Origin: Anaerolineae bacterium
Lineage (GTDB): Bacteria > Chloroflexota > Anaerolineae > Promineifilales > Promineifilaceae
Reading direction: 5' to 3'
DNA length: 64,000 nt
Assembly: GCA_023954475.1 (NCBI GenBank)
Contig: JAMLHW010000011.1
Span: forward strand, 62,001-126,000
A program made the position numbers and the translations under genes. This document shows, one piece after another, positions 1 through 64,000 of the stretch (position 1 is the first letter of the stretch; every line of letters starts with the position of its first letter). Under the pieces are notes generated by a model. The model was not told where the DNA came from. It searched no databases and was given only the letters and a program-made list of their open reading frames with translations.

Positions 1-2035
1 CGCCAATATCAGCTTTCTTCAGGGCGGGGGCATCATTCACTCCATCGCCAGTCATGGCCACGATATTTTGCTTGCGCTGCAGCAAATCCACCAGCCGAAT
101 CTTGTCCTCCGGAGCCACGCGAGCAATCACACCAATGTCGGGTAGATTTTGCAGCAGTTCGTCATCGCTCATGGCGGAAAACTCTGCACCTGTAAGCGCT
201 TTACCTTCAATACCTAATTGATGCCCAATGGCCGCGGCCGTAACCGCATGGTCGCCTGTAATCATCCGCACCTGAATACCGGCGCTGTGGCACTTGGCAA
301 TGGCATCTTTTGCCTCAGAACGCGGCGGATCCACAATACCGACCATCCCCATCAAGGTCAGATCATTGATCTGTTCAATCAGATTGCCCTTGGCATCAAA
401 CGTCTGCGGATCGAAGTCTTTCCGCGCTATCACCATCACGCGCTCACCGCCGGCGGCCATGCGCTCATTTTCCTTGAGCGCCAGATCGCGATTTTCGTCC
501 GTGACGGCTACATCGGCTTCTTCCGGCATCCAGAAGTAGCTACCGCGTGTAATCAACACATCCGGTGCACCCTTGACAAAAGCGCGCACCACCGGCGCTC
601 CTTGCTCATCTTTCATGTTGTGGAAGGTAGCCATAAACTTGTAGTCGGAGTCGAAGGGCACTTCAGCCACACGCGGGTACATTTCACGGGCCGAGTCCAC
701 GTGAATGCCACCCTTTTCGGCCAGCACAATCAAGGCGCCTTCAGTGGGGTCGCCGATGAGCGATTCCCCATCCAAACGGGCATCGGCACAGAGCGCCATA
801 CCCAACATCATCTGTTCTAAATCTATTTTTGTCCCGCCTGCGCTCTTGATCTGCCCTTCGGTACTGTAGGCGGTTGTTCCCTTTTGCCAGGGCTGGCCGG
901 CCGGAACGCCGCGATACAATTGCAGTTCACCTGCTGTGCCGTAGCCTTCACCGGTGACGCTGTAACGGTTCTGTCCTGGGATAGAAAACTCTACGGCCGT
1001 CATTTTGTTCAGCGTCAGTGTACCGGTCTTGTCGGAGCAAATAGCGGAAACGGAACCCAGCGTTTCGACGGATGGCAGTCGTTTGACGATGGCGTTTTGC
1101 TCAGCCAGGATGCGCGTTCCCATCGAGTACATTGTCGTCACTACCGCAGGCATACCGGTGGGAATGGCCGAGATAGCCAGCGCGATTCCCGCCAGGAAAA
1201 TGGCGTCGAATTCCTGTCCCTGAGATAGCCCTAAAATCACCATCAACACGAAGGTGATACCGGCCATACCGGCAATGATCACCACCAGCCGGTCCAGTTG
1301 TTTTTGCAGGGGTGTTTTGTCCGCTTCGGTCTTGTTGAGCAGGTCAGCGATGTGGCCCATCTCCGTGCCCATGCCTGTGGTGGTCACCAGCATTTCGCCA
1401 CGCCCCCGGGTAACGGCCGTGTTCATGTAGGCCATGCAGTGTCGGTCACCCAGCGGCACTTCGTCTTTGGTAATCGCCTCTGTATCTTTGGGTGATGCTA
1501 CACTTTCACCAGTGAGTGCTGCCTCTTCAATTTCCAGCGTGGCGGTGACAAAGAGACGGCCGTCCGCCGGTACGCGATTACCCGCCTCCATCAATACAAT
1601 ATCACCCGGCACCAGTTCTTCGGCGTCGATCTCAATCGCTTGCCCATCGCGGCGCACCCGGGCAATATTTTTCATCATCTTTTCCAGTGCTGCCAGGCTG
1701 GCCTCTGCTTTCGACTCCTGGTTTAAGCCCAGAATGGCATTAAAGACTGTCAAACCAAGCAACACGATGGTTGTGCTCCATTGCCCGGTGAAAATCTGAT
1801 TGACGACAGCCGCACCCAACAACAAGATTTGCATGAAGTCCTGATACTGGCGCAAGAACGCCTGCCAACCCGGCTCTTTAGCCTTTCCCTCCAGTTTGTT
1901 AGGCCCATACTGCTGCAATCGTTGCTGTGCCTCAGCCGCGCTAAGCCCCTTAGCCGGGTCGACCTGAAGTTGCTGTGCGGCTGCTTCGGCCGACAGGCTA
2001 TACCACGTTGTTTGCGTCTCATTTGTTGCTGCCAT
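1..2035 (-). CDS. P-type cation-transporting ATPase, type II-like (C-terminus cut by window edge)
   Basis: ATP-driven cation pump of the inner membrane. Translated from ATG at 2035 (AAGGAA six bases upstream), the 678 visible residues show an N-terminal cation-ATPase domain (LSAAEAQQRLQQYGPN), the first membrane pair, the actuator TGES loop, the phosphorylation motif CSDKTGTLT, and near the edge the hinge TGDGVNDAP. The last transmembrane helices lie outside the window; type II pumps are usually about 900 residues. The M4 ion-binding motif reads PTGMP instead of the PEGLP of SERCA/PMCA calcium pumps, so the glutamate ligand is replaced by threonine and the ion is uncertain (proton, sodium or another cation). 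It is transcribed away from the giant gene and has no visible operon partner. The family call is firm; the substrate is not. Confidence 0.93.
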   Translation of the reverse strand, partial: MAATNETQTTWYSLSAEAAAQQLQVDPAKGLSAAEAQQRLQQYGPNKLEGKAKEPGWQAFLRQYQDFMQILLLGAAVVNQIFTGQWSTTIVLLGLTVFNAILGLNQESKAEASLAALEKMMKNIARVRRDGQAIEIDAEELVPGDIVLMEAGNRVPADGRLFVTATLEIEEAALTGESVASPKDTEAITKDEVPLGDRHCMAYMNTAVTRGRGEMLVTTTGMGTEMGHIADLLNKTEADKTPLQKQLDRLVVIIAGMAGITFVLMVILGLSQGQEFDAIFLAGIALAISAIPTGMPAVVTTMYSMGTRILAEQNAIVKRLPSVETLGSVSAICSDKTGTLTLNKMTAVEFSIPGQNRYSVTGEGYGTAGELQLYRGVPAGQPWQKGTTAYSTEGQIKSAGGTKIDLEQMMLGMALCADARLDGESLIGDPTEGALIVLAEKGGIHVDSAREMYPRVAEVPFDSDYKFMATFHNMKDEQGAPVVRAFVKGAPDVLITRGSYFWMPEEADVAVTDENRDLALKENERMAAGGERVMVIARKDFDPQTFDAKGNLIEQINDLTLMGMVGIVDPPRSEAKDAIAKCHSAGIQVRMITGDHAVTAAAIGHQLGIEGKALTGAEFSAMSDDELLQNLPDIGVIARVAPEDKIRLVDLLQRKQNIVAMTGDGVNDAPALKKADIG

Positions 2036-2636
2036 TGTTTCTTCCTTGTATCGTCAAAACTTATAGGGACACGACCAATCCACACTGTTCAGATGAGTGA
2101 TGCAATTCAGACACGCCCATACCCCGCCGATAATGGCCCATAGGATGATAAACAGAATATTTTTTATTCGTCATGACAACGGTGCCGATTCCATAGTCAA
2201 GCAGACCGAAGACATAGGCGTTTGCCGGCGCCCGACTACACACAGGATGTCATTATAAACTACTTCGGCCGATGTGCTCAACGATTATCCAAATTGAGAT
2301 TGCGAAATACCGTGTTCAGGTGATTGGAGGCGAGAGCCAGAGAAGCTGTTTTCTGCAAGCCCTCACTCTAACCTCAGACCCTCGGTTTCACAATCTTTCA
2401 ACCTTTGGCTGCACGCGATTAGACCAGTAGCAGACTGTTCCACCTTCTCGCCGGTACCATTACCGGTCAAGGTTATCTGCCCAATATCCAGGTATTGTTC
2501 ATATCCCATTTACTGCTAAAATGTACTGATACGACCGCTATTTGATGCGTGCTGCTGATTGTCCTCGATACGCCGTATCAGTGCAGGGTAAAAACGCATC
2601 ATCCCACTTCACGTATAAGTAAGGATAAAACAACCC
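2036..2636. other. Divergent intergenic region, no gene seen
   Basis: About 600 bp separate the leftward ATPase from the rightward giant gene. No open frame here has a convincing ribosome site or recognisable product. It holds one copy of TCGGCCGA at 2265-2272, and presumably the promoters of both flanking genes. The Shine-Dalgarno-like AAGGA of the giant gene is at about 2621-2625. Confidence 0.6.
2495..2522 (+). promoter_or_regulatory. Weak candidate promoter for the giant surface-protein gene
   Basis: TTGTTC at 2495-2500 and TAAAAT at 2517-2522 are separated by 16 bp and lie about 115 bp upstream of the start codon. The match to a housekeeping sigma consensus is moderate and found by eye only, so other starts in this gap are equally possible. 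Confidence 0.25.
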
Positions 2637-5600
2637 ATGCGCACTATTAAACGACTCATAGTTGCCATGCTGGCGTTAGTCGCGCTCGCTGTGCTTGCAT
2701 TTCTGGTTAGCCGTGCCGGTGCCCAGAGTTCAGCATTGGAACAAATCAAAAAAAGTGTCGAGGAGCAGGGGACATATCGCTTCACTGCCGATATTGAACA
2801 GACCTTGATTCCACGTTCTGTGCCGGAAAATATCGGCCGAACCGATGAGCAAATCGATCTGCGGCTGGATGGTCAAGTCAGTATGCCTGATCAGGCTGAA
2901 CTGCAACTGCGCTTCGAAGGCGGTGGACTGAACGACGATCCGCTCAACCTGCGTCAGGACGGTACTACGACTTATCTACTGCAAGAAGACGAGTGGGTTG
3001 CCGTCGAGAACCCCGCCGCACTCGCCGCACCCGGCAACGACTACTTCATCTACCTGTCTGCCGCACACGAGCTGCGCCAGCTCGAAGACAGCTTGAGCGG
3101 CTTTACGCGCTATGCATTTGACATTGACGGGCCGTCGTTAGCAGCGTACATACGCACTCAGGCACAACGCACTCAACCGGCCAATACGACGATTCAGACT
3201 TCGCCACTTGTTGAAAAAATGTCCGGGCACGGTGAGTTGTGGGTCGATGCCGCCGGTTTGCCACGGCGTCAAATTGTCGATCTTGATGTGCCGGAAGCGT
3301 CGGAAGCATACCATTCCCGGATGCACATGGTAATGGACTTCCAGTTTGATGGTGTGGCCATCACTTCGGCCGAACTCTCTTCACAGCTCGCATCTGCTTC
3401 AACTACCACGGCCAATCCGACAACAATACTTCCTGCTAATGGTCAATTAGTAGAGACAGGTATGGATCTATTACTGGTAGCCGGAGTTGCGCTGCTCGTC
3501 TGTGTCCTCATCTTCCGACGACGCACACAGCGCCAGTATAAAGTCATTGCCCTGTCGCTCAGCTTCATATTTCTCGCGTCACCGCTGCTGCAAATTGTGG
3601 GCGCATCAACAACTTTGACCCGCCGTGCCGAAGCGGCCGCTGTGCCGTCGGTTGCGGAAGCGTTGGGCGTTGTGAGTGCAGACTCGGCCGAAAACCAAAC
3701 CCGCTCCGCCCCTACGCCAAATCGTGTCCCTAGCGCCAATCCGACCGCGCAATGCGGCGATGGCACCATCGGCGTCGATAGCGACGGTGACACGATTGAC
3801 GACACCATCGAAAACTGTCTGGGTACAGACGCTTTTTCTGTTGACAGCGACTACGACCTCATTTCTGACACGCTTGAAATCAGCGCAATTTACACCAGCA
3901 CAAGCGGCACCGTTTTTTACGGTGATCCCACACAGGCCGATGCTAACTACGACGGCTTGCACGACCTCGCTGAATGGCCTGTTCCATACGGCTCCGCGCC
4001 GTCGTGGGACCCTGACGGCGACGACATTCCCAACTTATGGGATCGTGATAACGACGGTGACGGCGTCGACGACAAAGATGACCTCTCGCCCTATTCTGTC
4101 TCCTCATTCGCGAGTAACCGCGCATTCACCTTCGAACAAGACGATATCGATCCGTCCACACTCTACATCGATTTCCAGATTCAACCGGCGGACAGCAATC
4201 ACCTGCGCTATTCAGTTTCCTCGCTCGACTGGCCGGAAGACGAAGAAGGTCAGATGCGCGACCTCGACATGTCCGACGAAGATATCAACATGGTTCCGTT
4301 CATCAAAATTGTGACCGACCAAATTCCAAGCGACGAATTTCTGGAATTTTATCAGGTCTCACGCTTCAATCTCGATGGCAAACCGACGTTGTACGTGCCG
4401 GCCTATCCGATTTCGGATGGTGGGCGCATCACCGCATTTCAGGCTAAAGTGGCCTATGAATCCGGCTTTGCGGAGGATATCGACTGGTCTGACATCAGTC
4501 TCGTCTGGGTCGCGTATGCCTATGTCGATACAGATTTGGGCTTCCGCATCGATCGCGAACCGACCAGTGCGGCGCAGTATGCTGAGGATCACCGCTTAAC
4601 CGGCTGGACAGTGACGCGCAGCCGCAATCCCGACTACGTTTTGCTGGGCACGCCAACGACGCCAAACGATGACCGCAATTTGTTCCAGGCGTTGTTTGGC
4701 ATCAGCAAAACATTCCTGCATACCGATTCAGTCGACACCGATGAGATTTTTGCGCGTTTTGACGGCACCAATACGGATCCGATTGAGGTTTGGGGCACGA
4801 ATTCGGCCGATTTTGAAACCTACCGCCCACTCACCACAGAAATCACACACGCCGATGACACCGCACAACATATGGGCGTTCAAATCGCCAACTTCCTCAA
4901 CCAGCACAGCTATCCGACTGACGGCACGATGGCTTCTATCATCATCGCCAACGAAGAAGAAGCCGGGCTGGTCAACATGGATACCATCACCGACACGACA
5001 CAGACGACGACCAGCGTCAATCTGCGCACCATCCCCTTCCAAAAAGTACGCGGTCTAAAACTCGGGACATACAGCTACGTCGACAGCAATTGGAAATCGC
5101 TGGATCTCGATGCCGTACTCGATGAAGTGCTCGACGAACGCTACGATGTGGTCGGCGCACTGAGTGCTGCCCAGGCAACCTATCCCGATTTGACCGAAGT
5201 CAATGTCGCGCAAGGCTTGTCGCTGTTCTATTTGCAGTGGCTCGTCGGGCAAAACATCATCTTCTCTCTCGACGGTGTCGATGTCATCACTGACAGCATT
5301 TCTGACTTTGAAGTTTACGAAGAGATCGACTCGCCGACCGTCGATCTCGCCGTTTATTTGCTCGAAGTTGCCGGATTGGTGCAAGCAGGTGCAGGCATCC
5401 AGATCGACAACACGGCAGGCTTGTACGCATGGAGCCGCAACAGCGACAGCACCTATGTCGGCCAGACCTTCTCGCGTTTCTGGGAACGCATGGAAGCTCT
5501 CTGGGGCACGACTGATCGCACCCAGATTATTTTGTCATGGCTCTGGCTCTCGTACGGCATTATGGGGCTGTTTACAGTCGTCACGACTGTTGTCGCTATC

Positions 5601-8600
5601 TACAATTCGGCCGTTGCGTGGTATCGACTCGGAGCCAGCGTCGGTGCCAGTGTTCTCGGTGGGTTGTCGAGTACGGTGGCGTTTTCCAATGGCTGGGCGC
5701 GTTTGTCAGCGGCAAAAGGCTATATTATTTCGATTGCCCTCTATGTCGTGCTGTTTTTCCTGACAACCGATTTCTCCGATCCGCGCAGTGTCGGCAACAA
5801 AGTTGCTTATTACACAGTCGCCATTGTCTTTATGCTCGTCTTGCTGGCGTTGACATTGCTCGTACCGGGCGCAGGTCTGGTAATCGGTCTATTCTACTTG
5901 ATCGACATGATTCTTTTCTTTGCGACAGACGGCGAGTTTACGCTGTGGGATTTCTTTGTTGAAGGCGTCGCAGGACTGTTTTTCTTCGAGCAGACTTTGA
6001 CCCAACTGGAAGGTATGAATTTCAGAGGGATGCGATCGACAGTGAGTGATACGAGCAACGGGTTGCTGGAAGGTGCGCGATTTGAATTTTCGGATCAGTT
6101 TACAGGGAAGGTCAGCAAGGCGGATGACGATGCCAGCAACTCGGATCTGTGGAACAGCTATATTTATGGCTATTGGGAAGTCACGTCATCCGATACGGTG
6201 ACGATGACCGTTGACAACGAAATCACATCAGCCACTGCGACCAATACCGACGATTATTGCGAGATCGTCGATGAGATTCTGGTTTGCCGCAATGATGTAG
6301 CGGCTTCGGCCGAATTGGATGCAGGCATCAACCAGTTCATGAACTTGATGTTCCGCGTCAACGCCCGCTTCCGCGATGAAGCGTGCGGCCTCTTTTCTTC
6401 CGCCAAATCGCTCAGTTGCAAATACGAAAATGTCAATAAAACGTATCCGGACGATCTTGATGAAGACAATCAATGGGGACCGGTCAATATTTTTGTCGAT
6501 GTGTTTCCCGATTCGCTCGATGCATTCTGGGCGTGGAACGAGATCGAAAATCTGGACTATGACGGCGATGGTCTGACTGCCAGCGAAGAAACTGAAATCG
6601 GCACATCGGCTACTGATTGGGATAGCGACGATGACGGCTTGAGCGACGGCTACGAATTTGACAACCGCGATGCCCTGGGCACCGACCCGCTCGATGCAGA
6701 CAGCGATGATGACGGTTTGTCCGATGGATTTGAACAACAGCATTTGACGTCCATTGGTTCGGCCGATACTGACAATGACGGCATCCTCGACAGTGAAGAG
6801 ATTTTCCATCAGGATACGCTCGACTTCGACAACGACAATGATACCGACGAATGGATCGGTGGCTGGTCTATTGTCGTACCCGGTACGGCGGAGACGTTTG
6901 TCGTCTACAGCTCAGGCGTCGATGCCGATGCCGACCTGGACGGCCTCAACGATGCCAGCGAACGCCTCAATCAGACCAGTCCACACGCGTTTAACCCTGC
7001 GCCGACGTTGACACTGGCATACGCACCGCAGCAAACCAGTCCGTCCGGCAATACGGCCAGCTATGTCCAGCCCGGCGACACCGTCACCATTGATCTGGCT
7101 CTGTTCAACAGCAGTCCCCAGAGCATTACGGAAACGCTGTCTCTCTGCTTGCCTGACGTGCTGACCTACGCCACGGGCGGCAACTTGAGCGGAGCAGTTT
7201 CAATAGTACCTGTGCCGAACGGCAATTGCTTCGAATATGATTTCTCCGGCGGCAGCACTTTGCACCTGTTTGAAACGGTGACGACGACGTTGACGGCAAC
7301 CGCCAGTGCAAGTGCGATTACCGGCACAGTTTCCGCAGCGTTGCCGTATTCCCTGCTTGATCCGGCAGGTTCCGTGGTCGATGCGTTCACCGTCTGGGTT
7401 GACGATGACAATCCACAATTGACGATTACATCGCCTGCGCCAAACGAATTGATCGGCGGTGGCGTCTCTCAGTATGTCTTTGGTGGCGCATCGGCCGATG
7501 CCACATCATGGATTGAGACGGTTGAAGCGTTGGACGGCGACCTGAGTAGCTCCGAAACGACCAGCCCGTGGGCCATTTCCATGCCGCTGCCGGGTGACGG
7601 AACCCACACATGGAGTTTCCGTGCCACCGATGTCGTCGGTCACACCGCGACCGATTCTGTCACGTTCACCGTAGACAATACGCCACCGACCAATTCGATC
7701 AATCTGAGCGAAGGCCAGGTGATCAGCGTCACCGCCAAAGCACGGGTCAACATTCCACTCAACGGCACCGCTTCCGACAATCTCTCCGGTCTGACACGCA
7801 TCCAGGTCAGCCTCGACGACAGCGCGTGGTCAACCATCTGGAATGATCCGGGTTATCCCTTGTCGGCCAACTGGTCCGATCAATGGCAGTTAACCGGCGG
7901 CGAATCGATTCAGGGCGAACATGTCGTCCGCATCCGTTCTTATGACCGCGCGGGCAACATCAGCACAGAATTGGAACGCAACTTTGTCATTGACGTCCTG
8001 TCGCCGACCGACGAGTTGACCAACCGCACCTTCCTCAACGATCCGCCGCACTTCAATTCGGCCGATACGATCACACTCAACGGCGTCGCCAATGATGCCG
8101 GAAATTTGCCGCAAGCGCCCAATCCCGTCGATCTCAACGGCACACTGCACGCAATCAGCGACGCGACCATCTGGCTGCAACCACACGATATTTACGAAAA
8201 CGACCTCGGCGTCAATGCGACCTGGATCGGTGACTTCAACGGCGACCGGTTGGCCGATCTCGCTGTTGGCTTGCCGTCGGCCGAAAACGGCAACGGCAAA
8301 GTCGCCATTCAATACGGTCGCGCGGGCGATTGGCCGGTTCCTGATTCGGCCGAAGCGCTCAGCGACAGCCAGTCAAGCGTCATCGGTGAGTCGAATACAT
8401 CCTATCTCGGAGCGGTACTGGCTCCCGCCGGCGACTTTAACGGTGACAATCTCGACGATTTCCTCGTCGGTGATCCTGACAACGGTCGCGCCTTTCTCGT
8501 CTACGGCAGCAATACAAATCTGGGCACCGATCGGCCGATGGACGGGCCGCGCAACAACAGGTGGAGCAAAATCACGGCTCCCGACGACATCGGCACAAAT

Positions 8601-11600
8601 ATCTGGGCTGCCGGAGATGTCAACGATGACGGTCTCGACGATTTGCTGATCAGCATGACAGGCGTGACAACCGGAACCGTCTACCTGCTGCTCGGCGACG
8701 TCAGTCCGTATTTGCCCGAACTCAGGCTCGATGTACTGGCAGCCGCCACCATCGCAACCCCTGCGTCCGGCGCATCTGTCGCCGGCGTTGGCAACCTCAA
8801 CGGCGACTTCTACGACGACTTTGCCATCGCATTCGACAATACCGTCTACATCTACTATGGCAACTCAGGCTTTGGTCAAAGTGATCTGCGTTCTCTCACA
8901 GCGGGTGATGCGGACGCCACGTTTGCCGGCAGCGACGCTGCACCGCAAATTCTCGGCCTGGGCGATGTCAATGGAGACATATTTGACGATTTCGTATTTG
9001 CTAATGGTACAGCACCAACCCTCGTCTACGGCAATGGCCTGACGACGCAAGCATTGAGTTTCGTGCCCGTGGCTGACGGCTTTTTGGCTGCGCCGGGTGA
9101 TGTCGACGACGATGGGCGCAATGACATCGTTGTCGGTAATGCCGATGGCAACGCCTATTTGCTGCTCGGCTCGGATGTCACGGTTGCAGCCGCGACGCTT
9201 ACCGGTGTCGATGGCGCGGCTTCGACCTTGATTGCTTCCGGAGCAGACATTAACAGTGACGGCTCGTCGGACCTCGCCCTGATTCCATCTCCTTCTGCGG
9301 CATCCAGTGTCGGCATGAACGGTGGCGTGACAGCGAATTTGCCCTCGCAAAGCGCACTGCCACATGCGGGACATTCGGCCGAATCCACACCGATCAACCG
9401 CACACTCCTCAACCCGTTGGCAACGACGCTTTTTGTCGACGATGACGGCACATGCGGCGGTCAGTCACCGTGCTATGTGACCCTGCAAGGCGCGGTCGAC
9501 ATGGCTGCGGCAGGTGACACGATCAGCGTCCTGCCCGGCAATTACACCACAGTTACGATCACGACCGATGATCTGACCCTTGCTGCAACGACGATTGCTG
9601 ACGCGACGGTGATCGACGCAGCCGGCGGCACGTTTGCGGTCAAAATCAGCAATGCAAAAGGCGTCACACTACAAGATTTTACCATTCAAGATGCCAATTA
9701 TGGTGTGTGGTTGGAAACGGCGGGACAAAACGGCTACGAAACACCTGCCGAGAAGATCACGCTCGACGGTCTGCTGATTCACGATTTCACCACGCACGGT
9801 GTCTACTTGAATCGCACGAGTTCGGCCGATATTACACAATCAACCATCGTCGGCAGCGCCGATCACATCGGTGTGTACGGCAGCCCGGATTCCAGCGCAA
9901 CCGGCGCATGGGACACCGGTCAAAGCGACAGTCGTTTTGCCGTCGATACCGGCGGCGGCATGTTCCTCAGCGGCAACGAACTGCACTTTATCCACGGCGA
10001 CACATCGGCCGATAGCGACAAACTCAATCTGGATACCGATGCCTGGACTGATCTGGCTGATGCGCCGTTCGGCATCTACGACGAGGAAGCGACCGCCGTC
10101 GACGACAATGGCAACGCCTATCTCATGCATACGAGTGATGCGTTCAGCCGCCTCAACGGCGAAGTGCTGGCTATTGAGTTTGTCAACAGCAGCAAAATCT
10201 ACGTCGGCGGCAATTTCACTTCGGCCGATGGTGTATCCGTCAATTACGTCGCCAAATGGAACGGCACGAGTTGGTCAGCACTCAATTACAACGCATCCAA
10301 TGTACCCAATGACACCGTCTACGATCTGGACTTCAACAGCGGCAAATTGTACGTCGCCGGAGAATTTGGACTCAAACGCTACACCGAAAGCAGCAATAGT
10401 TGGGAACATATCGCCACCCCTGACGTAACCAATTCCTCATTGGCTGGGTGTAACGACCCTGCCATTCACGCAGTCGAAGTCGACACATTTGATGGCGGTG
10501 TCTACTTCGGCGGTTGTTTCGACAAAATCAACCAGGCACCACTGAACAAACGCAACAAGACAGCTAATGTAGCGCATTGGGATGAAGGCACATGGAGCCT
10601 TCTCGATCAATACAACAGTTGTGAAGCAGGTATGGACGGGCCAGTTTATGCCATTGCTCTCGATGGCGACAATGTCTACCTGGGTGGCCGGTTCAGTGGT
10701 TCATGGGAATACAATTCAGCGTTTAGTTTCTGCTGGAGCGAGCGACCAACGGGTTACAACATCACACGCTACGACAAGGCTGGTGACAATTTCCACCCGA
10801 TGAACTTCTCCAGTACCGATATTGGCTGCATTACCAATTTCGGCACGGGTTTGCAGGGCGACGGTGATACTGTTAAAACACTCGCACTCAACAGTGGACG
10901 GTTAATTGCCGGTGGCGATTTCAGCACAGTGTTCTCTAACGGTAATTGCGCCGGCGTTTCCGACTACAGCGAGACGACAAACAATCTTTACATGTACAAT
11001 GTCTCTGGTGTCACCGGCAACGACACAGTCAACGAACGCTCGCGCTGGGACATCAACAACGTCGTCGATTCGGTCTTTATTAATTCCAGCAATCAGGTTT
11101 ATATCGGCGGCAGCTTCACACAGGGCAAGAAGTGGGGTGGTACGACTGTCAACGCCAGCCGCGTTGCCACGATCAACTCCAGCGATGTATTCAGTGCCCT
11201 TGGCGACGGCATCAGCACAGCGATTACCGCCATCGCTGAGAATGGCAGCACAGTCTACGCCGGTGGCAACACCGCGACGCTTGGCGGCGTTTCCAGTGCC
11301 GCGTTTGCTCGTTGGAACGGCACTTCCTGGGCCGGGCAGACCTACTTCTTCAAGCGCAATGGTGCGACCTGGTCGAGTCAGGCCAACGTCAACGCGCAAT
11401 TGTTTACTGATCCGGTTGTGCTATCGTTCGATGGCGGAGGCTCAATCTACATGATGCGGCGCGGCGGCACAACCGACTTCTATCGCTATACGATCAGCAG
11501 CAACTCGTGGACAAGCCGGGCCAACCTGCCATCTGCACCGGGCAACGGCGCAGCGATGACGCCTGGCATTGGCGGAATGTACGCCTTGCGTGGTGGGGGA

Positions 11601-14600
11601 TCGGCGTTTTGTTTCTATAACGTTACTGCAAATAGCTGGAACTGTGGTCTAGCTGCCTTACCTGCAAATGCCGGTACCGGTGCATCATTGGCATGGGACG
11701 GCAACGACATCATCTATGCCACAGCAGGGGGTAACGGCAAGCAATTCTTTGCCTACAGTATCGCCGGCAATAGCTGGACCATCCTTGGCGACGGCAGTTC
11801 TGCGACGCCGAACGATGCCGATTTGCCCAACGGTGCCAACGACGGCAGCGGTATTGCTGTCTACAACAACGCCCTCTACTACTCGCCGGGTAACAGCGTC
11901 GGCACCTTGTACACATTTGGCCCGTTAACTGTTTATCAACCGCGACTCAATGTCAACAATTCGGTCGTGGTCGTACCCGAGGCCACGGCCAACGCGACGT
12001 GGATCAACGGCACATTGTCCGACGCCTTCGCGCTGACCGGAGCAGGCAGCGACTTCGTCGGCGGTGGCGGCACAGTCTGGTCTCCTGCCATTGCTACGCA
12101 GGGCACAGCACGCACGTATGCTGAGGCCGCTTTCCTCGACGCTGACAACGATGTCTATCGCCTGACGGCCGGTTCGGTGATCACGACCGGTTATCACACC
12201 TACCGCAGCGATGCCTATGTCAGCACAAGCGGTGAAGAATTTAACGCGATTCAAGACGCAATCTACAGCGGAGCCAATCGCGTTCTCGTGCGCAGTGGCA
12301 TTTACGAAGGTGCCATCGACCTGATCAACGGCGTGTCACTCTACGGGGCAGGGGCAGCGCGTACGGTGCTGGAGCCAACCACGAGTGTTACAGACACATT
12401 GGTCAGTGCCGTCAATGTCAACGGCGCAAGTTTGACCGGTTTTACATTGGCCGGCAATGGCGTAGTCAATGGCTTGCTCGTCGACGGCGGATCAAACAAC
12501 GTCACATTCAAGCGCAATATCGTGCGCGATACGGCAACGGGCGTAGTTGTCAACGGCAGCGGCAACGATCTGGAAGCGAGCAACAACACGATTGTCGGTA
12601 ACGGAACCGGCATGGATTTTGCCGGTTGTGCCGATGTCGATGTGCGCAACACGATCTTCGCCTTCAACTCGGCAACCGGACTCGATTTCGACGGTTGCGC
12701 TGCGACGAAAGTTCACACCTACAATAACTATTGGGCCAACGGAGTCGATATGGCTCCGCTCGAACCAAATGGGAGTGAGCAATTCCTCGATCCGTTATTC
12801 GCAGACCTTGCCAGCCAGACATATGAGACGCTGGACTTCTCGCCGATCATCGATGCGGGTGATCCGGCCGATCCCTCGCCACCGGGCGGCGGCGGTCGTG
12901 CCGACATCGGCTACCTGGAGCAGACTGGTTCCAGCTTCTACGCAGATGACGATTATTGTGAGACGTGCGAAAACGATGGCCTGACGTGGCAAATCGACGC
13001 GTTTGACACCATTTCAGATGCGCTGCATGCAGCCGAAACAGAAATCGCGCTGCTGGAAACCAGTGATGTACTTTACACGGTTGGTGTTGGCATCGGCTCG
13101 TATGCCGAGAATGTTTTCATTCCGAGTTATGTGTATTTGACGGCATCCGACCTGTTTGAAGTTGAATTGACACCTGCGTCCGGTACGGCAGCCGTGACGT
13201 TTGACAGCGTGACTAATGCGGGTATCAGCGGCTTCCACATCAACGGCAGCGGCGCGACCGGCATCGAAATCATGGGCGCATCGAACAATGTTGCCGTCTA
13301 TCGCAATCTGTTTACCAATCTGGATGATGGCATTGTGTTGAGCGGGAAGGCCACTGCTGTTGTTGAATTCAATACCTTCGATGGTATGAGTGTGGCGGGT
13401 GTTTCGGCCGAATCCTCCGGCACATGGGCACGTGTGCGCAACAACATCATCCAAAACGCGGCGACAGCCCTGTCCGTCAGCAACAGCAGCCAACTGCGCA
13501 GCAACTACAACCTCTTCTACAATAACAGCGCCGACTTCGCCGGTGTCACAGCGGGAGACAACGACATCATCGGTCAAGACCCGTTGCTCAACACGACAGG
13601 CTACGTGCTGAACCAGAATTCGCCGGCCATTGACATGGCTCATCCGCTCGTCGTGCCGCCATCGGGCGGTGGCGACCGCGCCGATATGGGGTGGCGCGAA
13701 GCGCGTGTCGCGCCGGTCGCGTTGTTTCTCGGCAAGCTGAATGAATCGACAGCAACAGCTTATTCAGGTGTTGCTGCTGCTCAAATCGGTGTAGTCCCCG
13801 TTGCCGATGCGTCGCTGCCGATCACGGCGACGACACCTGCCTCGTGGTCGCCGCTGACCCTGACTACGCCGGGCGCAGCGCGTTCATATTGGTCACATGT
13901 TGTGACAACGGACGGTGAAGGACTGTATCGCGTTTATACCCGGGCAGCTGATGCGGTCAATAACCGCGAGACAGAAGCTGATGATTGGTACGCCGGTGCG
14001 TTCTTCGTCGATGACACCGCGCCGGTCGTCACGTGGCTTGCGCCAACTGACGGCGGTACACCGGCTACGCCACTGGAATTGCGTGCGCAGGTTTCCGACT
14101 TCATCAATGGCGCGTTTAGCGTCGAGTCGATTCAGTTTGTGATCAACGGCACAGTGGTTTCGGCCGAATGGGCGGCCGAGCCGTGGAGCGACGACGGCAG
14201 CACGCCACGCATTTTCCGCGCATGGGTCGATGTCACCCCCGGCGCACACACCATAATCGCCTCCGCCGCAGACAAAGCGGGTAACATCGGCAGCAGCACC
14301 ATCAACATCACCGCAACATCCAGTGCGACGAGCGACATAACCGGGCCGGTATTGACTGTCACAGAACCGGCAATTGACGGCTATGTGACACAGGAAGCGA
14401 CCTTCGCCGGCACCGTTACAGACGGCGAAAGCGGTGTCGCTTCAGTCGAAGTCAGCATTGACGGCGGTGTCGTCTGGACGCCGACCGCTGTGAGTGGCTC
14501 AAACTGGACACTCCTGCTGCCGATGCCGAGTGATTCCGAGTTCGTCAGCTACCCGGGTGTGGTGCGTGCCAAAGACAAGGCAGGCAACGAAACGCTCGTC

Positions 14601-17600
14601 AATCGGGTTGTCACTGTCGACAATTTGCCGCCGACCGGCTTGCAGCCCGTGACATTCAGTCATCCGGAAGGGTCTCACTTCGACAGTGCGCCGACGCTCG
14701 ATATCGCCTGGGCGACGCCGATCGATAACAGCGGCATTGTCACGATTACGCTGGACGTGAATAACACGCCGGTCATGACGCCGACAACGACCGCAGTGGG
14801 CAATGCGACCTCTGTCGTGCTCGAACAAGATCAGACATGGTATGTTCACATTGCTGCCGCAGATTTGGCAGGCAATATCACGACATATAATTACGGACCG
14901 TGGTATGTCGGTTCGGCCGATGATGCGGGAACGCCCCTGGCCGACCGCACGCAGACAATCATTGTGGATGGGTCGATGGACTTTGATCTCGATGAATGGC
15001 TCGCCAGCGAAAAGGCGAGCGATGATGAACGGGGCCTCGATGCGCAAACAGCCAAAACACAGGATTTATACGTCACGTGGTCAGGCGATGCGATCTATCT
15101 CGGCTGGGATGGCGCAGCGTGGGAACTCGACGGCACGTTGTGGGCCTATCTGGGCACAGGTGGCGGAGGTTCGACGACAGCGGTAGACGGGACTGTGTTG
15201 CCGTTTTCGGCCGATTTAGCTGTTCAAATCGACGCGGCGGACAACGGATTGCTGTGGAGCTACGGCGGTAGCTGGAGTTCGGGGACACTGGAATTTGCTC
15301 AGGGCGATCACCTGCAAACTGAAATACGCATTCCATTTGCTGTTGACACAATCGCAACGTTGCGCGTCCTCACCTACGCAACCGATGACGACAGTGCAGT
15401 TTGGGCAGCGCTGCCGACGACCAATGATCTCGATTCCGCGTGGCCGGACAACTTTGAATGGTCAGACCTCGCCAACGTCACCTCATCCAGCGACGGCCAA
15501 CCCGAAAAACTGTCCGTCGTCACCGATCTGAATCACGAACCGGATACATTTGTTTCTTCTTCCGAAGACGGCACGGGATCGTTTGACTGGCAGATCGAAA
15601 ATCTCGAAGTTGATGCAATTGCAGCGCTTGACATGGTGTTTGAGAGTGACGGCAACTGGACGATTGACGGTGTCATAACCGGCAACTGCGTTGCCAATTG
15701 CGCTGATCCGCACACGCGCACGTTCCGCGAAGCGGCTCCGGCACTAGGCACAACCGCTGTGACCGATCTGTTCGGCCACTTTGCCGGCGATTTGAGTGGC
15801 ATCAATTCGGTCGTGGTGTCGTTGACGGTGATCGCCGACACGCAGGTTCTCGACACGATTGTCACTGAGTTTGTAGTCGATGTCGATGCGCCTACCGTAG
15901 CAATAGATACGGCAGCCGATGTGGTGATCGGTGCCGGCTCACAAGAAATTGTCGGTTCGGCCGATGATGGTGGTGGCGGCGGCGTCGCCACCGTTGAGTT
16001 CCGCGAAAACGGTGGCGCATGGCAACTGGCCAATGGTACGGAAGCCTGGTCGGCCGATGTCACTGTGCCGGGAGCCGGCAGCACGTACCAATTTGAAGTG
16101 CGTGCGACCGACGTTCACGGGCAGGTGAGTGCCATTGTCGATGAAACATTCACCGTTGATTCGACACCGCCGACAGCTACCGTTACGCTGCCGCCACTTG
16201 TCAACGGCAACTTTACGGTGCTGCGCGGTTCGGCCGAAGACCCCGCGCCCGCAGGCGGCTCGGTCAGCACATTGGCGCTTCAGTTCGACAACGCGGCCAA
16301 CCCATTCCATTTTGCCAACGTGCAGGGCAAAAAACCGGATGGCACTCAGGATTGGAACTATACATGGAACTTGCCTGCAGAAGATGGTGTTTCACATTCA
16401 CTGCGCCTTTCTGTCACTGACCGGGTTGGCAACAACGCCATCACTGGCTGGGAAACGGTCATCGTCGATACCGTCGCGCCTGTCCTGACGGTGTCAACCA
16501 TTGCCTATCACGTGGAACTGAATCAGGTGTCGACATTGCTCGCCGGACTGGTCAGCGACGGGCACAGCGTCGCTCAAGTCAATGTGCGCATCAACGCACC
16601 GAATGGGACGACGACAGTCAATCCGGCCACAGTTAATGCCGGATCATGGTCATACGATGCCAGTATTGCCACCAATGGTATCTACCGCCTGTTTGTCGAA
16701 GCGTTTGACGAAGTCGGCAATGTCAAGGTGAAAGGCCCGTTCGTATTACAGGCTGGTTCGCCGTACACGGCCAACAAACAGGTCTCGGTCGACGGTGGGG
16801 CGACATGGTTCAATGCGGACACACCCACCGGGCCGACCTTGCTTATCGGCAATGATCCGCAGTACCGGGTCATTGCCAGCCACGTCGGCAATGTCGCCAT
16901 CACACTCGATGTTACTGATCCAACCGTACCGGCACTCGATGTTTCGGGTGTTACGCTGCCGGTCGGCACAATCGATATGGTCGTCGCCGGGCCCGTTTCC
17001 GGCTCGTGGGGATCAGGCCAGATTACGAATACGGCTAGCATCGAAGGCGTCTATACTGACTTCGGCGGCACGGTTTGGAACGACAACAAGACAGACGACG
17101 CCTATTACTATGGCATCGATCCGACGCATACAATTCAAAAGCAGGTGTCAGTCGACGGCGGTGCGACGTGGCATGATGCCGATGCACCAACCGGTCCAAC
17201 GTTGCTGACCGGCTACGATCCGCAGTTCCGCGTTATCGCCAGCCATACCGGTAATGTCGATATTCTCCTCGATGTGACCGACCCGACATTGCCGACGCTC
17301 AATGTGACGGATGTCGACCTGGCTCCAGGCGATACAGACAAGGTGATTGCCGGGCCGATCACGGCGTCGTGGGCAGAAGGGCAGCAGACCAACACCGTTA
17401 CTGTTGATGCGCGTTACGCGCCGAGCGGATCGGTGCTGTGGAGTGACAGTCAAACGGATGTTGCCAGTTATTACGGTGCAAATCCTTCGTATTCGGCCGA
17501 AAAGCAAGTCTCTATCGATGATGGCGCTACCTGGCACGACGCCGACACCGTAACCGGGCCGGAATTGCTCATCGGCAACGATCCACAATATCGCGTGATC

Positions 17601-20048
17601 GCCACGCATACGGGCAATATCGACATCACACTCGATGTGACCGACCCGACATTGCCGGCGCTTGACGTGACCGATGTGCCGTTGAGTGTAGGTGATACAG
17701 ATGTCGTCATCGCCGGGCCGGTCAATGTGGCGTGGGGTGCGGGACAACAAACCAATTCGGCCGAAATAGACGGCGCTTTCACCGATGACGGCAATCACGA
17801 ATGGCTCGACAACCAGCCCGATGACGCCAATTATTACGGTGCAGACCCATCAATAGCCATCGTCAAGACGTTTGCAACCGACTCGATTGTGGCGGGTGGT
17901 GACAGCAGCGAATTCACGCTGGAGATCACCAACGACGGCAACGTACCGCTCGACAACGTCATCGTGACCGACACGGTTGACAGTCGCCTTCAGGTGCTGG
18001 GTGTTGTCAGCACAGTGGGTACAGATAACGACAGCGACGGCGATGCACAGACGATCGAATGGTTGATCGCCAGCCTCGATGTGAGCCAGACGGCAACCAT
18101 GACGGCGACTTACGCCGTTTCATCAACCGTTGAAATCGCCATTGTGGACAATACGGCCGATGTGTCGGGTGATTACCAGGACGATGTCGGCAACGACGAC
18201 ACCGTAACCAGTACGAGCACAGACAGCATCGAAATTCGCACTAAAGCCGATCTGAACATCAGCAAAGATGACGGCGAAACGCAAGTGACGGCGGGCGACG
18301 GCATCGTCCACACGTATGTCATTACGGTTGTCAACAACGGCCCGTCGATTGCCGACAATGTCACTGTAACCGAAGACAGTTTCCCGGTCGGCTTTGCCAT
18401 GGGGACCGTTTCATCGACGCAAGGCGGCTGCACTGGATTCCCGTGCAATCTCGGTGGTCTCGATCCGAGTGGTTTGGCGACGATTGCAGTTGAGTATACG
18501 GTTCCGGCCGACACGCAAGCCGGGTTTGAGACGAACACGGTTTCGGTCAGTAGCGATGTGCCCGATCCGGAATTAAGCGACAATAGTGCTGCTGATACGA
18601 ATGAGGTGTTGACTTCGGCCGATTTGAGCATCAGCAAAGATGACGGCGTCGATCAAATATGGGCCGGCGACGGCGTGATCTACGAATACACCATCACGGT
18701 CAACAACGACGGCCCATCGATTGCCGACAATGTCACCGTAACCGAAGACAGTTTCCCGGCCGGTTTTGTCATGGGAACTGTTTCGTCGTCACAAGGTGGC
18801 TGCACAACCTTCCCGTGCAATCTCGGCACAATTGCCGTCGGCGGTTCAGCAACCGTTTCCGTTCAGTACACAGTGCCGTCCGACACACCGGCCGGCTTTG
18901 AGACGAATACAGTGTCAGTGACGAGTGACGAACCAGATCCGGATACGGAAAACAACAGTGCCGACGACACAACTGAAGTATTGACCGATATAGAATTGTC
19001 GGTCGTCAAGATATTCTCACCTGATTCAGTTCCACAGGGAACACGGCAAAGCTTCACCATCGAAGTGAGCAATGCCGGGCCGTCCGATGCAGTCGATGTA
19101 GCCGTGACAGACTCTGTGAATTCGTCAATCGCAGTTGATGCCGTCAGTGTAACGTCAGGCAGTGGCGATTGTTCTGCGAGTATTGATCAGATGGTCGATT
19201 GTACGGTTCAGATTCCGGCAGGAACGTCTGTTACTGTGACAATCGACTATATAACGGCCCCATTCCTCGAAGGCGATTCGCCACAGGGCACTGCAAACGG
19301 AGCCGACTTCCGCTTTGTGTTTGTCAATGGCGGCATTCTCGAAGGTAGTTCAAGGGGCGTTGTAACGTTCATATCGGCCGATGGCACTGTCATGACCTAT
19401 ACCAGCAATAGCAAAAACAACATTGTTTTCGATCCGCCGGGTCCTGACCAAGCGTTCAGGCTTGACGTGTCATGCTCCGATCATTATGAAGGAGGCTGGG
19501 GTGAAAAGGAAGGCCCGGATGATGAGGACAATCCAAATTGGCAAGTAGCATTCTATTCAATCGCCAGATACAAGAACAACGGAAGTTTCCAAAAGAATTG
19601 TGGCAATGTTGTCAGCGATTACAGTGTATTGAATCGCGCGGAAGCAAATGGATATGATTCATCCGGAATCGAGTCGGCGTATGATGAAGATTTGTTGATC
19701 ATCGAACCCGGTATTACGATTGTGAATATCAAGACGAGCGGCAAACGCGTCACAATCAATATCGAAAACAATACTGGAGACGATAAGGAAATCAGTTCCA
19801 TCTTCATTCTGTGGCCGGAAAACAACGGGACGCTGAAAAGCATCAGAGTTGATGCTGACACAATCTGGTATGGCAGTATGCTGCCTACCTATGCCCTGCT
19901 CGATTCCTCAGTACTGGGTTGGGATGGTGGCGAACTGGCGAACGATGCCAGGAGAATCCGCATTGACTTTGCTCTTCATGTTGAAAACACTGGCTATGAG
20001 ATTCGGCTGACCTTCACTGACGGCACTTTTCTGGACATCGACAGATAG
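2637..20048 (+). CDS. Giant multidomain surface protein (TSP3, FG-GAP, beta-helix, Ig-like, DUF11 repeats)
   Basis: Protein of 5,803 residues with ATG at 2637 and AAGGA upstream. In order: N-terminal signal/anchor (1-30); a lipoprotein-like domain (about 35-250); hydrophobic helices near 272-322; thrombospondin type-3 aspartate-rich calcium loops (about 375-480); a hydrophobic multi-helix block (about 960-1120); more TSP3 loops (about 1305-1452); Ig-like modules; FG-GAP beta-propeller repeats with DFNGD and DVNDDG loops (about 1859-2218); a right-handed beta-helix (about 2262-2408); propeller and Kelch-like repeats (about 2450-3098); further beta-helix segments (about 3190-3690); Ig-like repeats; three 121-residue repeats; DUF11 repeats; and a unique tail (about 5540-5803). 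There is no LPXTG or other recognised sorting signal, so the internal helices probably anchor a very long external C-terminal part. Role inferred: adhesion or cell-surface structure, calcium stabilised. It has no operon partner. Confidence 0.9.
16776..17864 (+). repeat. Three tandem 363-bp (121-residue) repeats inside the giant gene
   Basis: Units begin at 16776, 17139 and 17502 with exact 363-bp spacing. Each opens with K-Q-V-S-(V/I)-D-(G/D)-G-A-T-W, continues through P-Q-(Y/F)-R-V-I-A and L-D-V-T-D-P-T, and ends with Y-Y-G. The match is clear at both protein and DNA level, so the units probably arose by in-frame duplication. They look like beta-sandwich modules next to the DUF11 repeats. 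Confidence 0.9.
18246..18989 (+). repeat. Two tandem 372-bp DUF11 repeats inside the giant gene
   Basis: Units start at 18246 and 18618 (124 residues each). Both begin A-D-L-(N/S)-I-S-K-D-D-G and share [18 protein letters not shown]-like cores, near identical in DNA. This is the DUF11 / conserved-repeat type found in bacterial surface proteins; more diverged copies lie on both sides (about 17865-18240 and 19000-19250). High nucleotide identity implies recent duplication or gene conversion. Confidence 0.88.
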
Positions 20049-20179
20049 TGCATTCACTGAAAACTTGAGTTTGGGGGTTCGGTACAGGCAAAATAAGAAC
20101 CCTTGTGCTGCGTAATTGGTCGAGCATGGCGTTTTATAGATGCCGCTGACAGATTGGAATTCGGCCGAAAAACACCGGG

Positions 20180-20213
20180 CAGAAGCAAACGATTCAAAAA
20201 TTGTTTGCTTCTG
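20180..20213. terminator. Hairpin between convergent genes (possible bidirectional terminator)
   Basis: Perfect 11-bp arms CAGAAGCAAAC and GTTTGCTTCTG flank a 12-base loop between the end of the giant gene and the end of the isomerase-like gene. There is no long T-run, so a terminator role is inferred from position. A TCGGCCGA copy lies just upstream at 20161-20168. Confidence 0.5.
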
Positions 20214-20253
20214 TCCTATCCATTGCCTGCATTGTTTCGATAGAATCCACAGT

Positions 20254-21567
20254 TCAAAGTCTGACGAGTTCAATGTCAAACAGCTTGCCAACCATCTCAA
20301 TGTCAGCCAGATGATGCCCCGACATCAGCATATAATGATGTGAAGACAGCGTATCCAGCATATGGCGGCCATCCGGCACACGAATCACCGCACCATTCAG
20401 GCAGTCCGAATCTGCGTATTGCGCGTACCCTGTGATGTCACCCTCGGTTATGGTCAATTTGCCCAACGTGGGATCGAGTTTTGCCAGCGTCATGCCACCT
20501 TCCGGAAGCCGGGCATCAATCGCTGTCGCATTTTCATCGACAATCGCCAACACCTTGGAACGCAACGTCCATTCCGTCGCAAACGCAGGCGGCAAAACAC
20601 CGAGATAGCCGCAATGCGCAGCGAGAATATAATTGTCGGGAGCCCCTTCAACTTCGGGAAAGTGTGGAATGCGCTCATGTTTTAACGCCGCCTGGCCCAT
20701 TAGGAATGGGTACAGATTGGTCATCATGATCGGCATACCGAGCGATTTGTGCAGCACGTACTTCGTGAGCATCGACATTGTGTCCGCTTCACAACCCCAG
20801 ATCAGCCCCATTTCCTGATACAACATGCTCCATGCCAGACACGGTGTCGTGTCAGAGAAGTGCGATTCGTTTAGACAATTGATACCAACACCGCGAATTG
20901 CCGGATCGGCCTCTAGCTCACGCTTGACGACGATGTAGATTTTGACTGCGCTCAACAATTGGCGGTTGCTAATGTCAGTCGGCCAGTTCCATTTCTGCCA
21001 CACTGCTTCTGCTTCCACATCGGGAACCGCTCGCGCAACTGCCCCCATTTCTTTGAAGCTTTTTTTCACAATCGTAACGCCAAATTTCTCCATCATGCGC
21101 TGTTTACACTCGTCTTCCCACCAGTAAAAACGCTTGAAGATGCTGGCCTGAAACCCGTCGCCCGGATTGTCTTGATAGACGAGAAACTTTGTGCTTTTCA
21201 ACTCGCGTTTGACACGCAACGCCCGGCATGCTTTCTTCGTTTGCGCAAGGCTGTATGGCGCGATGACATTGAGACCCTCAGCACGCAGGTAGCTGGCGAT
21301 CTCCCAATCCCACATTAACACCGTGCCAAATTCTGAAGTGACTGCCAATATGGGCAGGTCAAGCTGCCGGAAGTCATCCATGCGTCGATACGCTTCGCCC
21401 AACAACTGTGGAAAGATAATGCCCTCAGCGTCGGGCAATTCTGTTCCGAGCGGCTGTTCGGGCAAAATCTCGGCATCATCGGCCAATTGTTCTTTCAGGA
21501 TCGCGAGTTGTTCGTCAAATTCATTGTCACGACCTTCGAAATAGAGAGGGATTAGTCTGGCTTTCAT
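20254..21567 (-). CDS. L-fucose/L-arabinose isomerase-like protein
   Basis: 437 residues, last gene of the leftward catabolic array. It resembles the fucose isomerase C-terminal-like superfamily, which interconverts aldoses and ketoses using Mn2+. Visible signs are an N-terminal Rossmann-like half and a C-terminal half with CLNESHFSDTTPCLAW, then WGCEADTMSMLTKYVLH, where Glu and Asp would be metal ligands, and a late histidine pair SSHHYMLMSGHH. It starts with ATG at 21567 behind GGGA. A 60-bp gap containing a palindromic repeat separates it from the preceding gene. Cytoplasmic; the actual sugar cannot be read from sequence, and many family members have no assigned reaction. Confidence 0.72.
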   Translation of the reverse strand: MKARLIPLYFEGRDNEFDEQLAILKEQLADDAEILPEQPLGTELPDAEGIIFPQLLGEAYRRMDDFRQLDLPILAVTSEFGTVLMWDWEIASYLRAEGLNVIAPYSLAQTKKACRALRVKRELKSTKFLVYQDNPGDGFQASIFKRFYWWEDECKQRMMEKFGVTIVKKSFKEMGAVARAVPDVEAEAVWQKWNWPTDISNRQLLSAVKIYIVVKRELEADPAIRGVGINCLNESHFSDTTPCLAWSMLYQEMGLIWGCEADTMSMLTKYVLHKSLGMPIMMTNLYPFLMGQAALKHERIPHFPEVEGAPDNYILAAHCGYLGVLPPAFATEWTLRSKVLAIVDENATAIDARLPEGGMTLAKLDPTLGKLTITEGDITGYAQYADSDCLNGAVIRVPDGRHMLDTLSSHHYMLMSGHHLADIEMVGKLFDIELVRL

Positions 21568-21581
21568 TGTGATTTCCCACT

Positions 21582-21608
21582 GTAGGTCGGATTGTCAATC
21601 CAACCTAC
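21582..21608. repeat. Intergenic inverted repeat, GTAGGT-type
   Basis: Arms GTAGGTCGGATTG and CAATCCAACCTAC (13 bp, one mismatch) flank a single T in the 60-bp gap between two catabolic genes. The near-perfect symmetry suggests a dispersed palindromic element or a transcript-processing hairpin. No second copy was noticed in this window. Confidence 0.7.
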
Positions 21609-21627
21609 GATTTAGTCTTGTTGATGA

Positions 21628-22578
21628 TTATGATCGGGTTGTGGCCGCAGCTTTGTCGAGTTGATCGAACAATTCCGGCGTGATTTCGATGTCGAGTACC
21701 TGGCCGACAACTTGTGACCAGCCATGAACGAAGTAAACCCAGCCGTCCTCGACACGCACATTACGCGAATCGGTTTGACGCAACGCCTGGTGCATAAAAT
21801 CGAGTTCACCGCGATAGTTAAACTCCCACGCGATGCTGTTGCGCGGGAACAAACCGTTGTCCGTGATCGGTGAACCGGGTGTGTCTTTGCCCATGCCGGT
21901 GGCATTGATAATGATGCTGTATTCGGGCATACGCGCCATCACTTTGTCATTGCAGGCTGGATCATTACTCTGAATGTATTCGACTTCGATATCAGTTTCG
22001 TATTTGGCAACCATGTTGCGCATGTGTTCCAGGCGGTCTGCCGAGCGATTGATAGCGACAAATTTATCGGGACGATCTGCTTTGTTGGGCTTGTTGATCA
22101 AATGGAGCAGTGTGGCGAGAGCGGAACCGCCTGCGCCTAAGCTGAGTATGTGACCATCCGTTCGGCCGAAATAACCCTCCCCAATAATATGATCCAGACT
22201 CAATCCTGCCGTAATCGGATCCTTCGCATGACCTTCCAGACGGCCATCCCGCTTCGAAATGCTCGACAACTCACGCGTCACCTGCGCGTACGGATCAAAA
22301 TAGTCGAACATATCTTCGGCCGCAGCAAACAGATCGAGCTTGTGTGTTGTGACCAATGCCCCGAGCGAATTGGGATCGTATTTCATTTGGGCGACCGTCG
22401 CGCGATACGCTTCCGGGTCGTCGTGGATTGGGTGGTCAATACCTTTCAGCACCACCTCTGATCGACCCAAAACGTCCATCCACAGCGGGAAGACTTTGTT
22501 GATCGAAGATTTACCCGTGGTAACGCCGACAAAATAAAACGTCGGCACTGCTTTTGTAACGATGTTGTAATCAGTCAT
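21628..22578 (-). CDS. Shikimate dehydrogenase-like NAD(P) oxidoreductase
   Basis: 316 residues, AroE superfamily. The N-terminal substrate domain has GVTTGKSSINKVFP and the catalytic-type lysine in VTTHK (Lys80). HAKDPITAG places Asp120 where AroE has its substrate aspartate. The Rossmann loop is LGAGGSALA and NATGMGKDTPGSP closes the nucleotide domain. Its ATG overlaps the stop of the upstream 2-hydroxyacid dehydrogenase gene by 4 bp (ATGA), with AGGA seven bases before. Because it sits in a sugar cluster with no shikimate genes, it more likely oxidises a sugar-derived cyclic or keto acid than serves aromatic synthesis; that is inference. It is somewhat longer than the usual 270-residue AroE. 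Confidence 0.78.
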   Translation of the reverse strand: MTDYNIVTKAVPTFYFVGVTTGKSSINKVFPLWMDVLGRSEVVLKGIDHPIHDDPEAYRATVAQMKYDPNSLGALVTTHKLDLFAAAEDMFDYFDPYAQVTRELSSISKRDGRLEGHAKDPITAGLSLDHIIGEGYFGRTDGHILSLGAGGSALATLLHLINKPNKADRPDKFVAINRSADRLEHMRNMVAKYETDIEVEYIQSNDPACNDKVMARMPEYSIIINATGMGKDTPGSPITDNGLFPRNSIAWEFNYRGELDFMHQALRQTDSRNVRVEDGWVYFVHGWSQVVGQVLDIEITPELFDQLDKAAATTRS

Positions 22579-23570
22579 GATACATTCCTGTTGGTTTGAT
22601 TCGAAACTACGCGATAACGTGGTTCACTGCCGGATAGGACGGCTAGACATTCAGCCAGTGACATGTGCCCCATTGCAGTGGTCGCACCATCGCTGTGCGC
22701 GCCCATGTGCGGTGTTGGAATAACCTGCGGCAAGGCTAGTAACGGGTTGTCTGAACCAGGTGGTTCGTGTTGAAAAGCGTCAAGCGCCGCACCAGACAAA
22801 TGGCCGTCAACCAATGCGCTGACCAATGCGGGTTCGTCGATCAGTTCGCCGCGCGATGTATTGATCAGAAATGCGCCGGATTTCATTTGTGACAGAAAAT
22901 CGGCGTTGACCATTTGCTCGGTGGACGGCAAAACCGGCACATGGAGCGACACGATGTCAGACCGGGTCAGCAATTCGGCCGAATCGACCAACGCGACACC
23001 ATGCGCTTGCGCAAACACCCCATCGGCAACCACATCGTGCGCGAGCACTGTGCAATCAAACCCAACCAGACGACGCGCTACCTCACGACCAATTGCGCCC
23101 AATCCGATCAGACCAACCGTTTTGCCGACCAATGACATCCCTTTCAGACGCGGCCAGTCACCGTGACGGGTTTGTTCGGCGGCGGCGTGAATCGGCCGAA
23201 TCAAGTTCAACAGCAGCGCAATCGTCAATTCGGCCACCGACGCCGCATTGGCACCCGGTGTATTCGTCACAACAATACCCAATTTTTCCGCTGCAGCCAG
23301 ATCGACATTATCGATGCCGACTCCGTAGCGCGCGACGACTTTCAAGTTTGGGGCAGCTTGTAGCGCGGCCGCATCGATCTCATCCAATCCGGCAATGTAG
23401 CCATCGACATCGGCCAGCAGCTTTTGAAGCTGTGCTGACGAATACGGTTTGCCGGTTGTGTTATAGGTGACGCGACCGACAGCCGCTTCCAACTGCGTTT
23501 TCTGTGCAGAATCGAATCGGCCGAAAGAAGTCGGCGTCACCAGCACATGACATTGATCAAGCGGTTTCAT
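22575..23570 (-). CDS. D-2-hydroxyacid dehydrogenase (SerA-like)
   Basis: 331 residues of the NAD-dependent D-isomer 2-hydroxyacid dehydrogenase family. The nucleotide loop is GLGAIG. The catalytic Arg is in NTSRGELIDE, the catalytic Glu lies in the DAFQHEPPG segment, and the catalytic His is in TPHMGAH. The ARYGVGIDNVD segment resembles phosphoglycerate dehydrogenase, but the protein lacks the C-terminal ACT regulatory domain. ATG at 23570 follows GGAG and overlaps the cupin stop by 4 bp; the downstream gene overlaps its end by 4 bp, so translation is coupled. Likely substrate in this context is a sugar-derived 2-hydroxyacid; identity unknown. Confidence 0.87.
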   Translation of the reverse strand: MKPLDQCHVLVTPTSFGRFDSAQKTQLEAAVGRVTYNTTGKPYSSAQLQKLLADVDGYIAGLDEIDAAALQAAPNLKVVARYGVGIDNVDLAAAEKLGIVVTNTPGANAASVAELTIALLLNLIRPIHAAAEQTRHGDWPRLKGMSLVGKTVGLIGLGAIGREVARRLVGFDCTVLAHDVVADGVFAQAHGVALVDSAELLTRSDIVSLHVPVLPSTEQMVNADFLSQMKSGAFLINTSRGELIDEPALVSALVDGHLSGAALDAFQHEPPGSDNPLLALPQVIPTPHMGAHSDGATTAMGHMSLAECLAVLSGSEPRYRVVSNQTNRNVS

Positions 23571-24151
23571 GCTGTCTCCGATACACCCCAGCGCGGATTG
23601 TCGACAATAGCCGGTTCACCGTCTTTATCGATGATCAACTTGCGAAAACCTTGTTGCTCAATCGTCCCGTAATCGTGTCCCGCGTCACCCGGATAGACGA
23701 AAAAGGTGATCAAATCCTCTTGCAGGCTGATATTGACCGAGCGGTGCGCCCAGCGCGGCAGCACGTACAACACACGCCCGGGATAGAGCACTTCGACTGC
23801 CCATTCGCCCTCCGGCGTTTCCATCACCATGTAGCCATGCCCTTTGAGGCAATAGTAAATTTCGCCGGTATCCAGCACTTCATGAAAATGCCCTTTGGTC
23901 ATGTTGAATTCGTTGCCGACCTTACCCGGATGTACAATCGAAATGCCGTGGAGCAGCTCACCTTCAACGGTGGGGCGCTGCAATTCATACACTTCGTAGA
24001 GCAGCGGATCGTCATTCATCATCGCATCGAATGCTTGCTGGTCGAGATATTGCCCTTTCATCGCACTCAAATGGCGCTTGATGTGGTTGTCATAAGTCGA
24101 AGGAATAAAATCAGGCTGGTTCAAATCGAAAGAATAAGGGATTTGTTTCAC
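23567..24151 (-). CDS. Cupin-type (archaeal-like) glucose-6-phosphate isomerase homologue
   Basis: 194 residues from a GTG at 24151. The start is fixed by GGAGG nine bases upstream and by a GTGA overlap with the stop of the lactonase gene; a longer in-frame reading to 24298 would overlap that gene by 150 bp and has no homology-like content. The cupin metal motif is TKGHFHEVLDTGEIYYCLKG, followed later by PRWAHRSVN, matching metal-dependent PGI cupins that isomerise aldose and ketose phosphates. It lies in a run of four overlapping genes. The true substrate may be another sugar phosphate of this pathway. Confidence 0.8.
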   Translation of the reverse strand: MKQIPYSFDLNQPDFIPSTYDNHIKRHLSAMKGQYLDQQAFDAMMNDDPLLYEVYELQRPTVEGELLHGISIVHPGKVGNEFNMTKGHFHEVLDTGEIYYCLKGHGYMVMETPEGEWAVEVLYPGRVLYVLPRWAHRSVNISLQEDLITFFVYPGDAGHDYGTIEQQGFRKLIIDKDGEPAIVDNPRWGVSETA

Positions 24152-25092
24152 GAATACGCCTCCTTGCGTACTGGCTTTGCCAATCGCATTGCGATGTTGT
24201 GTCCCATAAGGTGGTTGATCGTCGTCTGTGGCACGTTCATGGCTGCGAGACGGGCGTGTATAACGGCTGGAAAAGCAGCCGGTCCGGGATTGCGCCACAT
24301 GCTCGCTTCCGCCATATCGGTTGCCAGCGCGATTTGCGAAGCCAATCCGACGGTGATCATTTTGTCGAGTAACGGCCAGACATTGTGCTCCGGGTCGTAT
24401 TTCGGCCGAAAAAACGTATCATATTCCAGCACGGCACCTGACTGCGCCATCTCGCTGTGAAAGCCGAAATCAGCCCGCTTGTCTACATGACAAAAGACAA
24501 GGCGCTGCGGATCGACATTGTGGTCGATAAAGAATTGTAAAAACGCTTCGACCGCCGCCCCTTTCTCCGTATGCATCAAAATCGCGCACGCCGTTGCGCG
24601 ACACGCTATGGCTGCCGCTTCGAGCAAATGCAGCGGTGTAGCAGCCAGTGTCGCTTCACCGGCAATCTTGATGAACCCAGCCCGAACCGGTTGCATGCTA
24701 TCAAGCGTTTCCGTTAAGCCGACGGTCAACTCACGCATGAATAAATCGGCAGTGGATTCTGCGCTCATTTCCCACAGGGGTGGGGCAGGGACGTAATAGC
24801 GTTGACGATGAAAACCGGTGCAGGCTATCAGGTGCACACCGCTCGCCTGTGCCAGACGCCGTAATACATTGCCGTCGCGCCCCACGGTAGCCGGCTGACA
24901 ATCGACAAGTGCACTGCCGCCACTCTCGCGATATACCACCAACCCGGCCATAATCATGGCATCATCATTGAGAACAGGCGCGTCATCTGCGCCGCCGATG
25001 ACCGGCTCGATCCAGACATGAGTGTGCGCATCGATTACACCAAGCTCCGATGGCGCGACTGGCCCAAGAACGGTTGTGATCAATTTGTCCAC
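24148..25092 (-). CDS. Phosphotriesterase-family hydrolase, probable sugar lactonase
   Basis: 314 residues, amidohydrolase-type TIM barrel. All binuclear-metal ligands of the PTE family are visible: His23 and His25 (DAHTHVW), the carboxylated Lys142 (FIKIAGE), His174 (MHTEKG), His202 (FCHVDK) and Asp259 (LATD). Family members hydrolyse lactones, phosphotriesters or phosphosugar lactones. Between an alcohol dehydrogenase and sugar isomerases, hydrolysis of an aldonolactone is the reasonable inference. The start is GTG at 25092 with GGAG seven bases upstream; only one base separates it from the dehydrogenase stop. Cytoplasmic, no signal peptide. Confidence 0.82.
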   Translation of the reverse strand: MDKLITTVLGPVAPSELGVIDAHTHVWIEPVIGGADDAPVLNDDAMIMAGLVVYRESGGSALVDCQPATVGRDGNVLRRLAQASGVHLIACTGFHRQRYYVPAPPLWEMSAESTADLFMRELTVGLTETLDSMQPVRAGFIKIAGEATLAATPLHLLEAAAIACRATACAILMHTEKGAAVEAFLQFFIDHNVDPQRLVFCHVDKRADFGFHSEMAQSGAVLEYDTFFRPKYDPEHNVWPLLDKMITVGLASQIALATDMAEASMWRNPGPAAFPAVIHARLAAMNVPQTTINHLMGHNIAMRLAKPVRKEAYS

Positions 25093-25093
25093 G

Positions 25094-26137
25094 TCACGGC
25101 TCCAGTGATACGCGCATGTTTGTGCCGTCAGTAGCAGCTGCGAATGCGGCGACAGCTTCGACTAACGGGAATCGGGCAGTGACCAGTGGTACCAGATCGA
25201 GTCGGCCGGAATTGACAATATCGGCCGAAAGCAAACAATCATACGTACTGCATGCCGTCGTGCCCGTCACGATCAATTCCTTGTAATGCACCGTGTTTGA
25301 GTTCAGTTTGATATACGGATCGTGTTTGGGCAGACCGCCGAAAAAGTTGATGCGCCCGCCAATGGCCGCAATGTCCAGCGCCGATTCCTGCGCCACTTTG
25401 GATGGCGCGGCGACGATGATCACATCGGCACCGCGACCATCACTTTCTGCCATGACGACGGCGTATAAATTATCGCTGACCGGATCGACGACCCGATCTG
25501 CGCCCAATGCCAGCGCTTGTTCCCGCCGTCCTGCCGCCGGTTCGCTGACGATTACGCGCAGCGCGCCGCGCAGATTTGCCAACTTGACGTGCAACATGCC
25601 GATTGGCCCCGCACCCATCACGACGACGATGTCGCCACTGCGCACATTCAACGCATTCTGACCGCGCAGCACACACGCCAACGGCTCGATCAATGCTGCC
25701 ACGGCAGGATCGACATTTAACTCGATTGGCATCAAATTACCTTGTTGAATCGCCAATGCTGGCACGCGCATATATTCGGCAAACGCGCCGTCGAGATTGA
25801 TACCGATTGCCTGGAAGTCGGGATCCATGTTGTTGTTGCCGGAAATGGTGGCCCGATTTCGGCCGAAGCCCATATTCGGCGCGACAAACACCTTCTGCCC
25901 AACCGAGTAACCGACTACCTGGCTGCCCAGTTCAGCGATCTCGCCCACGACTTCGTGGCCGGGAATGCGCACCGTACCAGGCGGGTAATGCCGATGCCCA
26001 CCTTTGTAAATACGCAAATCAGTCCCGCAAATATTGGCATTTAGTACCTTTAACAGGACTTCGTCAGCGCCAATCTCTGGAACCGGCACTTCTTCTACCC
26101 GCAGATCTTCAGGCCCGTGATAAACAGCAGCTAACAT
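25094..26137 (-). CDS. Zinc-type alcohol/polyol dehydrogenase (MDR family) lacking the structural zinc lobe
   Basis: 347 residues from ATG at 26137 with GGGAG upstream; upstream in-frame sequence to 26371 overlaps the next gene and is not protein-like. GroES-like fold with catalytic zinc site NICGTD, then GHE, and a Rossmann loop MGAGPIGMLH. It resembles sorbitol or threonine dehydrogenases that oxidise a sugar or polyol hydroxyl with NAD(P). The four-cysteine structural-zinc cluster usual in this family is absent: the segment after FVAPN reads GFGRNRATISGNNN without cysteines. Neighbours suggest that it feeds the lactonase or isomerase steps. Confidence 0.85.
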   Translation of the reverse strand: MLAAVYHGPEDLRVEEVPVPEIGADEVLLKVLNANICGTDLRIYKGGHRHYPPGTVRIPGHEVVGEIAELGSQVVGYSVGQKVFVAPNMGFGRNRATISGNNNMDPDFQAIGINLDGAFAEYMRVPALAIQQGNLMPIELNVDPAVAALIEPLACVLRGQNALNVRSGDIVVVMGAGPIGMLHVKLANLRGALRVIVSEPAAGRREQALALGADRVVDPVSDNLYAVVMAESDGRGADVIIVAAPSKVAQESALDIAAIGGRINFFGGLPKHDPYIKLNSNTVHYKELIVTGTTACSTYDCLLSADIVNSGRLDLVPLVTARFPLVEAVAAFAAATDGTNMRVSLEP

Positions 26138-26168
26138 ATCGCTCGTTCTCCCATAACCGCCGGTAACT

Positions 26169-27236
26169 TCATGCCCCGGATTGCCACGGCACCGGCCTGT
26201 TCGGATCCATGACTTCGTCGAGTCGTACGGGGCGTTCTTCGAGCATCGATGTCGTTCCGGCCAACACCGAAGCGACTGCCCAACGCCCATCCTCACCACC
26301 GACGCGTGGTTTCTCGCCCGTCCGGACACAAGCAACGAAATGCTGAATCTCGTTGATATACGCCCATGCAAACCGCTCCGGCCACCGCTTGTAAATCGGC
26401 GTGATCAGTCCCTGATCGCGATTGGTGCACACGATTACATCCATGCCCTGCATCGAACCGATCTGCATGATGCCTTTTTTGCCGATAATCTCCACCCGGG
26501 CATCATAGCCATAATCGCATGGGCACACGCCGGATACATTGCCCAGCGCGCCCGACTCGAATTTGATCGTGGCAAACATGTTGTCGTAAAAATGTTCCGC
26601 ATGTGCACCGCGCTCTGCACCCTTGAAATTGGCCGTTTCGACATAAATGCGTTCGGGATTGGAACCCATGAGCCAGCGCACGCAATCCATGTCGTGACTG
26701 TTGACCTCGGCAATCATGCCGTTTGACGTGCGAATATCGTTGGCCCATGCAGGCGGCAATCCCGGCCCGTGTGTCAGCGATTTGATCAACGTCGGTTCGC
26801 CGATTTCACCGGCAAATATCCGTTCGGCCGCTGCCATAAATTCCGGATCAAACCGCCGCATGAAACCGAGTTGCAACGTCAAACCACGACCTTCAACTGC
26901 TTCGATAATGGCATCACATTCTTTCAGATTCATCGCCATCGGTTTTTCGAGAAAGACGTGTTTGCCGCGCTCGGCTGCCATCGTAGCCAGTTCAAGATGG
27001 GTGAACGTCGGTGTCGTGATAATCACGGCATCAAAATCGGCTTTGTCGAGCGCTTCTTCCAGACTGGTATAGCGATTGTCAATGCCGAACTGTGTGCCGG
27101 TTTCGTGCAAAACCTGCTCAAACGGATCAACTAACGCTACCACATCGCCATCAGGTACATATTGCTTTAGCGTACCGGAATGCAATTTACCCACACGTCC
27201 GGCACCGATCATGCAAATGCGAATATTTTTTTTCAT
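26169..27236 (-). CDS. Gfo/Idh/MocA family oxidoreductase (inositol 2-dehydrogenase-like)
   Basis: 355 residues. The N-terminal NAD(P) Rossmann motif is IGAGRVGKLH, followed by the family signature FLEKPMAM with its catalytic lysine, and a C-terminal substrate domain with EVNSHDMDCVRWLMG carrying the usual Asp/His dyad. Enzymes of this type oxidise a single secondary hydroxyl on inositols, sugars or sugar acids. ATG at 27236 follows GGGAGA. It is 31 bp from the alcohol dehydrogenase start and 24 bp from the kinase end, in one operon. The N-terminus is close to MyoDH/IolG proteins, but no other inositol genes are certain. Confidence 0.88.
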   Translation of the reverse strand: MKKNIRICMIGAGRVGKLHSGTLKQYVPDGDVVALVDPFEQVLHETGTQFGIDNRYTSLEEALDKADFDAVIITTPTFTHLELATMAAERGKHVFLEKPMAMNLKECDAIIEAVEGRGLTLQLGFMRRFDPEFMAAAERIFAGEIGEPTLIKSLTHGPGLPPAWANDIRTSNGMIAEVNSHDMDCVRWLMGSNPERIYVETANFKGAERGAHAEHFYDNMFATIKFESGALGNVSGVCPCDYGYDARVEIIGKKGIMQIGSMQGMDVIVCTNRDQGLITPIYKRWPERFAWAYINEIQHFVACVRTGEKPRVGGEDGRWAVASVLAGTTSMLEERPVRLDEVMDPNRPVPWQSGA

Positions 27237-27260
27237 ACAATTGTCTCCCGTTTCTTCTTA

Positions 27261-28805
27261 CTATTGCAGCGTATGGGCGAACGTTTCGCGCAATGTTTCC
27301 TGCAAAGCAATGTGCTTTTCGACCAACGGTTGATATTGAGCGTGGTGATCGGGATTCGGCCGAAGCGGCGTTCCGGCAGGCTGCGCATGGGCAACTGCTT
27401 CTTCAGCAAGATTGTCAAAAATGCCGACCGCTTTGCCTGCGATCAACGCGCTGCCCCAACAGCCAAATTCCGTGCGCTGCAAGCGCAAATATGGCACGCC
27501 GAGAACGTCCGCCTTCATCTGATTCCAGACGCCGCTGCGCGCACCACCACCAATCGCCCGCGTCTCAGTTAACTCTAAATCAGGCAACGAGTCGCGTAAA
27601 ATGCGCAGATAATACGCATATTCGTAAGCGATGCTCTCCAGTATAGAGCGGGCAAAATGAGCTTGCGTATGTCCCCAGGAAATACCGATCCACGCGCCAC
27701 GCATTTCAGGCGTTGAAGGGCAAATGCGTCCACCAAGATGCGGCGAAAAGAATAGTCCATCTGCGCCCACCGGTGCTTGTGCTGCCACATCAACCATTAA
27801 TGCATACAATGTGTCCGTCAGCGGCTGCATTTCGCCGTGCAGCGTGTTGAAAAAGTGGTCTCGATACCAGCGCAAAACCTGTCCCCCGCCGCCAATATAG
27901 GCTAACGGATTCCACAAACCGGGGATGACCGAGCGCATCGTCAATAAAGCGCGGTGCTTGACATCAGTGACGTAGGTGTCGGTCGAGGCTGCTAAAACAG
28001 AAGCAGTTCCCGCAACATCAAAGACCATGCCGGGCTGGACAATGCCTGCGCCAAGCGCGTTGGCGGCTGTATCGCCGCAGCCGGCCGCAATCGGTGTGCC
28101 CGGCGCTAAACCGAATAGTTCTGCTGCCTCGTCGGTCACTGCGCCGATGATCTCCCACGGTTCGACAATACGCGGCAATTTCGTCTGTTCGACGCCAAAT
28201 GCCCTGCACAATTCGTCGGACCACGTGCCGTTGAGCGCGTCGCTCAAAGCTGAGAAATGTAAGAATGTGGGGTCAATGAATGCATTTTCGGCCGATAACC
28301 CCGCCATCCGTCCCGCCACATATCCGGACGGCATGACAAACTTTGCCACCTGCGCATATGCGTCCGGTTCTTCCTCTTTCCACCACAAAATTTTGGGGCC
28401 GTGATCACAAGTCGGCGGACACCCGGTCAGCCGCGTCACCAAATCACCGTAATTCGCGTCGATCCAGGCGATATACGGTTGGCAGCGCATGTCGAGCCAT
28501 GAGTCAAAGCGCGTTGCGGGTTTGAAATCGTCGTCAATCGAGCCGACACCGGCCATCTGGCTGTCAAACGCCAGTCCGGCAATCTGGCGTGGATCGATGC
28601 CACTTTCCCGAACACAGGTTTTGATCGTCTTGGCGGCAGTGCGGTAGAAGTCGTCGTTTTTTTGTTCGACGACACCGGGCTTGGGGTAGTAGAGTGGCAC
28701 TTCGGCCGAATCCTGTGCCACCAGCGTGCCATCCGGTTTATAGAGAGCGGCTTTGGTACTGCTGGTTCCCAAATCAATACCGAGCAGATATTGTTTCTTA
28801 TTCAA
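27261..28805 (-). CDS. FGGY-family carbohydrate kinase (xylulokinase-like)
   Basis: About 514 residues. The phosphate-1 loop is GIDLGTSSTKAAL, with the family DSQMAGVG-type substrate region, GCGDTAANALG and GGGARSGVWNQM in the C-terminal actin-like domain. It phosphorylates a pentulose or polyol with ATP. The AAGGAG abuts the ATG at 28811 but is ideally placed for TTG two codons later at 28805, so the TTG start is preferred. Upstream lies a palindromic operator-like site shared with the promoter of the GntR regulator, suggesting a second regulated entry into the operon. XylB-type enzymes also phosphorylate 1-deoxyxylulose, which matters for the DRL gene nearby. Confidence 0.88.
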   Translation of the reverse strand: MNKKQYLLGIDLGTSSTKAALYKPDGTLVAQDSAEVPLYYPKPGVVEQKNDDFYRTAAKTIKTCVRESGIDPRQIAGLAFDSQMAGVGSIDDDFKPATRFDSWLDMRCQPYIAWIDANYGDLVTRLTGCPPTCDHGPKILWWKEEEPDAYAQVAKFVMPSGYVAGRMAGLSAENAFIDPTFLHFSALSDALNGTWSDELCRAFGVEQTKLPRIVEPWEIIGAVTDEAAELFGLAPGTPIAAGCGDTAANALGAGIVQPGMVFDVAGTASVLAASTDTYVTDVKHRALLTMRSVIPGLWNPLAYIGGGGQVLRWYRDHFFNTLHGEMQPLTDTLYALMVDVAAQAPVGADGLFFSPHLGGRICPSTPEMRGAWIGISWGHTQAHFARSILESIAYEYAYYLRILRDSLPDLELTETRAIGGGARSGVWNQMKADVLGVPYLRLQRTEFGCWGSALIAGKAVGIFDNLAEEAVAHAQPAGTPLRPNPDHHAQYQPLVEKHIALQETLRETFAHTLQ

Positions 28806-28823
28806 GCCCATCTCCTTTTAACC

Positions 28824-28841
28824 TGTAATCCTGTCATTACA
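28824..28841. promoter_or_regulatory. Operator-like palindrome upstream of the FGGY kinase
   Basis: TGTAATCCTGTCATTACA: inverted TGTAAT/ATTACA half-sites separated by six bases, 13 bp before the kinase start region. The same half-sites with the same CCTGTC spacer start recur before the GntR gene at 39622-39647, so both are likely bound by that regulator (inference). Confidence 0.65.
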
Positions 28842-28867
28842 AGTTAGTTCAAAAAAAGAGTGCTCGT

Positions 28868-28900
28868 AGAAACCGAGTTTCTGCCAGAAACTCAGTTTCT
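28868..28900. repeat. Intergenic inverted repeat, AGAAACCGAGTTT family, copy 1
   Basis: Arms AGAAACCGAGTTTCTG and CAGAAACTCAGTTTCT (16 bp, one mismatch) around one base, in the gap between the kinase and an epimerase gene. A second member lies at 44704-44736, so this is a dispersed palindromic family and not a local terminator only. Confidence 0.8.
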
Positions 28901-28920
28901 CGTAGCAAGCATTCACCCCG

Positions 28921-29751
28921 CTACAACAGTTTGGACAAATGCTCGAAGCTGCGAATCGCTTCAGGAACCGTACCGCATTCGACACTGAACACGATGTCTT
29001 TGTCTACGGCAACGGGTTTCACAATATCGATTACGCGCTGCCAATCGACAACACCTTCGCCACACGCACAACCTACCGGGGTGCCCGTCACCTTACCGCG
29101 CTCCGCTTCGCCCTGCTGCAAGCTGATATCCTTTGCATGCAAATGAACGAGGCGATCAGCGACGCGTTCCAACCATTCATATGGATCAGAGCCTCCGGCG
29201 AGATAGCTGTTGCCCGTGTCGTAATTGATACCAATAGCCGGTGAATCGACTAAATAGTAAATACTATCGAGTCCGTCTGGTGTTTTACTGTATTGTTGGT
29301 GCGGTTCAACGCCGATCTTGATGCCATGACGCTCAGCGACCATCGACGCTTCTTTGAGCGTGTAGGTCATCAACGCGTAATCCATTTCTTTCGTCGTCCA
29401 AAACGGCTTGGGACCTTCATCGGTATTGACGACCGGCGCACCGGCATCGGCCGCAAAACGGATTGCCATTTTGAGGTACTCAACACTGATTTCTGGTTTA
29501 CACAATGGTGTGTGCGACGACAGACCGGACAGCTTGATGTTGTGTTGGTCACACAACTCACGTACCCACAGCGGATCGTCGTACATCGAAACAGAGTGGA
29601 AATAACCGGCTTCACTGAGCAATTCTCGGCCGATGTGCACCATCGGTTCAATGTATTCGTAGCCGATTTCGGCCGCTTTTGCGACACCCCAAGCAAACGG
29701 TTTATCGTGGTGGCGTACAAATTCCATATTGACGCCGATTTTGATTGCCAT
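28921..29751 (-). CDS. Sugar phosphate isomerase/epimerase (xylose-isomerase-like TIM barrel) 1
   Basis: 276 residues of the AP-endonuclease-2/xylose-isomerase-like barrel. The four metal-ligand strands are visible as GVEPHQQY (Glu), NYDTGNSYLAGG (Asp), HLHAKDI (His) and SVECGT (Glu). Members epimerise or isomerise ketoses and inosose derivatives with a divalent metal. It starts at ATG 29751 with AGGAG eight bases upstream. It lies downstream of a near neighbour of the same family and upstream of the kinase. The substrate cannot be assigned. Confidence 0.85.
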   Translation of the reverse strand: MAIKIGVNMEFVRHHDKPFAWGVAKAAEIGYEYIEPMVHIGRELLSEAGYFHSVSMYDDPLWVRELCDQHNIKLSGLSSHTPLCKPEISVEYLKMAIRFAADAGAPVVNTDEGPKPFWTTKEMDYALMTYTLKEASMVAERHGIKIGVEPHQQYSKTPDGLDSIYYLVDSPAIGINYDTGNSYLAGGSDPYEWLERVADRLVHLHAKDISLQQGEAERGKVTGTPVGCACGEGVVDWQRVIDIVKPVAVDKDIVFSVECGTVPEAIRSFEHLSKLL

Positions 29752-29822
29752 TATTGTGACTCCTTACAACCGTCGCACAGACAGCTTGTCCGTGTCATAG
29801 TTAAAAGCTAGCGCGTGCCCGT

Positions 29823-30695
29823 TCAGGCATCCATCCGCCGATTGGCATCGTCGACAAGCTCGCGTACCCACGCCAAACTCTTTTCGATCATCGGGCCGCC
29901 TTGTCCTTCACACTCAATGCTGACAACGCCATCGTAGTTAATGTCCACCAAAATATCGAAGCACGCCTTGATGTTGTCCACATTGACCCCATCACCAATC
30001 GCAGTATTGCTGACAGCGATGCCTGTCAATTCGCCACGCAGTGATGCCGCCAATGTTTCGCTGACGTCCTTGACATGCACGTGACTGATTCTATCTTTGA
30101 AGCGGTTGCAGAAAGCAACCGGGTCTTGTCCGGCAATAAAGGTATTGCCTGTATCCATATTCATGCGCAGCAGCGGCGTGTCAAAGAAGTCCAGCATTTG
30201 CGCCATGAAATCGGGCTTTGTCGTGTAATAACCGTGCGGCTCAATGTTGATGATCATGTCATAATGCACCGCAACGTCCAGGACTTCACCATAAACGCGC
30301 TTCATCATTTCGAGCGCTTCTTCATGGGTTTGGCCTTCCGGCTTGTACATGTGATCGGTGGTGTCGATGTGAGTACAGCCAGCCAGATAGCCCCAGCGAA
30401 TCGTATTAATGATGTACTGCGTGCCCAATGAAGGGGCATCGGGTAGGGAAATGGGATAGGCGGCATCTAGTTGTGAGAACTTGACACCATAGCCATCCAT
30501 TTTTTTGCGCAGTGCAATCGGGTCTTCGTGTAAAGCGACATGTGGCTGATAGCCCAGTCCGTGCAGCCAACTCACACCGTCAATTGTGCCACACTCAATG
30601 TAATGAACATCGTTCGCTTGCGCCCATTGCAGGCATTTCTCAAAGTTCCAATATGAACTGTTAAATGCATCGGTGTGAAAACCAATTTCTATCAT
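29823..30695 (-). CDS. Sugar phosphate isomerase/epimerase (xylose-isomerase-like TIM barrel) 2
   Basis: 290 residues. Metal-site strands read NIEPHGYY, NMDTGNTFIAGQ, HVHVKDV and VSIECEG, closest in pattern to epimerase 1, so the two are probably old tandem duplicates with diverged specificity. ATG at 30695 follows a G-rich Shine-Dalgarno. The 139 bp upstream contain a strong hairpin that separates it from the substrate-binding-protein gene, which may limit read-through and set a lower expression level. Confidence 0.85.
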   Translation of the reverse strand: MIEIGFHTDAFNSSYWNFEKCLQWAQANDVHYIECGTIDGVSWLHGLGYQPHVALHEDPIALRKKMDGYGVKFSQLDAAYPISLPDAPSLGTQYIINTIRWGYLAGCTHIDTTDHMYKPEGQTHEEALEMMKRVYGEVLDVAVHYDMIINIEPHGYYTTKPDFMAQMLDFFDTPLLRMNMDTGNTFIAGQDPVAFCNRFKDRISHVHVKDVSETLAASLRGELTGIAVSNTAIGDGVNVDNIKACFDILVDINYDGVVSIECEGQGGPMIEKSLAWVRELVDDANRRMDA

Positions 30696-30751
30696 ATCAA
30701 TCCCCCCATCTCAGGACGGTAACCACAAACCCAAACTTCGAAATTAGAGAG

Positions 30752-30798
30752 GTGCGAACCTGCACCGAGACCAATGTGAGTTTCTTGCAGGTTCGCAC
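30752..30798. repeat. Hairpin downstream of the sugar-binding lipoprotein gene
   Basis: Perfect 13-bp arms GTGCGAACCTGCA and TGCAGGTTCGCAC around a 21-base loop. The position just after an ABC binding-protein gene is typical of hairpins that stabilise the upstream mRNA or attenuate the downstream part. It could also be a member of a dispersed palindrome family; no second copy was noticed here. Confidence 0.7.
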
Positions 30799-30834
30799 TA
30801 TTTAGCTTGGCGTAGCAATTACGCCGGTAATAGC

Positions 30835-32121
30835 TTACTGTCCACCCCAGTTTTCTGGGAACCCAGGCATATCTTCACAGCCACACATTGCGTAATGCAA
30901 CGGCGGCATGTTCGGCTGAACGTATGTGTCCAGATTTTCGTTGGTGATTGTCGGTTGTGGCAGACGCCAAACAGCAGGAACCTCTTCACCATTCATGACG
31001 TGCAAACCAGCAATGATCGGTGTGCGCCATTGGAACGTGGGGAAGGTCGGAGAGATCCCGGAAAGTCCGTTCTCTTGCCATTTCACCAGGAAATCCTGCT
31101 GGTCTTCACCGACGATTATCGGATAATCTGCACCCGCATCTTCAAATGCTTCCAATGCGGCCACAGCGGTCGCGCCTGCATCCATCCAGACAGCATCAAT
31201 GTGGCCGAAACGATCGAGGTAATCGGTCACGATTGACTTGACTTTAGCGTTGTCGCCGTCACCAAATTCGACGCCGACGACGTTGATATTATCTGCACCT
31301 TCAAAAGCGATTTTTGCGGCTGCCCAACGTTCTTCAAGTACATCAACACCCGGCAAAATGCGCAGCGCGAGCACGTTGCAGTCGCCTTCACAGTTATCAA
31401 TGATGTATTGTGCACCAGCCTGACCAAAAGCGTAACCGCCGATAGGCTGGATGAAGCTGACAGGGCACTCTGTAAAGACGCCGCGATCGAAGACCAATAC
31501 CGGCAATTCTTCACATGCCTGCTCAACAGCGGGGGTCAAAGCAGCAGTTGTATTCGGGGAAACGATCAGGACGTCGCAGTTGCCACCGGCAACGAGGTCA
31601 GCAATGTCAGAAATCTGTTTTTCGTCACTCCCTTCAGCGTCGACATGGATGAATTCTTCGATTTCAGGATGCAGATCGACTTCTGCCAGCATGGTCGTGT
31701 AGCCGACAACGCGCCATGGGTTGTTTACGCCGGCATTTGAGAAACAGAATGTGTAGGGGCCTTCTTTGGCATATTCGCTTGTATCGATCATTTCCGGCTC
31801 CAGCATCTGGATCCATGGTTGGTCTGCTGGGCCTTCTGCTTCCATGGTCATTTGACGCATGGAGCGATCGTATTGTTCCTGACTGAAGAATTCATCAGCG
31901 ACCATTGCCGCTTCAGAATCCATTGCAGAACCACTTGACTCTTCTTCCATCGCTGCGTCGTCAGATTGGTCTTCAGCCATTGTCTCATCGTCAGTCGTTT
32001 CTTCAGCAACGGTCTCATCAGCTGTTGTTTCGTCGGACGTATCACTGCTGCTACAAGCGACGAGGGTCAACAACAATGCCAAAATAGCGATCAGAGTCAG
32101 TAACCATTTCTTATTCAACAT
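30835..32121 (-). CDS. Sugar ABC transporter substrate-binding lipoprotein
   Basis: 428 residues from ATG at 32121, with GGAGGAG upstream; the in-frame extension to 32217 is not signal-peptide-like. The lipoprotein signal ends LTLVAC, making the cysteine the lipidated residue. A striking Asp/Glu/Thr/Ser-rich linker (about residues 20-85) precedes a periplasmic-binding-protein type I fold (Peripla_BP_4, RbsB-like), with ISDIADLVAGGNCDVLIVSP and AVWMDAGATAVAALEAF. It captures the sugar outside the membrane and delivers it to the two permeases encoded immediately upstream. The acidic linker probably acts as a flexible tether. Confidence 0.9.
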   Translation of the reverse strand: MLNKKWLLTLIAILALLLTLVACSSSDTSDETTADETVAEETTDDETMAEDQSDDAAMEEESSGSAMDSEAAMVADEFFSQEQYDRSMRQMTMEAEGPADQPWIQMLEPEMIDTSEYAKEGPYTFCFSNAGVNNPWRVVGYTTMLAEVDLHPEIEEFIHVDAEGSDEKQISDIADLVAGGNCDVLIVSPNTTAALTPAVEQACEELPVLVFDRGVFTECPVSFIQPIGGYAFGQAGAQYIIDNCEGDCNVLALRILPGVDVLEERWAAAKIAFEGADNINVVGVEFGDGDNAKVKSIVTDYLDRFGHIDAVWMDAGATAVAALEAFEDAGADYPIIVGEDQQDFLVKWQENGLSGISPTFPTFQWRTPIIAGLHVMNGEEVPAVWRLPQPTITNENLDTYVQPNMPPLHYAMCGCEDMPGFPENWGGQ

Positions 32122-32219
32122 GAGAAATTCTCCTCCGTAAAGTGTTTGTTTGTAGCCAAATGTGTTTTGAATGCAAAATAGATTGTTTTTTCGATACGTA
32201 ACCTCCTTTTCAGTCATTT

Positions 32220-33218
32220 CTATTTCGATCTTCGAGTTCCGAGTGCTGCATAGGCGACAGCACTGATGATAATTAAGCCCTGCACCGCATCGCGTAGCGG
32301 TTTGGGCAGACCTAATAAATTGAGCAAAGCAAACAGCAGTTCCAGCGCCAATGCGCCGGCCATGGCTGCTGGTACCGAACCGCTACCGCCAAGCAGGACT
32401 GCACCGCCGAGTACTGCAGCAGAGATAGCCTGTAATTCGAGGCCGGTTCCCGCTTCGATGTTGACGCCACTAAAACCACCGAGCAAGATGCCGGCAATCA
32501 CTGCCGAAACGGCCGAAATGACAAAGGCCAGAATGCGGACGCGATTTGTGCGGACGCCTGACAACTTTGCCGCACGGGGATTGTCGCCAAGTGCCAGCAG
32601 TTGGCGTCCGTAGACCATGCGATGGAAGAGATACGTCGCTAATATGCCGACGATGGCAAGCACAATGACCGCGTAGGGGAATTTGTCGACTAGCGGCAGA
32701 TTTTCGATGTTGCCTCGGCCGAAAATGCGGAAGTTGTCCGTCAAATAGCCACGTGGCGCACCGCCAGACCAATACAAACCGGCACCGCGTAAAACGAGAA
32801 GCATGCCCAATGTCGCGATCAGCGATGGTACCTTCAAATAGGCTACGATGAACCCATTCACCAGGCCAACAACGACGCCGCCGGCAAGCAAAACCAGGAT
32901 GACCCACCATGTATTTGCGGGATCGTTGTCGATCATCAGTGCGCCACCAATGACGACTAATGTCACAATCGAGCCAACTGATAGATCAAAACCGCCCGAA
33001 ACGAGCACGTAAAGCTGCCCGGCTGTTAGAATCATGATCGGTGCGGCGCGGCGCAAGAATGCCAAGAAGCCATTTACTTCGAGAAAACGTGGATTCAAAT
33101 AGCCAACACCGAGCAGCAGCAGAATCATGATCACGTAAATCGGGTTGACGGAACGTGCGCGTGCCGCAAAACGCTGCCAGGTCGAGGGGCCGTTGTTGGT
33201 CGTTGTCAATTCGCTCAT
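32220..33218 (-). CDS. Sugar ABC transporter permease (RbsC-like) A
   Basis: 332 residues with about eight to ten hydrophobic helices, family BPD_transp_2. The conserved stretch LVSGGFDLSVGSIVTLV and the LGDNPRAAKLSGV segment match ribose-type permeases. ATG at 33218 lies behind AGGTGA, 10 bp after the preceding permease. It forms a heterodimeric channel with the next gene product. An IFGRG loop is encoded over a TCGGCCGA copy, shared with permease B. Confidence 0.92.
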   Translation of the reverse strand: MSELTTTNNGPSTWQRFAARARSVNPIYVIMILLLLGVGYLNPRFLEVNGFLAFLRRAAPIMILTAGQLYVLVSGGFDLSVGSIVTLVVIGGALMIDNDPANTWWVILVLLAGGVVVGLVNGFIVAYLKVPSLIATLGMLLVLRGAGLYWSGGAPRGYLTDNFRIFGRGNIENLPLVDKFPYAVIVLAIVGILATYLFHRMVYGRQLLALGDNPRAAKLSGVRTNRVRILAFVISAVSAVIAGILLGGFSGVNIEAGTGLELQAISAAVLGGAVLLGGSGSVPAAMAGALALELLFALLNLLGLPKPLRDAVQGLIIISAVAYAALGTRRSK

Positions 33219-33228
33219 AACGATTCAC

Positions 33229-34215
33229 CTATGCGACTTCGCCCTTGTAGCGGTATGTGTAACTCGCCACGGCCAAAATGATGATGGCGCCGCGCAAGAA
33301 TTGCTTGAGGAATGCGTCCATGCCGATCTGGTTAAACATTGTGTCGAGAATGGCAAAAATGAGGACACCGGCAATCGTACCCGCCACGCCGCCTTTGCCG
33401 CCTGATAAAGCTGTGCCGCCAACCACGACAGCCGCAATCGACTCCAAATCGTAGAGGCCATCAGGGCCGACCCACGGCGCACCGGAGCGCAAGCGACTGA
33501 CGATGAACAAGCCGGAAATCACTGCTGTAATCGCACAAATGATGTGGGCCATAATTAGCACCCGATCGGTGCGGAGACCAGACAGGCGGGCGACTTCTTC
33601 ACTGCCGCCGACGCCGTAGAGATGGGCACCGTAGCGGGTTCGCTGCAAGATAAAGCCGCCGATAAGTGCTACGCCGAGTAACATTAAAATTGAAACCGGT
33701 ATTGGGCCAATCTCACCATAACCAAGCGTCTGGAAGCTGGCTGGAACAGCACCGACGAAGTTGGTAAAGCTCGCGTTGAGGAAGCCCTTTAGTAACAGCC
33801 CAACGCCTAACGTTGCGATAAACGGATTGACTTTCAGTTTGGTGATAATGAGTCCATTGACCAATCCGATCAAGATGCCGACGAGAAAAACGATGACCAC
33901 TGCTATCAAAACCTTGTTCGGATCGCCTTGCATGACAAATGAGGCCAGGACAGCCGTGACGCTAATCATAAATGCCACTGATAGGTCGATTGACGCGCCG
34001 ATCATGACGTAGGTCTGGCCAACGGCAACGATGCCCAGTGCAACTGAGCGCACGACCATATTGGTTAGAATTGGTCCGCTCAGCATCTGACCTCGGCCGA
34101 AAATGGCATCGATGATGATCGCCCCAACAAACACAACCACGAGAATGGCATATACAGGTGGTATTTGGCTCGCCCGAATGCGCTGCTGCATGTTGCTCAG
34201 AGATACAGTTGTCAT
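33229..34215 (-). CDS. Sugar ABC transporter permease (RbsC-like) B
   Basis: 328 residues, same permease family, with MIGASIDLSVAFMISV, VNPFIATLGVGLLLKG and GVGGSEEVARLSGL. ATG at 34215 overlaps the ATP-binding gene's stop by 4 bp, so the two are translationally coupled. Two non-identical permeases together with one double-domain ATPase fit the CUT2 sugar-uptake class. Confidence 0.92.
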   Translation of the reverse strand: MTTVSLSNMQQRIRASQIPPVYAILVVVFVGAIIIDAIFGRGQMLSGPILTNMVVRSVALGIVAVGQTYVMIGASIDLSVAFMISVTAVLASFVMQGDPNKVLIAVVIVFLVGILIGLVNGLIITKLKVNPFIATLGVGLLLKGFLNASFTNFVGAVPASFQTLGYGEIGPIPVSILMLLGVALIGGFILQRTRYGAHLYGVGGSEEVARLSGLRTDRVLIMAHIICAITAVISGLFIVSRLRSGAPWVGPDGLYDLESIAAVVVGGTALSGGKGGVAGTIAGVLIFAILDTMFNQIGMDAFLKQFLRGAIIILAVASYTYRYKGEVA

Positions 34216-35753
34216 TCGCTATTACTCCCGTTTGCATTGCCATTGCTGTGTCCGGTTGCCAGCTTCATGATTTCCGATTCCGTTGCGCCAGATGGTAGTT
34301 CACCGTATATCGTACCGTCCCACATGACAATAATGCGGTCACTCATGCCGATAATTTCCGGCAGTTCAGACGAAATCATGAGTATAGCAGCACCCCGTCG
34401 CGCCAATTCGCGAATCATTTCGTGGATCGCCGCTTTCGCTTCGACATCGATACCACGTGTTGGTTCGTCAAAAATGAATATTTCGGCCGTCGAAGCCAAC
34501 CACTTTGCCAGGACAACTTTTTGTTGGTTACCACCGCTCAGGTACTGTACTTCTTGATCTGAACTAGAGGCGCGTACATCGACTTGATGCGACAGATCGG
34601 AAACCAGATTTGGCTGACCGGTCACGCCGTCGCGGCTGATGCGTTTGACCAGCGCTTGCAGAGTGCGCACGGTGAGCAGGATGTTGTCGCGTATCGGTTG
34701 ATTGGGGAAAATGCCTTCAGCCTTGCGATCTTCTGTTACAAAACCCATTTTGTTGCGAATGGCAATGGTGGGTGAGTTAACCTGCAACGCCTTACCGTTG
34801 ATTGCGACAGTGCCTTCGTGAAAGGGTTCGACACCAAACAATGCTTGCGCCAACTCGGTGCGCCCTGACCCTTGTAAACCAGAGACGCCGACAATTTCAC
34901 CAGCACATAGATCGAGATTGATGTTTTTCAGGAAATCGTTTGAACCATTTCTGACGCTGACTTTGACAGCACCGATTTCTTCCGGTGTTGCCAGACCTGG
35001 AAAATAAGAATCGAGCGGACGCCCGACCATCATTTCGATCACCTCGTTGGCGTCGGTTTCGGCCGTTTTTAATGTGCCAATGTATTGACCGTCTTTCAAG
35101 ACTGAGATTTTTTGCGACAGGTCAAATACCTCGCGGAAGCGATGTGAGATAAAAACGATTGCCAGATTGCGTTCGAGCAACTTGTCGATCAAATCGGTCA
35201 ATAACTGGACTTCCGTCATGCTGAGCGCAGCAGTTGGCTCGTCCATGATCAACACTTTGGAATCAAACGCAATTGCCTTGGCAATTTCGACAATCTGCTG
35301 CTCGGCAACCGACAACGTGTGGAGTGGGGCGGTGGGCTGAAACATATTTTCTGCCCCGAGTTCGCGCAACACCTCGACTGTTTTCTGATTTAGTTCACGC
35401 TGATTGACAAGGCCATAGCGCGACGGCTCGCGTCCAAAAAAGACGTTTTGGGCAACGGTGCGATCCGGCAGCAGGTTGAATTCCTGATAGATGATGCTGA
35501 TGCCAGCTTCTTGCGCTTCTTTGGGATGTGCAAAGGCGACTTTTTCGCCCCGGAAGATGATTTCACCGCCGTCTGGCCGATAAGCGCCAACCATGACTTT
35601 CATCAAAGTCGATTTGCCGGCGCCGTTTTCGCCGACGACGGCATGGACTTCGCCAGGCATGAATTGAGCCGACACATTATTCAGCGCAACCACGCCCGGA
35701 AAGCGTTTGGTGATGCCACGCACTTCCAAAATAGGCTGTTCGGCAGTGGTCAT
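34212..35753 (-). CDS. Sugar ABC transporter ATP-binding protein, double domain (RbsA-like)
   Basis: 513 residues with two ABC domains. The first has Walker A GENGAGKSTLMK, signature LSVAEQQ and Walker B VLIMDEPTAAL. The second has the degenerate loop GLQGSGRTEL, signature LSGGNQQK and IFIFDEPTRGID. This arrangement is characteristic of CUT2 importers for ribose, xylose or galactose. The start at 35753 overlaps the epimerase stop by 4 bp (ATGA), with an AGGAGC upstream. It powers import through the two permeases. Confidence 0.94.
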   Translation of the reverse strand: MTTAEQPILEVRGITKRFPGVVALNNVSAQFMPGEVHAVVGENGAGKSTLMKVMVGAYRPDGGEIIFRGEKVAFAHPKEAQEAGISIIYQEFNLLPDRTVAQNVFFGREPSRYGLVNQRELNQKTVEVLRELGAENMFQPTAPLHTLSVAEQQIVEIAKAIAFDSKVLIMDEPTAALSMTEVQLLTDLIDKLLERNLAIVFISHRFREVFDLSQKISVLKDGQYIGTLKTAETDANEVIEMMVGRPLDSYFPGLATPEEIGAVKVSVRNGSNDFLKNINLDLCAGEIVGVSGLQGSGRTELAQALFGVEPFHEGTVAINGKALQVNSPTIAIRNKMGFVTEDRKAEGIFPNQPIRDNILLTVRTLQALVKRISRDGVTGQPNLVSDLSHQVDVRASSSDQEVQYLSGGNQQKVVLAKWLASTAEIFIFDEPTRGIDVEAKAAIHEMIRELARRGAAILMISSELPEIIGMSDRIIVMWDGTIYGELPSGATESEIMKLATGHSNGNANGSNSE

Positions 35754-36613
35754 GATGTGGCTTGCTCCTGAAATAGTCGTTGCAAAAACTGAAGGCCATT
35801 GACGGCGATGCTGTCCTGATCCGGTGCAATCTCACGCCAGATGCAGACTGCTCTGGCGATTGATTTAACCTGCGGCGTAAAGGATTCGATGACGACTGCA
35901 CCCTGGTAGTCGATGTCGGTAAGGGCCTGTGCCACGCCGTGCCAGTCAACTTGACCGGTTCCGGGAATGCCACGGTCGTTTTCGCAGGCGTGAACGTGGA
36001 AGATGTGATTTCCGGCACGGCGAATTGCTTCGGCCGAATTTTTCTCTTCCAGATGCATATGGAACGTATCGAGGTGCAAGCCAACGGCAGAACTGCCGAC
36101 ATCGGCAATCAAATTTAGACCTTGATCGACAACATTGATCATGTCAGTTTCAAAGCGATTGAGTGGTTCAAACGCCAGCTTGACGCCGTGTCGGGCCGCA
36201 TAATCGCCCCATTTGCGCAGACCGGCGACGGCGCGTTCCCATTCCTGCTCGCGCAATTCGGCCGAATCAAGGCGCGGTTTGCCGACGGCCGAATACATGG
36301 GGCCGCCAAAGACAGGCGATTCCAGTTCAGCCGCCGCTTCAATACACCATTGCAAATATGTCTCTGCATGTTGGCGAACCGCGTCATCTGCACTGCTTAG
36401 ATTACGCTCCGGACCAAATGCGCCACACGTGATAATGCCGAGGCCGGTTTCCCGCGCAGCCCGCTTCAACGTCGGCAAATCGATTAGAGTAGGGTCTTCA
36501 ATCGCCAACTCGATCAGGTCAAAGCCCATTTGCTGCAGCTTCTCAAAAAGGCACAGATGGTCTTTGGTGGAAAATGGAGATTCCCAGATAAAAGTGTTTG
36601 CGCCAAATCTCAC
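35750..36613 (-). CDS. Sugar phosphate isomerase/epimerase 3 (tagatose/psicose 3-epimerase-like)
   Basis: 287 residues from GTG at 36613, behind a weak GGAAAA. Metal and substrate strands read AFEPLNRFET, HLDTFHMHLEE, HVHACEND and VVIESFT. The EPLNRxET motif is the hallmark of D-tagatose 3-epimerase/allulose 3-epimerase relatives, so ketose C3 epimerisation is the best guess. It overlaps the ABC ATPase gene by 4 bp, suggesting that its substrate is the imported sugar or its first ketose form. Confidence 0.86.
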   Translation of the reverse strand: MRFGANTFIWESPFSTKDHLCLFEKLQQMGFDLIELAIEDPTLIDLPTLKRAARETGLGIITCGAFGPERNLSSADDAVRQHAETYLQWCIEAAAELESPVFGGPMYSAVGKPRLDSAELREQEWERAVAGLRKWGDYAARHGVKLAFEPLNRFETDMINVVDQGLNLIADVGSSAVGLHLDTFHMHLEEKNSAEAIRRAGNHIFHVHACENDRGIPGTGQVDWHGVAQALTDIDYQGAVVIESFTPQVKSIARAVCIWREIAPDQDSIAVNGLQFLQRLFQEQATS

Positions 36614-36640
36614 GTTGTTTTCCAGTTTGTGTGTAAAAAG

Positions 36641-36699
36641 GTTCGGCCGATCTGGTCTGGAGAATCATGTTCGCAGGAATGCGACCAGACCAGCCGAAC
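36641..36699. repeat. Nested intergenic hairpin between dehydrogenase and epimerase genes
   Basis: Arms GTTCGG/CCGAAC, then CTGGTCTGG/CCAGACCAG, then inner TCGCA/TGCGA around GGAA. The outer arm merges with a TCGGCCGA copy (36643-36650). It fills most of the 100-bp gap and could act as a processing or attenuation hairpin. Confidence 0.65.
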
Positions 36700-36713
36700 G
36701 AGACGATGGTGCT

Positions 36714-37883
36714 TCAAGCAATGTCGCTGATGTTGATGCGCTGACCTGTTTCGGCCGAAAGTGCACCCGCGTGCAACACTTCGATTTCCTTCAAACCATC
36801 GTAAAAATTCGGGGCGATGTCGCCACCGGTTTCAATCGTGGCCATGAAATCGACAACAGCATGGTGGAATTCATGCTCATACCCGATGATGTGCCCCGGC
36901 GGCCACCAGTTGGCGATGTAATCGTGTTCGCCGCCTTCGGTGACCAGGATGGTGCGAAAACCTTGTGCGTAAGCGGGATCGTCGCGCAGGAACAACTGCA
37001 GCTCATTCATGCGTTCCAGATTGAAGATGATGCTGCCCTTGCTGCCGTAGATTTCGAAGTAATTGTAGTTTTTGCGACCGGGTGCAAAGCGAGAGACTTC
37101 AATCGATCCGAGTGCGCCGTTTTCGAATTCAGCAATCATAAAGGATGCATCATCGACGGTCACTGTGCCCATTTCAGTGGATTCACCGCTGCCGGCGCTG
37201 AATGTCGCCGCGCCTTCGCCGGGGAGCGGACGTTCTTTGATAAACGTCGTCATCATCGCGGATACAGATTTGAAGTCGCCGACGAGAAAACGCGCCATGT
37301 CGATGCTGTGCGTGCCCAAATCACCATGTGCGCCGAAGCCGGAGGTCTCTTCGCGCAAATGCCAGGTCAACGGGAAATCGGGATCGACGATCCAATCTTG
37401 CAGATAGGTGCCACGCCAATGAAAAATTCGGCCGATAGTGCCGTCATCGATCATCCGTTTTGCCAATCTAACAGCCGGGCAGCGCCGGTAATTGTGGTTG
37501 ACGTAATGGACGACACCAGCCTTCTCGGCTGCTGCGTACATTTCCTGCGCCTCTTGCAACGTCATGGCAAACGGTTTTTCACAGAAAATGTGCTTACCCG
37601 CTTCGGCTGCTGCCACCGCAATATCGCGATGCAGATGCGTCGGCACCGAAATATCGACAATGTCGATGTCATCGCGTGCCACGACTTTGCGCCAATCAGT
37701 TTCGATCTCTTCCCAACCCCACGTATCGGCAAACGCCTGTGTCTCAGCTTCATTGCGCCCACAAGCCACTTTCAAAACAGGTTTGATGCCCATATCAAAG
37801 AAGCGGGGCGTGTTTAACCACGCATTGCTATGCGCCTTGCCCATAAATTTAGTGCCAATAATGGCGACATTCATCGTTTTCAC
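36714..37883 (-). CDS. Gfo/Idh/MocA family oxidoreductase 2
   Basis: 389 residues. AAGGAG is six bases before GTG at 37883, preferred over ATG at 37874, which is 15 bases away. Rossmann loop IGTKFMGKAHSNAW, catalytic-lysine signature FCEKPFAM, and C-terminal GDLGTHSIDMARFLVGDF. It oxidises a sugar or inositol-type hydroxyl using NAD(P). It lies second to third in the operon, 25 bp after epimerase 4. It differs enough from the enzyme at 26169 to imply a separate substrate or a second oxidation position. Confidence 0.87.
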   Translation of the reverse strand: MKTMNVAIIGTKFMGKAHSNAWLNTPRFFDMGIKPVLKVACGRNEAETQAFADTWGWEEIETDWRKVVARDDIDIVDISVPTHLHRDIAVAAAEAGKHIFCEKPFAMTLQEAQEMYAAAEKAGVVHYVNHNYRRCPAVRLAKRMIDDGTIGRIFHWRGTYLQDWIVDPDFPLTWHLREETSGFGAHGDLGTHSIDMARFLVGDFKSVSAMMTTFIKERPLPGEGAATFSAGSGESTEMGTVTVDDASFMIAEFENGALGSIEVSRFAPGRKNYNYFEIYGSKGSIIFNLERMNELQLFLRDDPAYAQGFRTILVTEGGEHDYIANWWPPGHIIGYEHEFHHAVVDFMATIETGGDIAPNFYDGLKEIEVLHAGALSAETGQRINISDIA

Positions 37884-37908
37884 AACAGACTCCTTCTGCA
37901 ATCCTGAT

Positions 37909-38781
37909 CTATTTGACGGCGGCCGCAATCTTCTTCAGATTGGCAACACTTTGTTCAACTGCCCAATGCTCGCGATTCTCGTAATCAGGGTGCAGCGAGT
38001 CGGTCTCAACAGCGAGGAAGCCCTGATAATCGGCGTCATACAAAATCTGTGCCAATTTTTGATTGTCGACCAACCCGTCGCCGACCGGTGTCGATGAGAA
38101 GAAATACCATTCACGTGCATCCAATCCCTTCACCGGCTTCAAGTCTTTGATGTGGGTCGCCAGGGTTCTGTTAGCCAGTTTTTTGGCACCCTCGACTGGG
38201 TCATCGAGCAAGCGCAAAAAATTACCGGTATCGAGATTCAGACCAAGATAAGGTGAATCGACGCGATTCAGCAGTTCCACGCACTCATCCGACGTGTAGT
38301 CGATGTGATTCTCAACTGCCAGCTTCACACCGTACTCTTCCGCCACTTTAACCGCATCCTTGAACCAACCAACGAGAATGTCGATTTGTGGGCCATGTGG
38401 CTCATGGCGGAACATCAAACTGCTGGCGACCACGCGCATCACATCAGCACCGATCAAAGCCGCATTTGGAATCTGCGCGATCATGTCGTCATAAGCGTCG
38501 CGGTTTTTGCCTGCTTCCAGACCATCCGGATGACCCCACGCATAGACCCTGTCAAATCCGTACTCATCGAGTTGGGCCTTCAAATCGACAAACCACGCTT
38601 TGTCAAAGGTTGGAAAGAAGCACGACTCCAGTGAAACGCCGTCGACATCCAGCTTTTTGGCGAATGTCAGGAAATCCTCCATCGTCATCATATCGCTTGC
38701 GGGCGGGGCAGTTTGATGATCGTACACCTCACCAAAATAACGGTGGAAACAGTAGCTATCTATACCAACTTTCATTGCCAT
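37909..38781 (-). CDS. Sugar phosphate isomerase/epimerase 4
   Basis: 290 residues, xylose-isomerase-like barrel with AVENHIDYTSDE, NLDTGNFLRLLDD, ATHIKDL and AVETDSL at the four metal strands. ATG at 38781 follows AAGGAG eight bases upstream. It is the first enzyme gene after the GntR regulator, 17 bp downstream of it, so it is expressed first when the array is induced. The sequence is divergent from the other four paralogues of the window. The reaction is unknown. Confidence 0.84.
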   Translation of the reverse strand: MAMKVGIDSYCFHRYFGEVYDHQTAPPASDMMTMEDFLTFAKKLDVDGVSLESCFFPTFDKAWFVDLKAQLDEYGFDRVYAWGHPDGLEAGKNRDAYDDMIAQIPNAALIGADVMRVVASSLMFRHEPHGPQIDILVGWFKDAVKVAEEYGVKLAVENHIDYTSDECVELLNRVDSPYLGLNLDTGNFLRLLDDPVEGAKKLANRTLATHIKDLKPVKGLDAREWYFFSSTPVGDGLVDNQKLAQILYDADYQGFLAVETDSLHPDYENREHWAVEQSVANLKKIAAAVK

Positions 38782-38798
38782 CTTTTAATCTCCTTGTC

Positions 38799-39608
38799 TC
38801 AGCCTTTGGAACCTAATTGATCTATAACTTTGTCAACATGCTTACCGGCGGATTGATGTGTTTGCGGACGCAAAAGTTCGACCTCAAAGCGCGAGCGGTC
38901 GCCCCGGTGAAGGGCGGTGTAATATTCGAGCGGGGTGCCGTCTTGTAGAAAACTGATGCTTTCCAATGCAATGAGGGGTGCCCCCTCATTGATTTCCAGA
39001 AGACGCGCTTCGTATTCACCGGCCACAATTGCTTCCAGCACACGATGTCCACGCTCGATCTGCAATCCGTAGGTATCTTCGAGCCAAGCATAAAGCGAAC
39101 GATTAGTCAAATCCGCTTCGACCAGCGCAGGACACAGGGCATGGGGCAGGTACGTCGTGACAAAAACGATTGGCTCGTCATTGACATAGCGTACCCGGTC
39201 GATGCGAATAACGGGTGTTTCCGGCTCAATCTGAAGGAATGCGGCTACTTTTTGACTGGCTGGAATGATTGCCTGCTTCAAAACTTGCGACGTTGGCTCA
39301 TGACCTCGTCGGCTCATGTCCTGATAAAATCCTGTCAATTCCTGAAACAGACTCTCTCCAATTTTGGGTTCTGCAATAAATGTGCCGCGGCCTTTGCGCT
39401 TGACGATCAGCCCTTCACCTTCCAGCCCACGCAGGGCTTGGCGAATAACGGTGCGGCTGACGTTAAACAGCCGACACAGATCTGGTTCGCTGGGCAGTTG
39501 ATCGCCAGGGCTTGAGGCATCGCCATCAATGTATTCTTTGAGGGAGTCACGAACTTGAATGTAAAGTGGAATGTATGAGGATCGGTCAATGCCTGTGTCA
39601 ATAATCAC
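38799..39608 (-). CDS. GntR/HutC-family transcriptional regulator with UTRA domain (regulator of leftward array)
   Basis: 269 residues from GTG at 39608, with AAAGG nine bases upstream. An ATG at 39635 would lack a ribosome site and would place the coding start inside the operator. The winged helix (IPLYIQVRDSLKEYI, DQLPSEPDLCRLFNVSRTVIRQAL, KRKGRGTFI) precedes a UTRA ligand-binding domain (about residues 100-250), which usually senses a sugar phosphate or acid. It is the first gene of the 18-gene leftward array. A TGTAAT-type palindrome between its promoter and start suggests autorepression, relieved by the pathway effector. Confidence 0.88.
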   Translation of the reverse strand: MIIDTGIDRSSYIPLYIQVRDSLKEYIDGDASSPGDQLPSEPDLCRLFNVSRTVIRQALRGLEGEGLIVKRKGRGTFIAEPKIGESLFQELTGFYQDMSRRGHEPTSQVLKQAIIPASQKVAAFLQIEPETPVIRIDRVRYVNDEPIVFVTTYLPHALCPALVEADLTNRSLYAWLEDTYGLQIERGHRVLEAIVAGEYEARLLEINEGAPLIALESISFLQDGTPLEYYTALHRGDRSRFEVELLRPQTHQSAGKHVDKVIDQLGSKG

Positions 39609-39621
39609 GGTCGCCAACCTT

Positions 39622-39647
39622 TGTAATCCTGTCATCCTGTAATTACA
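39622..39647. promoter_or_regulatory. Operator-like site before the leftward GntR gene
   Basis: TGTAAT at 39622-39627 and the 10-bp palindrome TGTAATTACA at 39638-39647. Compared with the kinase site at 28824-28841 it has the same TGTAATCCTGTC start and ATTACAAG end, with eight extra bases between. It lies just downstream of the predicted transcription start, where a repressor would block initiation or elongation. Confidence 0.65.
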
Positions 39648-39658
39648 AGTTAATGAAT

Positions 39659-39686
39659 AGTTTATACAATGTAACCGAAATGTCAA
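39659..39686 (-). promoter_or_regulatory. Candidate sigma-70-like promoter of the leftward array
   Basis: On the minus strand TTGACA (39681-39686) is followed after 16 bp by TAAACT (39659-39664). The predicted start, near 39652, is immediately upstream of the TGTAATTACA site. It faces the rightward promoter about 60 bp away. Confidence 0.55.
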
Positions 39687-39748
39687 GCGTTTTTCTAGTG
39701 CAAATTGAAAAATTCCCACTTGAGGTATTGGGTTTGGTCGAAAATTGC

Positions 39749-39777
39749 TTGACATACGCCATAAATCTCTTTAAGAT
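39749..39777 (+). promoter_or_regulatory. Strong sigma-70-like promoter of the rightward array
   Basis: TTGACA at 39749-39754, a 17-bp spacer, and TAAGAT at 39772-39777. The inverted repeat at 39783-39808 begins six bases after the -10 box and covers the expected start site, so repression by occlusion is likely. Confidence 0.7.
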
Positions 39778-39782
39778 ATGGT

Positions 39783-39808
39783 CATTAGGTTGTACGGACA
39801 ACCTAATG
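39783..39808. promoter_or_regulatory. Perfect 26-bp operator of the rightward GntR regulator
   Basis: Perfect 11-bp arms CATTAGGTTGT and ACAACCTAATG around ACGG. The inner TTGT-N4-ACAA pattern is typical of GntR/HutC operators. It covers the +1 region of the promoter at 39749-39777 and precedes the GntR gene at 39835, indicating autoregulation. Confidence 0.75.
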
Positions 39809-39834
39809 AGTCGATTTAGGTAGGTGTCGAACAC

Positions 39835-40584
39835 ATGACCAGCATGGCTCTTCGCGATCAAGTCAGTCATCAAAGCAAATCACCGCTGTACCAACAGTTG
39901 TATCAGTTGCTGCGCAGCAAAATCTTTGCCGGGGAATGGCATCCGGATGAGATGCTGCCATCGGAATCAGAATTGGTTGCGCAATATCAAGTTAGTCGGG
40001 CGACAGTACGCCAGGCATTGGATGAACTGGCCAGTGACGGCCTGATTTACCGCATGCAAGGTCGCGGCACGTTTGTAGCACCGCCGACTGTGGAACAGGG
40101 ACTTGTGCGCATCGTCAGCTTTACGGAAGATATGCAGCAGCGTGGTTTTGCGGCGAGCACGAAGCTGATCTCGGCCGAATTGACACACGCGACAGAATCG
40201 TTGGCACGTGAATTGCAAATTGGGGTCGGTGAGCCACTCGCCCGTATTGAGCGGTTGCGGCTAGCCGACAACGAGCCGATGAGCGTCGAGGTGTCGTTCT
40301 TGGTACAAAGCTACTGTCCCGGCATTCTGACACAGGATTACACGACACACTCGTTGCGGCGCATGTTAGAAGACAAGTACGGCATCCGCATTACCAGTGC
40401 AAGCCAGACGATTCAGGCGATTACTGCCACGCCTGAGTTAGCCGATCTGCTATCGATCAGTCATAACGCCGCACTGCTCGCTATCGAGCGCATTTCCTAC
40501 TCTGAATTTGGTGTGCCAGTCGAATATTTGCGTCTCTACCATCGCGGCGACCGTTATTCGCTGCATGCCGAGCTGCGCGGGTAA
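39835..40584 (+). CDS. GntR/HutC-family transcriptional regulator with UTRA domain (regulator of rightward array)
   Basis: 249 residues. The winged-helix domain has SPLYQQLYQLLRSKI, LPSESELVAQYQVSRATVRQ and RMQGRGTFVAPP. The UTRA domain (about residues 85-245) includes RIERLRLADNEPMSVEVSFL and ends EYLRLYHRGDRY. It is divergent from the other GntR (38799), with a different operator sequence. The start is ATG at 39835, with ATG three codons later also possible; the ribosome site is weak (AGGTG). It probably represses the following kinase-transketolase-DRL-dehydrogenase genes until a pathway intermediate binds. Confidence 0.88.
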   Translation: MTSMALRDQVSHQSKSPLYQQLYQLLRSKIFAGEWHPDEMLPSESELVAQYQVSRATVRQALDELASDGLIYRMQGRGTFVAPPTVEQGLVRIVSFTEDMQQRGFAASTKLISAELTHATESLARELQIGVGEPLARIERLRLADNEPMSVEVSFLVQSYCPGILTQDYTTHSLRRMLEDKYGIRITSASQTIQAITATPELADLLSISHNAALLAIERISYSEFGVPVEYLRLYHRGDRYSLHAELRG

Positions 40585-40638
40585 AGGCCTGGCGCACAGG
40601 TTCAAAAGGGACAGATTTCTCAAGGGTGAAAAATTGCA

Positions 40639-41622
40639 ATGCACCTGGTGACACTGGGCGAAATTCTGATCGACATGTTCCCGTCCGAGATCGGTCTACC
40701 GCTGGCTGAGGTGACGGCATTCCGTCCCAAACCGGGTGGGGCGCCAGCTAACGTCGCGGTTGCGGCACATCGTCTCGGAGCCAACACGGCGTTTATCGGC
40801 AAAGTCGGCGATGATATTTTCGGCCGAAAATTGATCAATGTCCTGGCAACTGAAGGCGTCGAGACACGCGGTATGCGGTTCGACAACGAGGCGCGGACGA
40901 CGATGGCAATCATCGCCATGCCCGACGAGCATACCGCCGAATTCGTCTTCTACCGCAATCCGGGAGCCGATCTGCGGCTGCGCATGGATGAATTGGACGT
41001 CGATCTGCTGCAAAACACACGCGCTGTGCACATCGGTTCGCTCAGTTTGGTCGATGAACCGAGTCGCAGTGCGACATTTTCAGCGGTCAAAACTGCCAAA
41101 GAGGCAGGCGCGTTGGTGTCGTTTGATGTCAATTATCGGCCGAGTCTGTGGCGTAGTCCGGATGACGCCCTGACGCAAATCCGCGCCATGATGCCATACG
41201 TCGATTTGGTCAAGGTCAACGAAGTCGAGCTGGCATTGTTGCAGGGTGGGGTGACCAACAATCACGACGCTTTCGATGCCATTCTGGCACGGGGACCGAC
41301 ACTTGTCGTGTTGACGCTGGGTAAAGATGGCAGTATGGCGCAATCGGCCGAATTCAGTGTTACAGTGCCCGCATTTCCTGTACAAACCGTTGATTCAACC
41401 GGCTGCGGCGATGCGTTTATCGGTGCGCTGCTGGTTCAGTTGACCGATTCGGCCGAATGGCAAATCCATCTGACACCTGAGCGCATACAAAAAGCGCTTA
41501 CCTTTGCCAATGCTGTCGGCGCGCTCACCGCTCTCACACAAGGCGCCATTCCAGCGATGCCGGCGCTGGCTCAGGTTGAACATTTTCTTTCACAACAAAC
41601 CCGTTACCAGGAGACTACATGA
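40639..41622 (+). CDS. PfkB-family sugar kinase (fructokinase-like)
   Basis: 327 residues. Signature 1 is KPGGAPANVAVAAHRLG, and the C-terminal active-site motif is DSTGCGDAFIGALL, where the usual GAGD reads GCGD but the catalytic Asp is kept. The ribokinase-family fold phosphorylates a ketose or another sugar hydroxyl with ATP. ATG at 40639 follows AAGGGTG, 54 bp after the regulator. Its end overlaps the transketolase gene by 4 bp. It supplies the phosphorylated substrate for the enzymes downstream. Confidence 0.9.
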   Translation: MHLVTLGEILIDMFPSEIGLPLAEVTAFRPKPGGAPANVAVAAHRLGANTAFIGKVGDDIFGRKLINVLATEGVETRGMRFDNEARTTMAIIAMPDEHTAEFVFYRNPGADLRLRMDELDVDLLQNTRAVHIGSLSLVDEPSRSATFSAVKTAKEAGALVSFDVNYRPSLWRSPDDALTQIRAMMPYVDLVKVNEVELALLQGGVTNNHDAFDAILARGPTLVVLTLGKDGSMAQSAEFSVTVPAFPVQTVDSTGCGDAFIGALLVQLTDSAEWQIHLTPERIQKALTFANAVGALTALTQGAIPAMPALAQVEHFLSQQTRYQETT

Positions 41623-42464
41623 ACAGTCCCACCACAATAACAGTTGACGTCGATGAGTTGCAAGCAATTGCCAATGACATGCGCCTCGACATTCTCAACA
41701 TGACGACAAGAGCCGGGTCTGGTCATCCGTCCAGTTCCTGGTCCGCCACCGACATCGTTACGGCACTCTACTTCGGCGGCGTGCTGCGTTACCGCCCAGG
41801 CGAGCCAGATTGGCCGGAGCGCGACCGCTTCATCATGAGCAAGGGCCATGCTGCACCGCTGCTCTACGCCATCCTCGCTCGCGCCGGTTACTTCAACCGT
41901 GACATGATCTGGAGGTTGCGCCAGGTCAATAGCCCGGTTCAAGGCCATCCGATTCAAGGCCTGTTGCCCGGTGTCGAAGCCACAACCGGTTCGCTGGGGC
42001 AGGGGCTGTCGCTCGGCGTCGGCCATGTACTCGGCGGACGGCTCAACAATTTCGACTACCGCGTCTATGTCCTCCTGGGTGACGGTGAATGCGAAGCCGG
42101 ACAGATTTGGGAAGCGGCGATGTCTGCTGCCCATTTTGAAGCTGACAATCTGGTTGCCATTCTCGACTACAACAAATATCAGGAGACGGGCCCGATCAGC
42201 CGCGAAATGGCGCTCGAACCACTGGTCGAAAAGTGGGAGAGCTTTGGCTGGAACGTCGTCGAAGCAGATGGTCATGACATAGCCGACTTGCTCGAAAAAT
42301 TCGACGCCGTCGCCAATGTCAAGGGCAAACCGTCGATCATCATCGCCCACACGGTCAAGGGCAAAGGCGTTTCCTTTGTCGAAGCAGATTTCACATTCCA
42401 CGGTCGGGCGCTGACGCCAGAACAAGCAGCATTGGCACGGGAGGAACTCAATGGAACTCGGTAA
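41619..42464 (+). CDS. Transketolase, N-terminal (TPP-binding) subunit
   Basis: 281 residues, half of a split transketolase. GHPSSSWSATDIVTAL, MSKGHAAPLLYA and GSLGQGLS are conserved, and the TPP-Mg motif spans GDGECEAGQIWEA to NKYQETG. With the next gene it forms a heterotetramer that transfers two-carbon ketol units between sugar phosphates. It starts at ATG 41619 inside the kinase stop (4-bp overlap, AGGAG upstream) and overlaps the next subunit by 14 bp, which suggests 1:1 synthesis. Confidence 0.94.
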   Translation: MNSPTTITVDVDELQAIANDMRLDILNMTTRAGSGHPSSSWSATDIVTALYFGGVLRYRPGEPDWPERDRFIMSKGHAAPLLYAILARAGYFNRDMIWRLRQVNSPVQGHPIQGLLPGVEATTGSLGQGLSLGVGHVLGGRLNNFDYRVYVLLGDGECEAGQIWEAAMSAAHFEADNLVAILDYNKYQETGPISREMALEPLVEKWESFGWNVVEADGHDIADLLEKFDAVANVKGKPSIIIAHTVKGKGVSFVEADFTFHGRALTPEQAALAREELNGTR

Positions 42465-43422
42465 ACAGGCGGGACTCAAGCCGTATCCGTTGCCACTGCG
42501 CAACGTGTTTGGCGATGCGCTGCTCAACGTAGCGCGTGAAAATGAAAAAGTAGTCGTCCTCGACGGCGACCTCGGCAATTCGACCAAAGCAGAGTATGTG
42601 CGTCAGGAATTTCCCGAGCGTTTCTTCAACATCGGCATCGCCGAAAGCAACCTGGTCGGTGTCGGTGCGGGATTGGCGGGGTGCGGCTTTGTGCCGTGGA
42701 TTACGAGCTTTTCTTCCTTCTTGCTGTGCAACGCTTACGATCAGATTCGACTGGCGGTCGCGATGTCGAACATCAACGCAAAGGTGTTGGGCAGCCATGG
42801 CGGAATCACGCTCGGCAAGGATGGCCCAACGCAAATGGGTATCGAGGATTTGGCACTGATGGGTGGGCTGCCGACCTTCACCATTCTCGTACCGAGCGAT
42901 CCGGCATCGATGCACGCCGCGGTCAAAGCGGCAACTGATTTTGAAGGTCCGGTTTTCCTGCGTTCGAGTCGCGTCGCGCTGCCAGAAATTTATCCGATGG
43001 ACGATTGTCCGTTTGAAATTGGCAAGGCGAACACGGTGCGCGAGGGCAGCGACCTGGCGATTATTGCCTGTGGCATCATGGTGGCTGCCGCACTTGACGC
43101 AGCGGCTGTGCTGGCTGAAAGTGGCATCGAAGCACGCGTGCTTGATATGCACACCATTCGGCCGATGGACATAAATGCCATCACCAAAGCGGCCAGAGAA
43201 ACCGGTGCCATTGTCACCGCTGAAGAGCATTTGCTGCAAGGCGGCGTCGGCAGCAACATCGCCCGCATCGTCGGCGAGCGCCATCCTGTGCCGATGCGTT
43301 TCGTCGGACTGGCAGATGTCTACGTCGAATCGGGCGAGCCGGATGACCTGCTCAAAAAGTACAAGTTGACTTCGGCCGATATCGTCACGGCAGCACGCGA
43401 GGCTGTCGCGGCCAAGGCTTAA
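42451..43422 (+). CDS. Transketolase, C-terminal subunit
   Basis: 323 residues comprising the pyrimidine-binding domain (VVLDGDLGNSTKAEYV, FFNIGIAESNLVGVGAGLA) and the transketolase C-terminal domain (VLDMHTIRPMD, TAEEHLLQGGVGSNIA). The glutamate in IAESN activates TPP. GGGAGGA precedes the ATG. It is followed after 4 bp by the DRL-like gene. Split transketolases in catabolic clusters can act on atypical donors, including 1-deoxyketoses in DXS-like reactions; the donor here is unknown. Confidence 0.93.
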   Translation: MELGKQAGLKPYPLPLRNVFGDALLNVARENEKVVVLDGDLGNSTKAEYVRQEFPERFFNIGIAESNLVGVGAGLAGCGFVPWITSFSSFLLCNAYDQIRLAVAMSNINAKVLGSHGGITLGKDGPTQMGIEDLALMGGLPTFTILVPSDPASMHAAVKAATDFEGPVFLRSSRVALPEIYPMDDCPFEIGKANTVREGSDLAIIACGIMVAAALDAAAVLAESGIEARVLDMHTIRPMDINAITKAARETGAIVTAEEHLLQGGVGSNIARIVGERHPVPMRFVGLADVYVESGEPDDLLKKYKLTSADIVTAAREAVAAKA

Positions 43423-43426
43423 TGAG

Positions 43427-44704
43427 ATGCTCTACGAAGCACTAAAACAACGCGCAAATCCAATCCGGGTTGCTGCTAGCGGCACCGGCTGGATGGGTAG
43501 CGGCTTTGCAGCGCAGATGGCGCATGTGCCGGGTATGGAGCTGTCCGTCATCATCGATCCTGACCTGGACAAGGCGCATGCTGCGTTTCTGGCAACTGGT
43601 CTGGCGGCAAGCGATGTGGTCGCATCGGCCGATGTCGGCACGGCGATGGATGCGATCCGACAAGGCAAGCACGTCATCACAACCGATGCCGCCATGGCTG
43701 CCCAGTTAGACGCGATTGATGTGATGACCGACGTGACACCGTCACCGGCTTCTGGTGCGGAGACGGCATATCAGGCGATCCAGCATGGCAAAGATGTCGT
43801 CTTGATCAACATCGAAGCGGACGTCACCGTCGGCCGAATCCTAAAAAAACTGGCGGCCGATGCGGGTGTACTCTACTCCGTCTCGTCTGGTGACGAACCG
43901 GGCTGTCTGATGGAATTGGTCGAATACGTCAAGCTGCTTGGCTTCGAGCCGATCGTGATCGGCAAGGGCAAAAACAACCCACTCAATCCGGCTGCCACGC
44001 CCGACACCGTCGCTGAAGCGGCTGGGCGAGCCAACAAGGACGCCTACCAAACCGCATCGTACGTCGATGGCTCGAAGACGATGTTCGAGATGACCTGCGC
44101 TGCCAACGCGACCGGCTGCGTGCCGATGCAGCGCGGTATGGTCGGCCCCGAAGCGACGCAGGCGACCATCACCGAGATATTCTCGCTAAAAGAAGACGGC
44201 GGCCTCGCGCCGCATCCGGGCGTCGTCGATTTCGTGCAGGGCACGTCGATGGCAGGTGGCGTCTTCGTCACCGTGCGCGTGACAGACGACCGCATTGCTA
44301 ACGATTTGAAGTATCTGAAAGTAGGCAACGGGCGTTACTCGACGTTTTTCCGCCCGTATCACCTGTGGTTTATCGAGGCACCGATCTCGATTGCGGAAGC
44401 GGTCTTGTTTCGCAAGAAAACGCTGGTTCCGCTTGATAAACCGGTTGCCGATGTGTTAACCATCGCCAAACGGGATTTGCAACCCGGCGACAAGTTGGAC
44501 GACTTTGGTGGCTATACGTTCCGTGGGTTGATGGATACGGCGGCGGCATTTTCGGCCGAAAACAGCCTGCCGGCCGGTCTCGCTCCCGGTGCTGAGATCA
44601 TTCGCCCAGTTACGAAAGGCAGCACCATCACCTGGGATGACGTCTGCCTCGACGAGTCGAGCACGGTTGTCAAGTTGCGCCGTCAACAAGATAAGCTGAC
44701 CTGA
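43427..44704 (+). CDS. DXR-like (DRL) oxidoreductase with C-terminal SAF domain
   Basis: 425 residues. The N-terminal Rossmann domain is related to homoserine dehydrogenase ([34 protein letters not shown]), the middle domain has [15 protein letters not shown], and the SAF-type tail has [21 protein letters not shown]. This architecture is that of the DRL family, one member of which in Brucella replaces DXR and converts 1-deoxyxylulose 5-phosphate to methylerythritol 4-phosphate. Most relatives have unknown reactions and are often mislabelled FlgA-like. It sits between split transketolase and E1 dehydrogenase genes, so a catabolic NAD(P)-dependent isomeroreduction of a branched or deoxy sugar phosphate is plausible. 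Assignment rests on recalled family features. Confidence 0.7.
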
Positions 44705-44736
44705 GAAACCGAGTTCATCCAAAAAACTCGGTTTCT
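44704..44736. repeat. Intergenic inverted repeat, AGAAACCGAGTTT family, copy 2
   Basis: Arms AGAAACCGAGTT and AACTCGGTTTCT (12 bp, perfect) around a nine-base loop, between the DRL-like gene and E1 alpha. Same family as 28868-28900. It occupies nearly the whole 43-bp gap, so any transcript through it will fold here. Confidence 0.8.
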
Positions 44737-44747
44737 ATGGACTCACT

Positions 44748-45728
44748 ATGGAAACGAAACTGAAAGAAAGCGGATTAGACAGTGCGACCTTGCTCGAAGC
44801 ATTGCGCAAAATGCATCTGATCCGCCTCTTTGAAGAAAAAGCAGAATCGCTCTACGCGCTGGGCAAGATTCACGGCACGATGCACCTGTCGATTGGACAG
44901 GAAGCGTCGGCCGTCGGATCGTGTCTGGCGCTGCAACCGGACGATTACATCCTCAGCACCCATCGCGGACACGGTCACTGCATCGGCAAAGGCGCAGAGC
45001 CAAAGCTGATGATGGCCGAATTCTTCGGCAAAGAAGTCGGCTACTGTCGCGGACGCGGCGGGTCGATGCACATCGCCGATGTCGCGGGCGGCAACCTGGG
45101 CGCGAACGGCATCGTCGCGGGCGGCATTCCGCTGTCAACCGGCGTTGGATTGAGCATCCAGATGCAGCAGCAAGACAAAGTGTGCCTGACCTTTTTCGGC
45201 GACGGCGCGGCCAACGAAGGTGCATTCCATGAGTCGCTCAATCTGGCGGCAATCTGGGATTTGCCCGTCGTCTATATCTGTGAAAACAACCAGTACGGCA
45301 TGTCGATGTCAGTCGAGCGCGCTTGTGCCGTTCAGCGCATCGCGCAACGCGCAGCGGCATATGACATTCCCGGGATGACCGTCGATGGCAACGATTTGTT
45401 CGCCGTTTACGGAGCTGTCAAAGCGGCTGTCGACCGGGCGCGAACTGGTGATGGGCCAATGCTGATCGAGTCGGTGACGTACCGCTGGCGCGGCCACTCG
45501 AAGAGCGACCGGCAACGCTACCGCTCGCGAGACGAGGTCAAGGAGTGGATGGAAAAAGACCCGATTGCACGGTTGGAGAAGGCGCTGCTTTCGGCCGAAA
45601 TAGTCTCCGAAGCGGACTTGGAACAAGTCGCGAACGCTGCTCGTAAGACCATCGAAGACAGTGTCGCCTTCGCTGAAGCAGCGGCTGATCCCGATCCAGC
45701 GTCGATTTTGGAAGGTGTCTATGCTTAA
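44748..45728 (+). CDS. 2-oxoacid/acetoin dehydrogenase E1 component, alpha subunit
   Basis: 326 residues, TPP-dependent. Contains [12 protein letters not shown], the GRGGSMH loop, and the TPP motif [12 protein letters not shown] to CENNQYG. With the beta subunit it decarboxylates a 2-oxoacid, or cleaves acetoin-like compounds, and transfers an acyl group to E2. It follows the DRL gene and a palindromic repeat. Its stop overlaps the beta-subunit start by 8 bp. The length is short, like acetoin dehydrogenase AcoA and PdhA of Gram-positives; sequence alone does not separate pyruvate, acetoin or deoxysugar use. Confidence 0.9.
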
Positions 45729-46755
45729 GCAACGAGAAACAGCGGGTGCAAGGGAGGATTCGGCCGAGACACGCGAATTGACCTACGCCCAGGCGATCCG
45801 CGAAGCATTGCAACTCGCCATGAACCGCGACGAGCGCGTCTTCATGCTCGGCGAAGATATCGGCGTTTACGGTGGTGCATTTGGTGTTTCTGACGGCTTG
45901 ATCGATCAGTTTGGGGCTGAACGTATCCGCGACACACCAATTTCCGAGGCCGCAATCGCCGGTGCAGCGATCGGTTCCGCGATGACCGGGATGCGGCCCA
46001 TCGCCGAGATTCAGTTCATGGACTTCATCACGCTGTCGATGGAGCAATTGGTGCTGCAAGGCGCCAAAATCCGTTTCATGTTTGGCGGCAAAGCAACCGT
46101 GCCGCTGGTGCTGCGCACGCCTGCTGGCTCCGGTACAGGCGCAGCCGCGCAACATTCAGAGAGCCTCGAAGCGTGGTTCGTCCACGTCCCCGGCTTGAAA
46201 GTCGTGATGCCGTCCACGCCGTATGACGCAAAAGGGCTGTTGTTGGCAGCGATTGAAGACGACAATCCGGTCATCTTCGTCGAGCACAAATTGCTTTATC
46301 GCACCAAAGGCCATGTGCCGGAGGGCTACTACACCGTCCCGCTGAGCCAGAGCGACATCAAGCGTGAGGGCACTGATTTGAGCGTGATCGCGACGTCGAT
46401 CATGGTGCCGCGTGCCATCGAAGCGGCCGAGATTTTGGCCAAAAAAGGTATCGAACTGGAAGTCGTCGATCCGCGTACCCTCAAGCCGTACGACGCCACC
46501 ATTGCTACCCAATCAGTACGCAAGACGGGCAAGGCGCTCGTCGTACACGAAGCACCAAAAACGGGCGGCTTTGGTGCCGAAGTAGTGGCTGAACTGGTCG
46601 CCGGCGATGCGTTTGACTATCTCGATGCGCCGGTGCGCCGACTAGCCGGATTGGACGTGCCGATTCCGTACAACCGCGAATTGGAACGCGCCGCCGTGCC
46701 GCAGGTCGAAGACATCGTGCGCGAGGCGCGTGCGCTGGTCGAGGGAGTGTATTGA
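45721..46755 (+). CDS. 2-oxoacid/acetoin dehydrogenase E1 component, beta subunit
   Basis: 344 residues from ATG at 45721, with GGAAGG upstream; an upstream in-frame ATG at 45661 lies deep in the alpha gene and is unlikely. Characteristic segments are [52 protein letters not shown] and [11 protein letters not shown]. It pairs with the alpha subunit to form the active-site tunnel. The end is one base from the E2 start codon. A 20-residue extension before LTYAQ carries a TCGGCCGA copy (SAE). Confidence 0.91.
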
Positions 46756-46756
46756 C

Positions 46757-48043
46757 GTGGCAATTCCAATCATCATGCCCAAGTTCAGCATGACGCAAGA
46801 AGCAGCTACCGTCGTGCAGTGGCTGGTGGCTGAGGGCGATTCAGTCGAGAAAGGCGACCTGCTGATGGAAGTCGAGACCGACAAGATCACGATGGACGTC
46901 GAGGCGATGGACGCAGGCGTCCTGCGCGGCCTCACCGTTAAAGCGGGTGATGTCGTTCCGGTAACTGAGGTGATCGGTTACATCGTGCCGGACGGCGAGA
47001 CGTGGGAAGAATCGGCCGAAGCGTTGAAAGCAGAGTCAGTCGCAAGAGCGAAAGCGACGCCAGTGGCGCAGCGCATGGCAAAGGCAAATATGGTTGACAT
47101 TGGCTCTGTACCTTCGAGTAATGGGCAGAGAATTACGCGTCGTGATGTAGAGGCGTTTTTGCAAACGCCGGTCAATGGCAACGACGTTGCGGCCGAAAGT
47201 GATAAGCTGCGTGCTACGCCCGCCGCTCGCCGCATTGCTCGTGAACGAGAGGTGGATCTAGCGCAGATCAGCGGCAGCGGCCCGAAAGGGCGGATTCAGG
47301 CGAATGATGTGGCCGCGTTTGTGTTGCCAACGGTGCAAGTTGAGGCAGAGCCAGCGGTAAACGTTGTGCCATTCGGCCGAATGCGACACACCATTGCCGA
47401 GCGCATGACGCAGAATTATCAAGAGATTCCGCATATCACGTTTACCATTTCGGCCGATATGACAGCCACACTCGAACTGCGCCAGCGCATCAATGCACAC
47501 GCCGAACGGGATGGCTCAGCCCGGATTTCGGTCACAGCTGTGCTGGCGAAAGTATGTGGGTGGGCGTTGCAGCGTCATCCTTTGGTCAACGCGTCGTGGC
47601 ATGAAAACGGCATCGAAATGCATGACACGGCCAATATCGGCGTCGCGGTGGCATTGGAAGATGGGTTGATCGTGCCGGTTGTTCATGATGCTGGCCGCAA
47701 AGGATTGAGCGCAATTGCGGCACAGGTCAATGAGTTGACGGAGAAGGCGCGTTTCGGCCGATTGCAACCGGCCGAGGTGCAGGGTGGCACGTTTACAATC
47801 AGCAACTTGGGCATGTTCGGTATCGACCAGTTCACGGCGATCATCAATGCACCACAGAGCGCCATTCTGGCGGTCGGACGCACGAAAAAGGAAGCGGTGG
47901 TGATCGATGATGCAGTGGAAATTCGGCCGATGATGACCATGACCCTATCGGCCGATCACCGTATAATCGACGGTGCGGTTGCTGCTCGTTTCTTGCACGA
48001 CATCGTGCAAGCCATTGAGCAGCCGGACATAATGCTCTGGTAA
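46757..48043 (+). CDS. Dihydrolipoamide acyltransferase E2 with two E3-binding modules
   Basis: 428 residues from GTG at 46757 with GGGAG upstream. One lipoyl domain (1-76, lysine at residue 43 in ETDKIT), then two peripheral-subunit-binding-like segments: residues about 100-133 (TPVAQRMAKANMVDI to RITRRDVEAF) and about 154-188 (TPAARRIAREREVDL to RIQANDVAAF). The catalytic domain (about 208-428) has ISNLGMFGID and the active-site DHRIIDG. It carries the acyl group from E1 to CoA. No E3 dihydrolipoamide dehydrogenase gene is present in the window, so it must be shared from elsewhere. Confidence 0.92.
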   Translation: MAIPIIMPKFSMTQEAATVVQWLVAEGDSVEKGDLLMEVETDKITMDVEAMDAGVLRGLTVKAGDVVPVTEVIGYIVPDGETWEESAEALKAESVARAKATPVAQRMAKANMVDIGSVPSSNGQRITRRDVEAFLQTPVNGNDVAAESDKLRATPAARRIAREREVDLAQISGSGPKGRIQANDVAAFVLPTVQVEAEPAVNVVPFGRMRHTIAERMTQNYQEIPHITFTISADMTATLELRQRINAHAERDGSARISVTAVLAKVCGWALQRHPLVNASWHENGIEMHDTANIGVAVALEDGLIVPVVHDAGRKGLSAIAAQVNELTEKARFGRLQPAEVQGGTFTISNLGMFGIDQFTAIINAPQSAILAVGRTKKEAVVIDDAVEIRPMMTMTLSADHRIIDGAVAARFLHDIVQAIEQPDIMLW

Positions 48044-48054
48044 TTTCTGTAGAA

Positions 48055-48095
48055 CAGGCAGTTTGCCTGCTCAAAATATGCAGGCAAACTGCCTG
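48055..48095. repeat. Intergenic inverted repeat, CAGGCAGTTTGCCTG type
   Basis: Perfect 16-bp arms CAGGCAGTTTGCCTGC and GCAGGCAAACTGCCTG around a nine-base loop, with outer GTAG/CTAC symmetry extending it. It fills the gap between E2 and epimerase 5. Each arm is itself partly palindromic, which gives a cruciform-prone element. Confidence 0.8.
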
Positions 48096-48114
48096 CACTA
48101 CGAGGAGAAGCTCA

Positions 48115-49077
48115 ATGCAAATTGGTGTATTTACAGTACTGTTTAAGAATTTGCCGTTTGAAGAAGCGTTGGACAAAGCGGTTGCTGCTGGCGTGACTGC
48201 TGTTGAGATAGGAGCAGGGGGCTATCCCGGCAGCCAGCATTGCCCAGTCGATCAACTGCTAGACAGTGAAGCGAAACGCGACGATTATCTTGATGCCATT
48301 ACATCGCGAGGGTTAATATTGAGTGCGCTCAGCGTACACAACAATCCGATTCATCCCGATCCGGCCGTGGCGCAAGAGGCGGATTCCGTCATCCGCAAAG
48401 CGGCAAAGCTTGCCCGCTTGCTCAATGTACCGGTTGTCAACGGTTTTTCAGGATTGCCGGGCGGCGCAACCGGTGACGCGATGCCCAACTGGGTGACATG
48501 CCCGTGGCCCCCGCATTTTCTCGACATTCTCGACTATCAGTGGAACGAGGTCGCGATTCCTTACTGGCAGGAAGCCGGAAAGTACATCGCTGATCAGGGC
48601 GTCAAATTCGCCTTTGAGATGCACCCCGGCATGTTAGTCTACAACGTCGAGACAATGTTGAAGCTGCGCGATGCGGTCGGGCCGGTGCTGGGCTGCAACT
48701 TTGACCCCAGCCATCTGTTTTGGAATGGCGTCGATGCGGTCGCGGCGATTCGCAAGCTGGGCAACGCAATTTATCACGTGCACGGTAAGGATTGCTACGT
48801 CGACAACATCAACATCAGCGTCAACGGCTGCAATGACAACAAACCATATGATCAGATTCTGGATCGGGCGTGGACGTTCCGCAGCATTGGCTACGGTCAC
48901 GGCGCTCAGGTGTGGAAGGACATCATCAGTGCATTGCGATTGGTCGGCTACGATTATGTCGTGTCGATCGAGCACGAGGATGCGCTGATGTCGACCGATG
49001 AGGGTCTGGCGAAGGGCGTGGCGATGCTCAAGCAGACCAATATTTTTGAGCAGCCGGGCGAGATGTTCTGGGCGTAG
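48115..49077 (+). CDS. Sugar phosphate isomerase/epimerase 5
   Basis: 320 residues of the xylose-isomerase-like barrel: AFEMHPGMLVYN, NFDPSHLFWNGVD, HVHGKDCY and VSIEHED at the metal strands. It is longer than the four leftward paralogues, and the FEMHPG and DPSHLFW motifs resemble IolE/IolI-type and other plant-sugar epimerases. GAGGAG precedes ATG at 48115. The cupin gene starts one base after its stop. It is the only paralogue in the rightward array, hence probably tied to the kinase/transketolase branch. Confidence 0.85.
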   Translation: MQIGVFTVLFKNLPFEEALDKAVAAGVTAVEIGAGGYPGSQHCPVDQLLDSEAKRDDYLDAITSRGLILSALSVHNNPIHPDPAVAQEADSVIRKAAKLARLLNVPVVNGFSGLPGGATGDAMPNWVTCPWPPHFLDILDYQWNEVAIPYWQEAGKYIADQGVKFAFEMHPGMLVYNVETMLKLRDAVGPVLGCNFDPSHLFWNGVDAVAAIRKLGNAIYHVHGKDCYVDNINISVNGCNDNKPYDQILDRAWTFRSIGYGHGAQVWKDIISALRLVGYDYVVSIEHEDALMSTDEGLAKGVAMLKQTNIFEQPGEMFWA

Positions 49078-49078
49078 G

Positions 49079-49435
49079 ATGCGGATCGAACTGAATTCGG
49101 CCGAATGGATATCCGGCCCGGGTTATCGCAAAAACCGATTAGCTGATGAAGTTGCACTGGCTTGCCCAGGCACGTTAGTGCAACTTGTCGAGATCGCACC
49201 GTTCGACAAGATTCCCGATCACGCCCATCATACGTCGACTGAGTTTTATTACGTTGTTGCCGGCCAGTGTCGGTTAGTTGTCAACGAAGTGAGCCATATA
49301 TTGGCTGTCGGTGACAGCTTTTTGATCAGGCCGCGAGATGTCCACCGACTGTACAATGATTCGGCCGAAACATTTCAATTACTCGTCTTCAAGACGAATG
49401 CTGCTGATGCTGATACGCGCTGGCTCAACGATTAG
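49079..49435 (+). CDS. Small single-domain cupin protein
   Basis: 118 residues. The cupin 2 barrel has IPDHAHHTSTEFYYVVAGQ and DSFLIRPRDVHRLYN, containing the histidine/glutamate metal site. Small cupins act as isomerases, epimerases or sensors. ATG at 49079 follows one base after the epimerase stop, so it is translated by coupling and likely acts on the same or a following metabolite. It is the last gene of the rightward array. Confidence 0.82.
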   Translation: MRIELNSAEWISGPGYRKNRLADEVALACPGTLVQLVEIAPFDKIPDHAHHTSTEFYYVVAGQCRLVVNEVSHILAVGDSFLIRPRDVHRLYNDSAETFQLLVFKTNAADADTRWLND

Positions 49436-49451
49436 TCATATACACCGAATT

Positions 49452-49472
49452 CAGACCAGATGTTGTGGTCTG
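49452..49472. terminator. Hairpin between convergent cupin and subtilase genes
   Basis: Arms CAGACCA and TGGTCTG around a seven-base loop. Its position between two converging genes suggests a shared terminator, although no U-tract follows on either strand. Confidence 0.45.
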
Positions 49473-49513
49473 CCTGACCGGTACTGACTTACACACCTCA
49501 TTGGACACAATCG

Positions 49514-51562
49514 CTAATTCAATAAGAACAGATCATTATCCCCTGTCTGAGCCGGACTCTGCAGTGCGTCAGGAACAATTGTCAGCCCATCGATGTCGGC
49601 GCTCAGCCCAAACGCCTCACCTTGCCAGAAAAGGCCGGATGTAGCAGCATTACATTGCTGAGAACCACCACCAGTCAACCGACACCTGTAGATGTCAGCC
49701 GGAGTCAGCGATTGACCGTTGAGGTCATAAGGGCCGGCGGTGGTGAAGTAGAGGGCATTTATCGGCCGATCATGCCACACACCGACCAGATCACCATTGT
49801 CATCATTGCCCAATCCGCTGCTCGAGCCGTCAAAATAGTGTAACCATGTGCCACTCGTATTGCTGCCTAGTGATGCATTGGTCAACACGATGAGATCTTC
49901 ATCGTCTCCGGAAAGGCCGGAAACCGCGAACGGCCCGCTCGTACTGACCGCGAGACGCCCGTTGATAATCGTTACGGCGTCGATATTCTCATCGGCCGAT
50001 GTCAGGTCAACGTCGGAGCCGTCCAGAATTAATCTGAAGCGCTGTTGCTGTGGTCTGTACAAAACGAGGTCGCTGGGTTCGACGACCCCTGCACCGGGCA
50101 GTGACACGGTTGTGTCAAAACTCATGATCAATTTGTTGTTGAAAATCAGGAATGCATCGACATTGCTCCCGTCAATAGGGGCAGTTGCGCTGTCGAAGTA
50201 GCTGAACCAACTGTTTGTGCCGGTATAGAAACCGAGAATGTCACCGGCTTCGGCCGAAACACCGCCAACCACATCATTGTCCGCCAAACTCACATAAATC
50301 AAATCGCCCGGCGGCACAATCGACGCGACAGCCGCGCCGACATCGGTCAGGCCGGCACCCAGCAAGCCCGCATAGCCCGGATTTTGTGCATCAATCGAAA
50401 TCGCCGTATTCTCGATCACAGTGCGTACCTGAGCCGGTGTCAACCCCGGATTAGTCGCCCGCAAAACAGCGGCTTCACCGGCAACAAACGGCGTCGCCAT
50501 CGATGTGCCGCTCCACCAGGCATACCCACCGGGGAAACTGCTAAAGATACCCACACCTGGCGCTGCCATGTCTACCCACGTGCCGTAATTGGCAAACGGC
50601 GCACGCACCAGATTTTCGTCGACAGCAGTCACAGCGATAGCATCAGTGTAGCCTGCAGGATATTGCAAAACATTCGTATCGAGATTGCCGGCAGCCGCCA
50701 CGACAACGACATCATTAACTACCGCCTGCTGCGCCAGATCGAGCAACATTTCCGAATCGTAATCTGTTCCCAGGCTGAAATTGGCCACATCCGCGCCATT
50801 GTCGATGGCGAAAAATAGCGCCTCGCCGATCAACCACAAATTGCTGCGTCCGTCAGTGTCAACAGCGCGAATCGGCATGATCCGGGCCAGCGGCGCAACT
50901 TGATGGACGATACCGGCAACGTGCGTGCCGTGTCCAAACGCTTCATCAATTTGTCCGTCGCCATCGTCGTCTAACCCGTTCATCTCATCGGTCGGATCGC
51001 CGTCGTCGTCAAAAAAGTCGTACCGTTCCAGCGTCCAGACATCGACGAGAAATGGATGGTCGAGTTCAAAACCAGTGTCGACGACGGCTACCGTCACGCC
51101 GTAGCCTTGCTGGCCTAAATTGTGCGCATCCCAGAGATTGATCAACTGTGGTGCGTACTGCGTGCCGGTCGGTGATGGATCTGTACCACCCCATGCCCAA
51201 TCTGCTTGTGGGTTGGCTTCCGGCAAATCGCTCAAATAGTTGGCTTCGGCGTATTCGATGCGCGGATCACCGCCACTGCCGCTGGGATCCATCATTTCGG
51301 CGACGATGACGGCGTCATCGCCCGGAGCGACTTCGAGTAGATAGATGTCTGCCTGCGCGGGAATGGTAGCGAGTGTCGTCGTGCCGTAATCGGCGTTGAC
51401 GTCGTCAATTGTTTGCGTGGTGTCGTTTTCAAGCCGCACAATAAGTTGGGTTTCGACATAGTCGCCGCCATCATCGGCCGATACTGTGCCAGGTAGCAGC
51501 CCGACAGCAAGAACCAGCAGCAGAACAAAGGACAAAACGCGCGAAAGCGGTCGTATGGTCAT
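49514..51562 (-). CDS. Secreted subtilisin-like (S8) serine protease with orphan C-terminal domain
   Basis: 682 residues from ATG at 51562 with an excellent AGGAGGT. Signal peptide 1-29 ends near TVSA-DD. An I9-like propeptide (about 36-110) precedes the S8 catalytic domain with Asp162 (VVDTG), His211 (HGTHVAG), oxyanion Asn293 (AAAGN) and Ser354 (GTSMATP), a complete triad. A calcium-loop-like insert (DDDGDPTDEMNG, DDDGDGQIDE) sits just before the histidine. Residues 430-682 form an unassigned beta-rich region with repeats like DLVLYRP and DIYRCRLTG. It is 13 bp downstream of the CHAT gene, so it is likely an exported effector of that cassette. Confidence 0.92.
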   Translation of the reverse strand: MTIRPLSRVLSFVLLLVLAVGLLPGTVSADDGGDYVETQLIVRLENDTTQTIDDVNADYGTTTLATIPAQADIYLLEVAPGDDAVIVAEMMDPSGSGGDPRIEYAEANYLSDLPEANPQADWAWGGTDPSPTGTQYAPQLINLWDAHNLGQQGYGVTVAVVDTGFELDHPFLVDVWTLERYDFFDDDGDPTDEMNGLDDDGDGQIDEAFGHGTHVAGIVHQVAPLARIMPIRAVDTDGRSNLWLIGEALFFAIDNGADVANFSLGTDYDSEMLLDLAQQAVVNDVVVVAAAGNLDTNVLQYPAGYTDAIAVTAVDENLVRAPFANYGTWVDMAAPGVGIFSSFPGGYAWWSGTSMATPFVAGEAAVLRATNPGLTPAQVRTVIENTAISIDAQNPGYAGLLGAGLTDVGAAVASIVPPGDLIYVSLADNDVVGGVSAEAGDILGFYTGTNSWFSYFDSATAPIDGSNVDAFLIFNNKLIMSFDTTVSLPGAGVVEPSDLVLYRPQQQRFRLILDGSDVDLTSADENIDAVTIINGRLAVSTSGPFAVSGLSGDDEDLIVLTNASLGSNTSGTWLHYFDGSSSGLGNDDNGDLVGVWHDRPINALYFTTAGPYDLNGQSLTPADIYRCRLTGGGSQQCNAATSGLFWQGEAFGLSADIDGLTIVPDALQSPAQTGDNDLFLLN

Positions 51563-51575
51563 CGGTGACCTCCTG

Positions 51576-54401
51576 TCACCGCTTGCCAATCAGGCAAAAC
51601 GGTGACCAATAAAATGGATGGGGATAAGCGTCACGAATGGCTAACTGTGCCTGTTGCAAAGCGACGGCACGGTCCGGATAAGTGACGAGTGCATTGTATA
51701 AATAGGGCATCATTTCAGCCGCGACCGCGTCTTCAACCAGCCACAGGCTGACGATCAGGGACGAAGCCCCGGCGCTCAGAAAAGCACGCGTCAGCCCCAA
51801 GATTTCGTCGCCACGGTTGACATGACTGACACCTGATTCGCACGCGCTCAATGTGACAAGCGCATCCGGCAAACGCAGGCCGGCAATATCGCGCGCAGTC
51901 AACCAACTGTCATGCAATTTGAGGGCAGAGTAGGCAGGGTTGTCGGGCCGAAAAATGCCGTGGCAAGCGACGTGAATCCAATCGCTTTCGGGTGCGACGG
52001 CATGAAACCGGCTTGTATCGGCACGGTGGTTGCGAAAAACACGTGCGTGCGGCAAGCGGCGTGCCAGGGCGTCAATTTCGGCCGAAACACCACTCAATTG
52101 CGCATCACCGACGCCAAAAATCGCCACGCGGTCAGCAGCACGACGCATACGTTGCTCGCAGAGCGCAAACGCTGACACGCTGGGCGCGTACGACAGCACG
52201 AAATCATCGACTACATAGCGGCTGCCGTCGAAAAACGCGTGGAATGGTAGCCGGTGCAACATACCGTGCGGCACGATCACCACATTTTCGTGGTGCAGTT
52301 CATGGCGTAAGGGAGCGAACAACGCATCATGCAAACCGCGCAGCACGCGCTGGGCTGACAGTTCCAACTGCGCCAGATGGCGTTCGGTAAACTGGCGACC
52401 GGCATGCAGGCGATGCAGTTGAACGCGCAGTTGTTCAGTCAGGCGGTGAATTGTTTCGGCCGAAGCAAGTCCTGTTTTCACCGTCACGTGTCCGTCTTGT
52501 AAGACAAACGCCATGACCTCGTCGTGCAACAAATGGTAGGCGATCAAGGCTGTATGTGCCGGCAACTGGGCGCGAATGGCATCTGTTGTCAACGCAAAGG
52601 TTACCGATTGTGCGGTAGCGGCCCGTAACTCGTGGCGATGCTGCAACCGGGTCAGGCTGCGTTCGATCTGCACCGCCCGGGCATTGATGAGGCGAAAAGC
52701 GCGTTGTCCGCGTTGATCGCCGCCGTGATCGGACAAAAGCTGCGTGTACAATGCGTTCAAATCAGCACGCAACTGTTCCCATTCAGCGACAGTTTCAGGT
52801 GGCAGCGACACGGCGAGCCGGGCATCGACCACGCCGGTCATCAGTTCAGTCAGGGTGCGCGACTTGGCTCGTTCTGCGAGGGCAAATGCTGCTTCGTTGT
52901 CGCCGTCATCCAGATAGAGCGCAATCAGGTCGGCATAGACATCGATTTTGTCGTCAAAATAGGCCGTGCGCAGGGAAGGTTGTTCCAGCAAACCGCGCAG
53001 CCGCTCGATTTCGGTAATGCTGTCCTGGAAGGCGTCGAACGCAGCCGTCTTGTTACCGCGTGCCAATTCAATCCGCCCACGCATATGGGCTAAACGAAAA
53101 CGCAAGGGCGGCATGTCGAGCATTTGAATCACCGCTGTCGCAGCGGCGAGCTGCTGTGAGGCGGCATCAAGACGGTTTTGCGTGAGCGACAACTCGGCCA
53201 GGAGCAGCAGCGCACTGAATTGTGCAAGCGGTGCATCGTTGTCGTTGGCCAGGGCTAATGCGGCTTCGGCCGAATTTTGCGCCGCAATAATGTCACCCTG
53301 TTGTTGATCGAGCGCCGTCAATGCCAGCAACGTCTGTGCCAGCCACGGCCCGTGCCCAATTTGAGTAAACAAGGCGACCGCTTCGTTCAAACGCGAACGA
53401 GCCTCGTCAGAATCGCCCTGACCTGCGGCTGTAATCCCCCAGCCATAGAGACAGCGCCCCAGATAATACGGTGTGTCTGCTTCTGACAATACAGTGTGGG
53501 CTTGAGCATACTGCGTGTCGGCTTCGGTATGCAGGTTGAGTGTGCGGTAGACATCGCCACTATCCACCAGCTTTTGGTGGGCGTAGACGGTCAAGCCCGC
53601 CGCTTGTTGCAGGTCGTATGCTTGCTGCAACAAAGTCAGACTTTGCGAAAATGTACCGAGCAGCCAATACGCATAGCCGCTGTTGCTGAGAAAGCCGCCC
53701 TGTCGTACCGGATCGTCGCCCGTACCCCACAATGCCGCAGCGCTTTGGAATGCTTGCAACGCTTCGGTCGCTTGTCCCAAAGCCAGGAACAGGACGCCTT
53801 GATTGTTGAGGATAGCTGCCTGTCGTTGTGGCCGGTTGAGCGGTGCAATGGTGTTTGCGGCAGTGGCGAAATCGGTGAGTGCCAAATCGTATGCGCCGAT
53901 TTGTTCGTGACAAATGCCGCGATTTTGCAGAAGCATCGCCTGAATTTCGGCCGAATCATCCTCTAATGCTGCCAATGCGCCTAACGCCGTCGTCGCGGCG
54001 TCGATGGCCGTCACATAGTCGCCGGTTTCGCCGAGCACCATCATCAAACCAACCGTGGTCCGCCATGCTTCCAGTTCGTTGCCAATCGCGAGATAACCGG
54101 CGCGTGCCTGGTCGATGAGCGGCTGTGCGTCGGCAAATTGGCCGCGCATGGCGTGTGTTTGCGCTTCGAGGTAAGTTGCCGGCGGCGCGACGGCCGGCCA
54201 ATCGGACAGGGCGGCTACATCGCTGAGTAAAGCAGCAAGCAGGGCGATGGTCGCCGGATCTCGCGGCGCATTTTCTTGTCCATAGGCCAATAATGCTGAC
54301 AAGCCCGACTCGTCGTAGAGTCCGGCAGTTTGCAAAAACGCAATCTGGGCGTCCTGATCAGGAAGCGCCAGCAGTTGGGCGATCAATTCGGCCGAGATCA
54401 T
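51576..54401 (-). CDS. TPR-CHAT protein (caspase-like peptidase candidate)
   Basis: 941 residues. The N-terminal two thirds are tetratricopeptide-like helical repeats (for example GQATEALQAFQSAAALWG, residues about 60-450), followed by a coiled linker and a CHAT domain (about 640-941). The catalytic pair is intact: His814 in HVACHGIF and Cys854 in TLSACESG, 40 residues apart as in active CHAT/caspase-like peptidases. It has no signal peptide, so it is cytoplasmic. ATG at 54401 overlaps the anti-sigma-like stop by 4 bp. Known TPR-CHAT proteins are activated by ligand or partner binding and cleave specific proteins, including a sigma-regulating partner in Craspase. Here the neighbour protein is the obvious candidate substrate (inference). 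Confidence 0.9.
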   Translation of the reverse strand: MISAELIAQLLALPDQDAQIAFLQTAGLYDESGLSALLAYGQENAPRDPATIALLAALLSDVAALSDWPAVAPPATYLEAQTHAMRGQFADAQPLIDQARAGYLAIGNELEAWRTTVGLMMVLGETGDYVTAIDAATTALGALAALEDDSAEIQAMLLQNRGICHEQIGAYDLALTDFATAANTIAPLNRPQRQAAILNNQGVLFLALGQATEALQAFQSAAALWGTGDDPVRQGGFLSNSGYAYWLLGTFSQSLTLLQQAYDLQQAAGLTVYAHQKLVDSGDVYRTLNLHTEADTQYAQAHTVLSEADTPYYLGRCLYGWGITAAGQGDSDEARSRLNEAVALFTQIGHGPWLAQTLLALTALDQQQGDIIAAQNSAEAALALANDNDAPLAQFSALLLLAELSLTQNRLDAASQQLAAATAVIQMLDMPPLRFRLAHMRGRIELARGNKTAAFDAFQDSITEIERLRGLLEQPSLRTAYFDDKIDVYADLIALYLDDGDNEAAFALAERAKSRTLTELMTGVVDARLAVSLPPETVAEWEQLRADLNALYTQLLSDHGGDQRGQRAFRLINARAVQIERSLTRLQHRHELRAATAQSVTFALTTDAIRAQLPAHTALIAYHLLHDEVMAFVLQDGHVTVKTGLASAETIHRLTEQLRVQLHRLHAGRQFTERHLAQLELSAQRVLRGLHDALFAPLRHELHHENVVIVPHGMLHRLPFHAFFDGSRYVVDDFVLSYAPSVSAFALCEQRMRRAADRVAIFGVGDAQLSGVSAEIDALARRLPHARVFRNHRADTSRFHAVAPESDWIHVACHGIFRPDNPAYSALKLHDSWLTARDIAGLRLPDALVTLSACESGVSHVNRGDEILGLTRAFLSAGASSLIVSLWLVEDAVAAEMMPYLYNALVTYPDRAVALQQAQLAIRDAYPHPFYWSPFCLIGKR

Positions 54402-55003
54402 ACTGCTAGATTGATTGTCGGTAGTTCGACCTCAAATTGTGCGTGGGTGATGATGAGTTGAACGACGGCAGCGGATACGATGTCAATAACAAACTCGCCG
54501 AAATCATCGCTGCGCCCCAATGCGATTTCAGTGTCGTCGGCCAACACACGGATGGCGCAGCGTGTGTCATCGGTGTTTGAGTTGAACAGCAATTGACCGC
54601 TCAGCCGCCAGCCGTTGCTGTGAGGTGCGATGTCGAGGGAGATGTCGACCGGCTCTGTTGTGAAGACGAGTTGACGCAAATCGGTTTGGGTGGCACGCAT
54701 GGCAGCGGCAAAACGCGGTTCATGGCTGTCAAACGTCAGCGCAGCAACCAGACGCTGCCAGAGAGCGGGTTGTGCCGCCTGTGGTTTGCGCCGTGCTTCA
54801 AACTGGTTGACGAGCGTTTCCCGCGTTTCGTCGCGTAGGGTGGGCAGTTGCACTGTTTGCCTCAATGCTTGGAATGCTTGCAGCCAGCGCACATCGGCCG
54901 AATCGGGGTTCGTCGCCAGCCATTGTTCTACTGCATGTGCTTTTTCGGCCGAAAGCACTCCATCGAAATAATCCAATAACGTTTCAAAATCGAAAGGGTT
55001 CAT
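54398..55003 (-). CDS. Soluble anti-sigma-factor-like protein
   Basis: 201 residues. The N-terminal helical segment (FETLLDYFDGVLSAEKAHAVEQWL) resembles the anti-sigma zinc-finger-like region without metal cysteines. A basic linker (about 65-85) and a C-terminal beta-sandwich-like region (about 95-201) with no transmembrane helix follow. It lies 86 bp downstream of the ECF sigma gene and overlaps the TPR-CHAT gene by 4 bp, the expected position for a sigma inhibitor. Function is inferred from position and from the first 60 residues. The lack of a membrane segment points to release by cytoplasmic cleavage or binding, not by site-2 proteolysis. Confidence 0.68.
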   Translation of the reverse strand: MNPFDFETLLDYFDGVLSAEKAHAVEQWLATNPDSADVRWLQAFQALRQTVQLPTLRDETRETLVNQFEARRKPQAAQPALWQRLVAALTFDSHEPRFAAAMRATQTDLRQLVFTTEPVDISLDIAPHSNGWRLSGQLLFNSNTDDTRCAIRVLADDTEIALGRSDDFGEFVIDIVSAAVVQLIITHAQFEVELPTINLAV

Positions 55004-55089
55004 TTTCCTCGTCCCTGGAGCCGTTGCTAAAAGCGTCTCACATTCTAATGGTGCGGATTGCGTGAGAAAAAGTACAGCTTCGGCCGGAA

Positions 55090-55686
55090 TCAGTCAGATT
55101 CGGCCGAAAGCAGCGTGCGCAGGCGGCTGAGACAACGGGCACGAATCGGGCCGACGCTGTTCCGCGCCATGTCAAAGCGCTCCGCGATAGCATCATACGA
55201 AAGCTTCTGCGGATCAAAATAGAGCGCGATCAGCAGGCGGCGACAGCGCGTATCCAATGCTTGCAAGCCATCGTGTAATTTTTCCAATACATGCCAATCG
55301 GCCGATTCGTCGGTCGTGGCTATGCCCAGCGCCAACGCACTGTCACTTAAATCGCTGCCCCCATAGACTTGTTCGTGATCGTAGCGCTCCATAACGCGCC
55401 AACTGTTGCGGCGGGCTACTGTAATTAACCATGATTTGAGATTGCTCTCAGCGTGGAAAGTTCCCAGGCTTTCCAAGACATTGGTGAAGGTCAACTGTGC
55501 CACGTCCTCGGCGTCATCGCGTGTCAGGCCGTAGCGCAGGGGGATAGATAAAACAAGACGCTCATAGCGGCCGATGAGCGTCTGCCATGCGCGTGTATCG
55601 TCACGACGACATGCGCGAATGAGTTCCCAATCTGTAATATCAATCACTAACACATTTTCGTGTGTGGTTGCCGGAAGCGCAAACAA
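55090..55686 (-). CDS. ECF-type RNA polymerase sigma factor
   Basis: 198 residues. Region 2 reads LIGRYERLVLSIPLRYGLTRDDAEDVAQLTFTNVLE; region 4 reads LDTRCRRLLIALYFDPQKLSYDAIAERFDMARNSVG with a helix-turn-helix. Regions 1.1 and 3 are absent, as in ECF factors. The start is uncertain: the listed TTG at 55686 has no clear ribosome site, and internal GTG codons a dozen residues later are alternatives. It follows the DoxX gene by 12 bp and probably directs the cassette or an envelope response. Confidence 0.9.
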   Translation of the reverse strand: MFALPATTHENVLVIDITDWELIRACRRDDTRAWQTLIGRYERLVLSIPLRYGLTRDDAEDVAQLTFTNVLESLGTFHAESNLKSWLITVARRNSWRVMERYDHEQVYGGSDLSDSALALGIATTDESADWHVLEKLHDGLQALDTRCRRLLIALYFDPQKLSYDAIAERFDMARNSVGPIRARCLSRLRTLLSAESD

Positions 55687-55698
55687 AACCGATTGACT

Positions 55699-56442
55699 CT
55701 AATCTGCTGCCGGGATAGATTGCCGTTGCGGGACGGATACGCTCTGTTGTAATACGAGGATCATGCAAGTCATCGCGCTCAGGAGAGACAGAATGAAGAG
55801 CAGCATGGCCGGATCATCGACGCTGTGTGGGCCGAAGTCGCGAATAAACGGGATCATGACGACAGCCAACACCGTGGCAGCTAGTGCAGCGATCAAGAAG
55901 ACGCGCCGTTCGGCCGAATGCATCTGGTAAGGAGGTGGTTGAGCTGTAACAAACATGGTCCTGACGTTTTGCGACAGGAAAGCATCGGCACCGATAACGG
56001 CTCCGACGTTGCCGACAAACAGGACGCCCTGCATGACGACGTAAAACGCAGACGGATTGACCTGGCCGATGAGAATGAAGTTCAGGTTCATGAACAGCCC
56101 GCCCAGCAGTGCCAGATTCGTGAAGAACCCCGATACGATAGCTATCCCTGCCAGCAACTGACCGATCATGATCACCCATGCCAACGCTTGCGCGTTTGGC
56201 TGAAACAAGTCGGTTATCAGCGTTTGATAGAACGGGAAGTGCACAGCACCGGTTGCGAGTTGTTCGTTGAGAAAGGCAGTCAGAGCAGAGCCATCATGCC
56301 AGCCAGGCTCTACGAGTTTTTCTACGCTTGCCCGCAACCATCCCAGGCCGATGAAAAATCGCATCGGTAGCAAGAGTGCTTCTCGCGACTGCAAGTTGAC
56401 AAGCAAGTAGTGCCGTAGTTCGTTCAATAAAGTTGTGTTCAT
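55699..56442 (-). CDS. DoxX/DoxD-like membrane protein
   Basis: 247 residues with about six hydrophobic helices. The N-terminal LPMRFFIGLGWLRASVEKLVEPGW and the GQLLAGIAIVSGFFTNLALLGGLFMNLNFIL segment match DoxX-family membrane proteins, some of which act with thiosulfate:quinone oxidoreductase or in redox stress defence. ATG at 56442 follows GGAG. It is the first gene of the leftward sigma/CHAT run and may give that operon a redox or envelope input, but could also be a separate unit with only transcription read-through. Confidence 0.78.
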   Translation of the reverse strand: MNTTLLNELRHYLLVNLQSREALLLPMRFFIGLGWLRASVEKLVEPGWHDGSALTAFLNEQLATGAVHFPFYQTLITDLFQPNAQALAWVIMIGQLLAGIAIVSGFFTNLALLGGLFMNLNFILIGQVNPSAFYVVMQGVLFVGNVGAVIGADAFLSQNVRTMFVTAQPPPYQMHSAERRVFLIAALAATVLAVVMIPFIRDFGPHSVDDPAMLLFILSLLSAMTCMILVLQQSVSVPQRQSIPAAD

Positions 56443-56601
56443 TGTTTTTCTCCAATGGTATTGGTTTGCATTGGAAGTCGCCGTGTCCGGCAGTGTTGCC
56501 GCACAGGTACATAGTGTGAAATTGGGCGATTTTCGTACACTCGCAAATGACGTGTACTTTTTTCGGCCGAAATCACACTATTGACGTGCAAGGAGAAAAA
56601 C

Positions 56602-58149
56602 ATGCAGTTAACGAGCCATATTGATACACGTAAATCAGTTATGCAGCGCATTGATGTGGCTGCAGTTCTGGCATTCAGTCTACCGTTTATGTTGTATGTC
56701 GTGACGCTGGCCCCGACGATCTACAATCTCGATTCGGCCGAATTGACCACAGCTGCAGCGACTGGCGGCATTATCCGCGCCACCGGCTACCCCTTGTACA
56801 GCATCCTCGGCTGGCTGATGGCGCAATTGCCCGTCGGTGATGTCGGTTATCGGCTCAATTTGTTTTCTGCCCTGTGCGGTGCAACGACCATTCTATTAGC
56901 TGAATACATTCTGCGGCGCTTGCAAATCGGCCGATGGGCGCGAGTTGGAGCGCTTGGTTTGTTGGCCACGGCACCGTACTTCTGGGCAATGTCCCTCATC
57001 GCCGAAGTGTACACGCTGCACACCATGCTGATGGCTGCCGTCATTCTGGCACTGCTGCGCTGGGCCGAACAGCCGTCTCCGCCACGGTTCGCGCTGCCGA
57101 TTGCGTTGATGACCCTCAGCATGGGCAACCACGTTGCCACCGTTCTTCTGGTTCCGGCGTGTATTTGGTATGTCGTCGCCGTCGCACCACGAGAACTGCT
57201 GCGCTGGCGCAACTGGATAGCAGCCGCTATCGGGCTTGCCGTCGGCGGTGCCGTCTTCTTCTATTTACCGCTGCGGTATGGCGCTAATCCGGCATTTAAC
57301 TACGCCGGTGAATACGACGCGACCGGCGTGTTTCATCAGGTTGATTTGCAGACGCTCGACGGATTTCTGTGGCTGGTGACCGGCCGCACGTTTTCGGGCG
57401 TGATGTTTGGCTATGCATTAGCGGATGTGCCGGGTCAGATTGCGCACTATATGCAGGAATTGTGGCAAGCGTTTTTCATTTTTGGCATAGGACCGGGCAT
57501 TTACGGGGCATGGCTGTTGTTGAAGCGCGATTGGCGTTTTGGCATCGCGTTGCTGCTGATGTTTGTGTCCAATGCCGTCTTTTACATCAACTACAACGTC
57601 GTGGACAAAGCGACGATGTTTTTGCCGACCTATCTGGTATGGGCGCTGTGGCTGGGCATCGGCTATCAGGCATTGTTGACATGGGTAAGCGACCAACACA
57701 CGGCACGAAATGAGCGCCGTTCTGCCCGCCGCAATCGCACCCAGCCTGTATGGCAATCGCGTGTTTTGATCGGATTGATGTTGTTTACCGTCGTTCTGGC
57801 GTTTGCGTGGAATCTACCGCGTGTCAGCCGGGTCGGCGACACAAGCGTGCGTGAACTCGGTGAGTTGATTTTACGCCACGCAGAACCCAATGCAGTCATT
57901 TTTGGATGGTGGGATTCGATTCCCGTCGTTGAATATCTGCAATTAGTTGAAGGTGAACGCCCTGATGTGACCGCTATCAATCGCTTTTTGATGCCGGGTG
58001 ACGACATGGTGACGTTTATCTTGCAGGAGGTAGAAAATCGGCCGATATACATAGACAATCCACCCCTTTCACTTGTTCAACAACTGGATGTGACGCGTGA
58101 CGGTCCTCTGTACCGTTTGTCGCCGCTTCCTTCCCCATCTACACGTTAA
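56602..58149 (+). CDS. DUF2723 family GT-C-type membrane glycosyltransferase
   Basis: 515 residues from ATG at 56602, with AAGGAG six bases upstream. About ten to twelve membrane helices. The first loop holds VTLAPTIYNLDSAELTTAA, the conserved acidic DSAE of the DUF2723/protein O-mannosyltransferase-like family, followed by GYPLYSILGWL. A small C-terminal extracytoplasmic region follows the last helix. The likely role is transfer of sugar from a polyprenyl-phosphate donor to an envelope glycan or protein. It is the first gene of a rightward run; the divergent DoxX gene lies 159 bp away, and a TCGGCCGA copy sits in that gap. Confidence 0.86.
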   Translation: MQLTSHIDTRKSVMQRIDVAAVLAFSLPFMLYVVTLAPTIYNLDSAELTTAAATGGIIRATGYPLYSILGWLMAQLPVGDVGYRLNLFSALCGATTILLAEYILRRLQIGRWARVGALGLLATAPYFWAMSLIAEVYTLHTMLMAAVILALLRWAEQPSPPRFALPIALMTLSMGNHVATVLLVPACIWYVVAVAPRELLRWRNWIAAAIGLAVGGAVFFYLPLRYGANPAFNYAGEYDATGVFHQVDLQTLDGFLWLVTGRTFSGVMFGYALADVPGQIAHYMQELWQAFFIFGIGPGIYGAWLLLKRDWRFGIALLLMFVSNAVFYINYNVVDKATMFLPTYLVWALWLGIGYQALLTWVSDQHTARNERRSARRNRTQPVWQSRVLIGLMLFTVVLAFAWNLPRVSRVGDTSVRELGELILRHAEPNAVIFGWWDSIPVVEYLQLVEGERPDVTAINRFLMPGDDMVTFILQEVENRPIYIDNPPLSLVQQLDVTRDGPLYRLSPLPSPSTR

Positions 58150-58168
58150 ATTCTAAAGGAGATTCAGT

Positions 58169-58981
58169 ATGAAAGCACTGCGTTCAAAACGCATGACGAC
58201 GCTGCTGTTGGCAGCCGTCATTTTGTTGTCCGGCCTGGCGTTTTTCCCATTCGCGTCGTTATCGGCCGATTCAGTCAGTTGGAAGCAGTTTGCCAACGCT
58301 TACCTGCCCACACTAAACATCGACGAAGACAAAGGGTTGCCAGGCAGCGGTTTCATCTTCGAAGCCAGCGGCTATCCACCCAATACAACCGCATCCGTCT
58401 ACGCCGAAGGCGTCCTACGCGGCACAGTGATGACAGATAGCAACGGCAACGCCACTTTCGGCATTCAGACAGCCAGCAACGACCCGCTCGGGCGTTATGA
58501 CATCACCATGTCCACAGATGCCAACAACTCGGCGACCAACGACTTGCGGCTCGAGTCAGACCGACCGCTGCTCGTCATTCCACCCGGGTTCCCGCATCCG
58601 ATCTTTGACTTGTTCGGGTCGCCACCCGGTGACACGGTAATCTCACGCAAGATCAGATCGATCTACAACCATCCGAGTCAGCCGGGCAGGTACCTGGCCA
58701 AAGTACAGGCAGTCAATCCGGCTACAATGTCGCCAGTTGCAGGCGCTACTGTCAATGTCACACTGACGTTGCCTGATGGCACGACGATGCCCAGTTCAAT
58801 CACGAATGGCGGCGGATGGGCCAAATTCCAGCAAGTATCGGCCGGTGGCGGTAATTGTACGCTGACCGTCAACAACATCACGGCTCCGGGCTATACGTTT
58901 GATCCTTTGCAGGGCGTGACGACGCAAACGGTACCTTGTACGGCGCTTGAATTCCAGACGGATTGGATTGAGACGCCGTAA
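58169..58981 (+). CDS. Secreted beta-sandwich protein of unknown function
   Basis: 270 residues. A cleavable signal peptide (1-33, ending SLSA-DS) is followed by two Ig-like/beta-sandwich portions: residues 50-130 (GSGFIFEASGYPPNTTASVYAEG) and 170-265 (carboxypeptidase-regulatory-like GATVNVTLTLPDGT and NGGGWAKFQQVSAGG). GGAG precedes ATG. It lies between two glycosyltransferase genes, which suggests a glycosylated envelope protein or glycan-binding partner (inference). No catalytic motif was seen. Confidence 0.72.
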   Translation: MKALRSKRMTTLLLAAVILLSGLAFFPFASLSADSVSWKQFANAYLPTLNIDEDKGLPGSGFIFEASGYPPNTTASVYAEGVLRGTVMTDSNGNATFGIQTASNDPLGRYDITMSTDANNSATNDLRLESDRPLLVIPPGFPHPIFDLFGSPPGDTVISRKIRSIYNHPSQPGRYLAKVQAVNPATMSPVAGATVNVTLTLPDGTTMPSSITNGGGWAKFQQVSAGGGNCTLTVNNITAPGYTFDPLQGVTTQTVPCTALEFQTDWIETP

Positions 58982-59006
58982 CTTCTCACTGAGATCCTGA
59001 CTCTTG

Positions 59007-59044
59007 CTTCTCCGGGAGGTTCGTAAAGGGACCTTCCGGAGAAG
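59007..59044. repeat. Hairpin after the secreted protein gene
   Basis: Arms CTTCTCCGGGAGGT and ACCTTCCGGAGAAG (14 bp, one mismatch) around a 10-base loop. It ends 16 bp before the next start codon, so it is an attenuation hairpin or a dispersed palindrome. Confidence 0.65.
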
Positions 59045-59060
59045 TGACGGAGCGTGACAA

Positions 59061-60230
59061 ATGGCAACAATACCACTGAATTCGGCCGAAAAACAATCAC
59101 TGCAAACCACAATGGCCTCAATTCGTCAAGCGCATTGGCTGTGGCACCCGACTGCTGCGTTCATCGCTACGCGCGTCGGCATTGCGCTGATTGCGTACTT
59201 TGCCGTCATGCTCTTGCCTGCCAACACAAATCCGGCTCCTTACCATCTGCGTGGCACAGAAAATATCTTGATCGATGTGTTCGGTAGCCGCTGGGATACC
59301 GGATTCTACGTCAGCATCGCAGAAGAAGGATACCAATACGCAGCCGATCCGTTCCCGTCAGTACCCTTTTTCCCGTTACTGCCCATTCTGATGCGTGCCG
59401 GGGGACTGCTGACCGGTGATGTTGTGACGGCTGGTATCCTGATCGTCAATATGGCTTTGTGGGCGGCATCTATCTTGTTTTATCGCCTCGTACAAATGCA
59501 ATGGGATGATGATGTCGCTAACCGTGCCGTCTGGTATTTGCTCATATTTCCAACTGCGTTTTTTGGCTCGGCGATTTATACAGAATCGCTGTTTCTGTTG
59601 ACGGCTATTGGCGCATTGTATGCGGCACGGCGCGGTCACTGGTGGCTGGCGGGTGTACTGGGAATTTTGACGGCATCGACACGGCTTGTGGGCATTATTG
59701 TCGCACCCATGTTGTTTGTGGAATGGTGGCAACAGCGCCAAATGCAGGTTTTGTCACTGAAGACGCTGGCAGCGACGTTTATGCCGCCGCTCGGTACACT
59801 AGCTTACATTGTTTATCTGTGGCGAGCATTTGGCGACCCGCTCGGTTTCATGACGGCATCGGCAGCCTGGGGACGGGTAGCGCAATCTCCGGCAGTAACC
59901 ATTGGCCGCATGGTGCAAAATCCCGACCAATTACCGCTCAACGATTGGATCGACTTTGCATTTATCCTGTTTTTCTTCATTTGTGGATTTATTTTGATTG
60001 CCCAACGACAGTGGAGTGAAGGTGTTTTTGTCTGGCTCGGTGTCCTGATCCCGTTCAGTTCCGGTTTATTGATGAGTCAGCGCCGGTACATGTGGGTATT
60101 GTTCCCGGTTTTTATCTTGCTGGCGCGCTGGGGTAGAAATGACTGGGTTGACCGCCTGATCACATCGGTTTTTCTGGTGTTGCTGGCGCTGTTTGTCGTC
60201 TTTTTTGCCAATATGTACTGGATTGCGTGA
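59061..60230 (+). CDS. PIG-V-like mannosyltransferase (GT-C)
   Basis: 389 residues with about nine membrane helices. RWDTGFYVSIAEEGY after the first helix is the catalytic-loop acidic motif of PIG-V/GT-C mannosyltransferases, followed by PFFPLLPILMR and LIFPTAFFGSAIYTESLFLLTAIGAL, all typical of PIG-V homologues in bacteria. It uses a polyprenyl-phosphate-linked mannose or other sugar outside the membrane. It overlaps nothing, but the next gene begins 22 bp later. A TCGGCCGA copy encodes SAE near its N-terminus. Confidence 0.85.
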   Translation: MATIPLNSAEKQSLQTTMASIRQAHWLWHPTAAFIATRVGIALIAYFAVMLLPANTNPAPYHLRGTENILIDVFGSRWDTGFYVSIAEEGYQYAADPFPSVPFFPLLPILMRAGGLLTGDVVTAGILIVNMALWAASILFYRLVQMQWDDDVANRAVWYLLIFPTAFFGSAIYTESLFLLTAIGALYAARRGHWWLAGVLGILTASTRLVGIIVAPMLFVEWWQQRQMQVLSLKTLAATFMPPLGTLAYIVYLWRAFGDPLGFMTASAAWGRVAQSPAVTIGRMVQNPDQLPLNDWIDFAFILFFFICGFILIAQRQWSEGVFVWLGVLIPFSSGLLMSQRRYMWVLFPVFILLARWGRNDWVDRLITSVFLVLLALFVVFFANMYWIA

Positions 60231-60252
60231 TCAGATCGCTCGAGGATTAACC

Positions 60253-61212
60253 ATGAACCGTAGATATTTCCAGGTAGTAATCGGGTTTGCAGTTAGCATT
60301 GTCTGCATCATCGCGTTGTTTACGCTGGTGGATGTGGCTGCCATCGGCCGAATTCTGCGCAGCGCACGTCCGGGTTTTCTACTGTTGGGAGTTGTGTACA
60401 TCGTCATGTTTCTGGTGCTGCGTGCCGTGCGCTGGCGCTATCTGCTCACGAACAGCGTGCCGGGCAAGAGCGTGTTTCACATCCAGAATGTCGGTTACAT
60501 GCTGTCGCAATTCCTGCCGTTGCGTCTCGGCGACGTGGCGCGTGCCGTCTTGATTGGCAATCAGCCGCCGGTGACAGTGCCGCAAGGTGTCTCTACGATG
60601 GCCGTCGAGCGCGTTCTCGATATGGTGATTATCGTTTTGCTGTTGCCGTTGACGTTGACCGGTGTTGCTGCGTTGCCCGGCTGGCTGCGGCAAGGAGCGC
60701 TGCTCTCGACCGTATTGGCTGTTGTCGGTTTGGTGGGGCTGACCGTTCTGGCGAATTTTCGGCCGAAACGCCTGTTTTTCGGCCGATTACCGCGACTGGA
60801 GCTGATGTTTAGTGAGGGATTACACGGCTTACAGACCTTGACCCACTGGCGCAGTGCAATCACGTTGCTTGCCTTGAGCATTGCTGTCTGGGTGCCGATT
60901 ATTTTTGCCTACCATGCCGTGTTGCAGGCTGTCAATCTCTCGCCCACGCTGGCATTGGCCGGTTTTGCAGCATGTGCCGGGGCATTGAGTATGGCCGCTC
61001 CGGCTTCGCCCGGTCAGGTCGGCGTCTTTCACGCCGGCGTTGCAGCCGCATTGCTGCTCTACGGCCATGCGGCAGGCGATGCGGCCGCAGTAGCTGTCAT
61101 TTATCATGCATTGAATTTCGGCGTGATGGTCTTACTTGGCGTCGTGGGTATGTGGATGACGGATTTGTCATTCGGCCGATTGGTGGCCGCTACGCAAACA
61201 CAGGGAAACTGA
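60253..61212 (+). CDS. LPG_synthase_TM/UPF0104 family membrane protein (flippase-like)
   Basis: 319 residues, ATG at 60253 behind GAGGA. Seven or eight membrane helices of the lysylphosphatidylglycerol-synthase transmembrane family: RAVRWRYLL, VGYMLSQFLPLRLGDVARAV, MAVERVLDMVIIV and PASPGQVGVFHAGVAAALL. No cytosolic lysyl-transfer domain is present, so it is the stand-alone form, thought to move polyprenyl- or lipid-linked sugars across the membrane. Its stop shares one base with the UbiA start (TGATG), so the two are coupled. Confidence 0.86.
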   Translation: MNRRYFQVVIGFAVSIVCIIALFTLVDVAAIGRILRSARPGFLLLGVVYIVMFLVLRAVRWRYLLTNSVPGKSVFHIQNVGYMLSQFLPLRLGDVARAVLIGNQPPVTVPQGVSTMAVERVLDMVIIVLLLPLTLTGVAALPGWLRQGALLSTVLAVVGLVGLTVLANFRPKRLFFGRLPRLELMFSEGLHGLQTLTHWRSAITLLALSIAVWVPIIFAYHAVLQAVNLSPTLALAGFAACAGALSMAAPASPGQVGVFHAGVAAALLLYGHAAGDAAAVAVIYHALNFGVMVLLGVVGMWMTDLSFGRLVAATQTQGN

Positions 61213-62153
61213 TGAGCGCACTACAAACTTCTTCAACAACTTTTCTTTGGACGATAGTCAGAGACAACACAATCGGCCTGATCAAAACCATGCGCCCACA
61301 GCAATGGGTCAAAAACGGTTTTGTATTTGCTGCATTGCTTTTTGACGGGCAACTGCGGTTTGGTGAATGGGATGTGATCGGCCGAACCCTCATCGCGTTC
61401 GCTTTATTTTGCGCGATTTCCAGTTCGGTTTATATCATGAACGACCTGAGCGACATCGAAAGTGATCGCCGCCATCCGACCAAACGGCTGCGTCCATTAC
61501 CGTCAGGCCAGGTTCGGCCGAATGTGGCACGTTTAGCATTCTTTGCTCTTTCATTGGGAACACTTGCCCTGGCATTTACGCTCGACCAGATGTGGCATAC
61601 TACACTTGGCTTGGTCGTCCTTGCCTACTTCGTACTTCAGATTGCTTACACTTTCCGCTTGAAACATGTCGTATTGCTCGATGTATGCGCGATTGCTGCC
61701 GGTTTCGTGCTGCGCGTAGCGGCAGGTGTGGCAGTCATCGAAGTGGCACGCTTTTCACCGTGGCTCTATGTCTGCACCGCCTCGTTAGCTCTCTTTCTCG
61801 CGCTGGGCAAGCGCCGCCACGAACTGATCCTACTCGGAGATAATGCCGGGACTCACCGTGCCATTCTGCAGGAATACACAGTTGAGTTGGTCGACAAACT
61901 GATTACACTGGTCATGACAGGGGCGCTGGTTAGCTATAGTCTGTATACATTTCTGGCAGAAGGCTTGCCGGCCGGCAATCGCATGATGCTGACGATTCCG
62001 TTTGTTTTATACGGCATTTTGCGTTGGTCATATTTAATGTACGGACGTGGGGAAGGGGGAGCGCCAGATGAAATGGTGCTGCGTGACCGTCCTCTGCAAC
62101 TGGCGTTGGCCGGTTGGCTGGTGACAGTCATCTTTGTCTTGTACGGCGTATAG
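61212..62153 (+). CDS. UbiA-family polyprenyl-phosphate phosphoribosyltransferase (DPPR-synthase-like)
   Basis: 313 residues, ATG at 61212 overlapping the previous stop by one base. MRPQQWVKNGFVFAALLF and the first aspartate motif NDLSDIESDRRHPTKRLRPLPSG match decaprenyl-phosphate 5-phosphoribosyltransferases (Rv3806c type); the second motif region is LLDVCAIAAGFVLRV and LALGKRRHEL. It would attach phosphoribose from PRPP to a polyprenyl phosphate, the precursor of polyprenyl-linked ribose or arabinose donors. No DprE1/DprE2 epimerase genes are in the window. It ends the envelope-glycan run. Confidence 0.85.
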   Translation: MSALQTSSTTFLWTIVRDNTIGLIKTMRPQQWVKNGFVFAALLFDGQLRFGEWDVIGRTLIAFALFCAISSSVYIMNDLSDIESDRRHPTKRLRPLPSGQVRPNVARLAFFALSLGTLALAFTLDQMWHTTLGLVVLAYFVLQIAYTFRLKHVVLLDVCAIAAGFVLRVAAGVAVIEVARFSPWLYVCTASLALFLALGKRRHELILLGDNAGTHRAILQEYTVELVDKLITLVMTGALVSYSLYTFLAEGLPAGNRMMLTIPFVLYGILRWSYLMYGRGEGGAPDEMVLRDRPLQLALAGWLVTVIFVLYGV

Positions 62154-62227
62154 GTCAGATGAAAATCCGTCAGAAACTGCAAGAAAGCAAAGTATTTTGT
62201 GTCGACGGAATCACCACATATACCCAA

Positions 62228-63700
62228 TCACCCAGCGACATATTCCTCGAGGCGCTGCTGTGCTGCCGCCAACGCTTTGTTTGTCGCATTCTGAAAACGG
62301 GCTGCCATGATCAGCGCGGTTAACTTCTCGTGTTCCTCGGACCAATCCAGCAATTCCTCTACATCGACTACGAGGTTCTTGCCGCGCGAGATGTGCTCCA
62401 GCTTTTGACTGAGTCCAATGCGAACGACCGTCTGTAGCGCTGCATAATCCAGCGCATCGAGCAGGGCATCCCGCAAAGCCAGCCAGAGATCGCGCGGTAA
62501 CCGGCTGCGCCACTGCCGCACTTGCAAGCGTGCGGCGCTGTCGAGTATGTCAGATGTATCATCCAGTATTCGGCCGAAGGCCACACTGTCTACCTGCTCA
62601 CGCCGCACGAGGTAGTCATGCATTGCCGTCTCACCTGCTGCTATCAGGCTATCACGCCGTGCCGGCGACATGTCGGTTTCTTCCATGTCGTATCCTTTAG
62701 CAGGCAGACGAACGACGAGCGCTTCTACCGCTTCCAGCAGCATACTCGTTCGAGCTTGTGATGAGGCTCCCAGCATCTGTGCAATCAGCCGCGCTACCGG
62801 CAACTGATTCAATAGACTCTCTTTTTTCACTGGTGGTGGCGCGCCGGGCACGGGAATCGTTTCGTCGATCAGCAGCCCCATGACCTGTTGCCCATGGTTC
62901 TCACCCATCAAGCGGGTGACTTGCGGCGCATCAGAAAGCATCAATTCGATAGGGAAATTGGAAAGGATCGCGCCGTCCACAAGAACGTGTCCAGAGATGT
63001 CGCGACCCAGGTACGTGCCCCATGCATCCTGCCATTCAATTGTCGGAAACATGATCGGTATACTTGTCGCCATTTGCAGTGCAGCCAGCACGGGGCAGTC
63101 GGGTGCGGTGTTCTGGTTGAGCACCATCATCTGCATAGCGCTGATATTGGCCACCACGAGGCTCAACTCACAACGGGTGGCCGCATAGAAAGAGCGCAGC
63201 GTCATCGTGCTAAACCGGCGGGGTTGCTCGTTGTACATACCGTTATCCAAACGCGTTTCCAACCAATTGATCAGAGTGTCGGCACTGTGAAAGCTGCCAC
63301 GCTCCAGCAATGACGCCAACGTTGTCAAGCGCGGATTCGTCAGAATGGCGTGATTTACCCAGTTGTCGAATTGTGTTTCGATGCGGTCAGGCATCCAGGT
63401 AACATCCTGTTTGCGTAGCAGTTCTCGCAAGGTGCTGTTTTCAATTTCGCTCTCATCGAGGGGTTTCGGTGGTGCGAAGAATCCTGCAATCGCCGGTCGG
63501 CCTTGCTCTTCGTCATAGAGAGCACCGAGTAATTCTTCAGTTTCGTAACCGGCGGCCAGTAATGTGGCTGTGATCGCGCCAACTGATGTGCCCAGCAATC
63601 GGCCGAAAGTATGCCCCTGCCGCTTAAATTCACGCAACGCCCCGACAAAGACCAGCCCTTTCGCCCCTCCCCCCTCCAATACCAAATCATATTTCGCCAT
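62228..63700 (-). CDS. Patatin-like phospholipase
   Basis: 490 residues from ATG at 63700, with GAGGA upstream; an upstream in-frame start at 63718 is less well spaced. Patatin domain in the first 300 residues: oxyanion loop GGGAKGLVF, nucleophile Ser in GTSVG, and the Asp of DGA in VLVDGAILSNFP form a complete Ser-Asp dyad. The C-terminal 190 residues are helical and unassigned. It probably hydrolyses acyl chains of membrane lipids in the cytoplasm. It is convergent with the UbiA gene, with no visible operon. Confidence 0.9.
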   Translation of the reverse strand: MAKYDLVLEGGGAKGLVFVGALREFKRQGHTFGRLLGTSVGAITATLLAAGYETEELLGALYDEEQGRPAIAGFFAPPKPLDESEIENSTLRELLRKQDVTWMPDRIETQFDNWVNHAILTNPRLTTLASLLERGSFHSADTLINWLETRLDNGMYNEQPRRFSTMTLRSFYAATRCELSLVVANISAMQMMVLNQNTAPDCPVLAALQMATSIPIMFPTIEWQDAWGTYLGRDISGHVLVDGAILSNFPIELMLSDAPQVTRLMGENHGQQVMGLLIDETIPVPGAPPPVKKESLLNQLPVARLIAQMLGASSQARTSMLLEAVEALVVRLPAKGYDMEETDMSPARRDSLIAAGETAMHDYLVRREQVDSVAFGRILDDTSDILDSAARLQVRQWRSRLPRDLWLALRDALLDALDYAALQTVVRIGLSQKLEHISRGKNLVVDVEELLDWSEEHEKLTALIMAARFQNATNKALAAAQQRLEEYVAG

Positions 63701-64000
63701 CGTTCGATCCTCTTGCAAAGTATATGCCTATATTAGAGCCAAATCGCCGGCGAATCAACGTGAGTAACACGAGCTTGCGCTACTATCCTTGTCAGGCGTG
63801 CTTTCTCTGGTCTTGTGGACTTGTTACGCCCTTGTAAGCTCGGTTTAAGATTTTCTTAACACCATTATGGCATAATAAAAACGTGGTTTGAGGCAGTTTA
63901 CAAACGTTTGATCAATTATACGGCTCGCAATGTTTCCAGAATCATTGTCTGCACTGTGACTAAACTATATGAGATACCCCAACCAAAACTAAATGCCACA
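63701..64000. other. Right-edge intergenic region, no gene seen
   Basis: The last 300 bp have no open frame with a convincing start or product. A/T-rich stretches around 63845-63885 could hold a promoter reading right, but nothing can be assigned before the window ends. Confidence 0.5.

Follow-up and report, generated by a model that had tools for sequence, protein, structure and literature searches.

Giant proteins encoded by a single gene have been described on bacterial surfaces before. GhlA of Litorilinea aerophila and GhpA of Aureispira are surface grappling hooks of this kind, running to ~6,000 residues, and for GhlA 49 consecutive DUF11 domains and an N-terminal membrane segment have been reported (PMC13319060). 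Giant genes are more frequent in Anaerolineae and Chloroflexia, according to a study that did not state what ties those genes together (PMC10608941). Across all life, proteins over 5,000 aa have been catalogued by the ten-thousand (PMC11573180).

The protein analysed here resembles such systems in part. Compared by description, it shares its size, its modular extracellular build and its occurrence in several copies per genome with the giants of Apilactobacillus kunkeei (PMC12863079) and with other huge surface proteins (PMC11573180). Giant modular surface proteins are already known; the new element is an unnamed, phylum-wide membrane head.

The window, meaning the whole stretch of 64,000 nucleotides that was analysed, lies on a contig of 182 kb in an Anaerolineae genome of 5.1 Mb (97.9% complete, 26 contigs). 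The same contig carries two further members of the family described below, paralogues A and B. A first-pass annotation of the window had proposed one gene for a protein of 5,803 residues, and a direct reading bears this out: the frame opens with an ATG at 2637, its stop ends at 20048 and there are no internal stops.

2637..20048, + strand: whole gene, 5,803 codons plus stop (ORF reading, shuffle test)
2621..2625, + strand: AAGGA, a ribosome-binding-like site 11 nt before the ATG (read directly)

In 200 base shuffles, the longest open frame had a mean length of 177 codons and a maximum of 303. The other five frames over the gene contain 85-294 stops each. GC3 runs between 0.58 and 0.68 along the gene and falls to 0.52 over the last ~300 residues. 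No tandem DNA repeats were found within the gene. The gene has a P-type ATPase gene and genes for sugar metabolism as its neighbours, and no conserved partner gene for the window copy was found among them. The protein had also been placed in the size class of the largest bacterial surface proteins, which does not hold, since relatives reach 7,791 and 7,875 aa.

The first ~1,450 residues form the head, which consists of the following parts.

2637..2726, + strand: signal peptide or N-terminal anchor, residues 1-30, cysteine-free (hydropathy peak 3.0, sequence)
2727..3356, + strand: LppX/LprG/LolA-fold domain, residues 31-240 (AF2, Foldseek, VIA)
3459..3599, + strand: transmembrane hairpin, residues 275-321, with basic loop RRRTQRQYK (hydropathy, relatives)
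3756..4082, + strand: first TSP3-type array, residues 374-482, DxDxD at 381, 403, 435 and 471
4083..5426, + strand: family-specific ectodomain, residues 483-930, motif HLRY..LDWP.D..G, without Pfam match
5520..6002, + strand: polytopic membrane block, residues ~962-1122, about 5-6 helices (hydropathy, AF2, relatives)
6537..6986, + strand: second TSP3 array, residues 1301-1450, motifs at 1329, 1355 and 1377

Hydropathy finds a signal-type hydrophobic segment at residues 1-34. There is no lipobox cysteine, nor any other cysteine in residues 1-35, and therefore the protein is probably not a lipoprotein. The earlier description of the N-terminal part as lipoprotein-like thus survives only as regards its fold. 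The AF2 model of residues 31-240 has a pLDDT of ~75, which is moderate, and this is the only usable part of the whole-head model. Foldseek matches it to LppX (2byo, E 1.7e-5), and VIA returns Z scores of 11.5 for LprG, 10.9 for LprF, 10.5 for LppX, 10.5 for LolA-LolB and 10.3 for LolB. The best VIA match has an rmsd of 4.2 over 166 residues at a sequence identity of about 10%. As modelled, then, residues 31-240 belong to the fold superfamily of LppX, LprG and LprF, which are mycobacterial lipid-binding lipoproteins, and of LolA/LolB. Unlike LppX and LprG, the window protein lacks the lipobox cysteine and has its domain fused to a giant anchored chain.

Given that LprG, LppX and LolA/LolB are all lipid or lipoprotein carriers, it could be argued that this domain and the membrane block form a device for handling or sensing lipids or glycolipids, with the long tail as its probe. 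This is improbable. A shared fold shows no function, and the chain has no cytoplasmic signalling domain.

The hairpin is visible in hydropathy as a pair of segments at residues 269-298 and 300-328. Nearly all relatives scanned have it, mostly with a basic loop. NCBIfam EF0750_LPXTG scores 19.7 bits on this region, below its threshold of 47. The first-pass annotation gave the order of the head as lipoprotein-like part, TSP3 and membrane block; that order stands, with the hairpin at ~275-321 as an extra element before the block. Within the head, conservation is highest in the first TSP3-type array, at 34-48% identity. For the ectodomain, Pfam returned no match in 18 family members apart from TSP3. 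On residues 1-1188 of the window protein Pfam also returned no match, and neither did a PDB sequence search with the head.

The membrane block that had been placed around residue 1,000 is indeed found as well, by hydropathy at residues ~963-1103 and by AF2 as helices at ~962-989, 994-1014, 1022-1043, 1049-1075, 1079-1096 and 1103-1122. These helices are of low confidence, as is the AF2 model over residues 440-1200 in general. The block is present in nearly all members scanned. Simple hydropathy gives 3-7 segments per family member, most often 4-6. This count shifts with the threshold, so an even number of helices, and with it a C-terminus on the outside, can only be presumed. The head closes with the second TSP3 array, on which Pfam TSP3_bac scores 28.3 bits against a cut-off of 25. 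To our knowledge, a polytopic membrane block within a giant secreted chain, and not at its end, is unusual.

The body extends from residue ~1,450 to ~4,705 and is followed by an extension.

7434..8006, + strand: Ig-like Big_13/Big_7 modules, residues ~1600-1790 (Pfam)
8169..9281, + strand: FG-GAP propeller repeats, residues ~1845-2215, DxNxD at 1866, 1933 and 1994 (Pfam, motifs)
9384..9956, + strand: first right-handed beta-helix region, weak, residues ~2250-2440 (Beta_helix 18.9 bits, below cut-off)
10074..11666, + strand: probable propeller, residues ~2480-3010 (Rax2/DUF5122/Kelch-like, all below cut-off)
12174..13616, + strand: right-handed beta-helix region, residues ~3180-3660 (Beta_helix 55.5 and NosD 51.9 bits, above cut-off)
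13944..14816, + strand: Ig-like modules, residues ~3770-4060 (Big_13 29.7 bits, Big_7 26.1 bits)
14949..15461, + strand: body module common to Chloroflexus-type giants, residues ~4105-4275 (conserved across two classes)
15894..16751, + strand: last Ig-like modules of the conserved core (Big_13, Big_3_3), residues ~4420-4705 (Pfam, alignments)
16752..20045, + strand: extension missing from close relatives, residues ~4706-5803 (Pfam, alignments, lower GC3 at the end)

Pfam hence confirms the tail of propeller, helix and Ig modules that had been described, with some of the propeller matches weak. TSP3_bac, Big_13/Big_7, FG-GAP, Beta_helix/NosD, Big_3_3 and DUF11 score above cut-off; Rax2, DUF5122 and Kelch appear only below it. 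The module at ~4105-4275 has no Pfam or PDB match in profile and sequence searches, and AF2 of residues 4064-4290 from two sequences reaches a pLDDT of 32. By eye only, it may resemble DOMON/CBM9 sandwiches. The extension contains three repeats of ~120 residues (marked at 4717, 4838 and 4959), DUF11 matches in four stretches and a final part of ~240 residues. The latter has a 49% match in one related genome, at a contig edge, and a weak match in another.

With GhlA, the window protein has in common that it is a surface giant of similar length, with an N-terminal membrane segment and DUF11 modules. The two also come from the same phylum. Even so, it is very improbable that the window protein is a grappling hook like GhlA. 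Its four DUF11 stretches lie in the last ~700 residues only, all within the extension, the remainder is made of other modules, and the head is polytopic. In the Pfam results there is no uninterrupted run of dozens of DUF11 or equivalent Ig-like domains.

Residues 1-1454 were used to search 59 related genomes. Most of this query was matched in giants of G005 (twice), G015, G028, G031 and G045. Their open frames measure 4,037-7,875 codons, that of G045 running off its contig. Six or more further genomes of the family or class have giants with a collinear head, and the first ~1,450 residues keep the same order in giants from other genera and another class. This order, which defines the family, is signal segment, LppX-like domain, hairpin, TSP3, ectodomain with LDWP motif, membrane block and TSP3. 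Beyond the head, 11 or more giants in other genomes are largely collinear with residues 1 to ~4,705, at about 30-42% identity. The G028 giant for example covers 1441-4704 in two pieces (35-38% identity), G005_54 covers 2749-4702 (36%) and G031_94 covers 2644-4696 (31%).

In a sample of the phylum, the head was matched at 1e-20 or better in 19/301 genomes, or 18/300 other than its own. These include single-contig chromosomes of 5,258,541 and 4,684,931 bp, and a contig of 6,346,587 bp. We take these to be Chloroflexus aurantiacus J-10-fl, C. aggregans and Herpetosiphon aurantiacus, respectively. The named full-head records among the matches listed are Anaerolineae or Chloroflexi MAGs. One genome labelled Halieaceae carries the head, while none of the 248 others of its phylum do, which points to mis-binning. 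Among the matches listed, and with that one mis-binned-looking genome aside, the family may be restricted to Chloroflexota. A phage, plasmid or defence origin is rejected: no relatives were found in viral contigs (in a pattern-limited scan) or in plasmids, and PADLOC matched neither the opening 1,188 residues nor the closing 1,015.

Since the family occurs in distantly related Chloroflexota, the gene is real and not an assembly accident. A fusion of two or more genes by assembly or binning had been named beforehand as what would overturn the annotation. It can draw on the last ~1,100 residues, which are missing from close relatives and have lower GC3, and on frame errors or decay elsewhere in the genome, where the sequence of paralogue A falls in three different frames. 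Against this, the order over ~4,705 residues recurs independently in several genera and contigs, the head-to-body order is kept in single-contig chromosomes, and the extension runs on in frame with module types of the family. For residues 1-4,705 fusion is ruled out, as the same order is seen in many genomes, and for the frame as a whole it is barely credible.

No named family with this head was found in the literature searched. On sequence grounds, this is an unnamed Chloroflexota family of giants, defined by its head and not by its modules: PF18884, PF01839, PF19077 and PF13229 (TSP3, FG-GAP, Big_13 and Beta_helix) score above cut-off, yet do not define the family. Because one conserved head marks many such giants, it offers a means of locating them throughout the phylum, counting them and setting them side by side.

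A tree of 25 heads has two well supported clades, each with several copies per genome. In one of them, the head of the window copy groups with those of G015, G031_50, G028 and the G005 pair. Paralogues A and B are in the other clade, which places the split between the two kinds far back, with both now present in one genome.

The chain would be put together as follows. The signal segment presumably starts export by the general secretory route, and the LppX-like domain would then sit outside. The hairpin at 275-321 would dip through the membrane with its loop inside; the basic charge of this loop fits the positive-inside rule. The TSP3 and ectodomain part would again be outside, and the block of 5-6 helices would form a second anchor of the chain. 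The next ~4,700 residues would reach out as a chain of TSP3, Ig, propeller and beta-helix modules, with TSP3 perhaps stiffened by calcium. The outside topology is proposed because of hydropathy, loop charge and the extracellular type of the modules. Surface exposure, fibre shape and calcium binding are likewise things that we infer from sequence.

Read in this way, the protein is probably a membrane-anchored extracellular giant. The module content makes adhesion or cell-cell contact its most likely role, although for adhesion itself the case is evenly balanced. The target would most likely be cells, surfaces or polysaccharide. Overall, a giant surface fibre held by its head and used for contact or adhesion is the best explanation, and a reasonably probable one. 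Chloroflexota are thought to lack an outer membrane. Cultured Chloroflexus or Herpetosiphon would allow a test of how giant surface chains are anchored when the envelope has no clear outer membrane.

The rear end is a different matter. Anchoring at several points had been proposed; it is supported for the head only, and not at the C-terminus of the window copy, where hydropathy and sequence reveal neither a membrane helix nor a sorting-like tail, though many relatives have them. The sortase combination of LPXTG, membrane helix and basic tail is likewise absent from the window protein C-terminus. In some relatives, for example G000_B (paralogue B), G031_50 and G031_19, the chain closes with a membrane helix and a basic end. 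Chloroflexus- and Herpetosiphon-type giants finish in a short YLP-type motif. Given these differences, the family seems to keep its front anchor constant and to vary the rear end.

Such variable body ends, some with a membrane helix, some with a short YLP-type tail and some with neither of these, would also fit a chain that is cut after export, so that the head stays in the membrane as a device of its own and the body is released or becomes an S-layer-like or scaffold component. The head is moreover evolutionarily separable: it is common to both clades while the bodies differ. Within one of the clades, clade I, however, head and body are conserved together, and cutting is rather unlikely compared to a fibre that stays attached to its head.

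There is finally the matter of regulators. A divergent upstream BTAD-(NB-ARC/AAA)-TPR regulator is found at 6 of 19 giant loci, and a codirectional one at 1. Coordinates add two further divergent pairs, G015:C44 and G025:C421. The total reaches 8 or more divergent pairs for about 30 family heads from seven genomes, where about 0.13 would be expected from 188 BTAD matches in 43.2 Mb and a distance within 2 kb. The probability of this excess is 2e-12 with related loci treated as independent, and is therefore too optimistic, yet the excess is large. That family genes adjoin BTAD or two-component genes lends something to the lipid-handling or sensing device considered above, but such regulators adjoin only some members, and not the window copy, which has the P-type ATPase gene in place of a BTAD neighbour. 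Going further, the head might be a Chloroflexota-only platform, in which a putative lipid-binding LppX-type domain and the polytopic block anchor giant fibres, and perhaps assemble them or sense their tension, with many members under paired BTAD regulators. This is a speculative and doubtful idea. Paralogue B, on the same contig as the window gene, is preceded by two-component genes.

Paralogues A and B, the two further giants in the window's own genome, are 89% identical over their final ~347 residues, versus ~30% elsewhere. The ends compared are those of A near C3:20-21 kb (L037/L092) and of B (L038/L039). The contrast points to a recent exchange of this common end, which carries a membrane helix. 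Paralogue A itself (G000:C3:8070-21059; L037, L092) is read in three consecutive overlapping frames of 2,095, 986 and 1,421 codons. This is either decay or frameshift of a giant, or else assembly error.

The last ~240 residues of the window giant (19317-20045) have lower GC3, and one match, 49% identical, at a contig edge of a related genome (G019:C131). They are perhaps an acquired end piece. Giants from several genera close with a short hydrophobic YLP-type tail, for example VYLPLVLRP or IYLPIAMR (loci L076, L077, L078, L079, L082, L083, L084, L045, L053 and L054), possibly a surface-sorting signal of Chloroflexota.

Divergent BTAD-type regulator genes adjoin giants far above the expected frequency:

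L037:1542-4700, BTAD-type regulator gene beside giant
L055:16051-18000, the same
L056:2-1495, the same
L105:473-3901, the same
L052:17188-18999, the same
L102:706-4035, the same

A metagenome-assembled genome labelled Halieaceae (G353:C538, L096) has three tandem giants inside ~46 kb, and others besides. These are probably mis-binned Chloroflexota DNA, because the family head has no match among 248 other genomes of the labelled phylum.

The window also holds:

2-2035 (-), P-type cation ATPase gene, divergent to the giant gene and cut by the window's left end
49514-54401 (-), subtilase with fervidolysin-type prodomain adjoining a CHAT-TPR protein; adjacent genes, both of protease families
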